In this document: piece by piece, positions 1 through 64,000 of the stretch
Layout of the letters: every line of letters starts with the position of its first letter
Position numbering within the stretch: the stretch's first letter is position 1
NCBI GenBank assembly: GCA_963978545.1
Contig: OZ021727.1
Location: 50,969,487-51,033,486, forward strand
Reading direction: 5' to 3'
DNA from: Linyphia triangularis
Lineage: Eukaryota > Arthropoda > Arachnida > Araneae > Linyphiidae
DNA: 64,000 bases
The notes under the pieces: generated by a model
The model's database searches: none
What the model saw: only the letters and a program-made list of their open reading frames with translations
What the model was told of the DNA's origin: nothing
Translations under genes and position numbers: made by a program

Positions 1-1545
1 AAATGAATCATTACATTTGCATACATCTTAAAAAAGGGCAATTCTTAGGATCCAATTCAACCTTGTTTAAGAATCGGATTTTTAAATATTATTTAACTAT
101 AGTGAATGAAGAATGTCCTTAAAAAATGTATATTATATTTTTATTCAGTAAATCTGAAATTTCTGACCAAAAATCTAAATTCAGCTATTAGCATTGATTT
201 ATTCTTCTAAAAAAGTTGTTTTAGTTAAACGTTGTGGAAGAGTTAGGCCATCTTGAAGGAGTAGTTACAAGTATTTATATGTAGATTTTTTTCCTACTTA
301 TAGAAAAATAGATGTTTTTGACTAAAGCATGTGACTATTATTATGTATTCATATGTTCATTTCAAACTAAAATATTTCCTGCAATTTATTTTTAATATTT
401 TCTAATGCAAAACATAAAAAACTGAATGAAGCAATATCGTATCTGTACAGTTTTACTAGATTCGGGATTGTTTTAAAAACACATAAAAACCTCTCCATTT
501 CATATTATAATTTAATTATTATTTTAAAAACAAAGTCAATATATAACTTTTTTTAAATAAATTTTAACCAAGTTATATTCATATAATTTCAAAAACTAGC
601 GTAGCGTAAAAACTTCCATTCCTCTTACATCCTTGAAAACGTCTTTATACAAGAAAGTACTCTTTAAAAAATTACCAAAGCTAAGACACTTCCACGATGA
701 CCCGAGGGCACTCATCACCTGACAACAGTAGCCTCTTCAACATCTAGATGCCACTCACCCAACCAATTTAAGCCCACGTGTGGTCCCACCGGCCACAAAT
801 TCTCAAAAAAAGAAAGAAAATACAGCACTTTTCAAGTTCGCTTTCCAGTGCAAACTCTGTACAAGGTTATAACATAAAGAAAGCGCTGTCTCATAAATTT
901 CCCCCTCCTCGTTCATCTTGTATGTCACAAGATGGACATTCCAATGAACAGTTATTAACCATTCGTGAGCGATGTTACAAAGAGATCAGACATACTTAAA
1001 CATTTTATGGAAACTTATAAGATGGTTGTAAAATAAATATTAGTTACTGACTTGAAGAATATTTCTGGATAAAGCTTTATTATGAAAAATATTTTTAAAT
1101 TTATATTAATTTTTTAGCAATTACATGCACAAAACTTCATTTTATTTTATTTGAATGAATGATAAGCTTATGAATACATATTGAAGTTATTATTTGTTAT
1201 TTTTTAAATATGGAAAAAAATTTAATTTATTTTTAATAAAAAAAAAAGTACTAAAACTACAAAAAAGCTTAGGAAGATGATTTTATTGAAGTTGTTCCGA
1301 GCAAATCATATTCTAAAATAATCCAGCTTAAATATAATCAATTAACATTTGCACAAAATCACCGCAGTCGATTCCTCGTTTGAAGTTATAAATACAACAA
1401 TATCCTCATTGAGCAACACTATTTTGGCCGAATGATGACGTATTTTTCTTCATACTCCGAGCTAAAAAATATGAGAGAGCCTTCACTTTTATCAAAGAAC
1501 CTTACCCCCCCAACCACACACATTTCCACTAATTTATACTATAAT
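1..1545. other. AT-rich flank without a recognised gene
   Basis: No open frame here looks coding, and no RNA gene or transposon end was found. The sequence is AT-rich with homopolymer runs. The 73-codon frame at 778-999 has no protein-like features. It may be intron or upstream spacer of the membrane-protein gene that follows. Confidence 0.5.
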
Positions 1546-1706
1546 CTTCGATGTTGGTAGAGCAGGGTCGGTACGACGCCTACGCCGGTTCTGGACCGGT
1601 TCCGCCTTTACGGCTTTGATCGGGTTCAACAGCTGAATAACAAGGTCAAAGCGCGCCGGACCAACGCCTCTCTCTCTCCCTTTTTATTATTATCTTTTGT
1701 GAGCCG
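1546..1706 (+). promoter_or_regulatory. GC-richer block, possible promoter or 5' leader
   Basis: This 160-bp block is clearly richer in G+C and CpG than its surroundings, including runs around 1566-1610 and 1648-1665. It sits directly before a short signal-peptide-like frame at 1707. A promoter or 5' untranslated exon is a reasonable guess, but no TATA box or defined start site was seen. Confidence 0.25.
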
Positions 1707-1808
1707 ATGAAAATGAACCTGTGTCAGATTCATGTAGTTGGGCTCATCCTTCTTCTCCATCTGAGTACTCAGGACGCAAAAGAAGAAGAAAGGAAGCCAG
1801 AGGAAGAA
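1707..1808 (+). other. Candidate signal-peptide exon or small ORF
   Basis: From the ATG at 1707 (second in-frame ATG at 1713, with A at -3) a 34-codon frame encodes a basic start, a hydrophobic core with the run LILLL at about residues 13-17, and then a Glu/Lys-rich tail ending at TGA 1809. The first 20 residues resemble a secretory signal peptide. It could be the first coding exon of the membrane-protein gene downstream, but no convincing phase-0 splice donor joins it to the exon at 3321. A second frame over the same DNA (1721-1963) contains an RKRRRK run and is open for 80 codons. Either frame could be chance. Confidence 0.2.
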
Positions 1809-1963
1809 TGATGTCCATCGTGCAACTTTTCAATTATGCGTGCCAAAGAGCAACTGCTGAGTGGAAAGAGAACAAAGGCAGTGGAACTTTAGTATTCAGA
1901 TCAGGGACGAAGATGCTCAATTGGGACGAAACGGCCCGAGTTATTAGTCAGGATAAGAGATAA

Positions 1964-3320
1964 ATGATTTTTGTTATAAAATTGAGGGTGATGATACCAC
2001 AATGTAAAGAGATTTCACGTTACATAAGTTTAACTTTAACATTCATTTCATGGATGGGTATGTACAAATAGGATCAAGTCGTCTGAGCTATTATTCGGGC
2101 ACAAACTTGCTGGGACAATTACTTTTTTGGAAGTTATGGTTATAGTGGTTTTTCGCAATAGTTATAAGTTCATGTGAGGGGTGGAAATTCTATTTTTTCG
2201 AGTAAAGCGAAAAGGGACGTCTTTTTTTTTTTTTTTTTTTTTTTTTTCTTTTAGCAAATTGTTTATTTTTTCATAGGAAACTTTTAAAAAACACCATAAT
2301 TCTCTGGTTTTGAATTTATTTCTAACAAGTTGATCAGTTTATATAATAAATAACTTTTGAATTTTTATTCATTAAAATTAGTCAAACTATTTTATTTAAA
2401 AACATACCTCTTAAGTTGGATTCAACAATTAATTTGGAACTAAATTGTCAGCCATCATAATCAAATTCAACACTTCAGGATTTGCTTTAAAAATATAAAA
2501 TTATCTTCATAGACTAGTATTTTTCAATAATTTTAACGTAATTTCAAACTAAGTTGCTTAATTACACCCCGTAGTTTGTGTTCTAAGGAATTATTAATCT
2601 TTTCATAAAGTTTTTGTTTTTTAAAGTTTATTACTAAGATTACTAATTGAATAAACTTGTAAGGGGTAAATTTGTCACATGCTAAAATTTTTAATTGCCT
2701 ATTAGATGTTACAAAAAATAAATATTTTCTTAAAAACTATAACTAACATAATTGGATTATCATACATTAATAATCATTTTGAAGCCTTGTTAATTAAAAG
2801 AATATATTTAATAAAGATAATCTTAAGTTTGTAATTGATCTTTAGGACGTTAAGATGCATGTACAAAAACAATAAATTAACATTTAAAAAATATCCCCTA
2901 TCGTGCACTGTTGGTGCATTTAATGCTTTTTTATGCATTGAAATTTGTAATTCATTTGTACTTATAATAAAGAAGAAATTTTGAAACTAAGTTTTAGTTA
3001 TAAAACCTTTCTTGAAAGAAAGACATTTTTTACATATTCATCGCTTATCATTTATCCAAATAAAATGCAATAAATGCCTATCAGCTGCTCCTAGATTGAC
3101 TTAATCTTGCAGCTCCTAACAATAATCCACAGATCAATTTTCCTTTATTGCTATTTACCCTTGCAGAATTTATAATGCGCTTCGGCAGTTGGTTTCTTTT
3201 GTCATTTAATAACAGCAGTGTTCCCTTATCTATAAATATACAAACCAGATGTCTCATTATAATTTTTAAATAATACAAGTTATCAGTTTTGAGTCTGACA
3301 TATTTGTTTCTTTTGTTTAG
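1964..3320. other. AT-rich spacer or intron
   Basis: No coding signal was seen. A poly-T run lies at 2222-2247. The last bases (TTTTGTTTAG, ending 3320) form a good polypyrimidine tract and splice acceptor for the exon at 3321, so at least the 3' end of this stretch is probably intron. Confidence 0.5.
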
Positions 3321-3454
3321 GAAGCACCAAGAGTGTTCATCAATAACATTATTGTCCGTTTCCATCGGTCTCTGGAGCTTGAAGAAGATGAAATAAAAAC
3401 TATCATCTGTCGCTATCCTCCCCCTCTTGCACCAACTCAAGTACCAATTGTCTT
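3321..3454 (+). CDS. Internal exon of a single-pass membrane protein (extracellular, juxtamembrane)
   Basis: This 134-bp exon is flanked by an AG acceptor (3319-3320) and a consensus GTAAGT donor (3455-3460). In phase 0 it encodes about 44 residues: a beta-strand-like stretch (VFINNIIVRFHRSLELEEDE) and then a cysteine followed by RYPPPLAP. It ends two bases into a codon, which is exactly the phase needed by the acceptor at 4458; the join gives a proline-rich linker before the transmembrane helix. The single cysteine and the strand/proline pattern recall the juxtamembrane part of arthropod zona-pellucida-type apical matrix proteins, but the family is not established. Upstream exons were not identified. 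Confidence 0.7.
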
Positions 3455-4457
3455 GTAAGTGAATGAAGACCTTTGTTTAAAAATCGCGAACTAATCAATG
3501 TTAATTTAGTCAAGTCTCATTAAAATGTTAATGTTTAGAGTGTTTTTTAACAGATGGTTAGGGAGAATTTGATGAAAATGAACATTAAGTTTTAGTCTTA
3601 TTTAAACTTAAAATTTTACTTATGAAACTTCATTAGATTGAAGACATAGAAATCATATATTAAAAGTCACATCAAGGTTGTAAAAATATAAGAAAAATGT
3701 GTACTTGAAATTAATAATTTACATAAGTAATCGAAAACAGCAAAATAATCGACAAACAAATGAAATGAAATTTTAAAATATTACAAACGTAAGAAAATAA
3801 GTTTTTATAAAAAATTTATAAAATCGCATTTCTTGATTATGAGCTAAAATGTGAATTATTCCATAATGCCATGATCAATTACGTCATTTTATTTTCTTAA
3901 GAAATAATAGTCATGAAAGGTACTAATCAACTGACTGTCTTTATGAGCAATTAATTTCTAGGTGAAAGAGGTTAGAAAATTTCATAAGCATTATTTTCCT
4001 TTAAAAAATTATTAATTATTAAACATATTATAAAAACCAATAATCTTCAACCATACATTTCATAACTTGCAACGCACGCTTTTAAAAGTTTTCTTCCAAT
4101 GCATATTATATTTCAATTATTTGAATTATGATACATTTTAGAGTTGACTCACATTTTAAAAATAAATTGCGCTCTAACTAACTTGAATTATGACCTAAAG
4201 TTCTTCTCTTGTATGAATTATGCATTGAATTTGCGTAATCGCTATTCTGCTAAAACCGTTCACAGTGATTTCAAAAAATATTATTTTGTTCTTTTCACAC
4301 GTTTTACAGAGATTTTTCAGGCAGTTTTTGCAATTATTTTTAAATTTAAAATAATATCTCAAATTGTTTGCGTTTTAATATATTTGTATAAATAATTAAA
4401 TATAAGTAAAATATATAATACTTTTTTCTAATTTGTAATTCAACATATCTTTTTCAG
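3455..4457 (+). other. Intron between the two membrane-protein exons
   Basis: Donor GTAAGT at 3455 and acceptor CTTTTTCAG ending 4457. The two exons join in frame. The interior is AT-rich and shows no other feature; the 83-codon frame at 4144-4395 lies in the intron and looks random. Confidence 0.75.
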
Positions 4458-7140
4458 ACCTCCCCCTACTGCTGCCGTGCCTGTCATTGTGCCTCCAAAG
4501 CTGTCTGAAATAGAACTCCTTCTCATTATTTGTGCCTTACTCTTTCTGACTCTCTTGCTACTGGGAATCGGGATTGCTTACTACTGCCTCAAGAAGAGAA
4601 ACATAAAAGTTATCAAAAAGAAGAAGGGCATGTCTTCTGGACCTGGGTCCGAAATCACCAAGCTCAGTGGCTCCACAATGGGAACTCTGTCTATGTTCGA
4701 TCCTATTCGAATACCTAGGGCTATTGCTCAGTCTACATCTGGCTCTGAAGCAGCATTGCTCACTTCTCTATCTTCTCAGAACGGATCCGGTGACCACAGC
4801 GACACAATTCCATCTGATTACCCGAGTGAGTCACCATCCTCCGTAAATTCGGACGTGGAAGAAATTGAGCATGGACGCAGAATGATGATCAACGATATGT
4901 CCACTATGAGAGGGGATCACTTCAGGTATGAAAACACTGCTTTCATACCTGACGAAGCAAGCAGCATAGTATCTGGATACCCGGAAGACCAAGAACGGGC
5001 TGCCAGCGTATCTTCTATCCCAGTCCAACAAATTTTGAAACCTATAGAGCCTCCGAAGAAAAAGCTTAAGACTAGAGTGGCGAGGGAACAGATGCTGACT
5101 ACTATTTCCGAAAGGGAAGATGCGATGATGCAACGCGAAGCTATGCAGAGGACCTATGCTGGCGTGCGATCTGTCCCCCATGAACTAAATCCACCAATAA
5201 ATTATACGCAGACGTATGTAAGGGAAGCTCCACCTAAACCACCTTCATCGTATGCGCCTTCTTTGTACGGAAGCATTCCGGACAATGACAACCGTTCTCA
5301 AGCAGAACTTATTGAAGATATTCCAGTAGCAACTCACAGACCACCATCATCATATGCGCCCTCGCTGAAGGGAAGTATCCCTGATAATGATATATGGTCG
5401 CACTCTGAATTGGAAAGCGAAGTCGCAGTCATGCCTTACATCAGAAAGCCCAAACGAGAGACAGCAACTGTCACGGATTACTTCGTAAGCACTCAGAATA
5501 CTACAGACGTGGAAGATGATATAATGCATCTCAGAAAAACTACCACGTTGCAGCATAAGGCTAAATCTCCACCGCCATCAACCGTGTATGATTCTGAACC
5601 CGAAGTTACGGAAACATATGTGTCAAAGGCTTTAGTTCCTAGAAAACCTAAAATAGTTGTTCAAAATATTGATGATTTATATTTAACTACCACAACTGAA
5701 GTTCACGCTACAGAAACAGTAACAAAAACCACAAAGGATACAATAGCTCAACACGTAAAATCTCCTCCTCAATCAACCGAACCTCCTTCATCAACTGGAA
5801 GCCCCCCTTCTTGGGATGTTACAATTAGAACCTACCCCAATCGATCACCACCTGGAAATACAGAAACTGAAGATAAACTTTACGAACGAAGATGGGATGC
5901 ATGCTCCGAAATCAGCGAAAAGTTTCGTGACGCTGAAAGCACTACGACGGAAATACCAGCTCATCGACGAACACGCCATCCATCCGAGCATTCCACAGCT
6001 TCTACTCCGAAGAACTCAAATTCCCCTTCTAACACGATGCACAGAGCAACAAAAACTATTCCTCACCCCACTTTTACCAGCATCATCTTCAAAGTTCTAG
6101 AACCACCACCTGTAGAAGGAGTGGAGCAGTTGACACCGGCAGTTAAAGAAAAATGGCGCACTCTCATCACCACTGACGAAACCTTCCGATACCTCGTCCA
6201 AGAATCGACTACTGTCGAAGAATATATCCGCATAACAAAGGACTCTCGATACGAAAAGATGTTCGATACCCGAACGTGGCACGTCATCATTCGAGCGTTG
6301 AGTACTCCAGATGAAAGATACCCACCAGCTCAAGTCGAGCCACCTGGCGACATCCGAAACCCCCGATATAAGAAAAAGAGCGACATGGAACCTCCCCGAA
6401 ATCGAAGGAGTTCCTTGCCACCCGTTACAGAATTCTCTCTGGCTCGAGATGCACCTCCTTCCAGTTGTGGAAGCATCCGATCCAGAAGAACATCCAGATC
6501 CGGCTCAGTACCTGAGTACGACCTTAGGTCCATGACAGAAGTCGACGTTGACTTCGCACACGCAGATCGTGAATCCCTGTGGAGCGTGGACACAGGGTAC
6601 ACCTACAAGACATCAAGAAGCCTTGCCGAGCGATCCACCACAGAGTTCCTGGAAGATGTGCCAACGATCGTTGCTGAACGTCCCGCCCATTACAGGGGGG
6701 TTCAGCAACAGTCCCACTACTACGTCGAACAGTCATCGGCAACGCGATCACGTGATTCTTACCTTAGAGACTCTTCTGACCGCAGGGAGTTTGGTGAAGA
6801 TGACTACCTGCATCGTGAACCTCTTCCGCCATCCTCTGCAGTCACTCCAGGCAAGCCAGCAAGGCCACGCTTCCTGGAGAGGTCTTCAACCGAGTACTTC
6901 GAGGACATTCCGACCCTTCCAGTGTCTGACGTAAGGCAGTCCTCAACTGAGGTGTCGTCTGTGACTGAGCGGCGAATGGACAATGTCGTTCAGGAGCTCC
7001 GGCAGAAGGAAATGTTCTCGAGGTCCGAGGTCATAATAGATTCACCCATCGTGAGGGCTATCGACAGAAATTCTAGCATTGGAGAGAGGGAAGAAATTAA
7101 GTCCATCACAGAAACCGATGTAGTAGACTGGAAAAGGTGA
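4458..7140 (+). CDS. 3' exon of a single-pass membrane protein with a long Pro/Ser-rich cytoplasmic tail
   Basis: The open frame runs about 893 codons from the acceptor at 4457 to TGA 7138-7140. Counting from the GTG codon at 4477, residues 12-38 form a strong transmembrane helix (IELLLIICALLFLTLLLLGI onward), followed by a basic stop-transfer cluster (KKRN...KKKK). The rest is a hydrophilic, probably disordered intracellular tail rich in Pro, Ser, Thr, Glu and Arg. It has internal repeats: a PPSSYAP-SL-GSIPDND motif twice (near residues 253 and 288) and an RS(S/T)TE-(Y/F)-(L/F)ED-(I/V)PT motif twice near the C-terminus. Many PP and SxxE motifs could bind SH3 or similar partners (inference). 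Codon use is clearly coding and GC-richer than its surroundings. The exon upstream at 3321 belongs to the same protein. I do not recognise a named gene; an apical matrix or ZP-like receptor tail is possible. Confidence 0.85.
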
Positions 7141-9669
7141 ACTTGAAGAATGATACATAGACTGCTAACCTATTTAATCAGATCGCCAGTAGAACTGATA
7201 AAATGTTGAAAAGTAAAATTAACTGAAAGTTTACATGGGCTTGAAGATTACGTGCTAGCTGTTGTACAAGATATTGTTTTTCCACAAACATAATTAATGT
7301 ATTATTCATATAGTTGAATTTTTGGTTCTATTTTAAAATACACATGTTAATGTTTTTATAGTTATGTTCTTTTTAAAATATACTTGGACAATTAATGAAA
7401 TTAGTTAACTATCCAAAGAATGTGAATTTCAATGACTATTTATTCTATCAATCATTAAAATTAAAACAAACAACCCGTTAATATAAGTAAAATATTGGCA
7501 TAAAATGTACTTTTTAATGCGATAAGTAATTTTTATAATATTTATACTTTTTTTGTGCTCATTCATATTTCATCTGTTTCACAGCTGGCACAAATATATC
7601 ACGCTATACATTCTCTTGATAACATTCATTTTATGGTGTAAACATTATATTTCTTCTTTAAACTGTGGAACACTTTCCGTTTAATGGCATAATTTAAATT
7701 TACAAAGGGCGTAATGAAGCTTGACTAAATTTAAGGTTTATTTCAAAACTTATTTATATTTAAATTACTCTTATTCTGCCAACGGTTATTTTTATACTTT
7801 TCATATTCATTTCCAACTAAACTTTTGCTTGTCAAGAAAGATTGCTGGCACTCGTGAGAATTTAATTTATTGATAGAGTAATTTTTCTTTCATTAAACTA
7901 CCCTGGAAGATATTACCATCTTTATAGAAATATCGTTATGAAACATTATATAATGAGTCTTATTGACAGTTTGTCATAGCGTAGGAAAGAATTTAAAAAA
8001 CGGGGGGAGTTCACACAAAGAACTCGATAACGATGTATGGGATTAAACGACTAGACGGTGCAGGTCGTGCTAACTAATCCCCTGTATTTAACTATCTGTG
8101 TATTTCATGGATCTTAAAACAAGCATTTGAAACAACTTTTTATTTCTTAAGCTATTATAGTTTATACGAAAAGTTACATTGAATTTATTCTATCTTGGTT
8201 TTAAATTGAGTTTATAATGATAAATGCAATTCTCTTTGAATATTTTTTAGGTTTAATGGTATATCAATGAATATACCATTGAAGTATATAAACTTTTGAA
8301 AACATAAAATGACATTCAGTACTAACATTTACTGTGTTTTATATTAATAGTTTGGATATTTCTATTATTATTTTACGAATATTTAGATCTTCTTCAAAGG
8401 TACTTTCTGAGGTCCATTACTCATACTACTTGAGGGTCAGATATTAGGGTTGGCTTCAAAGAAATTACGAAATCACATAAGCTGTGTCAATATTTTGAAG
8501 TAGTCAATTCGATTGAAGCAAAGAACGTTATCTCAATATATAACGCGTTCTTCAATACCAAGAGATTTTAGTCGTAATTTTTTTTTTTTTTTTTAAAGAT
8601 TTATTATATCGTCGGCTTAGAGTGGAGAGGGGCAAACCAAAATGTGTCAAGGAGAGCAAATGAAAAGTGTTCTAGAATGCTAAATCAACATGAGCTTAGC
8701 ACTTGTGCGTATTACTCGTTATTGTTTTCGTGATTAAGTTGCAGATTTTGCTAATCGATGAATATTTTTGACCAAAAGTGGAGTTAATACCTTTTCACTT
8801 TAAGTCGACAATATATAAAATGATAACTACAGCGAGCTTTTTACAATTTTGATTGAAAGCTAAAGAATATAAAACTGTTATTGCCGATATAATGGTGTTG
8901 TATGATTAAAAGTTTTCATTTTAATCATTTCAACTGATTGAAAACAAAATCCAAAAATGTTGAATGGTATTTCACTAAAAAATCCGCACAATTACACTAA
9001 TGCCAGCCTATAATTTTTTCATCGTGAGCTTTTATGCTTTGTACGTACTCGATTTTACAGAATTGAGATTATAAAATTGCTGTTCTTGTTTTTTGTAGTT
9101 AAAATTAAATTTTCATAAATTTACAAACTGTTTTAATTAAAACTTAAATTTTAAAGCTTAACATACAAATTTGTGCATCTTCGGAAACAGTTTACGGATT
9201 ATTTGTATGGTTTCTTGCTTTTCTAGTCATTGTGGTTATAGGGTTCTGTTTTCTATACCTGATATTTACATTGTCATTCTTTAAGTTCAAAAAGTTGTTT
9301 TAAATGCTTTTAAACTATGTTATACTGTAATAAAACCACTAAAACGAATACATAAACGTTAACTTATGTAATAATTGTGTTTTGTAATAAAATCTAATAA
9401 AGTATATGTTTTGAGTAGATTTTGTTCTGAGTTTTTGTGAAAATATAAATGTTATGAAGTTAAAGTTACTGCAAACGAAAAATTTATGATCTTCAATTTG
9501 CCAATGTTTTTTTCTGCATATTTTCGTTTGACTTTACCAAATATTTTTCTTTGCAAAAGCGTAATGTAATTTTAAAAAGAAAATAAAGTGTGATATGGGC
9601 ATCAATGGTTTCCTGCTGTGTATACAACAGGAAAGTGTTTTTATAAAAATGTTTAAATATGCAACAATT

Positions 9670-9673
<4 letters not shown>
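7141..9673. other. 3' flank of the membrane-protein gene
   Basis: Probable 3' untranslated region followed by spacer. Several AATAAA signals occur near 9330-9400. No coding frame, RNA gene or transposon end was identified. A short poly-T run lies near 8579-8594. Confidence 0.45.

Positions 9674-9703
<30 letters not shown>
9674..9703. repeat. Poly-T tract
   Basis: A run of 30 T. It could be the poly-A tail of a minus-strand retroposed copy, but no recognisable SINE or LINE body adjoins it. Confidence 0.8.
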
Positions 9704-10154
9704 CTAAAAAGATTTTCTTTCAATATTTTATAAAAACACTTCTTTCTTGTTTTTATTTTTAACTTTTAATCCTTTCAAAAGGACTGAAAAAAAAGGAACA
9801 AGTAAAATTAAGATTCAACATCTATTTATGTAAAAAAAAGTTATACGATATAATATATATGAAAGGTTTATCTACGGAAAATACATAAAGAAAAATGTTC
9901 ATAATAATACTTTTAAAGCCCTGAGTTGAGAAGTATTATGATTCAGACTTAAATAAATGATAATCAACTTATTTTCTTGGATTTGGAATCAATCAGAAAA
10001 ACTATAAAACTGATGGTTGACTCTGAATGAGCTAAAACACTTTTATTTTGTGCATTTACTCAGACCAAGGCCACACTGGATTGAAACGAGCGCTAAGACA
10101 CTCTCCAGGCCGTGACAATTAATAGTAAATAGTGAAAATAGCTGCAGTGGACTA
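9704..10154. other. AT-rich spacer
   Basis: Nothing recognised. The transition to balanced base composition near 10060 probably marks the left part of the Gypsy element, but no LTR end was identified. Confidence 0.4.
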
Positions 10155-11270
10155 GTGGCCTGCATTCCAACCAGTAACAGCTACTTTCTTGGCTTGGTCA
10201 GGACTGCCAGGACTAACAATTTTTCGCCAATTTGGCAATTTTCGGTTCAGCTAAGATTGTTATGGAAAATAAGTCTGAATTTAGAGGAGGCCATTTCTAG
10301 GGCTTTAGCTCATGAGTCTGCTACATCCCATGTAAAAACAATGCATTCTGTAAATAATGGCAGTGTTGCGGGTGCCGAATCCGCGAATTACGTATAAGAC
10401 AAAAGGAAGGAACACAAACTTAAACAAAAAACGGAGTTTGGTAAAAATACTCAATTTACAGAAAAGAAAGTCTGTTGGGGTTATGGTGAGCCAAACGAGA
10501 GCGTAAGTTGCAGGTTTAGGTATGCAAATTGCAGGTCTTGTGGTAAGAAAGACTACGTCGGGCGCGTATGCCGCTTAAAACGAAACTGGCTTAAAAATCG
10601 GAATTCTCGGAAACTACATGGCTTGAAGTTGTTAGTTCCTTAAAAGATTATTACTGTCTAAATTCCTTGCAGGCAAATTCTATTAAACAACATGGTTTTT
10701 TTAAATTGGAAGGGCACGAAATTGACATGGAGGTAGGTTCAGGGTCCTACTACTCTATAGTTTCGTGGAATACTCTTAAACAAAATTTCGGATCTCCAAA
10801 ACCAAAAGTTGGTAGTACTTCTGTAAAACTGAGTGACTTCCAGAAAAACAGCATTGACCTTGTTAGAAAGTGTGCTGTAAAGAGTTCAGTTTAAGAATTT
10901 TAAAACGAAATTGGAACTTTAAGTTGCTAAGTCTAATTTCACAAATATTTTGGGTTACTCATGGCTTGACCCTTTGGGCGTATCTATAAGTGGAATTAAT
11001 TCAATTTCTGACCCTATCCATTAAGTACTGGATAAATTTTCTGTGGTTTTCAGTGAGGGGTTAGGAACTTACACTGGCCCGGAGGTAAAATTGCCTACTG
11101 ATCCCAGGGTACCCCCTATTAGGTGTAATGTTCTAGTAGTGTCCAAAGCCAAATTGAAATGGCACTAAAGGAGTTTCTTGAAGAGGGGGTTATTGAGCTT
11201 CTTGATAATCCCAGATGGGCTTCTCCTGTATTTCCCGTGGTTAAGCCGTCTGTTAAGGTGAGACTCTGTG
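10155..11270 (+). pseudogene. Gypsy-type retrotransposon, left fragment (gag end, protease, start of reverse transcriptase)
   Basis: Decayed pieces occur in the order expected for a Ty3/Gypsy polyprotein. The frame from 10155 gives the end of Gag; after an in-frame stop at about 10395 it continues into a Cys-rich segment and a CCHC zinc knuckle near 10529-10572, where the expected histidine is tyrosine. The protease region (10667-10894) keeps the surrounding pattern, but the catalytic Asp position reads Gly (GSG instead of DTG/DSG). From about 11020 the connection to reverse transcriptase and its N-terminus are visible with further stops and frameshifts. The fragment ends abruptly at 11270, where the P-type transposon is inserted; the same frame resumes at 41182. 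No 5' LTR was recognised. It is non-functional. Confidence 0.85.
11264..11270. repeat. 7-bp target site duplication of the P-type transposon, left copy (CTCTGTG)
   Basis: CTCTGTG directly precedes the left inverted repeat and is repeated at 41175-41181 directly after the right one. Removing one copy and the insert restores a continuous reading frame in the interrupted element. A 7-bp duplication is known for the 1360/Hoppel and Galileo branches of the P superfamily. Confidence 0.93.
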
Positions 11271-11301
11271 CAACACCTCCTATATAAGAAAGCCTCTGCA
11301 C
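11271..11301 (+). repeat. P-type transposon left terminal inverted repeat
   Basis: Begins CAACACCTCCTATATAAGAA; the mirror copy is at 41144-41174. A TGACGTCA octamer follows at 11321-11328, and another is at 41128-41135 inside the right end, so the octamer is subterminal on both sides. Confidence 0.9.
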
Positions 11302-11399
11302 GGGTTACCACTTTTAAATATGACGTCATTAAAATAGTCAAACTTGAAAACTGCGAACTTCTTCCATACGGGGTGCCATTTAGAAGAAGATATCTTTTC

Positions 11400-11660
11400 G
11401 ATTTGGCTATAAATGGTTTGGCGACGTTTTACTTACTTGTGATTCGTGAAGATATGGTTTGGCGACGTCTTGCGTGTTTATGATTTGTCAAGATCTATTT
11501 TGTCGCATAACTCTGGTGTATGACGGACGATAGCAAAAATCAACATCGCCATTTTGTTTACCGAATACGTTAAGTCTGTTGCATTTTCTGTTTCAAACAC
11601 GTATAGTTTGCAGTATTTTCTGTACCGAAAACGTAAAGACTATTGCATAAAGAGTGCTAT
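11400..11660 (+). repeat. Subterminal short repeats of the P-type transposon
   Basis: Short direct repeats are visible: GGTTTGGCGACGT twice (near 11415 and 11457), and a pair of roughly 35-bp units containing TACCGAA-ACGT-AAG near 11558 and 11620. In P-family elements subterminal repeats can be transposase-binding sites; that role here is inference. Confidence 0.45.
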
Positions 11661-11672
11661 AAATTATATTAA

Positions 11673-11825
11673 ATGCCATTTCAATTCTCTGTGGTAAACT
11701 GCAAAGGAATTTTTAAAAATGAGCCAAGAGTTCCGGTATTTATATTTCCCACAGATCATGAACTTAAAAGAAGATGGACAACTGCTGTTTCGAGAAAAGT
11801 TTTCGTAGTGACTTCTAGTTCAAAG
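11673..11825 (+). pseudogene. THAP-domain exon of a P-type transposase (remnant)
   Basis: From ATG 11673 the frame gives a THAP-like fold: VVNC-KG near the start, an FPTD motif, and RRW at the expected spacing, then a consensus donor GTAAGT at 11826. THAP domains are C2CH zinc fingers that bind transposon ends. Here the first zinc cysteine position is Phe (FQFSVVNC), and the distal C-x2-H pair would lie in a missing exon, so the finger is probably dead. The intron and catalytic exons that should follow are absent; sequence continues only about 140 bp to the insertion point at 11966. Confidence 0.7.
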
Positions 11826-11960
11826 GTAAGTGAGAGATGGAATGGTTCCTTCTATTTTTAAAAGCTATCCTAGCTACATGTCTAAAGCAATAGTATCAAG
11901 ACCCAAGTCCTGCCGAAAAGATGGTAATAGCGAATGATCAAAATATCAGCAGAGCTATCT

Positions 11961-11966
11961 AACGGA
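11961..11966. repeat. 6-bp target site duplication of the outer palindrome, left copy (AACGGA)
   Basis: AACGGA abuts the left end AGTAGTTAG and is repeated at 40191-40196 immediately after the right end CTAACTACT. Confidence 0.93.
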
Positions 11967-12560
11967 AGTAGTTAGAAAATGCCGATCCGGGGCCAGGGCG
12001 GGATGCGGGATGGGACGAGGGACGAGAGACGATGACGTCACCGGAAGTGGGCGTGACCGGATATGACGTCACAGGAAGTGACATCACGGGATATGGCATC
12101 ACCGGAAGGCACGTGACCAAAAGTGGAGTTGAGTTGTTCCCCTCCTGCTGCTGTTTTAGTTTCGGTTTCGTTATAAGCTGTTTGTGTATGACGTCACAGT
12201 GGGTATGACGTCATAATTTGTTTTATATCAAAGTTTTGAGCGGTGGCAACACTTTTTAGTTTCGGTTTACCTTTCAGGCGGAGTTGATGTTCTAGGGCTG
12301 CTTCTAAGTGAATAAGTTAGAGTTATAGGTATTTTTGACTAGTGACGTCACAGTGGGTATGACGTCATTCATGATTTTACAAAATTTACTTTTAAGACGA
12401 TGGCAGCAGTAGGAATATGCTAAGCTTTAGGCGGGATGGAGTTGAGTTGTTCAATGGCTACTTTTAAGTGAATAACTTAGAGTGATAGGCTGTTTTACCA
12501 GTGACGTCACAGTGTTAATGTAGTGGGGATGACGTCACGATTTGCTTTATATCAAAGTTT
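11967..12560 (+). promoter_or_regulatory. Left terminal block of the outer palindrome, dense in TGACGTCA
   Basis: Eight exact TGACGTCA octamers (12033, 12064, 12189, 12206, 12343, 12360, 12502, 12530), several CCGGAAG sites and CACGTG-type E-boxes lie within 600 bp. TGACGTCA is the consensus ATF/CREB (CRE) site; CCGGAAG is the ETS core. The block is built from a module repeated about every 150 bp (octamer pair, then a TTAGAGT-ATAGG segment, then a GAGTTGTTC-type segment). It may serve as terminus recognition, enhancer or replication sequence. Confidence 0.7.
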
Positions 12561-13829
12561 AAGGAATGGCAACATCTTGTATCCTGATATAGCTATTAAG
12601 TCTCCTTTGATTGGTTGAAATAAAAGCTCACTTCTGATTGGTTAGAATATGTCACGTGATTTCAAATGCTATTCTCATTGACTATACAGTTTAGTAAGAC
12701 AGTTTTCTACTAAGTTTAATGTAATTGCGGCGCCATCTAGTGGTAGGAAGGAATATAAATTACATAGTTTATAACTTTTCATGCTTAACCATTAAAAACT
12801 TCAAATACATGCAAAGATAATATACTAACACAAATGCGTAAAGTTTCGGATTGAGTGGATTTTTTTTTCTATAAGTGCTTAACACATTTAAACTAATGTT
12901 GAGAGATATAATCGCAAGACACTTTTAAGGAATCAGGTTTAATCAATGTTAGACACATAAAGTCTCATTATTTTCTCAATAACAGTATGAAATGTAAATA
13001 TAAATTAAAATTTATGAGAAAAAAAAATTTTAACTTTGATATCATAACGTGAAAATTTCTTTTACAGAGCTTAACATGTCATTAAAAAGTTTTTTTCTTT
13101 TATTGTCATAGTTTTTGAGGGATTGAATACACAACAAAAGAACTTAGACTAGAATTAATTTTCAATATTCAGCAACTGAAACCCATTATGGAAGTTAAAG
13201 CAATGATTTTACAATTATTTTTAGGTTGAGTTAGTCTGACCCTGTTGAAGGAATTAGTAGTTGTACTGTGTTCACACGTGAGTTTGCAATACAATATTAG
13301 TAATATACATTTCCAAAAACCGAAATATTTATCACTTTGAATAGAAAAATGACGATTTTTTTTTATTTATGTAAGTATTATTCTCAATTTTGTAAATTTT
13401 AAATGTATTATCCATACTTTATTGAAGAATTTATATTTTTTTTTCTTCTTCTTTCAGAATGGTTTAGGAAAAACATTTCATTTTAGTCAGAACAATGTTT
13501 TCCAAGAGATGGAAATACGCAACTTTTCGATATATCAACCTTCAAATACTTTGAAATTGATTCTATTTGTTACAACCGGTTGTAATTTAAATCTATACTG
13601 TACTATGCGAGCGATATTATATATCTTAGCTACTTACTGTCTATGTTAAAATTTATATTACCATTCAACTTGTTAGAAATTAATATGTCTATGTTAGTTA
13701 TATTAATCAAGATAGTTTTTATTGTACAATGATACTTACTTAAGTTGATGAATGGCAACACAGAACTAGCTGCTAATGCTGAATAGATATGTGATAACTG
13801 ATTTTGATACTCTAATGTTTAAATAAGAG
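12561..13829. other. Outer-specific subterminal module, left arm
   Basis: About 1.27 kb between the octamer block and the unit array. Its mirror copy is at 37830-39098 in the right arm. The inner element has unrelated sequence at this position. It starts with CCAAT-box motifs (GATTGG near 12608 and 12638) and a CACGTG site, and contains an open frame of 75 codons at 13422 that lacks protein-like features. No function is assigned. Confidence 0.6.
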
Positions 13830-15110
13830 AAAAAAGTAACATACTTAAACTCTTTACGACAAATAACTTTAAAATTAACGAAAAAAAACTTACTTTACAC
13901 ATAAAAATCACTTTAAAATGTGTAAAAATATCGCTAAATAAGAGAAAAAAAGGAACTTACTTAAAATTTCTAAGATAAATATTTAACCTTTACGCGAAAA
14001 TTCCCTTCATGTATAAAAATCACGACTTTAAAATATAACATGCAAGAGAAAAGTAACGTACTTAAACTTTCTACGACAAATAACTTTAACATTAACGTAA
14101 AATTTTACTTTACACATAAAAATCCCGATATTAAAATATGTAGAAATATCGCTAAATAAAAGAAAAAAAAGTAACACACTTAAACTTTGTACGACAAATA
14201 ACTTTGACATTAACGTAAAAAATGTTCTTCACATATAAAAATCACGACTTTAAATTTGAAATGTAGGATGAAAGTATAACATACCTATAATTTCTACGAC
14301 AAAGAATTAAACATTGCCGTTCATGTCTTTAAAATGTATAATGACAACTCTAACTTTTAGAAAAAAGAAACACTAAAAATTTACAAGGCAAAGAATTTAA
14401 AATTGAACGTTAAAATTAACTTTACATGTACTATCATACTCTTATATCAACGATAAATAAGATAAAAAAAGAAACTCTAAAAATTTATAAGGCAAAGAAT
14501 TCAAATAATACGCGAAAATTTACCTCACATATAAAAATTATGTCTTTCAAATGTGTAAGAATAACGCTAAATTAGAGAAAAAGAAATATTAAAAATTTAT
14601 AAGGTAAGGAATTGAAACAATACGCGAAAATTTATTTCACACATAACATTTTTATCTTTAAAATGTGTAAGAATAATGCTAAATTAGAGAAGAAAAAAAA
14701 ATAACATACTTAAACTTTCTTCGACAACAATTTAAACAATACGCGAAAATTTCATACACAATTATTTTCTTAGGTTAATGTTAACTAATGGGAAATTTAA
14801 CAGAATAAAAATTTCAAAGATAAAGAATTTTAACCTTTACACGAAAATTTACTTCACATATAAATATCATGTCTTTAAACTTTAACGTGACAATTTACTT
14901 CTCATATACAATTAAACTCTTAGGTTAATGTTAAATAAAAGAAAAAGTAACATACTCAAAAATTTCTAAGATAAGCATAACGTAAAAATTTCATATCATG
15001 TGTTTAAAATGTAACATATAAGAGAAAAAAAATAACATACTTGAACTTTCTATAGCAAAGAATTTAAGCGTTAGCGTAAAAATTTACTTTACATATAAAA
15101 TTCACGTCTT
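13830..15110. repeat. Degenerate tandem array, outer left arm
   Basis: Units of about 100-120 bp recur, each with a TACTTAAA-CTTTCTACGACAAA segment, an ACGTAAAA-TTTACTT-CACATAAAAATCA segment and a GCTAAATAAGAGAAAAAAAG segment. Successive starts near 14060, 14179 and 14281 show the period. The same array occurs at 22470-23389 plus 37349-37829, 24680-26470 and 34268-36058. Short ORFs in it are by-products of the repeat. Confidence 0.8.
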
Positions 15111-15124
15111 TAAACGGGATGATA

Positions 15125-15372
15125 AGCATGTGACGGTAATTAGCCAATCAGGTTAGCGGTAGGTGATACGCCACTTGCCGGCATTTTTATACCGGAGGAT
15201 GAGTCACGCTAAAACTTGTTCAAACAGGTCGGGAGACTTGTACAGCAAGAACAACAGCATCGACGCGCAAGCAGCGGGTGATGCTGCGGTGTGTCAGCAG
15301 GTCTTCGAGATTATCGTTTTCCTACTTTTCCTTTTTCATAATGAAATGTTTGTGAAAACTTGGAATGAATGA
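15125..15372 (+). promoter_or_regulatory. GC-richer island with CCAAT and TATA-like motifs and a 57-codon ORF, outer left arm
   Basis: A short GC-richer stretch in an AT-rich arm. In order: a CCAATCAG box at 15144-15151, a TTTTTATACC motif at about 15185, and an ATG at 15199 opening 57 codons to TGA 15370-15372. The order and spacing fit a polymerase II promoter facing the palindrome centre. The predicted peptide (N-terminal MSHAKT, a hydrophobic stretch IIVFLL near the end) matches no family I know. Four copies exist in the window; inner and outer versions differ at 5 of 57 residues with no stop or frameshift. It may be a small gene, a noncoding RNA or a conserved structural element. Confidence 0.45.
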
Positions 15373-18300
15373 AGTGGATTTCAAAGACACATTAGTAAGT
15401 GAAGGTAGAATTCACATGGACTTTCTTCCAAAAAGTATGATTCACTTGGAGAATTTAAGATCATTTCTACTTGAAAACTTTTCTATTGTCTAAAACATTG
15501 AATATTGTTCAAACTCAGTGAGATTATATGCTATAATACGGGTAAAACTTAACAAAATTGTTACATAGAAGAAAAATAGTAAGAGATTTAAAATAAATAC
15601 TAGTTATAGATACTCCAAGGAAAAAAATTCACCTCTACTTTTCAATCGGAAAATCAATGCAAGTTGGAAATTTATGTTACTTCAAGAAAGACTTAGACAA
15701 TTTACTTTGTAATAATATACGTTAAGGTGTCGTATTAACTCGTGCAATACATGCTGACTAAGGTTTATTTTACTTATCTAAGAAAGGTGAATTGGGGGAA
15801 AATATTAAATAAATTGTAGATATTAAATACATTGTAGATATGCATTTAAGTTTTGAAAATCACCTGCAAGACTTTTAAAACATCTTAAGATAAATTGAAA
15901 GAAACTTGCGAATTATATGTAAACTATATAACTTTTTATACTCTGAAAGGAAATCACAAGTAATTTAGTTAACTTTTTTCATGGTAACACTCATATTCAA
16001 AGACACGTTTTTAAAATTTAACCTTCTTTACATGATAATAGTTATAAATTTTTTCAATCTCAGATGCGATATACTATTATTTCTAACATATATGTTACGA
16101 ATTGTGTAAAGTTTTTAAAACTGTATATGCAAATCCCCAATCAGAAACATAAAAATCTAACATCAATCAAACAAACTAAAATAATAAGATATTTTCCTTA
16201 GTGGAAATAGTTAACTACTCATGTGATGGAATATACTTAGAAAATTTAAATACTGAAAAAAGTTTGCTAGGCAAACTTAAAGAATATTTTTTTTTTCTTG
16301 TGAAAAACTAGCATAAATTTGGAAAATGTAGAGTTTGTTACTACGTAAAATTGAACACCATCTGGACAAACTAAATTATACATGAATTTTTTTTTTTATT
16401 TGAGAGGTGCTGACAATATATCATTAATATAGAGATTTTTAACTTCCACCCATAATTTCTAAATAACTTATACATAAATTTCAGAAAACTGAAACGGAAT
16501 GTGTTTTACAAGACGCTTATTTTGTAAGATGAATATTCAATATTAATATAACTGAGCAAAGTTCATTCCGGAAAAAACATGTAAAAGATACTTATATTTT
16601 GAAAATAGTTTGAAATATCCTTTTAAATTTATGAATGCTTGCTTTCGAAAGACACAAATAAAACTGATACTACACATGATAATTAACACATGCATAACAT
16701 TAGTCACACAAAGTGGAATTTTTATTGCTTGTGACCGATAACTTTTAAGTGAAGTAGAATAACTTACATAGGAAATTTGTGCAAACTTTTTCAACTTTTA
16801 AACCAAGTATCATGTAAAATTATAAATTACGATAGGAAATAGCACACTTCAGAATCGGAACAAGTCTTCTAGTTAAGCTAAATTTATTTCTCAAGGAATT
16901 GAAAGCATACCAGAAAAGTCCTTATCATTTCGCATCTTTTCTCATGTTACAAGAAGACATACTTTGTAAAAGATCCTCGTAGCACTTAACAAAAATCAGT
17001 AAAAATAAATATATTTTCTAGGGCAAAGATAAAACTTCACAACTTAATACTGAAATTTAGCTAAGTTGCATATGGTTTATTCACATAACTCGCATATGCT
17101 TCGAATGTTGAAATATATTTATCAGTTGAAATCAAACTCATCGAAAATAAATGGTCTCTACATTTTCAAGTCGGAAATTACTATTAAATAAACTTTACAT
17201 GTAAAACATTGTCATGTTAAAAAGAAAAATCTACAAAAATGTAAATGATAATTTTACTGTTGGTACATAAATGATGAATAATTTATGATTTTATTCTAGG
17301 CAAACGTTTTATTGTCTAACAGAGAACTTAAACTTTAGCAGAAAAACGAAAAAATACAATTTTTAAATCCTATCATGCTTGTTGAAAATTGAGTTTATTA
17401 GCTGTTGTAATAGATTTTTATTGTCCAAATTTCTATAGTTTTTCTTCCCAGTGCAATAAAATTAAGTTCATGTGTAATGAGTAGGTTTTTTTTATGAATC
17501 ATATAAATTTAATGAAATTATTATGACCTAAGAGATTGAGTGAACTGAATAAATCAATGATGTAAATTTAAACAGTGACTTGAACTGATACATACTATAA
17601 CTGTAAAGAAGTATGACAAAGTGATAGATGAAGTGAAAATAGAAGTTGAGTGAAATGTGTTGAAAAAAAGTTGAAGACTACAAGAAATTCGTAAATGAGA
17701 ATTATCATTGACTTATATTAACTTCGTTTTTCTTGCTTATGACAAGAAAATACACTCTTTCTTATTAAGAACCAACTTGATATCTTATCATAGAATGACA
17801 ATGATGAAATATCTATACATTAAAAAAAAAATACCAAACTTAGACATAGCAAATTTCTTGAAATTCATGTATAATGTGAGAAGTTTTACTGGAAATATAG
17901 AAAATACAACATTGAAAGATGTGAATGTTTCGAAGTACTTTATCAGGAAAAAAAAATGCGCTGAGGTTCGCTACAAAAATTTTTAGGAGAAAGTTTAAAC
18001 AAATTTTAAAATCAAACATGCTTTTAAGTGGGAACACATATATTAAAACTATAGCACATTAAACAATTTATATTATGTCATCTCGGTATCAAACTGAATA
18101 ACATGAAAAACAACGACAAACTGAATAAACATGATAATTATCAATATATGTGGAAAAGTTTCCTTTTTTTCACATATAAAAAAATAACACATTGACATAC
18201 GTTAAGATCACGAAACATGCGTAATCATATGCCGATAAGAGCAACCAAAGTTGCGGGGAGATATTCACTTGATGGTCAATATCCCATGAATAAATTGATT

Positions 18301-18539
18301 GATTGAATTTCTAATGCTAATTCCAATAGTATTTCATGTAACTTCAACTTGAAAAATAAATGTATGTTTAAGTTATAAAACTTGTCGTATGTTTGAAAAA
18401 TTGTAACTTTTCGTCTTATTCGTATAAATCGATAACTTATACCACTAGTTCTTCATCAATTAATCTCCTAAGTAAATCTTTCAAAGGTAAAAACATACTT
18501 ATAGCTTTGTCTTTGTAACATGTTAAATTTTACATGTTT
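15373..18539. repeat. Inner part of the outer element's left arm
   Basis: AT-rich sequence mirrored almost base for base at 18604-22212, except that about 440 bp present in the right arm (roughly 18785-19230) is missing on the left near 18350. No recognisable gene. Frames at 16543-16794 (-) and 17708-17986 (+) recur in every arm because the DNA is repeated; they are not convincing genes. Confidence 0.75.
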
Positions 18540-18603
18540 CTCGTGAAATTAATATTTTATATGTTTTCCATGAAAATATATAAAATTTTGTAACTTTCAC
18601 ATG
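18540..18603. other. 64-nt central loop of the outer palindrome
   Basis: Unpaired spacer between arm ends ...TACATGTTT (18539) and AAACATGTA... (18604). Apart from four substitutions it is the reverse complement of the inner element's 64-nt loop at 30337-30400, so the two loops lie in opposite orientation. Confidence 0.85.
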
Positions 18604-21600
18604 AAACATGTAAAATTTAACATGTTACAAAGACAAAGCTATAAGTATGTTTTTACCTTTGAAAGATTTACTTAGGAGATTAATTGATGAAGAACTAGTG
18701 GTATAAGTTATCGATTTATACGAATAAGACGAAAAGTTACAATTTTTCAATACATACGACAAGTTTTATAACTTAAACATACATTTATTGAAGTGAATAA
18801 ATTTTCGTATTTAAATATATATATATTGACTTGAAAACATTCTTTGATATATATATAAAAAAAACTTTAAGTTTAAATTGAAATTTTTATAAGTTTTTCA
18901 ACAGCGACTTATTAATATTTAGAAAGAGGTCGGATATCTTCAACTATTCTACACCTGATTGGACAACACTTATAATGTGTATGAGAAAAAAAATTCAATT
19001 ACTAGATGAGAAAAATTTTCTTGTAGGAATCAATGAAATTGGATAGTTATACTTTGGTTCGAAGCAATTTTCGTTTCAAGCATATGATTTGTTGCGAAGT
19101 TGAAATAAATACACTTTAAATCAATGCTTAGTATCTTTTCTTTTATTCTTACTATGATCATTCTTATATTGAAGGATGATTTTTTTGAAAGTCAATATAT
19201 TTGAAAAATAAATATATCTATAGTGTAACATATCAAGTTGAAGTTACATGAAATACTATTGGAATTAGCATTAGAAATTCAATCAATCAATTTATTCATG
19301 GGATATTGACCATCAAGTGAATATCTCCCCGCAACTTTGGTTGCTCTTATCGGCATATGATTACGCATGTTTCGTGATCTTAACGTATGTCAATGTGTTA
19401 TTTTTTTATATGTGAAAAAAAGGAAACTTTTCCACATATATTGATAATTATCATGTTTATTCAGTTTGTCGTTGTTTTTCATGTTATTCAGTTTGATACC
19501 GAGATGACATAATATAAATTGTTTAATGTGCTATAGTTTTAATATATGTGTTCCCACTTAAAAGCATGTTTGATTTTAAAATTTGTTTAAACTTTCTCCT
19601 AAAAATTTTTGTAGCGAACCTCAGCGCATTTTTTTTTCCTGATAAAGTACTTCGAAACATTCACATCTTTCAATGTTGTATTTTCTATATTTCCAGTAAA
19701 ACTTCTCACATTATACATGAATTTCAAGAAATTTGCTATGTCTAAGTTTGGTATTTTTTTTTTAATGTATAGATATTTCATCATTGTCATTCTATGATAA
19801 GATATCAAGTTGGTTCTTAATAAGAAAGAGTGTATTTTCTTGTCATAAGCAAGAAAAACGAAGTTAATATAAGTCAATGATAATTCTCATTTACGAATTT
19901 CTTGTAGTCTTCAACTTTTTTTCAACACATTTCACTCAACTTCTATTTTCACTTCATCTATCACTTTGTCATACTTCTTTACAGTTATAGTATGTATCAG
20001 TTCAAGTCACTGTTTAAATTTACATCATTGATTTATTCAGTTCACTCAATCTCTTAGGTCATAATAATTTCATTAAATTTATATGATTCATAAAAAAAAC
20101 CTACTCATTACACATGAACTTAATTTTATTGCACTGGGAAGAAAAACTATAGAAATTTGGACAATAAAAATCTATTACAACAGCTAATAAACTCAATTTT
20201 CAACAAGCATGATAGGATTTAAAAATTGTATTTTTTCGTTTTTCTGCTAAAGTTTAAGTTCTCTGTTAGACAATAAAACGTTTGCCTAGAATAAAATCAT
20301 AAATTATTCATCATTTATGTACCAACAGTAAAATTATCATTTACATTTTTGTAGATTTTTCTTTTTAACATGACAATGTTTTACATGTAAAGTTTATTTA
20401 ATAGTAATTTCCGACTTGAAAATGTAGAGACCATTTATTTTCGATGAGTTTGATTTCAACTGATAAATATATTTCAACATTCGAAGCATATGCGAGTTAT
20501 GTGAATAAACCATATGCAACTTAGCTAAATTTCAGTATTAAGTTGTGAAGTTTTATCTTTGCCCTAGAAAATATATTTATTTTTACTGATTTTTGTTAAG
20601 TGCTACGAGGATCTTTTACAAAGTATGTCTTCTTGTAACATGAGAAAAGATGCGAAATGATAAGGACTTTTCTGGTATGCTTTCAATTCCTTGAGAAATA
20701 AATTTAGCTTAACTAGAAGACTTGTTCCGATTCTGAAGTGTGCTATTTCCTATCGTAATTTATAATTTTACATGATACTTGGTTTAAAAGTTGAAAAAGT
20801 TTGCACAAATTTCCTATGTAAGTTATTCTACTTCACTTAAAAGTTATCGGTCACAAGCAATAAAAATTCCACTTTGTGTGACTAATGTTATGCATGTGTT
20901 AATTATCATGTGTAGTATCAGTTTTATTTGTGTCTTTCGAAAGCAAGCATTCATAAATTTAAAAGGATATTTCAAATTATTTTCAAAATATAAGTATCTT
21001 TTACATGTTTTTTCCGGAATGAACTTTGCTCAGTTATATTAATATTGAATATTCATCTTACAAAATAAGCGTCTTGTAAAACACATTCCGTTTCAGTTTT
21101 CTGAAATTTATGTATAAGTTATTTAGAAATTATGGGTGGAAGTTAAAAATCTCTATATTAATGATATATTGTCAGCACCTCTCAAATAAAAAAAAAAATT
21201 CATGTATAATTTAGTTTGTCCAGATGGTGTTCAATTTTACGTAGTAACAAACTCTACATTTTCCAAATTTATGCTAGTTTTTCACAAGAAAAAAAAAATA
21301 TTCTTTAAGTTTGCCTAGCAAACTTTTTTCAGTATTTAAATTTTCTAAGTATATTCCATCACATGAGTAGTTAACTATTTCCACTAAGGAAAATATCTTA
21401 TTATTTTAGTTTGTTTGATTGATGTTAGATTTTTATGTTTCTGATTGGGGATTTGCATATACAGTTTTAAAAACTTTACACAATTCGTAACATATATGTT
21501 AGAAATAATAGTATATCGCATCTGAGATTGAAAAAATTTATAACTATTATCATGTAAAGAAGGTTAAATTTTAAAAACGTGTCTTTGAATATGAGTGTTA

Positions 21601-22212
21601 CCATGAAAAAAGTTAACTAAATTACTTGTGATTTCCTTTCAGAGTATAAAAAGTTATATAGTTTACATATAATTCGCAAGTTTCTTTCAATTTATCTTAA
21701 GATGTTTTAAAAGTCTTGCAGGTGATTTTCAAAACTTAAATGCATATCTACAATGTATTTAATATCTACAATTTATTTAATATTTTCCCCCAATTCACCT
21801 TTCTTAGATAAGTAAAATAAACCTTAGTCAGCATGTATTGCACGAGTTAATACGACACCTTAACGTATATTATTACAAAGTAAATTGTCTAAGTCTTTCT
21901 TGAAGTAACATAAATTTCCAACTTGCATTGATTTTCCGATTGAAAAGTAGAGGTGAATTTTTTTCCTTGGAGTATCTATAACTAGTATTTATTTTAAATC
22001 TCTTACTATTTTTCTTCTATGTAACAATTTTGTTAAGTTTTACCCGTATTGTAGCATATAATCTCACTGAGTTTGAACAATATTCAATGTTTTAGACAAT
22101 AGAAAAGTTTTCAAGTAGAAATGATCTTAAATTCTCCAAGTGAATCATACTTTTTGGAAGAAAGTCCATGCGAATTCTACCTTCACTTACTAATGTGTCT
22201 TTGAAATCCACT

Positions 22213-22460
22213 TCATTCATTCCAAGTTTTCACAAACATTTCATTATGAAAAAGGAAAAGTAGGAAAACGATAATCTCGAAGACCTGCTGACACACCGCA
22301 GCATCACCCGCTGCTTGCGCGTCGATGCTGTTGTTCTTGCTGTACAAGTCTCCCGACCTGTTTGAACAAGTTTTAGCGTGACTCATCCTCCGGTATAAAA
22401 ATGCCGGCAAGTGGCGTATCACCTACCGCTAACCTGATTGGCTAATTACCGTCACATGCT
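22213..22460 (-). promoter_or_regulatory. GC-richer island and 57-codon ORF, outer right arm copy
   Basis: Reverse-strand copy of the island at 15125-15372, with the CCAAT box near 22434-22441 and the same peptide frame (stop near 22213). The predicted residues are identical to the left-arm copy. Confidence 0.45.
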
Positions 22461-23389
22461 TATCATCCCGTTTAAAGACGTGAATTTTATATGTAAAGTA
22501 AATTTTTACGCTAACGCTTAAATTCTTTGCTATAGAAAGTTCAAGTATGTTATTTTTTTTTTCTCTCATATGTTACATTTTAAACACATGATATGAAATT
22601 TTTACGTTATGCATATCTTAGAAATTTTTGAGTATGTTACTTTTTCTTTTATTTAACATTAACCTAAGAGTTTAATTGTATATGAGAAGTAAATTGTCAC
22701 GTTAAAGTTTAAAGACATGATATTTATATGTGAAGTAAATTTTCGTGTAAAGGTTAAAATTCTTTATCTTTGAAATTTTTATTCTGTTAAATTTCCCATT
22801 ATTTAACATTAACCTATGAAAATAATTGTGCATGAAATTTTCGCGTATTGTTTAAATTGTTGTCGAAGAAAGTTTAAGTATGTTATTTTTTTTTTTCTTC
22901 TCTAATTTAGCATTATTCTTACACATTTTAAAGATAAAAATGTTATGTGTGAAATAAATTTTCGCGTATTGTTTCAATTCCTTACCTTATAAATTTTTAA
23001 TATTTCTTTTTCTCTAATTTAGCGTTATTCTTACACATTTGAAAGACATAATTTTTATATGTGAGGTAAATTTTCGCGTATTATTTGAATTCTTTGCCTT
23101 ATAAATTTTTAGAGTTTCTTTTTTTATCTTATTTATCGTTGATATAAGAGTATGATAGTACATATAAAGTTAATTTTAACGTTCAATTTTAAATTCTTTG
23201 CCTTGTAAATTTTTAGTGTTTCTTTTTTCTAAAAGTTAGAGTTGTCATTATACATTTTAAAGACATGAACGGCAATGTTTGAATTCTTTGTCGTAGAAAT
23301 TATAGGTATGTCATACTTTCATCCTACATTTCAAATTTAAAGTCGTGATTTTTATATGTGAAGAACATTTTTTACGTTAATGTCAAAGT

Positions 23390-23395
23390 TATTTG
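23390..23395. repeat. 6-bp target site duplication of the inner palindrome, left copy (TATTTG)
   Basis: TATTTG directly precedes AGTAGTTAG and recurs at 37343-37348 right after CTAACTACT. The uninterrupted sequence is seen in the outer element's other arm near 14190-14200. Confidence 0.93.
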
Positions 23396-23770
23396 AGTAG
23401 TTAGAAAGTGGGGCTCCGGGGCCATGGAGCGACCGAGCGACGGTATGGTATGGGGGCGTGGTTATGACGTCACCGGAAGGGGCGTGACCGGGTATGACGT
23501 CACCGGAAATCACGTGACAGGAAGTGGAGTGGAGTTGTTTCCTTCCTGCTGCTGTTTTAGTTTCGGTTTCATTATAAGCTGTTTATGTATGACGTCACAG
23601 TAGGTATGACGTCATAATTTGTTTTATATCAAAGTTTTGAGCGGTGGCAACACTTTTTAGTGTCGATTTACCTTTCAGACGGAGTTGAGTTGTTCTAGGG
23701 CTGCTTATAAATGAATAAGTTAGAGTGATAGGAATTTTTACTAATGACGTCACAGTGGGTATGGCGTCAT
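23396..23770 (+). promoter_or_regulatory. Octamer-rich left terminus of the inner palindrome
   Basis: Five TGACGTCA octamers (23464, 23494, 23590, 23607, 23746) with CCGGAAG and CACGTG motifs. The mirror is 36968-37342. The very tip is GC-rich (GGGGCTCCGGGGCC). Confidence 0.7.
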
Positions 23771-24660
23771 TCTATGTTAAGATTTACGTTTTAAGTGGTG
23801 ATAACATTGGATATATACCAAATTTAGTTTTCAGGTGTTGGCAACGAGTTCTGATCGGTCAGCTAAATGCTCGCTTGTGACTGATAAGTTTTAAACATGT
23901 GACCAAAAGTTAACTCCTGATTGACTGTTTGGTTTTCTAGCGAGTTACTTACATATCCTTTAATCAAGTTAAAATACCTGCAACAAAGTTACACAAATAA
24001 AAATGTTAAATTTGAAAAGTTAATAAAAGGAAGGCCATTTGCTAAGGGTCTAAAGAACCCTAACCCCGAGCTACACGTGACATTTCAATATTTTACCAAA
24101 CAATTGTTAAAATATCGACTATCGGACGTTGCCTTCATGGTAACTCATCTACCCACCCCCCTTCCCTAACTAATTTTGAATAAGTTAAGACTTTAGAATT
24201 ACAATTAATAAATATAACTGTGAATAACTACACAAGTACGAACAAAATCGCGATGAGAAAAAAAAAAACACGAAGTATTAAACACGTCTTTCACACTCAG
24301 GTATCTAAGTAGAAATGGCGAGACGGCAACCGGTAGCGTCTATATATGAAGGGTGATCACGTGACTTCACCGACCAATCAGGTTTCACGGTAGAGGGTGC
24401 TACTGACTATCGACCCGTCAGAAGGGAGGGGAGCGAGACTAGGAATGTTTCAACACGCTTCAACGCGTTTGCGAGTTGAGTTGTTGTGTAACGATCTTGC
24501 TTGAAACAGTTAAAGTGATAGATAATTTTTTCGTGACGTCATAGTGTAGCGAATGGGTTTTTAGAGTAGACAGTTGTTGCAATTGGAGTAATTATGAAAT
24601 TTATTAAATATAAAGATAATATTTAGTAATAATTATCAGATTTTATTATTATTATTATAA
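23771..24660. other. Inner-specific subterminal module with an outward promoter-like segment
   Basis: About 0.9 kb mirrored at 36078-36967 and replaced by different sequence in the outer element. On the minus strand here a CCAAT box (CTGATTGG reading, near 24374-24382), a CACGTGATC site and TATATAGA (near 24345) are ordered as a promoter firing toward the element end; the mirror at 36355-36410 fires rightward. One more TGACGTCA is at 24534. The 82-codon frame at 23921-24169 (and 36569-36817 on -) starts well but resembles no known protein. Confidence 0.5.
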
Positions 24661-24679
24661 AAAATAAACTTATAAAAAA

Positions 24680-26470
24680 AAGTGAACGTGAAAATTTACT
24701 TTACGAATAAAAATCATGTCTTTAAAATGTGTACGAATATCACTAAATAAGAGAAAAAAGTAACAAACTTAAACTCTTTAAAATAAATAACTTTAACATT
24801 AACGTAAAAAATTTACTTTTCACATAAAAATCACTTTAAAATGAGTAAAAATATCGCTAAATAAGAGAAAAAAGTAACTTACTTAAAATTTCTAAGATAA
24901 ATATTTAACCTTTACTCGAAAATTCCCTTCATATATAAAAATCACGACTTTAAAATATGACATGCAAGAGAAAAGTAACGTACTTAAACTTTCTACGACA
25001 AATAACTTTAACATTAACGTAACATTTTACTTTACACATAAAAATCCTGACTTTAAAATATGTAGAAATATCGCTAAATAAAAGAAGAAAAAAAAAAAGT
25101 AACATACTTAAACTTTGTACGACAAATAACTTTGGCATTAACGTAAAAAATTTTCTTCACATATAAAAATCACGACTTTAAAATGTGACGTGTAAGAAGA
25201 ATTAGCATACTTAAAATTTCTACGACAAATAAATTTAACCTTTACGCGAAAATTTACTATATACATAAAAATCATGTCTTTAAAATATATAAAAATATTG
25301 CTAAATAAAAGAAAAAAAACTAACATACTTAAACTTTGCACGACAAATAACTTTAGCATTAACGTAAAAATTTACTTCACATATAAAAATCACGACATTA
25401 AAATGTGACATGTAAGAAGAATTAGCATACTTAAAATTTCTACGATAAATAATTTTAACATTTGAGTGAAAATTTACTACATATATAAAAATCATGTATT
25501 TAAAATATCGCTGAATAAAAGAAAAAAGTAACATACTTAAACTTTCTACGACAAATAACTTTAACATTAACGCAAAAATTTACTTTACACATAAAAATCA
25601 CGACTTTAAATTTGACATGCAGGATTAAAGTATAACATACCTATAATTTCTACGACAAAGAATTCAAACATTGCCATTCATGTCTTTAAAATGTATAATG
25701 ACAACTCTAACTTTTAGAAAAAAGAAACACTAAAAATTTACAAGGCAAAGAATTTAAAATTGAACGTGAAAATTAACTTCACATGTACAATCATACTCTT
25801 ATATCAACGATAAATAAGATAAAAAAGAAGCTCTAAAAATTTATAAGGCAAATAATTTAAATAATACGCGAAAATTTACCACACATATAAAAATTATGTC
25901 TTTCAAATGTGTAAGAATAACGCTAAATTAGAGAAAAAGAAATACTAAAAATTTATAAGGTAAGGAATTGAAACAATATGCGAAAATTTATTTTACGCAT
26001 AAAATTTTTATCTTTAAAATGTGTAAGAATAATGCTAAATTAGAGAAGAAAAAAAAATAACATACTTAAACTTTCTTCGACAACAATTTAAACAATACGC
26101 GACATTTTCATACACAATTATTTTCTTAGGTTAATGTTAAATAATGGGAAATTTAACAGAATAAAAATTTCAAAGATAAAGAATTTTAACCTTTACACGA
26201 AAATTTACCTCACAAAAATATCATATCCTTAAACTTTAACGTGACAATTTACTCTTCATATACAATTAAACTCTTAGGTTAATGTTAAATAAGAAAAAAA
26301 ATAATATACTTAAAATTTCTAAGATAAACATAACGTAAAAATTTCGTATCATGTGTTTAAAATGTAACATATAAGAGAAAAAAAAACTAACATACTTGAA
26401 CTTTCTATAGCAAAGAATTTAAGCATTAGCGTAAAAATTCACTTTACATATAAAATTCACATCTTTAAAT
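24680..26470. repeat. Tandem array, inner left arm
   Basis: Same 100-120-bp units as in the outer arms, with more copies than the outer left arm (about 1.8 kb). Repeated frames such as 24950-25138, 25138-25359 and 25301-25567 on the minus strand are consecutive units read in the same phase. Confidence 0.8.
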
Positions 26471-26479
26471 GGGAAGATA

Positions 26480-26727
26480 AGCAGGTGACGGTAATTAGCC
26501 AATCAGGGTAGCGGTAGGTGATACGCCATTCGCCGGCATTTTTAGATCGGAGGATGAGTCACGCTAAAACTTGCTGGAACAGGTCGGGAGATTTGTACAG
26601 CAAGAACAACAGCATCGACGCGCAAGCAGCGGGTGATGCTGTGATGTGTCAGCAGGTCTTTGAGATTATCGTTTTCCTACTTTGCCGTTTTCATAATGAA
26701 ATGTTTGTGAAAACTTGGAATGAATAA
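26480..26727 (+). promoter_or_regulatory. GC-richer island and 57-codon ORF, inner left arm
   Basis: Counterpart of 15125-15372 with the CCAATCAG box near 26499 and ATG near 26554. The TATA-like motif of the outer copy is changed here (TTTTTAGATC), and the peptide differs from the outer version at five positions. Confidence 0.45.
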
Positions 26728-29700
26728 AGTGGATTTCAAAGACATATTAGTAAGTGAAGGTAGAATTCGCATGGACTTTCTTCCAAAAAGTATGATTCAC
26801 TTGGAGAATTTAAGATCATTTCTACTTGAAAACTTTTCTATTATTTAAAACATTGAATATTGTTCAAACTCAGTGGGATTATATGCTACAATACGGGTAA
26901 AACTTAACAAAATTGTTACATAGAAGAAAAATAGTAAGAGATTTAAAATAAATATTAGTTATAGATACTCCAAAGAAAAAATTTCACCTCTACTTTTCAA
27001 TCGGAAAATCAATACAAGTTGGAAATTTATGTTACTTCAAGAAAGACTTAGACAATTTACTTTGTAATAATATACGTTAAGGTGTCGTATTAACTCGTGC
27101 AATACATGCTGACTAAGGTTTATTTTACTTGAAAGGTGAATTGGGGGAAAATATTAAATAAATTGTAGATATTAAATACATTGTAGATATGCATTCAAGT
27201 TTTGAAAATCACCTGCAAGACTTTTAAAACATCTTAAGATAAATTGAAAGAAACTTTTTATACTCTGAAAGGAAATCACAAGTAATTTAGTTAACTTTTT
27301 TCATGGTAACACTCATATTCAACGACATGTTTTTAAAATTTAACCTTCTTTACATGATAATAGTTATAAATTTTTTCAATCTCAGATGCGATATACTATT
27401 ATTTCTAACATATATGTTACGAATTGTGTAAAGTTTTTAAAAGAGTATATGCAAATCACCAATCAGAAACATAAAAATCTAACATCAATCAAACACACTA
27501 AAATAATAAGATATTTTCCTTAGTGGAAATAGTTAACTACTCATGTGATGGAATGTACTTAGAAAATTTAAATACTGAAAAAAGTTTGCTAGGCAAACTT
27601 AAAGAATATATTTTTTTTTTCTTGTGAAAAACTAGCATAAATTTGAAAAATATAGAGTTTGTTACTACGTAAAATTGAACATCATCTGGACAAACTAAAT
27701 TATACATGAATTTTTTTTTTATTTGAGAGGTGCTGACAATATATCATTAATACAGAGATTTCTAACTTCCACCCATAATTTCTAAATAACTTATACATAA
27801 ATTTCAGAAAACTGAAACGGAATGTGTTTTACAAGACGCTTATTTTGTAAGATGAATATTCAATATTAATATAACTGAGCAAAGTTCATTACGGAAAAAA
27901 CTTGTAAAAGATACTTATATTTTGAAAATAGTTTGAAATATCCTTTTAAATTTATGAATGCTCGCTTTCGAAAGACACAAATAAAACTGATATTACACAT
28001 GATAATTAACACATGCATAACATTAATCAAACAAAGTGGAATTTTTATTGCTTGTGACCGATAACTTTTCAGTGAAGTAGAACTTACATAGGAAATTTGT
28101 GCAAACTTTTTCAACTTTTAAACCAAGTATTATATAAAATTATAAATTACGATAGGAAATAGCACACTTCAGAATCGGAACAAGTCTTCTAGTTAAGCTA
28201 AATTTATTTCTCAAGGAATTGAAAGCATACCAGACAAGTCCTTATCATTTCGCATCTTTTCTCATGTTGCAAGAAGACATACTTTGTAAAAGATCGTCGA
28301 TGCACTTAACAAAAATCAGTAAAAATAAATGTATTTTCTATGGCAAAGATAAAACTTCACAACTTAATTACTGAAATTTAGCTAAGTTGCATATGGTTTA
28401 TTCACATAACTCGCATATGCTTCGAATGTTGAAATATATTTGTCAGTTGAAATCAAACTCATCGAAAATAAATGCTACCTACATTTTCAAGTCGGAAATT
28501 ACTATTAAATAAACTTTACATGTAAAACATTGTCATGTTAAAAAGAAAAATCTACAAAAATGTAAATGATAATTTTACTGTTGGTACATAAATGATGAAT
28601 AATTTATGATTTTATTCTAGGCAAACGTTTTATTGTCTAACAGAGAACTTAAACTTTAGCAGAAAAATAAAAAAAATACAATTTTTATATCCTATCATGC
28701 TTGTCGAAAATTGAATTTATTAGCTGTTGTAATAGATTTTTATTGTCCAAATTTCTATAGTTTTTCTTCCCGGTGCAATAAAATTAAGTTCATGTGTAAT
28801 TATTAGGTTTTTTTTTTTTTTTTATGAATCTTATAAATTTAATGAAATTATTATGACCTAAGAGATTGAGTGAACTGAATAAATCAATGATGTAAATTTA
28901 AACAGTGACTTGAACTGATACATACTATAACTGTAAAGAAGTATGACAAAGTGATAGATGAAGTAAAAATAGAAGTTGAATGAAATGTGTTGAAAAAAGT
29001 TGAAGACGACAAGAAATTCGTAATTGAGAATTATCATTGACTTATATTAACTTCGTTTTTCTTGCTTATGACAAGAAAATACACTCTTTCTTATTAAGAA
29101 CCAACTTGATATATTATCATAGAATGACAATGATGAAATATCTATACATTAAAAAAAAAAAAAAAAATACCAAACTTAGACATAGCAAATTTCTTGAAAT
29201 TCATGTATAATGCGAGAAGTTTTACTGGAAATATAGAAGATACAACATTGAAAGATGTGAATGTTTCGAAGTACTTTATCAGAAATAAAAAAAAAAAAAA
29301 TGCGCTGAGATTCGCTATAAAAAATTTTAGGAGAAAGTTTAAACAAAATTTAAAATCAAACATGCTTTTAAATGGGAACACAAATATTAAAACTATAGCA
29401 CATTAAACAATTTATATTACGTCATCTCAGTTGTATCAAACTGAATAACATGAAAAACAACCACAAACTGAATAAACATGAAAATTATCAATATATGTGG
29501 AAAAGTTTCCTTTTTTCACATATAAAAAAAAATAACACATTGACGTACGTTAAGATCACGAAACATGCATAATCATATACCGATAAGAGCAACCAATGTT
29601 GCGGGGAGATATTCACATGATGGTCAATATCCCATGAATAAGTTGATTGATTGAATTTATAATGCTAATTCCAATAGTATTCCACGTAACTTCAACTTCA

Positions 29701-30336
29701 TATGTTACACTATAGATATATTTATTTTTCAAATATATTGACTTTCGAAAAATCATCCTTCAATACAAGAATGATAATAGTAAGAATAAAAGAAAAGATA
29801 CTAAGCATTGATTTAAAGTGTATTTATTTCAACTTCGCAACAAATCATATGCTTGAAACGAAAATTGCTTCGAACCAAAGTATAACCATCCAATTTCATT
29901 GATTCCTACAAGGACATTTTTCTCATCTAGTAATTGAATTTTTTTTTTTCTCATACACATTATAAGTGATGTCCAATCAGGTGTAGAATAGTTGAAGATA
30001 TCCGACCTCTTTCTAAATATTAATAAGTCACTGTTGAAAAACTTATAAAAATTTCAAGTTACACTTAAAGTTTTTTTTTTTTTTATATATATATTTCAAA
30101 GAATTTTTTCAAATCAATATGTATATTTAAATACTGAAACTTATTCACTTCAATAAATGTATGTTTAAGTTATAAAACTCTTCGTATGTATTGAAAAATT
30201 GTAACTTTTCGTCTTCTTCGTATAAATCGATAACATATACACTAGTTCTTCATCAATTAATCTTCTAAGTAAATCTTTCAAAGCTAAAAACATACTTATA
30301 GCTTTGCATTTGTAACATGTTAAATTGTACATGTTT
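26728..30336. repeat. Inner part of the inner element's left arm
   Basis: AT-rich, mirrored at 30401-34010. It lacks a 27-bp segment near 27256 and a 6-bp segment near 27130 that both arms of the outer element carry. No convincing gene. Confidence 0.8.
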
Positions 30337-30400
30337 CATGTGAAAGTTACAAAATTTCAGATATTTTCATGGAAAACATATAAAATTTTAATTTCACGAG
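30337..30400. other. 64-nt central loop of the inner palindrome
   Basis: Spacer between TGTACATGTTT (ending 30336) and AAACATGTACA (from 30401). Same length as the outer loop and opposite in orientation. Confidence 0.88.
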
Positions 30401-33400
30401 AAACATGTACAATTTAACATGTTACAAATGCAAAGCTATAAGTATGTTTTTAGCTTTGAAAGATTTACTTAGAAGATTAATTGATGAAGAACTAGTGTAT
30501 AAGTTATCGATTTATACGAAGAAGACGAAAAGTTACAATTTTTCAATACATACGAAGAGTTTTATAACTTAAACATACATTTATTGAAGTGAATAAGTTT
30601 CAGTATTTAAATATACATATTGATTTGAAAAAATTCTTTGAAATATATATATAAAAAAAAAAAAAAAACTTTAAGTGTAACTTGAAATTTTTATAAGTTT
30701 TTCAACAGTGACTTATTAATATTTAGAAAGAGGTCGGATATCTTCAACTATTCTACACCTGATTGGACATCACTTATAATGTGTATGAGAAAAAAAAAAA
30801 TTCAATTACTAGATGAGAAAAATGTCCTTGTAGGAATCAATGAAATTGGATGGTTATACTTTGGTTCGAAGCAATTTTCGTTTCAAGCATATGATTTGTT
30901 GCGAAGTTGAAATAAATACACTTTAAATCAATGCTTAGTATCTTTTCTTTTATTCTTACTATTATCATTCTTGTATTGAAGGATGATTTTTCGAAAGTCA
31001 ATATATTTGAAAAATAAATATATCTATAGTGTAACATATGAAGTTGAAGTTACGTGGAATACTATTGGAATTAGCATTATAAATTCAATCAATCAACTTA
31101 TTCATGGGATATTGACCATCATGTGAATATCTCCCCGCAACATTGGTTGCTCTTATCGGTATATGATTATGCATGTTTCGTGATCTTAACGTACGTCAAT
31201 GTGTTATTTTTTTTTATATGTGAAAAAAGGAAACTTTTCCACATATATTGATAATTTTCATGTTTATTCAGTTTGTGGTTGTTTTTCATGTTATTCAGTT
31301 TGATACAACTGAGATGACGTAATATAAATTGTTTAATGTGCTATAGTTTTAATATTTGTGTTCCCATTTAAAAGCATGTTTGATTTTAAATTTTGTTTAA
31401 ACTTTCTCCTAAAATTTTTTATAGCGAATCTCAGCGCATTTTTTTTTTTTTTATTTCTGATAAAGTACTTCGAAACATTCACATCTTTCAATGTTGTATC
31501 TTCTATATTTCCAGTAAAACTTCTCGCATTATACATGAATTTCAAGAAATTTGCTATGTCTAAGTTTGGTATTTTTTTTTTTTTTTTAATGTATAGATAT
31601 TTCATCATTGTCATTCTATGATAATATATCAAGTTGGTTCTTAATAAGAAAGAGTGTATTTTCTTGTCATAAGCAAGAAAAACGAAGTTAATATAAGTCA
31701 ATGATAATTCTCAATTACGAATTTCTTGTCGTCTTCAACTTTTTTCAACACATTTCATTCAACTTCTATTTTTACTTCATCTATCACTTTGTCATACTTC
31801 TTTACAGTTATAGTATGTATCAGTTCAAGTCACTGTTTAAATTTACATCATTGATTTATTCAGTTCACTCAATCTCTTAGGTCATAATAATTTCATTAAA
31901 TTTATAAGATTCATAAAAAAAAAAAAAAAACCTAATAATTACACATGAACTTAATTTTATTGCACCGGGAAGAAAAACTATAGAAATTTGGACAATAAAA
32001 ATCTATTACAACAGCTAATAAATTCAATTTTCGACAAGCATGATAGGATATAAAAATTGTATTTTTTTTATTTTTCTGCTAAAGTTTAAGTTCTCTGTTA
32101 GACAATAAAACGTTTGCCTAGAATAAAATCATAAATTATTCATCATTTATGTACCAACAGTAAAATTATCATTTACATTTTTGTAGATTTTTCTTTTTAA
32201 CATGACAATGTTTTACATGTAAAGTTTATTTAATAGTAATTTCCGACTTGAAAATGTAGGTAGCATTTATTTTCGATTAGTTTGATTTCAACTGACAAAT
32301 ATATTTCAACATTCGAAGCATATGCGAGTTATGTGAATAAACCATATGCAACTTAGCTAAATTTCAGTAATTAAGTTGTGAAGTTTTATCTTTGCCATAG
32401 AAAATACATTTATTTTTACTGATTTTTGTTAAGTGCATCGACGATCTTTTACAAAGTATGTCTTCTTGCAACATGAGAAAAGATGCGAAATGATAAGGAC
32501 TTGTCTGGTATGCTTTCAATTCCTTGAGAAATAAATTTAGCTTAACTAGAAGACTTGTTCCGATTCTGAAGTGTGCTATTTCCTATCGTAATTTATAATT
32601 TTATATAATACTTGGTTTAAAAGTTGAAAAAGTTTGCACAAATTTCCTATGTAAGTTCTACTTCACTGAAAAGTTATCGGTCACAAGCAATAAAAATTCC
32701 ACTTTGTTTGATTAATGTTATGCATGTGTTAATTATCATGTGTAATATCAGTTTTATTTGTGTCTTTCGAAAGCGAGCATTCATAAATTTAAAAGGATAT
32801 TTCAAACTATTTTCAAAATATAAGTATCTTTTACAAGTTTTTTCCGTAATGAACTTTGCTCAGTTATATTAATATTGAATATTCATCTTACAAAATAAGC
32901 GTCTTGTAAAACACATTCCGTTTCAGTTTTCTGAAATTTATGTATAAGTTATTTAGAAATTATGGGTGGAAGTTAGAAATCTCTGTATTAATGATATATT
33001 GTCAGCACCTCTCAAATAAAAAAAAAATTCATGTATAATTTAGTTTGTCCAGATGATGTTCAATTTTACGTAGTAACAAACTCTATATTTTTCAAATTTA
33101 TGCTAGTTTTTCACAAGAAAAAAAAAATATATTCTTTAAGTTTGCCTAGCAAACTTTTTTCAGTATTTAAATTTTCTAAGTACATTCCATCACATGAGTA
33201 GTTAACTATTTCCACTAAGGAAAATATCTTATTATTTTAGTGTGTTTGATTGATGTTAGATTTTTATGTTTCTGATTGGTGATTTGCATATACTCTTTTA
33301 AAAACTTTACACAATTCGTAACATATATGTTAGAAATAATAGTATATCGCATCTGAGATTGAAAAAATTTATAACTATTATCATGTAAAGAAGGTTAAAT

Positions 33401-36400
33401 TTTAAAAACATGTCGTTGAATATGAGTGTTACCATGAAAAAAGTTAACTAAATTACTTGTGATTTCCTTTCAGAGTATAAAAAGTTTCTTTCAATTTATC
33501 TTAAGATGTTTTAAAAGTCTTGCAGGTGATTTTCAAAACTTGAATGCATATCTACAATGTATTTAATATCTACAATTTATTTAATATTTTCCCCCAATTC
33601 ACCTTTCAAGTAAAATAAACCTTAGTCAGCATGTATTGCACGAGTTAATACGACACCTTAACGTATATTATTACAAAGTAAATTGTCTAAGTCTTTCTTG
33701 AAGTAACATAAATTTCCAACTTGTATTGATTTTCCGATTGAAAAGTAGAGGTGAAATTTTTTCTTTGGAGTATCTATAACTAATATTTATTTTAAATCTC
33801 TTACTATTTTTCTTCTATGTAACAATTTTGTTAAGTTTTACCCGTATTGTAGCATATAATCCCACTGAGTTTGAACAATATTCAATGTTTTAAATAATAG
33901 AAAAGTTTTCAAGTAGAAATGATCTTAAATTCTCCAAGTGAATCATACTTTTTGGAAGAAAGTCCATGCGAATTCTACCTTCACTTACTAATATGTCTTT
34001 GAAATCCACTTTATTCATTCCAAGTTTTCACAAACATTTCATTATGAAAACGGCAAAGTAGGAAAACGATAATCTCAAAGACCTGCTGACACATCACAGC
34101 ATCACCCGCTGCTTGCGCGTCGATGCTGTTGTTCTTGCTGTACAAATCTCCCGACCTGTTCCAGCAAGTTTTAGCGTGACTCATCCTCCGATCTAAAAAT
34201 GCCGGCGAATGGCGTATCACCTACCGCTACCCTGATTGGCTAATTACCGTCACCTGCTTATCTTCCCATTTAAAGATGTGAATTTTATATGTAAAGTGAA
34301 TTTTTACGCTAATGCTTAAATTCTTTGCTATAGAAAGTTCAAGTATGTTAGTTTTTTTTTCTCTTATATGTTACATTTTAAACACATGATACGAAATTTT
34401 TACGTTATGTTTATCTTAGAAATTTTAAGTATATTATTTTTTTTCTTATTTAACATTAACCTAAGAGTTTAATTGTATATGAAGAGTAAATTGTCACGTT
34501 AAAGTTTAAGGATATGATATTTTTGTGAGGTAAATTTTCGTGTAAAGGTTAAAATTCTTTATCTTTGAAATTTTTATTCTGTTAAATTTCCCATTATTTA
34601 ACATTAACCTAAGAAAATAATTGTGTATGAAAATGTCGCGTATTGTTTAAATTGTTGTCGAAGAAAGTTTAAGTATGTTATTTTTTTTTCTTCTCTAATT
34701 TAGCATTATTCTTACACATTTTAAAGATAAAAATTTTATGCGTAAAATAAATTTTCGCATATTGTTTCAATTCCTTACCTTATAAATTTTTAGTATTTCT
34801 TTTTCTCTAATTTAGCGTTATTCTTACACATTTGAAAGACATAATTTTTATATGTGTGGTAAATTTTCGCGTATTATTTAAATTATTTGCCTTATAAATT
34901 TTTAGAGCTTCTTTTTTATCTTATTTATCGTTGATATAAGAGTATGATTGTACATGTGAAGTTAATTTTCACGTTCAATTTTAAATTCTTTGCCTTGTAA
35001 ATTTTTAGTGTTTCTTTTTTCTAAAAGTTAGAGTTGTCATTATACATTTTAAAGACATGAATGGCAATGTTTGAATTCTTTGTCGTAGAAATTATAGGTA
35101 TGTTATACTTTAATCCTGCATGTCAAATTTAAAGTCGTGATTTTTATGTGTAAAGTAAATTTTTGCGTTAATGTTAAAGTTATTTGTCGTAGAAAGTTTA
35201 AGTATGTTACTTTTTTCTTTTATTCAGCGATATTTTAAATACATGATTTTTATATATGTAGTAAATTTTCACTCAAATGTTAAAATTATTTATCGTAGAA
35301 ATTTTAAGTATGCTAATTCTTCTTACATGTCACATTTTAATGTCGTGATTTTTATATGTGAAGTAAATTTTTACGTTAATGCTAAAGTTATTTGTCGTGC
35401 AAAGTTTAAGTATGTTAGTTTTTTTTCTTTTATTTAGCAATATTTTTATATATTTTAAAGACATGATTTTTATGTATATAGTAAATTTTCGCGTAAAGGT
35501 TAAATTTATTTGTCGTAGAAATTTTAAGTATGCTAATTCTTCTTACACGTCACATTTTAAAGTCGTGATTTTTATATGTGAAGAAAAATTTTTACGTTAA
35601 TGCCAAAGTTATTTGTCGTACAAAGTTTAAGTATGTTACTTTTTTTTTTTCTTCTTTTATTTAGCGATATTTCTACATATTTTAAAGTCAGGATTTTTAT
35701 GTGTAAAGTAAAATGTTACGTTAATGTTAAAGTTATTTGTCGTAGAAAGTTTAAGTACGTTACTTTTCTCTTGCATGTCATATTTTAAAGTCGTGATTTT
35801 TATATATGAAGGGAATTTTCGAGTAAAGGTTAAATATTTATCTTAGAAATTTTAAGTAAGTTACTTTTTTCTCTTATTTAGCGATATTTTTACTCATTTT
35901 AAAGTGATTTTTATGTGAAAAGTAAATTTTTTACGTTAATGTTAAAGTTATTTATTTTAAAGAGTTTAAGTTTGTTACTTTTTTCTCTTATTTAGTGATA
36001 TTCGTACACATTTTAAAGACATGATTTTTATTCGTAAAGTAAATTTTCACGTTCACTTTTTTTTATAAGTTTATTTTTTATAATAATAATAATAAAATCT
36101 GATAATTATTACTAAATATTATCTTTATATTTAATAAATTTCATAATTACTCCAATTGCAACAACTGTCTACGCTAAAAACCCATTCGCTACACTATGAC
36201 GTCACGAAAAAATTATCTATCACTTTAACTGTTTCAAGCAAGATCGTTACACAACAACTCAACTCGCAAACGCGTTGAAGCGTGTTGAAACATTCCTAGT
36301 CTCGCTCCCCTCCCTTCTGACGGGTCGATAGTCAGTAGCACCCTCTACCGTGAAACCTGATTGGTCGGTGAAGTCACGTGATCACCCTTCATATATAGAC

Positions 36401-37342
36401 GCTACCGGTTGCCGTCTCGCCATTTCTACTTAGATACCTGAGTGTGAAAGACGTGTTTAATACTTCGTGTTTTTTTTTTTCTCATCGCGATTTTGTTCGT
36501 ACTTGTGTAGTTATTCACAGTTATATTTATTAATTGTAATTCTAAAGTCTTAACTTATTCAAAATTAGTTAGGGAAGGGGGGTGGGTAGATGAGTTACCA
36601 TGAAGGCAACGTCCGATAGTCGATATTTTAACAATTGTTTGGTAAAATATTGAAATGTCACGTGTAGCTCGGGGTTAGGGTTCTTTAGACCCTTAGCAAA
36701 TGGCCTTCCTTTTATTAACTTTTCAAATTTAACATTTTTATTTGTGTAACTTTGTTGCAGGTATTTTAACTTGATTAAAGGATATGTAAGTAACTCGCTA
36801 GAAAACCAAACAGTCAATCAGGAGTTAACTTTTGGTCACATGTTTAAAACTTATCAGTCACAAGCGAGCATTTAGCTGACCGATCAGAACTCGTTGCCAA
36901 CACCTGAAAACTAAATTTGGTATATATCCAATGTTATCACCACTTAAAACGTAAATCTTAACATAGAATGACGCCATACCCACTGTGACGTCATTAGTAA
37001 AAATTCCTATCACTCTAACTTATTCATTTATAAGCAGCCCTAGAACAACTCAACTCCGTCTGAAAGGTAAATCGACACTAAAAAGTGTTGCCACCGCTCA
37101 AAACTTTGATATAAAACAAATTATGACGTCATACCTACTGTGACGTCATACATAAACAGCTTATAATGAAACCGAAACTAAAACAGCAGCAGGAAGGAAA
37201 CAACTCCACTCCACTTCCTGTCACGTGATTTCCGGTGACGTCATACCCGGTCACGCCCCTTCCGGTGACGTCATAACCACGCCCCCATACCATACCGTCG
37301 CTCGGTCGCTCCATGGCCCCGGAGCCCCACTTTCTAACTACT
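30401..37342. repeat. Right arm of the inner palindrome
   Basis: Inverted copy of 23396-30336. It contains the island and 57-codon ORF on the minus strand (34011-34258), the unit array (34268-36058), the inner-specific module (36078-36967) and the octamer-rich terminus (36968-37342). Confidence 0.9.
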
Positions 37343-37348
37343 TATTTG
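37343..37348. repeat. 6-bp target site duplication of the inner palindrome, right copy (TATTTG)
   Basis: Second copy of the duplication at 23390-23395; the outer element's array unit resumes directly after it. Confidence 0.93.
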
Positions 37349-39098
37349 TCGTACAAAGTTTAAGTGTGTTACTTTTTTTCTTTTATTTAGCGATATTTCT
37401 ACATATTTTAATATCGGGATTTTTATGTGTAAAGTAAAATTTTACGTTAATGTTAAAGTTATTTGTCGTAGAAAGTTTAAGTACGTTACTTTTCTCTTGC
37501 ATGTTATATTTTAAAGTCGTGATTTTTATACATGAAGGGAATTTTCGCGTAAAGGTTAAATATTTATCTTAGAAATTTTAAGTAAGTTACTTTTTTTCTC
37601 TTATTTAGCGATATTTTTACACATTTTAAAGTGATTTTTATGTGTAAAGTAAGTTTTTTTTCGTTAATTTTAAAGTTATTTGTCGTAAAGAGTTTAAGTA
37701 TGTTACTTTTTTCTCTTATTTAGTGATATTCGTACACATTTTAAAGACATGATATTTATTCGTAAAGTAAATTTTCATGTTCACTTTTGAATTCTTAGTT
37801 GTAAGATGTTCAAGTATGTTACTTTTTCTCTCTTATTTAAACATTAGAGTATCAAAATCAGTTATCACATATCTATTCAGCATTAGCAGCTAGTTCTGTG
37901 TTGCCATTCATCAACTTAAGTAAGTATCATTGTACAATAAAAACTATCTTGATTAATATAACTAACATAGACATATTAATTTCTAACAAGTTGAATGGTA
38001 ATATAAATTTTAACATAGACAGTAAGTAGCTAAGATATATAATATCGCTCGCATAGTACAGTATAGATTTAAATTACAACCGGTTGTAACAAATAGAATC
38101 AATTTCAAAGTATTTGAAGGTTGATATATCGAAAAGTTGCGTATTTCCATCTCTTGGAAAACATTGTTCTGACTAAAATGAAATGTTTTTCCTAAACCAT
38201 TCTGAAAGAAGAAGAAAAAAAATATAAATTCTTCAATAAAATATGGATAATACATTTAAAATTTACAAAATTGAGAATAATACTTACATAAATAAAATAA
38301 AAAATCGTCATTTTTCTATTCAAAGTGATAAATATTTCGTTTTTTGGAAATGTATATTACTAATATTGTATTGCAAACTCACGTGTGAACACACTACAAC
38401 TACTAATTCCTTCAACAGGGTCAGACTAACTCAACCTAAAAATAATTGTAAAATCATTGCTTTAACTTCCATAATGGGTTTCAGTTGCTGAATATTGAAA
38501 ATTAATTCTAGTCTAAGTTCTTTTGTTGTGTATTCAATCCCTCAAAAACTATGACAATAAAAGAAAAAAACTTTTTAATGACATGTTAAGCTCTGTAAAA
38601 GAAATTTTCACGTTAAGATATCAAAGTTAAAAAAAAAATTTCTCATAAATTTTAATTTATATTTACATTTCATACTGTTATTGAGAAAATAATGAGACTT
38701 TATATGTCTAACATTGATTAAACCTGATTCCTTAAAAGTGTCTTGCGATTATATCTCTCAACATTAGTTTAAATGTGTTAAGCACTTATAGAAAAAAAAA
38801 TCCACTCAATCCGAAACTTTACGCATTTGTGTTAGTATATTATCTTTGCATGTATTTGAAGTTTTTAATGGTTAAGCATGAAAAGTTATAAACTATGTAA
38901 TTTATATTCCTTCCTACCACTAGATGGCGCCGCAATTACATTAAACTTAGTAGAAAACTGTCTTACTAAACTGTATAGTCAATGAGAATAGCATTTGAAA
39001 TCACGTGACATATTCTAACCAATCAGAAGTGAGCTTTTATTTCAACCAATCAAAGGAGACTTAGCTATATCAGGATACAAGATGTTGCCATTCCTTAA
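37349..39098. repeat. Outer element right arm, part after the inner insertion (array end and outer-specific module)
   Basis: Array units to about 37829, then the mirror of the 12561-13829 module. The array here carries one unit of about 120 bp (around 37720-37840) that is missing in the left arm near 13850 but present at the matching end of the inner element's array. Confidence 0.8.
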
Positions 39099-40190
39099 AC
39101 TTTGATATAAAGCAAATCGTGACGTCATCCCCACTACATTAACACTGTGACGTCACTGGTAAAACAGCCTATCACTCTAAGTTATTCACTTAAAAGTAGC
39201 CATTGAACAACTCAACTCCATCCCGCCTAAAACTTAGCATATTCCTACTGCTGCCATCGTCTTAAAAGTAAATTTTGTAAAATCATGAATGACGTCATAC
39301 CCACTGTGACGTCACTAGTCAAAAATACCTATAACTCTAACTTATTCACTTAGAAGCAGCCCTAGAACATCAACTCCGCCTGAAAGGTAAACCGAAACTA
39401 AAAAGTGTTGCCACTGCTCAAAACTTTGATATAAAACAAATTATGACGTCATACCCACTGTGACGTCACTAGTCAAAAAGCCTATAACTCTAAGTTATTC
39501 GTTTAGAAGCAGCCCTAGAACAACTCAACTTCCAGTGACGTCATCGTCCCCTCGACCCATTCCCCATCCCTCCTTAAAACTATATCAGGGTGTTGCCACA
39601 CTTGAAAAGTTAAACTTTAACATATTCTCTATGACGTCATTCCCACTGCATTCCCACAGTGATGTCATACAATTAGAGCCTATCACTATTACGTTTTCGT
39701 TTAGAGGCAGCATAAATACAACTCAACTCCACCTTAAATTTATGGCTCAAGATGTAAGGTGTTGCCATCTAACTATACTGTAACATAAAACAAGTTATGA
39801 CGTCATATCCACTGACGTCATACATAAAAAAAGCCTATCACTCTACTTATTCACTAAGAAGCAGTCCTAGAACAACTCAACTCCGTCTGCTAGATAAACC
39901 GAAACTAAAAAGTGTTGCCACCGCTCAAAACTTTGATATAAAACAAATTATGACGTCATACCCACTGTGACGTCATACACAAACAGCTTATAATGAAACC
40001 GAAACTAAAACAACAGCAGGAGGGGAACAACTCAACTCCACTTCCGGTCACGTGTCTTCCGGTCACGTCATATCCCGTGATGTCACTTCCTGTGACGTCA
40101 TATCCGGTCACGTCCACTTCCGGTGACGTCATCGTCCCTCGTCCCATCCCGCATCCCGCCATGGCCCCGGATCGGCATTTTCTAACTACT
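39099..40190 (-). promoter_or_regulatory. Right terminal block of the outer palindrome, expanded TGACGTCA modules
   Basis: Fourteen exact TGACGTCA octamers (39120, 39148, 39290, 39307, 39444, 39461, 39536, 39632, 39798, 39813, 39951, 39968, 40093, 40124) in about 1.1 kb. Repeated modules of roughly 150 bp are arranged head to tail; about 500 bp more than in the left terminus, so module number changed in one arm. Confidence 0.75.
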
Positions 40191-40196
40191 AACGGA
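40191..40196. repeat. 6-bp target site duplication of the outer palindrome, right copy (AACGGA)
   Basis: Second copy of 11961-11966, directly after CTAACTACT. Confidence 0.93.
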
Positions 40197-40779
40197 CTCT
40201 AAAGGATTGAAATGTGCCATTTACTGATTTAAAAGAATGTGGTCAATTTAAAAAAGTCGACATATCTTGTTTTAAAGAAATTACACTTTCCATAGAAGAT
40301 TTTATTGCCATTGCTAATTTACAGTGCTGGTTATTGTGACCATTCCATTGTGAAATTCAACAAATGTTCTAGCTCTAAAAATATTTTGACACTTGAAAAC
40401 ATCGATGATGCTTTTGATTTTCTTGACAATGATAAGAATAGTTATATTTTGAATCTGGATAAAGATGGTTTATGCTATCCAAAACTTGAGGTTTTGAATG
40501 TTATTTTGTATTTATATGTTGTAATTCAAAAGTTCATTTCTGTAATATATGAGAAGTTGTTTTAGAATTTTTGAAGGTCAGAGATTACTTTCAACAAGTT
40601 TAACTTTTGATATTATTGATGGTAAAGAAATATATAACATTCCTCATGAATGTAAAGAACATAATATTAAATTTATTGTAGAAAGTATTCTAAGGGATGC
40701 TGCAAACATATATAGAAATAGTTATTGTAGGCAGCAAAATGACAACCTGTCAGTGGGGAAAATATTGCTCAAGCAAAAG

Positions 40780-40785
<6 letters not shown>
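40197..40785 (+). pseudogene. P-type transposase C-terminal remnant
   Basis: Two overlapping frames (40305-40565 and 40549-40824) and fragments before them give one decayed coding region with a stop and a frameshift near 40555. The content (acidic, Leu/Ile/Phe-rich, with segments such as LYVVIQKFISVI and SILRDAANIY) fits the C-terminal part of P-element-like transposases, supported by the THAP exon, inverted repeats and 7-bp duplication of the same element. Catalytic exons are missing. Confidence 0.5.

Positions 40786-40820
<35 letters not shown>
40786..40820. repeat. Poly-A tract
   Basis: A run of about 35 A after the transposase remnant and inside the P-type element. It may be slippage of a shorter A run; the related copy at 43201 has only 9 A here. 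Confidence 0.8.
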
Positions 40821-40822
<2 letters not shown>

Positions 40823-41143
40823 AAATATTAAAGTAATTTTGAAGTTAATGAATAGCCACACTAAACTATTTTGCTTTAAAATGTTTTACTGATTAATAAT
40901 AACTATGATTTTTGAATAAAATAAAAATAGTTTATTTAGATTTGGTGTTTTATTTCGAAATAAAATTCAAAATAATAGCTGAACTTAAATATCAAAAAAA
41001 ATTTCAATTATCTCTGTCAATAAAAAAAAAGTGTTTTCTAAATGCTCTCATATTCAAATTAACTAGCAAAACTAAGAAAAGGATAATTCCTATACTACCA
41101 ATGCGAAGTATGATTGACTACTCTATGTGACGTCACACAGTCA
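40821..41143. other. 3' noncoding and subterminal part of the P-type element
   Basis: AT-rich, with TGACGTCA at 41128. A second, diverged copy of this same stretch is at 43201-43519, which helps to define the family. Confidence 0.6.
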
Positions 41144-41174
41144 GTGCGAGGGCTTTCTTATATAGGAGGTGTTG
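41144..41174 (-). repeat. P-type transposon right terminal inverted repeat
   Basis: Complement of the left repeat at 11271-11301 with 3 mismatches in the last 7 bases; ends GGAGGTGTTG at 41174. Confidence 0.9.
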
Positions 41175-41181
41175 CTCTGTG
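41175..41181. repeat. 7-bp target site duplication of the P-type transposon, right copy (CTCTGTG)
   Basis: Matches 11264-11270. Confidence 0.93.
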
Positions 41182-43195
41182 GCGATTACAAAACCATACT
41201 TACTAAAGACATCTCTGCTTTTCCTTACCCAATACCAGCAATTAATAATTTTCTTTCTAATTTAAAAGGGGGTGGTTTTTATGCAAAAATGGACGTCACT
41301 CAGGCTTATCTACAGTTGCGTGTAGACAAGGAGTCTGCGGAGGCTCAGACCATTATAACCCATAAGGGGGCATTCAAAGTTAATCGACTTCAATTTGGAG
41401 TAAATGTAGCTCCAGGACTTTTTCAGAGCTTAATGGAGGATCTGTTTGTTGGTTTGGTGAGTGTAGTGCCGTATTTTGACGATGTTCTAGTGCGTGTAGA
41501 ATCACGTGAGGAGTTGGCATGTCGGTTATCTGAAGTTTTGAGTAGGCTTAAAAAAGCTGGGTTGCAAGTGAAAAAGGTAAAATACCTTTTTGGAGTAACA
41601 GAGGTCGATTTTCTTGGGCATCGAACTGATAAAGATGGCAGACACCTGTTGAGATCTAAGGTCTTCAGCAATTCATGCTATACCAATACCAACTGATAAA
41701 AAAAAGGTTACGGACATTCTTAGGGTTGATTAACTTTTATCATGGATTCCTTGAGAATATGGCTACAATTACTGAGCCTTTGCATAGGTTATTGGACAGT
41801 GGTGTTGAGTTTAAGTGGACAAAAGCTCACACAGATGCGTTTAATACTTTAAAAGAATGTCGTCTTCTAAATTGGTTGTACCTTTCGATGAATCGTTACC
41901 AATAATTCTTACATGCGAAGCTTTTCCTTACGGAGTGGGTGCTGTGTTAAGCCATCAACTTCAGGATGGGCGGGAAGCACCAATTGCTTTCTCATTTAGG
42001 ACGCTTACATCAGCTGAGAGAAATTATGCTCAGATTGATAAGGAGACATTCGCTATTGTTTCTGCTATAAAGAAATTTCATCATTTCCTGTATGGTCATA
42101 CTTTCACAGTCGTTACTGATCAAGCTTTATTGGGGTTATTTAGCCGAACGAGGTCTACCCCAGATATTGTTTCTTCTCGTATGCTACGTTGATCTCTCAT
42201 GTTAAAGCATATGATTTTCTCTAATTCATAGGCCGGTGAGGAAGATAGGAAACGCGGATGCGTTAAGCAGAATTCCAGAGGCCGTTCTTGATTCTGGGGT
42301 TCCTCCCCCATATGAGGTTCTTTTTATGGAAGAATTGAAAACTCCGTCCTTGAGTTCAAGGGAAATTGCTGGTTTTACAGGAAAGGATCCTATATTGTCC
42401 AGGGTTTTGAATTTCGTGTTAAGAGGATAGGCGGAAGATGAGCTTGGTCTAGATTTTCATACATATTTTGTTAAAAGGAATTAATTGTCAGCTCATAAAA
42501 ATTTTCATACCTGAATGGGGGAATCAACTCGTGTTGCGAAAGTTACATCTGGCACATCCTGAAGTGGAGCGGCATGAATGCTCTTGCTCGATGCTATATG
42601 TGGTGGCCACGTATAGACCATGATATTCAAGTTCATGAGGCAGGTTGTATGTTCTGCAAAGAAACTGAGCATGCACCACCCCGAGCTCCTATACATCCGT
42701 GGTAGAGACTACTACCATTCCTTTTGGTTCCGACTGCATGTGGATTTCGACGGACCGTTTCAAGGACGCAAATTCTTAATAGTAGTCGATTTCTATTCCA
42801 AGTACAATTATGTAAGGGAGATGACCTTGACAACTGCTACATCTACCATCGATGTTTTAAGGGACATGTTTGCTACTCATGGAATTCCCGATACTGTGGT
42901 CTCTGACAATGGACTAGTCCAAGGAGTATGGGGATTTCCTAAGCGGCAATGGTATACGTTGGATGTTAATTGCACCGCGACAACCTGCTGGGAACGGACA
43001 AGCTGAACGAGTTGTCCAAACTACTAAAGACTGTCTGAGGCGTATTGTAAGGGGAACCTGAAGGAAACGCCTTGATCAGTTCCTTTTACACCAGCACATC
43101 ACACTTTCGAAGGTCACTGGTCAGAGTCCTGCAGATTTACTCATGAGTAGAAGACTAAGGGGTTGCAATTACTGTAGGGAACAAAATTATAACCT
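41182..43195 (+). pseudogene. Gypsy-type retrotransposon, right fragment (reverse transcriptase, RNase H, integrase)
   Basis: Resumes the polyprotein cut at 11270. The reverse transcriptase palm (to about 41665) keeps the YFDD catalytic box at about 41474. The connection and RNase H follow in frames 41675-41905 and 41857-42192. The integrase zinc-binding region lies near 42540-42660 and the catalytic core at 42620-43006, with D residues in HVDFDGPF and VVSDNG visible. At least five frame changes or stops break it, so it is non-functional. It ends near 43195 where a second P-type end begins; no 3' LTR was recognised. Confidence 0.88.
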
Positions 43196-43200
43196 GTTGC

Positions 43201-43519
43201 AAGAAAAAAAAATTGAAGCAAAAGAATTTTGAGAATAAAAAAAGAAAACTTCAAACATTCAAGTAATTTTGAAACTAATAAATTTCAACTGCAAACTAAT
43301 TTGCATTAAAATGTTTTATTTAATAATAATAACTATAATTTGTCAAAAAAATAAAAATTGTTCATTTATATTTGCTGTTTTATTTTTCGGAATAAAATTC
43401 AAAATAATAGTTGGACATAAATATTAAAATGACTCCTATGCTACCAATACGAAGAAAAATTACCTACTCTAGTGATGTCACTCAGTCCGTGCATAGGTTT
43501 TCTTATATATGAGGTTTTG
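43201..43519 (+). mobile_element. Right end of a second, diverged P-type transposon
   Basis: Aligns by eye with 40767-41174: AAGCAAAAGAAT, a TTAATAATAATAACTAT segment, a GGAATAAAATTCAAAATAAT segment, CTACCAATACGAAG, and an inverted-repeat-like end (complement CAAAACCTCATATATAAGAA) at 43519. The octamer is degenerate here (TGATGTCA). Only the 3' part is present; it directly abuts the Gypsy remnant. Confidence 0.7.
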
Positions 43520-44140
43520 ATCTAACACAAAGCAGAAACAGAAACACCAGCCAGACAACAACTGACAAATTGGTTATTTCACTTTCTACTTTCTTAAAAA
43601 AATATTACTAATGAGTATGGATTTTTAACGAATTTACGCAATTTTAATCTTATCAATATCTAATTTATTGTGATAATCTTCCAATATATTTGTTAAGTTA
43701 TGAGTACTTTTACAGAAAATTTAAGCAACTCTCCACAGAATTGAATACATCAAAAAAACCTATGAACTTCTCCGACGTCACATATAGAAAACTATGCCAT
43801 CTAAAAGTGAGGTTTTTAAAACTTTAACTACAACCGCATTATTTCTGTAATAAAGTAAACAAAACAAATACCGATTCCTTTTCTTTCTATGTAGCTGTAG
43901 TGTTGTTTCATCACTACTACACCGATTCCATATTTATGTATGGATATTAGGTAATAATTTACTTTCGTGCTTATTATTCTAGAATATTTCTATTATTATA
44001 AAAAGCATTCTTGGAAACTGCAACTCCAAGCAGCGCGACTCACGTGATTACCTTGGTATATATGTATAATTTAAACACTCGTCTGATTCGTCCTTTACAT
44101 GGTACCTCGTGATCGATACCTTATCATTTCACTGCCATCG
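43520..44140. other. Upstream region of the acid phosphatase gene
   Basis: No coding frame. A TCACGTGA E-box palindrome lies at 44040-44047, and GC content rises toward the gene. Confidence 0.5.
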
Positions 44141-44149
44141 ACTCTTCTC

Positions 44150-44160
44150 CATATATAAGA
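44150..44160 (+). promoter_or_regulatory. TATA box of the acid phosphatase gene
   Basis: ATATATAAGA at 44151-44160. Initiation about 30 bp downstream would fall near 44182-44190, so the leader would be very short for the ATG at 44187; the in-frame ATG at 44208 may be the used start. Confidence 0.6.
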
Positions 44161-44186
44161 GCCAATAACACCGAGGCTCTATATTT

Positions 44187-45527
44187 ATGAAGCACCGAGT
44201 TCTAAAGATGCGGCTCCTTTTTTCGGTTTTCGGCGCTTTACTATGCGCCTGTTTAAATGCCCCAGTCGTTCTCGCTGTACTAAATACGCAGCCAGAACAA
44301 GTACATATATCTTATGGACAAACTCCCTCTGAGATGGTCGTTACCTGGACTACTTTCGACCCAACTAACACTTCTACAGTTGAATACGGGAAATTCAAAC
44401 TCGATTCTATCAAGACTGGTTACGTGACGAAATTCGTCGATGGTGGATCAAGTGCTCGTGTTTTATGGATCCATAGAGTGGTTTTGACAAACTTGGTACC
44501 GGGGACTGAGTATGTTTATCACTGTGGCAGTACAGATGGTTGGAGTGCTGTGTATTGGTTTACTGCCAAGAAGAATGGTACAGACTGGAGTCCAAGACTA
44601 GTTGTTTATGGGGATCTTGGAAATTACAATGCCCAATCTCTTCCTCGTATTCAAGAAGAGGTACAAAAGGGGATGTATGATGCCCTCTTGCATGTCGGAG
44701 ACATGGCATATAATTTAGATTCGGACAATGCTGCCATTGGGGATGAATTCATGCGACAGATTGAAACTATTGCTGCCTATTTACCTTACCAGGTGTGTGT
44801 TGGAAATCATGAAGAAGCCTACAACTTCTCTAACTATGTCAACCGATTCAGCATGGTTAATCAGGAGGGTGAAATTAACAACCACTTTTACAGTTTCGAC
44901 ATTGGCCCTGCTCATGTGATTGCTTTTTCAACTGAGTTCTACTTCTATGTCTGGTATGGTTGGACACAAATTGCTCGACAATATGAGTGGCTAGAAAATG
45001 ATTTGAAGAAGGCAAATCTTCCTGAAAACAGAGCTAAGCGACCATGGATCATAACGATGGGTCATCGTCCTATGTACTGCAGTACCAACGATACAGATGA
45101 CTGTAAGCTGAGGGAGAGTATCATACGAAAAGGTCTACCCATCCTCCATGCATATGGTTTAGAAGATCTCTTTTACAAGTATGGTGTGGACTTAGAATTG
45201 TGGGCACACGAGCACCTCTATGAAAGAATGTGGCCGTTATATGATCGAAAAGTATATAATGGCAGTTTGGATGCTCCATATACCAATCCAAAGGCCCCTG
45301 TTCACATCATTACAGGCTCTGCTGGTTGCCAAGAAGATCTTGATCCATTTGTAAAAAATCCAGCTGAATGGAGTGCTGCTCGATACTCTGATTATGGTTA
45401 CACTAGACTTAACATTATAAACAAAACTCACTTGTATATGGAGCAGGTTTCTGATGATCAAGATGGTAAAATTCTTGATAAGATGCTTCTTATTAAGGAG
45501 AAGCATGGACCTGAAGCATGGTTATAA
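44187..45527 (+). CDS. ACP7: Purple acid phosphatase, ACP7 type (secreted or lysosomal metallophosphatase)
   Basis: 446 codons in a single exon. Purple acid phosphatases hydrolyse phosphate monoesters at acidic pH with a binuclear metal centre. The N-terminus is a signal peptide (hydrophobic run LLFSVFGALLCACL); the ATG at 44208 (residue 8) lies closer to that core and has A at -3, so 44187 may overextend the protein by seven residues. An Ig/fibronectin-like N-domain spans about 32-130 (PEQVHISYG...MVVTW). Metal and substrate motifs are complete: GDLG (142-145), GDMAY (171-175), GNHE (206-209), GHRP with His293, and AHEHLYER with His341 and His343. Length matches animal ACP7. Several NxS/T glycosylation sites are present. 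The lack of introns suggests a retrocopy or intron loss, but the frame is intact and the promoter looks usable. It sits about 0.7 kb from the transposon nest. Confidence 0.96.
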   Translation: MKHRVLKMRLLFSVFGALLCACLNAPVVLAVLNTQPEQVHISYGQTPSEMVVTWTTFDPTNTSTVEYGKFKLDSIKTGYVTKFVDGGSSARVLWIHRVVLTNLVPGTEYVYHCGSTDGWSAVYWFTAKKNGTDWSPRLVVYGDLGNYNAQSLPRIQEEVQKGMYDALLHVGDMAYNLDSDNAAIGDEFMRQIETIAAYLPYQVCVGNHEEAYNFSNYVNRFSMVNQEGEINNHFYSFDIGPAHVIAFSTEFYFYVWYGWTQIARQYEWLENDLKKANLPENRAKRPWIITMGHRPMYCSTNDTDDCKLRESIIRKGLPILHAYGLEDLFYKYGVDLELWAHEHLYERMWPLYDRKVYNGSLDAPYTNPKAPVHIITGSAGCQEDLDPFVKNPAEWSAARYSDYGYTRLNIINKTHLYMEQVSDDQDGKILDKMLLIKEKHGPEAWL

Positions 45528-47012
45528 ATTTTGTCAATGTGTATATTAATATTGGTTTATCTTCTTAATGGACTCATATCATTGTATATTAATGAGTGCA
45601 TGTTCTGTACTTTTTATTTTTAAGATAGAGATAATTTATCTTATTTACTACCTAGTAGAGTATATACTTATTTAAACTAAAAGTTGATGATATCAAGATT
45701 TGCATCAGTTATATGGACATACAGTGTATGTTTCTATTGCAAGCATCAGAATTTTGCTGTTATAAGATCCTAACTCCAAGCTTTTAAAAAAGTACATTTC
45801 AGCATTTTCTTTTTGTTTGTAAAAATGAATAATTTTATAACATTAACAATCTCACAATCTAATACTTTAAAAACGATTCTGATGACTTAAATAAAATGTT
45901 TTCTAAAGATGCATCAGAACATGTAGGGAAAATATGCATTTTTTATTACTTGGAGTTAGGACCTTTTAAATTACAATGGTAGAGCTGATCTCGTAAAGGA
46001 AATTTACTCTCTTTAAACTGAAATTTTCTGTGGGGTTTCAGTGTTATTTTTAATAATACTTATTTTGGATAAAAGTGTTTTCTTCTTAAAGTGATATTTG
46101 TAAACAAAACATTGAAATTTAGGTTCTTGGGATATTGTTTAATCTATTTAGAGCATTAGATACTTTCTCAGGTAACTGCTTAGTGTTACTTTATATGTTT
46201 CAGGTAGGAAGTGTTTTTCATTTGTTTGCATGCATGTATATTTTGATCTTTTACTTTTATTAAAATCATTTGTTACAAATGTGTTTTATTTGACTGCATT
46301 ATTTTGTTTTTAAATTTTTTACATAGCTTTAAACGAATTCTATTATAAAGCATTTACAGTAAAGTTTTTTTATTTTTATGTGTTCAAATAGTGCCTTCAT
46401 TCACTTTAACAAAATTTGTTGAATCAGCGTTGTATTTAAAAACTATCTCTAAAAACCATAGGTTTGTTAAAATTACAATTTGTTAATTTGTTAGTTGAAG
46501 AGATTAAATTATATTAATTCATTAATAGGAAAAGAAGGAAACAAATTTGAAGAATTCTTCCAAACAAAAATTTGCATTTCCTTTAAATTGAATTCATTAG
46601 TAAACATTTACTTTGTGAATAAAAGTTGCATATAAAGAAAGTGTATTTTTCAAATTATTATAAATATATTAATATATTTTTAATTTAAAAAGTTAACAAT
46701 AAGTTAATATTTCATTTAAAAAAAAAATCTTAGTTTTACTTAAACAGCTAATATATTATAAATATATATGGTCAGTAAAGGCATGATTTTTAATTTTTAC
46801 ATGTATTTCTTACTATAGTAGAGTTGAGATTGAAACAATTTTATATAGATATGAATGATATTGTGAAGGACATGACACGAAAGTTGTTAGAATGATAGAA
46901 AGCTTGAACTGAAAGAACAAAAACATCTGAGCATACTTCATAACCTGACAAGGTATGAATATGTTATATGTACTGTGTTGTAATTTTTTTAAGACTGTCA
47001 ATGCATGAATAT
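45528..47012. other. 3' flank of the acid phosphatase and upstream part of the MPV17L2-like gene
   Basis: AT-rich. AATAAAAT near 45891 could be a polyadenylation signal. No coding frame. The first, noncoding exon of the MPV17L2-like gene may lie here but was not identified. Confidence 0.45.
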
Positions 47013-47020
47013 GTATTTTT

Positions 47021-47221
47021 GGTACTTGCATAGTAACACGAGCGCAGCTACAAATTTGGCGGTTTTTAAGTGCCGCTAATAAAGAGCTATCTTATTGTTC
47101 GCACGTGCACACAGTTATCTTTTGGATTCCTTAAAATTAATCATATAAATTATTGATGTAGATTGGTGACACTTAAAAAACCCCAAATCTGTAGCTGCGG
47201 TGGCGTTAATATGCAAGTACA
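47021..47221. mobile_element. 201-bp MITE with 8-bp target duplication
   Basis: About 50-bp imperfect inverted repeats start GGTACTTGCATA (left) and TGTACTTGCATA (right, complement) and run through CGCAGCTACA-ATTTGG. GTATTTTT occurs on both sides (47013-47020 and 47222-47229). An 8-bp duplication fits hAT or P-type mobilisation. It lies within the probable 5' intron of the MPV17L2-like gene. Confidence 0.75.
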
Positions 47222-47499
47222 GTATTTTTTAATGCTTTAATTGTAAGTATTTAAATTTTCTGCCAACGTAGCTAAGTTAAAATATACAAAACATTGTTCA
47301 GAAGTAACTCTTCAAAAAACGTATATAACACTTGCAACATTAGAAAATTACCTTATAAATGGTTATTTATTGCATAGTAGACCAATAAGTACGTACACAT
47401 ATTTTTAAATAAGTATTCGCCTTATGCAAGTTCAAATATGTTTCTTAATTCAATGCGGTACTAACTTTATTATATCCTTTATCTACATTGAAAATTACC

Positions 47500-47512
47500 C
47501 TTCTTGTTTCAG
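47500..47512 (+). other. Splice acceptor before the MPV17L2-like coding exon
   Basis: CTTCTTGTTTCAG ends at 47512, 18 bp before the first ATG. It implies an upstream noncoding exon. The diverged duplicate has the same element at 62952-62964. Confidence 0.65.
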
Positions 47513-47530
47513 AAGACCAAATTCAGGAAA

Positions 47531-48127
47531 ATGACCATAATGAATTTCTATATTAGAAGAGCATTCCAGGTGACTGCATCAATCAGCAATTTAATGTTCA
47601 AGAAGCATCTTCTACTAACCAATGCAACTTTTTCCATGGCGATGGGTGTGGCCGGTGATCTAGTACAACAGCATTATGAAATACTCACGGACAAGAAAGA
47701 CCGGTGGAAACCAGTGAGGACTACTCATATGGGGGCTGCTGGCCTAACAACAGGTGTCATATCCCACTACTGGTACATAGTTATAGACATCTTTATACCT
47801 GGATCATCCATAAGAGCAGTTATCAAAAAAGTATTATATGATCAGATACTGTTTTCTCCAGTAAACTTGGCTGTGTATTTTGGGACTGTTGCCATCTTGG
47901 AAGGATCCTTGAATCAGTTAAAAGACGAATTGCTGGAAAAGGGATCCAAGATCTATACGGCAGAGTGGATTATTTGGCCACCAGCACAATTTATCAATTT
48001 TTATTTATTACCATTGAGATATAGAGTGTTTTTTGATAATTTTATTTCATTTGGGTTTGATATTTATTCTCCTTATGTAAAATATCGATGTAAATTAAAA
48101 AACGAAGATGAAGTAATTAATAAATAA
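47531..48127 (+). CDS. MPV17L2: MPV17-like protein 2 (Mpv17/PMP22 family, mitochondrial inner membrane)
   Basis: 198 codons from ATG 47531 (A at -3; a second ATG at 47540) to TAA. Mpv17/PMP22 proteins are small multi-helix membrane proteins; MPV17L2 acts in mitochondria and has been linked to mitoribosome assembly. The family signature is clear: GVAGDLVQQ at 39-47, HYWYIVID at 79-86, DQILFSP at 104-110, and the hallmark WIIWPPAQFINF at 146-157 followed by RYRVFF. Length is close to the human protein (206). The usual W in the last motif (WD-YLS) is F here. The coding region is one exon, unlike the multi-exon vertebrate gene. The ORF could begin upstream at non-ATG codons, but those lie in the intron. 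Confidence 0.95.
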   Translation: MTIMNFYIRRAFQVTASISNLMFKKHLLLTNATFSMAMGVAGDLVQQHYEILTDKKDRWKPVRTTHMGAAGLTTGVISHYWYIVIDIFIPGSSIRAVIKKVLYDQILFSPVNLAVYFGTVAILEGSLNQLKDELLEKGSKIYTAEWIIWPPAQFINFYLLPLRYRVFFDNFISFGFDIYSPYVKYRCKLKNEDEVINK

Positions 48128-49789
48128 GCAATTTTATTTTAAAATCAATGCTTTTGGGGTTTCTTTAGACTAAAAATTGAAGGCTGTGAATACAGACTTA
48201 TTTAACTTTTTAAAGATGTTTTTATTTGTCAGTTTCAATAACATAGCCAAAAGCAAAATTTAACTCCTTTCTTACCAACTATAATTGCACAGTACAAAGT
48301 AAAATATAATAAGTACAAAGAATTGATTGCAATGGTATATAATTTAATATGTTCACAAAGCTGCCAAAGGATAAGCTTTATAATTTTTCAATATATTTTA
48401 TAAAATTTCATTTTTCAAGCATAAATTCCAGAGAATAACTTGTATGTACTAACAAAAATTTAAAATATTTGCCAGTATAAAATGTTCTTGAATCAAGAGA
48501 AATACTCAATGCTTTATTTCATAAAGCTCTTTTGAAAATAAAGTTACCAATACCGATATATTTTGAAATGTTTTGATTTGTCAATGCATATAGATTTTTA
48601 AACAGTGTTGATAATAGTTTGTTCAAACAAATCTTCCTGCAAGCAACAATGAACTAACTTTTCTTTAGAAGTAAAAATTGGAAAATTAAACTGTTCAAAT
48701 GCTAGGTTTTACAAACTAGTTAGATCAAATATTGTTTTTATTGAATTAAATTGAGTTTGTAAATGTTCTAGCTTTTTTATGGCACGCTAATTCCCTTCCT
48801 TTGAAGATGTTTAATTTTTAAGACAGTTTACTTTTATTGAATTGTTAAATTTTTTACTTTTATTTGGAACAATTTTAAAGTTAATTATGCTTCTAGCACA
48901 TGCAGCAGCATTACCTTTTTTTTTTTTTGTACTGGGTCATCACAACATTTATAGAGCTTTGAGTATTTGAGACTTTTTTACATGTTTATATTTGAACTGC
49001 AGGAAATTTACACTCCTAGAAGTTTTATTTTTTGGATATGAATCTTTTTTATCCTTTGAAAAGTTCAGGTAGAATTGTATACCAACTTTTGGTTATTAAC
49101 ATGCTATAATAAATTTATAGTTTTTACCTATTTAGTTGTAGAGAATGAAATTCTTGTGTTTGTTCCATGTGGTTTATTTTCAAATTCTGAAATAAAATCT
49201 CAGGTTGAGCTTGAACAAGATTTGATGAGAAAATGGAATAGGGAATGCTTGGACATTTTTATTTCGATCTATGACGTGCATTTCGAATGTAGTCATTTTG
49301 ATATCTTTCAATCCTCATACTTTTTCATTAAAGGGTTTGACCACAAAAATGCATCTAATGTTTGGTTCATTCAATAATAGTCCCTGTAAATGCATTCATA
49401 TGAAAATTAATTATACTACATTAATAAAATTATACACATTGGTTTTATTTAAACAAATTTCTTCCGTCTGAGCTTATTGAAATAATCTCTAGGACAAAGA
49501 ATGGCAAATCAAACTCCCCATTAAATTTTTCAATAAGTACTGCATTAATTTCATTGAGATTTTTGTATTGTACTTAATGCTTTAATCACTGCATACTAAA
49601 TCCATGACAGAGTTTTATGTACAGTTTTTGTCTTTTCCCACTTTATATGACAAAATATATTGGTTAAAAAAATAAATTGAATTCAAAATCCATGAAAGAA
49701 TAAAAAAATATTCCCCTGTAAATTTGTACTGTTTAAAGTATTGTAGTGCCAATTTTTTTTATTGATACAATAGTTGTAGTCCTACAAAC
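48128..49789. other. 3' flank of the MPV17L2-like gene
   Basis: AT-rich; AATAAAG lies near 48537. The 100-codon frame at 49075-49377 is not protein-like in its surroundings and is not called. Confidence 0.4.
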
Positions 49790-50030
49790 ACCTTAATGGT
49801 AGGACACATGGTCACTACTAACCTGCACATCAAATTTAAACATCCTAGGTCAGTTATTTCTGCAGTTATGCTGACCACATACCAGACATTTTTTCTTGAC
49901 AACTTTTTTTGAAAATAGGATGTTCCAAAACGTTGAGAAATGAAAAAAAAAATAAAAAAATTTGACCGAATGTTATACTTTCATTATCCTATATATACAT
50001 ATGGGTAATTGAAAGTAAAAAATAGTCAAT
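49790..50030 (+). repeat. Interspersed repeat, copy 1
   Basis: Shares with 51110-51395 an ordered set of motifs: AGTTATGCTGACC, a CAGACA segment, a long TTTTT run, GAAATG-AAAAAAA, TGACC-AATG, TACTTTCATTA and a terminal CATATGGGTAATT. The two copies are in the same orientation. The family is not identified. Confidence 0.6.
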
Positions 50031-50755
50031 ATAAGTTATGTTCATAGCTGGAAAATTATTTTTATTGAAAGAAAAGCCAAGATTGTACAGGGAGGTAGAA
50101 TTTTGCAAATTTAACATTGCCGCAAATGAAGTTAACATTTTTCACTGGCATGTTCTTCAAAACTGAATATATTGAAAAAAAATTTAGTTTGAGACATCTT
50201 GATTACACAGACATCTTGTTATAAATAATTTTTTTTTTTTCAATGGGAATAAAAATAAATGTGTGTTAATTATCCATTGACCTTGCTTATCAGGAAATAA
50301 TTATAAGCAGTTAGGCTAGTTAAATTTCTTTTTACTTAGCTAGCAAATTTTGAACTCCAAAATTATCACTAATTATTAGTAAATTTACTAATTGCTAGTC
50401 AACTGATTATTTTACAAATTTTATTAAATGTAGATTAGGATCGCAAATGAAGATGGAATTTCTACGGTAAAAAAATCTCCCATAAATAGCAAACCCTGTT
50501 GTGCAATGCACAATTGAGGGGAAAAAATGCTCAAATAAACTACATCTGATGATGCGAGGTAAAGCCAGAGAGAGAGTTCAAAATAAGCTGCACCGTTGCC
50601 ATAGGAACAACTGGTAGTATGGAATCTCCGTCCACGCTAAATGTATTCAGAGCTGTAAGCAGCCCTTTACGAATTTCGCAACTTCGACTGTACTTATAAA
50701 GGTTCTTACTGATTGGCTTATGTGTGAGCGAATCGAGATGTGAGGGTGGTATGGG
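50031..50755. other. Spacer without recognised features
   Basis: Nothing recognised. A GC-richer stretch at about 50560-50760 may be part of an unidentified repeat. Confidence 0.35.
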
Positions 50756-50896
50756 CGATAAATGCTACATTATCCATTATTTTTCGATAAATACTACATT
50801 ATCCATTGTTTTTCGATAAATACTACATTATCCATTATTTTTCGATAAATACTACATTATCCATTATTTTTCGATAAATACTACATTATCCATTGT
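50756..50896 (+). repeat. 29-bp tandem repeat, five copies
   Basis: The unit CGATAAATACTACATTATCC plus ATTATTTTT repeats five times with few changes (one TGC, two TTG variants), the last copy shortened. Confidence 0.9.
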
Positions 50897-51109
50897 TGCA
50901 AACGAAACAGAGGAGGGTGATGCTCAATGGAAGAAAACTCACTGTTAAAGAAGTACGTGCGACCCATCTTTTTACGCCTTTATTGCGTTTCTACAGAAAT
51001 TTTGAAGGTAGGAATGTTTAACATATTTTAAGAGACGTTATCACATCGATTTTGATCAAAACCGTTCGAGCCGTTTTTTAGCAACTGCTGAGAAACATAA
51101 ATTTTTTAA

Positions 51110-51395
51110 TTGCAACTACCTTATGTGCATGCGTAATTTTGACGAAATAACAGGTCTCTAACCCGTATACAAAAGTTGAACATCATAGATCAATCCGCTC
51201 GGGAGTTATGCTGACCGCAGACAGACACACGGACACTTTTGCAGATTTTTTTTAACTTGGCACTTTCTGGAACTTATAGAAATGAAAAAAAAATCGTAAT
51301 TTTCTTTTTTTCTGACCAAATGCATTGCAATACTTTCATTACAATATGAATGTTAACATATGGGTAATTAGAGTAAAAACTAGTAGCCAAATAAT
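51110..51395 (+). repeat. Interspersed repeat, copy 2
   Basis: Second copy of the family at 49790-50030. It includes GAGTTATGCTGACCGCAGAC at about 51210 and ends at ATATGGGTAATTAGAGTAA. Confidence 0.6.
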
Positions 51396-52595
51396 GCTGC
51401 TCTTCGGCGTACTAAAATGAAAAAAGTAACAGGAAAAAGTATAGTTTAACTTGCCGCAATTTTTATTTTGCCAGCTTCAAATAAATTTGCTGGTGCTCGT
51501 TTCTGTGGCGATCAGTGGTCGAAAACGTAAGTGCAGCCGGAAACATCCAACTCCCCCTCAACCACACACACTTTTCACAATCATGTACAATCACACTTGA
51601 ACTTTTTTTTTTTTTTTTAAATGTTCATGTTTTTGCACCTAAAAGTACATAATTAGTAATGACGTTTAAATGAAAAAAATTCAGGTTTTTTTTTCAAGGG
51701 GCAAAGAAAACAAATTATGGTTGGAAATTGTTTGTAATATTATTCTTAATGTTATGTACCTCCATTTAGTTTTTCGAAATTTTTTTTTTTTTTAATATAG
51801 TATTTTTTAACATTGAAAGTCGAAAAAATCGCAATTCTTCTAAAAACTTAGAGGGAAAATTGAGACTGTAACCAAAATGATTTTAATTTTCAGATTAAAT
51901 TTAGAAAGAAAAAAAAAGATTATTAATTATTTGAATCTAAGAAACCATGTTTTTAGTTTCGAAGGTTCAACTAAATAGGTTAAGTCGAATAGCATGTATA
52001 AGCTTCTTCCACTGGAGTCGGACATATGTTCCAAGGGCATATGGTAGGGGGGGGAGGGGGGGGGGGCGAAATAAGGAACAAAATTAAAGTAATTAGTGGT
52101 TATTATTGGTTGACGTTTGTGCTTTTAGCTTTCAAAAATTAAAAATATGTTGATGGCACCAGGGGGTACCGTGAAATTAATATATGGGTGTTTAATGAAG
52201 GTGTGGCCTTGACGTTTTATAAGTAGCTCTGTTAATTCAGTTGGTGAGCTTCTTGAATAGTTGTGTATCTGCGATCCTCTGCATTTTGCTGTTCTGGGAT
52301 CTTAATTTTTGTCATTAAGTTAACGGCATTCATAATGAAGAGATAAAACTTCGATTCAAACCATAGAGTAAATAGGGTTGTTAGTGACAGTGCAGAAGTT
52401 GGCTGTGCCTGTAACAATGTTTCTTCTGACATCGCAAATTCCAGTACTGTTGATCCAGTATCAATTATGCAGGACTTAAAGAAAAAATTTAAAATAAAGA
52501 AAAACAAACAAGGAAAAAAGCGGAACAAATAAAGAAAAAATTTCGCTTGTAGATAATGTATGGAAACCTCAAACTTAATACAAATGTCCTTCTTC
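51396..52595. other. Spacer with homopolymer runs and a G-rich tract
   Basis: Poly-T runs occur near 51605 and 51780. The G-run at 52047-52066 (8 G, A, 11 G) could form a quadruplex. The 98-codon minus-strand frame at 52232-52528 has a somewhat protein-like C-terminal half but matches nothing I recognise. Confidence 0.4.
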
Positions 52596-52597
52596 TA

Positions 52598-54051
52598 CAC
52601 TGGTCTGCAAAATTAAAGGATATTTAAGTTTTTCCTTAATAACTTCTCAGTGGAGCAGCAGAGACACATGAAAATCCCATCAAAGAGACATCTTTTTGTA
52701 ATATATCTATAAGTAAAACAACTCAGTCGCAAATTGAAATGAAAAGTGTACAGTGGGAGCATATGCAAAAGCATGGAGTACTATTAGTGTGAGATATGAT
52801 CTCCTTTGTCATCAGAGTGTTTGCCTTACACTGTATTCTCATACTTAACATGAATTTCTTGATGAATTCTAGTGGATAAATTGCTCATCTCACCTCTTGA
52901 ACTATTTACAAGTGATGGAAAGTTCCTAATACATTAAATCTTTACACAAATGCATATCGCAGAAGCGTCCCACACATTGTTTGATGAAATTTAGATTAGA
53001 GGAGTGATCTGTCTTACTTATAGGGGTGATATTTATATTTTAAATCGTTTATCCAAAGCAAAAGTGGAATAAAATTTGCCACAAGTATCAATAAACACTA
53101 TTTAGAAACCAATATTCCAATATTAAAGACTTGTTTAGGTCAAGTTAACGTAGTTACAGTGAAAAAGTCGAATTTAATTATCTTTTGCGCTCTTGGGAAA
53201 TTTATTAAATCAATTCAAAATATTGCACCCAGAGACTAAATATTTTTAACATAGTATATTCTTTACCGAAAATAATTTTTTCAGCCTCGTGATTAATATT
53301 GGACATCAGAGGTTCGGTAGAAAGGTGGGAACACGATATTACATTGGTAAATGCCAATTCAAGCTAACGATTTGATAGGAAAAGAGTTTTAGTCTTTAGG
53401 TGCAATGTGTAGAATTTGTTTAATAAGCTCCCCCTTCCCCAAGAGTGCAAAAGATAAAAATTAAATTCCACTTTTCTTACTGTAATCACGTTAACTACAT
53501 CTAGACAAGTCTTTAGTTGTGAAATATCAGTTTCTAAATTGTGTTAATTGATACTTATGGCAAATTTCATCCCACTTTTGCTTTGGATAAATGCCGATTA
53601 AAAAATATGAATGTCGCCCCTATATGTAAGCCAGATCATTCCTCCGATCCAAATTTCATAAAACGTGTGAGAAGCTTCTACGATAAGCATTGTGGAAAGA
53701 TTTAATGTATTGGGAACTTTCCATCACTTGCAAACAGCTCAAAAGATGAGACGAGCAATTTAGCCACTAGAATTCATCAAGAAACTCATGTTAAGTATGA
53801 GAATACAATACCAAGTAAACACTCATGACATCAGGGGAAATCATATCTCACACTAAAGGCCAACTTCTTGAGTTGCGTGATTTTTAATGTAAATGCATCT
53901 GTATAACTGCACATTAATGGTACTCCATTCCTTTGCATATACATCTTTATTAAAGATGTCTCTTTGATGTGAATTTCATGTGTATATATGCTTCTCCACT
54001 GATATATTATTAGGGAAAAACTAAAATAACCCTTAATTTTGCTGACTAGTG
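52598..54051. mobile_element. Tc1-type foldback palindrome, copy 1 (about 1.45 kb)
   Basis: Left end TA|CACTGGTCTGCAAAATTAA; right end complementary (CACTAGTCAGCAAAATTAAG). The arms are long and reach a shared centre near 53320 (motif GGACATCAGAGG), so nearly the whole element is an inverted repeat. No ORF. The ends resemble those of the Tc1 element at 59259, suggesting mobilisation by a Tc1-like transposase. Same family as 61371-62906. Confidence 0.8.
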
Positions 54052-54054
54052 TTA

Positions 54055-55704
54055 CAATTCTAGTTCAAACCTAACTAGAACTTATCAAATTAAATGGCTA
54101 GAATAATTTGAGAGGTTAGCTTTTATTCTGAAGAAAAAGCCGGATCTTTTTGTAAATATTGCGTAATATTTTTGACCTCTCAAACTATAGGAAAAGGAGT
54201 TCACCTAGTAACAAAAGGGTATTATAAACAGAGGCTTTTAGTAATTTAAAAAAAGTGACAATTTTCGATCACTGCTGAAGATACAGAGCTAAAGGTAGAG
54301 ATAATAACCATAAAGACACTTAATGAACAAATAGGGTTCTATTAAAAAAAAAAAAAATAAGTAAAAAAGCAGGGGAGAGAAGGAAATAATATTAGCGAGA
54401 ATGCAATTAAATGTTAAATGCGCACGTTTTGTAAAATAACCCATTGTCATATATTTAACAGATTAATTCACTTCAGTTATAAAAATAAACTGGAATTAAA
54501 AAAAATAATAATAACTAAATAGTTTTTGTCCCAATATTTCGCTAAAAACCACTTGAAAACTATCCTTAATCATTGAATGATAGTTAAAATAAAAAACAAG
54601 CGCAAATATCGGTAAATTTGATTGTATTGCCCCTTTTAAACCTATATCCGCCACTGATATGTGATATGTTCCTATACTAATGTTTATATTTAAGCTATTC
54701 CATTGTGATAATGTTACTCAAGAACTTTTGAATGATAAAAGAGCACTTGGTAGTTTTCTGTGCGTGCTTTTCCTTATAAATGCGAAAGTCACATAAAATG
54801 GTCATTTTACTTAATATTCCATTTTGTTTGGAATGCTGTTTATTAAGAATAATATATGGTTTTATTCGGCTTATTATGTTCAATTTTATCTTCATAGTTA
54901 TTTTTTAAGTGCTTTTAAGGCATAACACCATTAAAAGGTAATGCGTCTGTAGTGAATTCTTTCGCGATAAAAGTACGTAATGCAGAAGTAAAACTCAAAG
55001 ACATATTAGAGCCAAACACATATCTATAGCCGGAAAATTCAACGTGACGTTCGTCTCGAGAGTAATTTCGGTTTCTTGAGGTGATCATCAAAAGTCCATA
55101 TAGGAAATGCAAATTTTCAAATAGTATGTTTATTATTTTTGATTACTAATAATTTCTGGCTATACATATTCAGTTGTTATCGTGTTCCAGTTTAATGCCG
55201 AATTTGAAGTGAGAATTACATTCATTTGTGAACAAATTCTTTTTGTTATTATTTTAATCCAAGGGTATTTTTTTCAATTGGTCAAAAGTGTGGTCCGGTG
55301 TCCATCCCCACTCAATGTTTGGGTATGTGCAGGAAAAACATTGTGTGCATGGGCAAACGCCTGCTTGTATAAAATGAGATATATGCTGATGTTGTTCAGT
55401 TGTATAGATGTTTTATAAAATTCAAATTAAAAAAAAAGCTACTTTATTATGGGCTTGGACTTAAGGTCTAGGGTAAACTGTACATTGGCCTAAGCCGATT
55501 ATTTGATATTAGATTAGGAGAAGAGTTGACACACTTTCAAACATATGATTTTTTATTTAATAATTACAATGCAAGTTACATATTTGGAAGACACATACAT
55601 AGATAAGTATATGAAAGTAATATAAATATAGCTATCGGAAATAGCAGCACAATTTCAATGGCGGCATTGTTTAATGTTTATTGATAATCTCATATTCGGT
55701 CTCT

Positions 55705-55738
<34 letters not shown>

Positions 55739-56127
55739 TTTCTACATCATATACATTATCACAAATCTCTCTGTATAACTCCGATTATAAAATTAAATTT
55801 TCTGATTATCCAATTCATGTACTACATGTTCATCTCAAACCTCTCTAATATACTCAATTTTTGTTATTAACGTTGTATAATTTTTCCATGTTCCTATTTT
55901 ACGTATAAACTATATCTGCATTTGTTGAGTTTTCATACAGATACGTAAGCAAAACATTCAGATTTGCTTAGAAACCATGATTTTGTTAAAAGGGAAAATA
56001 TATCATGTGTTTAAATCTTACTCCAGTTCCATTAAACATTGCTTCATAATGTTTGGAAAAGATAATTAAAATTGCAACAGCAGCTTTTTTAATTTATTTT
56101 TAATCAGTTATCATTGGTGAGCCATAT
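54055..56127. other. AT-rich spacer
   Basis: No gene recognised. A poly-T tract of about 29 lies at 55707-55735. Confidence 0.4.
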
Positions 56128-56294
56128 ATCCAAAATCGGACAAAATTCAACTATGGGAACACCCCAAAAAAAGGATTTCAAAATGACAAATTCCATGCCA
56201 CGTGATGGTGATGCCTGAACCCAGTTTTTCTCGATCAGTACCTCCTCAACTATGATATTTTAATCACGGATGTTAACTTGAACACAGCAAAATA
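56128..56294 (+). repeat. Repeat with an inverted partner at 58410-58551
   Basis: Starts ATCCAAAATCGGA and ends GAACACAGCAAAAT. The partner at 58410-58551, reverse-complemented, shows the same order (AATCGG-AAAATTCAAC-ATGGGAACACCCC, CCA-GTGATGG, TACCTCCTCAA). It could be a dispersed repeat or the ends of one 2.4-kb element. Confidence 0.6.
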
Positions 56295-56777
56295 GTAGGT
56301 TATTGTGCTTAGAATTGTATAGAACTTTTTAAAAAAGCAGGGCATAGCATTTCACCGGTAAGAACTTAATCCATTTTTTTATGAATTATTATTCGTTTTG
56401 ATTAATTTTTTTATGTGACGCAGTAAGAAGTTGTGCAATCTTAGGAGTTAAAAGTAAATTGGTTTAGCCAGCTAATTTATTTTTCTTAAAAAAAATTGTA
56501 AACATTGTGTATTTTTATTATTAAGGTCATTATAGGCCATGTATTTTGCCTGTATGTGATGTAATTTGAGATGAAAGAAATTATGTGTACTTCTCAAAGT
56601 ATTACATTACCTTAGCACGTTTTTTCCGTCGGTGTATCCTGATCATGATCCTGATGCCTCGTGGCTTCAGATTTCAGTTGGTTGTTTTCAGATTAGCTGG
56701 CGCCGTCTGCAACACGAGGGCTATAATGCGCCGAAACATTCGTCATTTGACAAGCCAACATACATTTACAAACACCC

Positions 56778-56858
56778 ATGCCTTACACGGGACTCGCACC
56801 CGCAACCTCGCGGTCTAGAAGCTAGTACGCTAACCACTATACCGTTTGGTCGGCTACT
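56778..56858 (-). ncRNA. tRNA-derived SINE head (fragment)
   Basis: Reading the minus strand: GGTATAGTGGTTAGCGTACT (box A region, about 56815-56834) and GGTGCGAGTCCCG (box B, about 56786-56798). These are the internal polymerase III promoter parts of a tRNA. The anticodon and acceptor stems do not pair, so it is a tRNA-derived SINE and not a functional tRNA. The body probably extends to lower coordinates. Confidence 0.65.
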
Positions 56859-57042
56859 TCAGATTAAAGATGTAAAACTGTGTGATGCCTGTGGAAATCC
56901 TTAGCATTTGTCAAACTGATGAAAGAGACAGAGCTACCCTTTGTAGCACAAATATTTTGCTCTCATTCATGCCTAACATTCAGAAATCATTGTCACTGGT
57001 AGAAAAGCAATGTTCGTTTGTACGACTGCGGTTATTGGATAG

Positions 57043-57089
57043 CAGGTGCAGTTGGTCTGTGCAATGATTGCACAGATCAACTGCACCTG
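57043..57089. repeat. 23-bp near-perfect hairpin with a one-base spacer
   Basis: The left arm begins CAGGTGCAGTTGG and pairs with the right arm ending CAACTGCACCTG; one mismatch (a G-U pair in RNA). The spacer is effectively a single base. It could be a young palindromic duplication or a small hairpin. Confidence 0.8.
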
Positions 57090-58409
57090 TAAATGTTAGT
57101 ACTAAAGATAACTACAGCAAAATCATTTCTTGCAACGGAACGTCTAGCCCCAACTGATTCTTCAACTTTTAAAGTCATTCTGAGCTTTCTAATTTTTTTT
57201 ATACTCATTTTATAACAAAAACTTGATTTAATATTTCACGGATATTCATTCAACGATACCGATTCTAACCAATTGCTTGAAATGCAAGCGTAATGACCTG
57301 CCCTGTTAAACAGCTTGTGGAATGTGCCAAATCAATGGATGTGAAAACAACAACTATGAATACGATGAAAACGAATAGAAGATTTTTTTTTACACATTTC
57401 TGACATTAAACTAAATTTTAAGAAATAATTTAAGATATATGTACTATATAAGATATGTATGTTGTTTACGATATGTATACTGCTTAAAATACGTCCTGTA
57501 TACGATGTGTACTCTTTAAAATATGCTGTTTGAGATGTGTACTGTGTAAATATGTTTAAGATATTGTGAAAATAAGACTATAGTTTCACACAAAACATGC
57601 ATTACATTGCTTTTGGCTTAATTTGAGAAAAACCCCTCCATCATTTTGAATTTACTTTACTGATTATATATATTTTAATTAAATTAAAGAAAAGTGCCTT
57701 TTTTTAAAATTGCACAGAATATAAATACACTTATAATCGCCGAGAATACATCTTTGAAAGGAGTTATCCAGAAAAAATTTAATTTCTAATTGCAGTTTTA
57801 AAAACAGAATTTCGAAATTTTGATTAGTTTTTTTTAGTAAATTTTCTTAATTAATTAAAAAAATTTTTTTACAAAACGACTTCTAATAGGGCTACAGCTC
57901 AGAAATATTCAACATAAGTAGTTTTGGCCTTCTGATTGGACTTATGAAAAACAGAATTTTAAATTTTTATTTAGCTATTTTTTAATTAATTTTTTTAATT
58001 CATTAAGTATGAAATAGAATTTAATGACTATAATAAGAGAGTTCCACAGAGTGGCCACAGAACACGAAAAATCTGGAAATCGGGAATTTAAGAAAAAAAA
58101 AAGAAAAAAAAATCATTTTGCATGTCTTTATTTTATGGATATCATCTAAAAACTCGACAAGAATCTTAAAATGGTATTTTTATAAAAAAGTTTTTGCTTT
58201 GATGCTTTTCATACAATTTGTTTTTCATAGTTCAAAATAAAACAGTTCTTGCTAGGAAGGGTTGCTACATTTGGCGAAGCATCTATGTTTAATTATTCTC
58301 ACTCCAACTCCCCCACTGAATAATTTAAACTGAGAATTGAATTAAGTTTCTAAGTCTTTCAAAGCGTGGTTTTGATAAGGGTTTTGTTAGAATGTGTGCT
58401 AATCTTACA
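57090..58409. other. AT-rich spacer
   Basis: A degenerate short-period repeat (AGATATGTATACT-like) lies at about 57430-57560. Nothing else recognised. Confidence 0.4.
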
Positions 58410-58551
58410 ATTTTGCTGTGTTCACGTTAAAATCCATGATCAAAATACTAGGTTTGAGGAGGTGCTGAGCGGGAAAATCCCCATCACATGGCATTTTGAA
58501 ATATCCGTTTTTCGGGGTGTTCCCATGGTTGAATTTTTTCCGATTTTGGAT
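58410..58551 (-). repeat. Inverted partner of the repeat at 56128-56294
   Basis: See 56128-56294; about 80% similar by eye. The 69-codon ORF at 58366-58575 is a by-product. Confidence 0.6.
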
Positions 58552-59256
58552 TTGCTGTTCAGCAATGATTGCTGATTAAAAAAGCTTTTGTTACAATTTT
58601 GATCATTTCAATCACAAATTACCTTTTCAATATGAGCCGAAGTACAAATTCTGTGATTTTTGTGTTATTGTAGATTATGTTTTGAAAGCCCCTTCTCAAT
58701 TGAACCATAGTATATAGTACTTAACCATACCATAGTACTCACAAAAAATATTCTTAAACAAGAGTTACAACAAAACGTTATATGAAGAGTTCAATGGGAG
58801 TATGATTTCATTTTTGAACTCTTCTATGAAGTTGCTCAATTAAGACTTAGGCTAATTCAGTCTCGATGCACATAATTATTGGACTCTTTGTTAAAAACAT
58901 AAAATTGCATTTCAGGATCAAACATTCGCATTGAAGCCTTGTTCACTCAATTCTTGTATATGAGGCTACGAAAAAATGATTGGGAAAAAAATATAAAACG
59001 TCAATAATTCTCAGGTGCATCTTGTGAGAATAAAAATAGGATTCCCCAAAACAATTTTTTTTATAGATACCTATGTTAACCTATTAAAATATTAAATAAT
59101 TAGTTTTAAGATTAAAAAGATATTTACTTTCTTGCTTACTACGTAGAATATAGTATTCATCTCCACTATTTATTTAGGATTCAAATTATTTCTATCAATA
59201 TCTCTAATATTCAGGTACAGCTATATCATTCACATTTTTGTTTAGTTGGCGATACA
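58552..59256. other. AT-rich spacer
   Basis: No feature recognised. Confidence 0.4.
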
Positions 59257-59258
59257 TA

Positions 59259-60809
59259 CACTGGTGTCCAAAAGTTAAGCATAATTGATAATTATGTGAA
59301 TAAAAAAGGAACTGTACATCAGAATGGTGGGAAACGTGATATGCGAGTGTAAAATGGTTATAAAATAAGGAAGCAAATCAAAAGAACGATAATAATTAAT
59401 TTTATTATCCACAGTAGCAGTTTGAAAGAAACTGAGAATAACAAGGGTTCACACTTTAAAGAAAAAATGAAAGAAAACATTAAATAAAATACTGTTGATG
59501 CAGTTTAATAAGGCGTGTGGTCACCTCTGACAGCTAGGTACGCTGCACAGCGATTTACCATACTTGCTATGAGATGATGAATGAGTTGTGGGCTCAAATG
59601 GTTCCAAGCTTCTTGGAGAGTTCTCTTCAGTTCTATAACGGAGCTTGGTGGGTGCGAAAAGGCTGCAATTTGTCTCCCGAGCATATCCCATACATGCTCG
59701 ATAGGATTTAAATCAGGGGAGTTGGCAGGCCACGACATGCGCTGGATGTTTTCAGTTTCAGGGAAGTCATCAACCAACACCGTTCGGTGACATATGGCGC
59801 ATTATCATCCATGAATATGAAGTTAGGACCGACAGCACCTCGAAACAAGCGAACATAAGGCTCAAGAACTTTGTCTCTGTATCTTTGACCAGTCACAGAC
59901 CCCGTGTCAAAGAAATGGAGGTCTGTGCGGCCGTCCATCATGATGCCTGCCCATACCATTACTCCCCTTCATGGAAAATGATGTCTTTCCGATATGTTTC
60001 TTGGTTCAAAACGTGTTCCACGTTCTCTCCATATCGTTACCCGACGAGAATCACTACTCAGACTAAACCGGCACTCGTCACTGAACATCACATTGGCCCA
60101 CTCTCCCACACTCCAATGTTGATGTTTAAAACTCCAGTTCAAGCGAGCGCGTTTCTGAGCAGACGTGAGGGGAATGTAAACTGCTGGTCTTCTGGCATAC
60201 AGGCCAGCATGATTGAGTCTCCTGTAAACAGTTTGTCTCGAAATTCGTATTCCTGTGGCGACTGTGAGCACCGAACCCAGTGATGTGGCAATACTGCCCC
60301 TCTGACGTCGCGCACTTATTACCAGATATTGGTCTTGGCGAGGGGTTGTGACTCTTGGTCGACCTGATACTGGTCGTCGGGTAACATCTCCCGTTCTTTG
60401 AAACCTCTGCCACAGTCTTGAGATCACAGACTGGTTCACATTCAGAATTCGAGATATTTCGGTTTGTGATCGTCCTTTTTTCCAGCATTCCAACGATTCT
60501 TCCTTTCGCAAACATGTCCAATTGGCGTCTTTGTGCCATCATTCACCTTGTTTGATGGTTAACAACGCTCTTTCGCACAGCAGTTGCCCGAAAATTGTCT
60601 GAACTGCCTATACTGCATGAATCGGTTTCTCTGCGTTCCGACATGCGCAGGTGTTTCACGCAGGACGTAGTCGACTGAAAAGTTTTGCATAAACCCAATG
60701 TTTCTTCTTCACCCAATTAATATCCGCAAGAAATTTGGAATAATTTTACGAATATTTACTCCCTGATTTTCGCATTTTACAATTTATGCTTAACTTTTGG
60801 ACACCAGTG
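59259..60809 (-). mobile_element. Tc1-type transposon, full length but inactive
   Basis: 1551 bp between TA dinucleotides (59257-59258 and 60810-60811). Perfect inverted repeats of about 26 bp start CACTGGTGTCCAAAAGTTAA. The transposase gene on the minus strand is frameshifted. Intact repeats suggest recent arrival and possible mobility in trans. Confidence 0.95.
59505..60539 (-). pseudogene. Tc1-like DDE transposase, frameshifted
   Basis: Begins at ATG 60539 (MAQRRQL) and continues through at least three frames to about 59505. Paired helix-turn-helix DNA-binding region (EISRILNVNQSVISRLWQRF; GRPRVTTPRQD hinge), then the DDE catalytic core with D in MFSDECRF, D in FMDDNAP and E in NPIEHVWD. 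The first shift is in an A-run near 60480, another near 59960, and another near 59780. All catalytic residues remain visible, so inactivation is recent. Confidence 0.92.
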
Positions 60810-60811
60810 TA

Positions 60812-61368
60812 CATCCGTTAAAATCAAAACCGACAATAAGGAAACCATAGAGTTAGTCGGCAGTTCAATGTAATCAATACCAAAATTGGAAAAAAGTCAA
60901 GAATCTCATTGAAACAATCTTCGGTTAAATCCTCGGTTTCTTTAGCTTGAAATATTTTCTAATATTACTTTTTGGATAAAGAGACATTACATATGGTAAC
61001 TTAAAATATTTTTTAAAGAATATTATGTATTATATATTTTTAAAGAATATATAAAATTATTTTTATAGAATAATAGCAGTAATAAAAGGGAAAGACATTT
61101 TCTTCACCAACCTAGCATTTACAAAATGATTTCTTTGTAACAAACATGGTACAGCTTTTTTAAAAAAAACTGAACTTCATTATGAAAAAGATGAATATCA
61201 TCAAAAAACCACAAACTTTTAAACATGTCAGTAGGCAAACAACTTTAAATAATTCTACAACATAGAGAAGCAGGTTAATCTAATTAAACCCAGTTTCCTA
61301 ATTTTTATGCTATATTCAAAATACCGAAATTTCGGTCAACTACACAACGTTAAAAATTATCTTAAATA
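60812..61368. other. AT-rich spacer
   Basis: No feature recognised. Confidence 0.4.
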
Positions 61369-61370
61369 TA

Positions 61371-62906
61371 CACTCATGTACATAAATTAAGGATAATTCA
61401 GTTTTTCCCTAATAACTTCTCAGTGGAGCAGAATAGACACTTGAAATTCACTTCAAAGAGACATCTTTATGCAACATAATGATAATTAAAATAACTCAGT
61501 CGCAAATTGAAATGCAAAGTGTACAGCGGGGGCATACGCAAAAGAATGGAGTACCATTAGTGTGCAGTTGTACAGATGCATTTACATTAAAAATCACTCA
61601 ACTCATGGAGTGGACTTCTACTGTGAGATATGATCTCCCCTGTCATCAGTGTTTACTTAGCACTGTATTCTCATACTTAACATGAGTTACTTGATGAATT
61701 GTAGTGGCTAAATTGCTCGCCCCACCTTTTGAACTGTTTGTAAGTGATGGAAAGTTCCTAATACATCAAGTCTTAACACAATTCATATCGTAGAAGCGTC
61801 CCACACATGCTTGAAGAAATTTGGATTAGAGGAGTGACCTGGCTTACTTATAGGGGTGATATTCATATTTTTTAATCGCTTATCCAAGGCAAAAGTGGAA
61901 CAAAATTTGACATAAGTATCAATAAATACGATTTAGAAACCGATATATCACCATTAAAAACTTGTCGAGATCAAGTTAACATAATTACAGGGGAAAAGTG
62001 TAACTTAATTATCTTTTGGTCTCTTGGGGCGCTTATGTAACCAAGTCAACATACTGCCCCCAAAGACCAAATCTTTTTAACATCAGATACTATTTACTGA
62101 AAATAATTTTGTCAGTCTCATGAGTAATATTGGACATCAGAGGATCTGTAGAAAGGTGGGAACTTGATATTTCATGGTAAATGCCAGTTCAAGATAATGA
62201 TTTGGTGGGAAAAGAGTTTTGGTCTTTATATTCAATTTGTTGAATTTGTTTAATAAGCTCCCCAAGAGCGCAAAAAATAATTAAATTCCACTTTTTTACT
62301 GTAATTACGTTAACTTGATTTATACACGTCTTTAATTGTGAAATATCAGTTTCAAAATCGCGTTTATTGATAGTTATGGTTTATTTTATTCCACTTTTGC
62401 TTTGGATAAAGGATTAAAAGTATGAGTATCACCCCTATAAGTAAGCCAGATCACTCCTCTACTCCAAATTTCATCAAACATGTGTGGGACGCTTCTACGA
62501 TATTCATTGTGTAAAGATTTAATGCATTGGGAACTTGCAAACATTTCAAAAGGAGGGACGAGCAATTTAGGCGCTAGAATTCATTAAGTAACTCATGTTA
62601 AGTATGAGAATACTGTGCCAAGTAAATATCGATGACAGGGAAGATCATATCTCACACTAAAAGTCAACTCCATGTGTTGAGTGATTTTTAATGTAAATGC
62701 ATCTGTACAACTGCACACTAATGGTACTCCATTCTTTTGCATATGCCCCGCTGTACACTTTGCATTTCATTCTGCTACTGAGTTGTTTTAATTATCGTTT
62801 TGTTGTATAAAGATGTGTCTTTGAAGTAAATTTCAAGTATCTATGCTACTCCACTGAGAAGTTATTAGGGAAAAACTGAATTATCCTTAATTTATGGACA
62901 TGAGTG
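61371..62906. mobile_element. Tc1-type foldback palindrome, copy 2 (1.54 kb)
   Basis: TA duplication at 61369-61370 and 62907-62908. Ends CACTCATGTACATAAATTAA and complement CACTCATGTCCATAAATTAA. The arms continue to a centre near 62138 with the same central motif (GGACATCAGAGG) as copy 1. No ORF of its own. The right end lies directly beside the MPV17-like pseudogene. Confidence 0.88.
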
Positions 62907-62964
62907 TATGTTGCTAGCTTTATGATACCCTTTATATTACTAAAAACTATCCTCCTCATTTTAG

Positions 62965-63221
62965 AAGAGCAAGTACATGAAAATACCATAATGAATTTCT
63001 ATATTAAAAAGGCATTCTAGATGACTGCAACAATCAGCAACCGTATGTTTACGAAGCATCATCTACTAACCAATGCTACATTTTCCATAGCAATAAGTGT
63101 GGCTGGTGACCTGATGCAACAAATTTATAAAATACTCACAGATAAGGAAGATAGGTGGAATTCAGTGCGAACTACTCACATGGGGGTAGCTGGCTTAACA
63201 TCAGGTGTTATAACCCACTAC
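62965..63221 (+). pseudogene. Truncated duplicate of the MPV17L2-like gene
   Basis: Aligns with 47513-47775 of the intact gene, including the splice acceptor and upstream intron bases (CTTTATATTA... region), so it came from DNA duplication and not from an mRNA copy. A Gln codon is TAG (near 63017), and similarity stops after the HY of the HYWY motif at 63221, where different sequence leading to a BEL/Pao gag begins. It keeps NATFSIAISVAGDLMQQ-like family sequence but lacks the C-terminal two thirds. Confidence 0.9.
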
Positions 63222-63637
63222 AAGATTGCCACAAGATCTTATAATTGATAACGCATCGATGATTTTGGGTGGTGTCATGTTTCCTGCAAATAATGGTGCA
63301 TAGGCCGGGAAATGTTGTGTTGTTGGGAATTATTGTGTTGTTGTGAGTGATACTAACCACTTTGGATTATTGGCGCATGTTTTCGCTGCATGTTGGGGTG
63401 AGTAATTCGTTTTTGTTTCGGTTTATTTCGTTGCTTTTGGTTGATTCGTGTGTCGGTGTTGCGAAAATTGAAGTTGTTCGTTTTTTGATTAAAGGAAAGT
63501 AATTAATAAGTTAGTGTGGATTCTAATATTGGTTTTCTGTTTGTGGAGCTGAAATTTGAACTAGATTGCTGCATTTTGGATTAGTATGGTATTGTCATTT
63601 TAATATTTGTTTTGCTTGTAAAGTGTTTCGGTTTAAA
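63222..63637 (+). other. Leader or LTR region of a BEL/Pao-type element
   Basis: The sequence changes to GT-rich DNA unlike the surrounding AT-rich spacer and leads directly to a gag start. LTR boundaries and primer-binding site were not determined because the other end lies outside the window. Confidence 0.5.
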
Positions 63638-64000
63638 ATGGATGCATCAAATCTGGCTTTATTAGAAAGAACAAAAAAGACTCGTTCTGTCATAAGGTCT
63701 ATTGTGACAAGGCAAACTAATAAATTGGAATCCGAAATAAATAATTCTGCCGACAAAACAGTAGTGCATGAAATATATATGCAATTAATTTCTAAATTTG
63801 AGGAATTAAGTAAACTCGATAAGGAAGTCGAGGGTTTAATAGATATCGATAATCTGGAAGCTGAAATATTAACTCGTGAAGAATATAGAGATAAATTTAT
63901 AATTTCGAAAACCCGCGCTGGGCGTTATATAGAATCGGTTTCGATTCCAAGTTCAGTTAGTATTCAAAATTCGCGGGAAACACAACAGCAAAACGTAACA
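63638..64000 (+). CDS. BEL/Pao-type retrotransposon Gag, N-terminal part (runs off window)
   Basis: ATG 63638 (AAAATGG, strong context) opens 121 codons with no stop before the window end. The opening pattern (MDASNLALLERTKKTRSVIR, then a Glu/Lys/Leu-rich helical region, then EEYRDK) matches the start of BEL/Pao Gag proteins with the DUF1759 region. In the element it would form the capsid precursor; here only the N-terminus is visible. It interrupts the MPV17-like pseudogene. No break is seen, so the copy may be young. Confidence 0.75.
   Translation, partial: MDASNLALLERTKKTRSVIRSIVTRQTNKLESEINNSADKTVVHEIYMQLISKFEELSKLDKEVEGLIDIDNLEAEILTREEYRDKFIISKTRAGRYIESVSIPSSVSIQNSRETQQQNVT

Follow-up and report, generated by a model that had tools for sequence, protein, structure and literature searches.

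Nested palindromic elements of about 14 kb with Maverick-like ends and no detected genes in the spider Linyphia triangularis

How can a transposable element without a coding core consist wholly of inverted-repeat arms? This question is raised by a locus of Linyphia triangularis (GCA_963978545.1, OZ021727.1, positions 50,969,487–51,033,486, forward strand), which was analysed as one window of 64,000 nt whose own coordinates are used throughout. A sequence-only reading had described an almost perfect 13.9-kb palindrome that behaves as a transposable element (E2, 23396–37342). That reading noted E2 alone and overlooked its nesting within an outer host element of the same family (E1, 11967–40190). 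The family is sampled here by few copies (n = 2).

Self-BLAST aligned E2 with its own reverse complement at 99.77% identity over its whole length, and global alignment of the two arms left nine differing columns, made up of four substitutions and three indels, the last of which sits at the edge of the centre. The near-perfect palindrome, the arm and loop lengths and the target-site duplication reported earlier were thereby reproduced (Table 1). The junctions read ...GTTATTTG / AGTAGTTAG...CTAACTACT / TATTTGTCG, with a 6-bp duplication, TATTTG, on both sides. Chance cannot account for a palindrome of this length; its unusual features are its size and an arm structure that takes up the entire element. 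The centre is itself a degenerate inverted repeat, whose halves agree at 27 of 39 columns. The sub-terminal region, with its G+C-rich tip, holds five TGACGTCA sites, compared with one in the remainder of the left half, and the tandem array of the left arm has its mirror image at ~35079–35986.

Table 1 Features of the two nested elements, in window coordinates
Feature	Position	Strand	Basis
E1, the older palindrome of the family, split by E2	11967..40190		
E1 target-site duplication, left copy AACGGA (6 bp)	11961..11966	+	
E1 target-site duplication, right copy AACGGA (6 bp)	40191..40196	+	
E1 left arm	11967..18352	+	
E1 centre and inner right arm	18353..23395	-	
E1 outer right arm, past E2	37349..40190	-	
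Conserved tip AGTAGTTAGAAARTGSSGMTCCGGGGCCA, E1 left end	11967..11995	+	tip scan
Conserved tip, E1 right end	40162..40190	-	tip scan
E1-only block, ~1.2 kb, no blastn match in E2; symmetric inside E1	12575..13819	+	
E2, complete palindromic element, 13,947 bp	23396..37342		self-BLAST, arm alignment
E2 target-site duplication, left copy TATTTG	23390..23395	+	
E2 target-site duplication, right copy TATTTG	37343..37348	+	
E2 left arm, 6942 bp	23396..30337	+	arm alignment
E2 centre, 64 nt	30338..30401		arm alignment
E2 right arm, 6941 bp	30402..37342	-	arm alignment
Conserved tip, E2 left end	23396..23424	+	tip scan
Conserved tip, E2 right end	37314..37342	-	tip scan
Sub-terminal region with repeated TGACGTCA sites	23396..24100	+	5 sites
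E2-only block, 883 bp, no blastn match in E1; symmetric inside E2	23796..24678	+	
Tandem array, units of ~103 to 220 bp, E2 left arm	24752..25659	+	

After removal of E2 and one copy of its duplication, E1 has a net length of 14,271 bp. Relative to E2, its left arm lacks ~450 bp adjoining the centre (E2 29699–30151), and the tip of its outer right arm carries ~0.5 kb of additional repeat copies. The symmetric part of its inner arm (19233–23395) matches the left arm at 4148 of 4163 columns. The empty site of E2 is kept in the opposite arm of E1, where 199 of 201 columns match around a single TATTTG; the family is therefore mobile, as the sequence-only reading had supposed from one copy, and two copies with two different 6-bp duplications bear this out. 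The centres of E1 and E2 agree at 60 of 65 columns in opposite orientation compared with 50 of 69 in the same orientation, so that both copies have the same asymmetry at the centre. Because E1 and E2 share this centre, are both palindromic and carry independent duplications, the sequences suggest that the palindrome itself has multiplied.

All four ends of E1 and E2 read AGTAGT...ACTACT, and the 6-bp duplications are perfect in both elements. AGTAGTTAGAAA is present at each of the four ends, and the 29-bp tip AGTAGTTAGAAARTGSSGMTCCGGGGCCA has four matches in the window compared with none in 100 shuffles. Outside the elements, AGTAGT was counted at 22 of 71,552 strand positions (~3 in 10,000). 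Vertebrate Mavericks have the end-motifs (AG)3//(CT)3 and (AGT)2//(ACT)2 with 6-bp duplications (PMC8097293); for Polinton, the characteristic duplication length is put at 6 bp (PMC10045372). E1 and E2 carry one of these motifs, which is six letters long and was reported for vertebrate Mavericks, at 4/4 ends, and the duplication length in 2/2 elements. Exact scans of IMG/VR, in which records of the own or very near genomes were possibly excluded, found the tip and the sub-terminal stretch at 0 places. These Maverick-like ends suggest a gene-less hitchhiker on Maverick (Polinton) virus-like transposons.

Consistent with the earlier claim of a missing coding core, Pfam gave nothing at cut-off in 21 ORFs of E1 and E2, namely 10 per left half, drawn from the 12 longest listed there, plus a 125-aa ORF in the right arm of E2. 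The PolB, integrase, ATPase, protease and capsid genes of Maverick/Polinton were therefore not found among these ORFs, and the element is not an autonomous Polinton. The longest stop-to-stop ORF in the E2 left half (6974 bp) has 92 aa, similar to the longest ORFs in 100 dinucleotide shuffles (median 91, 95th percentile 121, maximum 135 aa). The 125-aa ORF (31333–31710) exceeds the shuffle 95th percentile but lies below the maximum; Pfam gave it no match up to E = 1, and its left-arm counterpart is disrupted by a frameshift. ORFs of at least 50 aa numbered 27 in the E2 left half (shuffle mean 18.1) and 20 in the E1 left arm (shuffle mean 17.4), excesses that are without explanation. Rfam returned 0 matches at gathering score across the window.

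Comparison of the four arms showed how the two halves of each element change. In alignment columns 2900–7000, 134 differences between E1 and E2 are common to both arms, compared with 11 private to one arm (10 in one E1 arm and one in one E2 arm), indicating that the arms evolve together; indel patterns are symmetric between arms in 17 of 21 cases. The arms of the host copy E1 are the more diverged, at 10 of 4004 columns compared with 1 of 3995 for the inserted E2. Within E1, 14 of 1963 columns differ between the arms outside the E2 insertion point and 10 of 4080 inside it (Fisher p = 0.014, with tip columns 0–760 excluded, where repeat copies are misaligned in register); over the same column sets, the E2 arms differ at 2 of 1924 and 1 of 4070. 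A BLAST hit that made the E1 outer arms merely 93% alike was rejected, as the four-way alignment placed it out of register in repeats. In register, these arms are 97.2–100% alike in six 250-column windows (columns 750–2250), still more divergent than the inner arms. By this outer/inner contrast, conversion may be continuing in the chromosome after insertion, beyond a resetting at birth only, and ordinary chromosomal gene conversion between arms could be an alternative source of their identity.

Based on the match of the AGTAGT...ACTACT ends and 6-bp duplications to Maverick/Polinton, we propose a Maverick/Polinton helper for this family. In the reading that we favor, with a probability of roughly 0.6, E1 and E2 are non-autonomous 14-kb “all-TIR” DNA elements that Maverick machinery replicates and integrates and whose arms are matched by self-pairing. 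The helper would reside elsewhere in the spider genome and supply a protein-primed polymerase and a retroviral-type integrase; Mavericks were present in every arthropod that one survey investigated (PMC6327564). Terminal inverted repeats may have grown until they met, leaving the whole element as arm. A strand displaced during replication could then pair with itself from end to end, forming a hairpin that is looped at the 64-nt centre and has a duplex origin where it opens. Within this hairpin, either self-templated copying or the correction of mismatches would yield identical arms in each cycle, while the loop would escape correction because it is unpaired. After integration the arms would drift apart, and their divergence could therefore serve as an age clock, as LTR divergence does. 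The order given by such a clock fits the nesting, the host arms being more diverged than the inserted ones.

A tentative variant, which we consider possible but doubtful, treats the family as the gene-less satellite genome of a Maverick virus, with origins at both ends and a self-annealed full-length hairpin that would rewrite one arm from the other in each cycle. Its length would be kept near 14 kb because this is a replicable or packageable length. In this it would resemble, as an animal counterpart, the defective inverted-repeat genomes of the adenovirus type, from which it would differ in being vertically inherited and in transposing. Rather unlikely is a giant foldback or MITE-type element, moved by a cut-and-paste transposase that makes 6-bp duplications, while gene conversion in the chromosome keeps its arms alike. 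The foldback architecture of mainly long, internally repetitive inverted repeats is indeed present, as are tandem arrays in sub-terminal and internal positions; Galileo and Tm1 are known examples of non-coding foldbacks whose TIRs are internally repetitive, and the outer/inner contrast in E1 agrees with continuing conversion. However, the duplications are unlike those of Galileo (7 bp) and Tm1 (mostly 9 bp), IS3EU, likewise with 6 bp, ends in TA..TA, and (AGT)2//(ACT)2 with 6 bp is the Maverick combination.

A palindrome could arise naturally when one end of an element is duplicated in inverted form, and a tail-to-tail dimer, one of the refutations named by the sequence-only reading, is possible as the ancestral event; it would join two copies of an end of a coding element, Maverick or other. 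As an account of a palindrome at this single locus it is improbable: both copies are palindromic, with one common centre and independent duplications, and the 10 ORFs tested per left half and the longest right-arm ORF of E2 contained no coding remnant. Perfect long palindromes are also a known class of artefact, arising from read-through or an inverted join. The sequence-only reading had named an assembly artefact as its other refutation, and the two copies, their distinct duplications and the empty site in the opposite arm of E1 speak against it. The palindrome boundaries coincide exactly with the element tips and duplications, the arms are separated by substitutions and indels, and E1 carries an asymmetric central deletion and a nested copy, making an artefact extremely improbable.

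A cut-and-paste model by itself gives no reason for a gene-less element to keep a length of 14 kb and an almost perfect palindrome. If Maverick machinery is indeed the mover, the size and arm identity of these elements would record protein-primed replication, and possibly packaging, in readable form; Maverick particles have not been observed to date according to PMC8097293. The nest also gives a time order for two insertions, and opens the question of how a palindrome of such length persists in a chromosome.

The earlier statement that no described family has this structure was too strong, given the Maverick/Polinton-like ends and duplication length together with the published mention of non-autonomous Mavericks and the known architecture of non-coding foldbacks. 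In the open-licence literature, none of six phrases for a non-autonomous or derived Maverick/Polinton was found, one survey wording it otherwise; non-autonomous versions are mentioned in its introduction (PMC6327564). No open-licence text contained both AGTAGTTAG and “terminal inverted repeat”, and among the matches listed for palindrome or snapback transposons no such element was described. IS3EU has 6-bp duplications and TA..TA ends, and GingerRoot occasionally TG..CA (PMC10045372), compared with AG..CT in E1 and E2, which places them outside IS3EU. Galileo and other foldbacks of the P superfamily share long, internally repetitive inverted repeats and copies without a transposase gene. They differ in their 7-bp duplications, compared with 6 bp in 2/2 elements here, which sets E1 and E2 apart from Galileo/P-type foldbacks; the longest Galileo TIR pair in a D. 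mojavensis study is 1260/1241 bp at 95.2% identity. Tm1, a Mutator/foldback element of root-knot nematodes, has composite inverted repeats and non-coding copies as well, but its duplications are mostly 9 bp, one described element is 1080 bp and mean TIR identity is 93.15%. Maverick/Polinton elements share the 6-bp duplications and the AGTAGT//ACTACT ends, and the 13.9 and 14.3 kb of E2 and E1 lie inside the 12.7–24.6 kb range of intact vertebrate Mavericks (PMC8097293). E1 and E2 differ from them in having no detected genes and in their inverted repeats, which reach ~6.9 kb here compared with 46–1447 bp in intact vertebrate Mavericks (PMC8097293).

Self-alignment recovered the 13.9-kb palindrome that a sequence-only reading had proposed, here called E2, with arms of 6942 and 6941 bp separated by 64 nt. 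Aligned against each other, the arms show nine differing columns, made up of four substitutions plus three indels. The target-site duplication claimed by the same reading is likewise present, as TATTTG at both flanks. The sequence to the left and right of E2 is supplied by a single older element of the same family, E1, which is flanked on both sides by AACGGA and measures 14,271 bp once E2 and a single duplication copy are subtracted. This element, too, is a palindrome, with inner arms identical at 4148 of 4163 columns. E2 is inserted in the right arm of E1, within or adjoining a stretch of ~100- to 220-bp repeats, and the uninterrupted form of its site, with one TATTTG, is kept in the E1 left arm. 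When joined, the flanks of E2 (100 bp per side, minus one duplication) are identical to the E1 left arm at 199 of 201 columns. This empty site within the same window shows that E2 did not arise through an assembly inversion, and it is close to certain that a mobile palindromic family is present in the window.

Palindromic elements and neighboring features (window coordinates)
Feature	Position	Observation
902-aa open frame	4432-7137	Hydrophobic, membrane-spanning-like stretch near the start (by eye); no Pfam match at E 0.1
Short ORF	11673-11858	Immediately left of E1
E1	11967-40190	Split by E2
E1 tips	left starts 11967; right finishes 40190	Each is AGTAGTTAGAAAATGCC, read inward
E1-specific block	12575-13819	~1.2 kb, between tip and repeats; symmetric in E1; no blastn match in E2
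E1 central gap	18352/18353	
E2	23396-37342	
E2 left arm	23396-30337	
E2-specific block	23796-24678	883 bp, between tip and repeats; symmetric in E2; no blastn match across E1
E2 segment opposite the E1 gap	29699-30151	
E2 centre	30338-30401	
E2 right arm	30402-37342	
Broken retrotransposon pol	41166-43003	RVT_1, RNase H-like, sub-threshold integrase-core match; presumably Gypsy-like
Purple acid phosphatase (type 7)	44190-45524	
Mpv17/PMP22 family protein	47492-48124	
Tandem array, 29-bp unit	50756-50894	4.8 copies, 97% matches
Small palindrome, ~1.5 kb	52597-54052	Arm identity 78%
Tc1-type transposase fragment	59972-60538 (-)	HTH_Tnp_Tc3_2
Small palindrome, ~1.5 kb	61365-62912	Arm identity 86%; TA at both flanks

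Among the 120 matches listed for the purple acid phosphatase, the closest named full-length proteins by identity are those of Parasteatoda (89%, over 94% of the query) and Caerostris (85%, over 99%), and the top E-value belongs to an Actinostola record at 60% identity. A spider is accordingly the most probable source of the window. The two small palindromes are ~84% alike, with tips that we take to resemble Tc1/mariner ends. The short ORF beside E1 presumably resembles exon 1 of a gene encoding a THAP-domain protein, and E1 may therefore lie within or adjoining a gene.

The longest stop-to-stop ORFs in the left halves of E2 and E1 are 92 and 98 aa, respectively, against medians of 91 and 90 aa in 100 dinucleotide shuffles of these halves. 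ORFs of at least 50 aa number 27 in the E2 left half (shuffle mean, 18.1) and 20 in that of E1 (shuffle mean, 17.4), the latter scarcely any excess. A 125-aa ORF in the E2 right arm lies above the 95th percentile (121) and below the maximum (135) of the longest ORFs in left-half shuffles; its left-arm counterpart is broken by a frameshift, and a Pfam search with it returned no match at E up to 1. Pfam searches with 10 of the 12 longest listed ORFs per left half gave no match or sub-threshold ones (best E 0.02), and Rfam gave none at the gathering score.

Substitutions separate the arms of the host E1 at 10 of 4004 columns, versus 1 of 3995 in the inserted E2 (columns 2960-7000), the pattern predicted for arms that start out identical and diverge with time. 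Within E1, however, arm differences occur at 14 of 1963 columns outside the E2 insertion point versus 10 of 4080 inside it (p = 0.014, omitting tip columns 0-760, whose repeats align out of register); in the same columns, E2 shows 2 of 1924 and 1 of 4070. The contrast in E1 counts against a pure resetting of the arms at birth, and could arise from ongoing conversion in the still-contiguous part of the palindrome or from uneven mutation rates.

In a four-way arm alignment over columns 2900-7000 (79 gapped columns excluded), 3876 columns are identical, 134 split E1 from E2 in the same way in both arms, and 10 and 1 are private to one arm of E1 and of E2, respectively; indel patterns there are symmetric in 17 of 21. 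Given these shared differences and the symmetric element-specific blocks, each lineage's arms must have been copied from one another or made together since the divergence of E1 and E2. The centre breaks this symmetry (left and right halves identical at 27 of 39 columns), and its asymmetry is common to both elements, whose centres agree at 60 of 65 columns when placed in matching orientation versus 50 of 69 in the other. Homogenisation via a hairpin whose loop is unpaired, as in a putative replication mechanism for the family, would leave the centre asymmetric as seen.

Long palindromes are expected to decay by asymmetric central deletion. Relative to E2, ~450 bp is absent from one side of the E1 centre, and as a result a spacer of 880 nt separates the symmetric arms of E1. 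The right tip of E1 also has additional repeat copies totalling ~0.5 kb.

G+C content is 62% in the outermost 60 bp at the E2 left end, versus 28% across the E2 left half. TGACGTCA, presumably similar to ATF/CREB sites, has 5 occurrences at the E2 left tip, 8 at the E1 left tip and 10 at the E1 right tip. Elsewhere it appears once in the remainder of the E2 left half, is absent from the remainder of the E1 left arm, and has two occurrences across the 35.8 kb of the window that belong to neither element; it could be a promoter or origin element.

The pattern AGTAGTTAGAAARTGSSGMTCCGGGGCCA has four matches in the window, all of them ends of E1 and E2. In a vertebrate Maverick (Polinton) study (PMC8097293), elements were chosen by perfect 6-bp duplications together with (AG)3//(CT)3 and (AGT)2//(ACT)2 end-motifs, for which the authors cite Kapitonov and Jurka 2006. 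PMC10045372 gives 6 bp as the characteristic duplication length for Polinton, and TA..TA ends for IS3EU, which also has a 6-bp duplication. Mavericks are reported in every arthropod surveyed, with Parasteatoda among the chelicerates named, in PMC6327564. The ends, duplication length and size make a Maverick connection more probable than not. The E1/E2 family behaves like a non-autonomous Maverick and is not classed as Polinton, because the Polinton gene set was not found among the ORFs searched against Pfam. The end-motif reported for vertebrate Mavericks and the perfect 6-bp duplication are each present in two of two elements.
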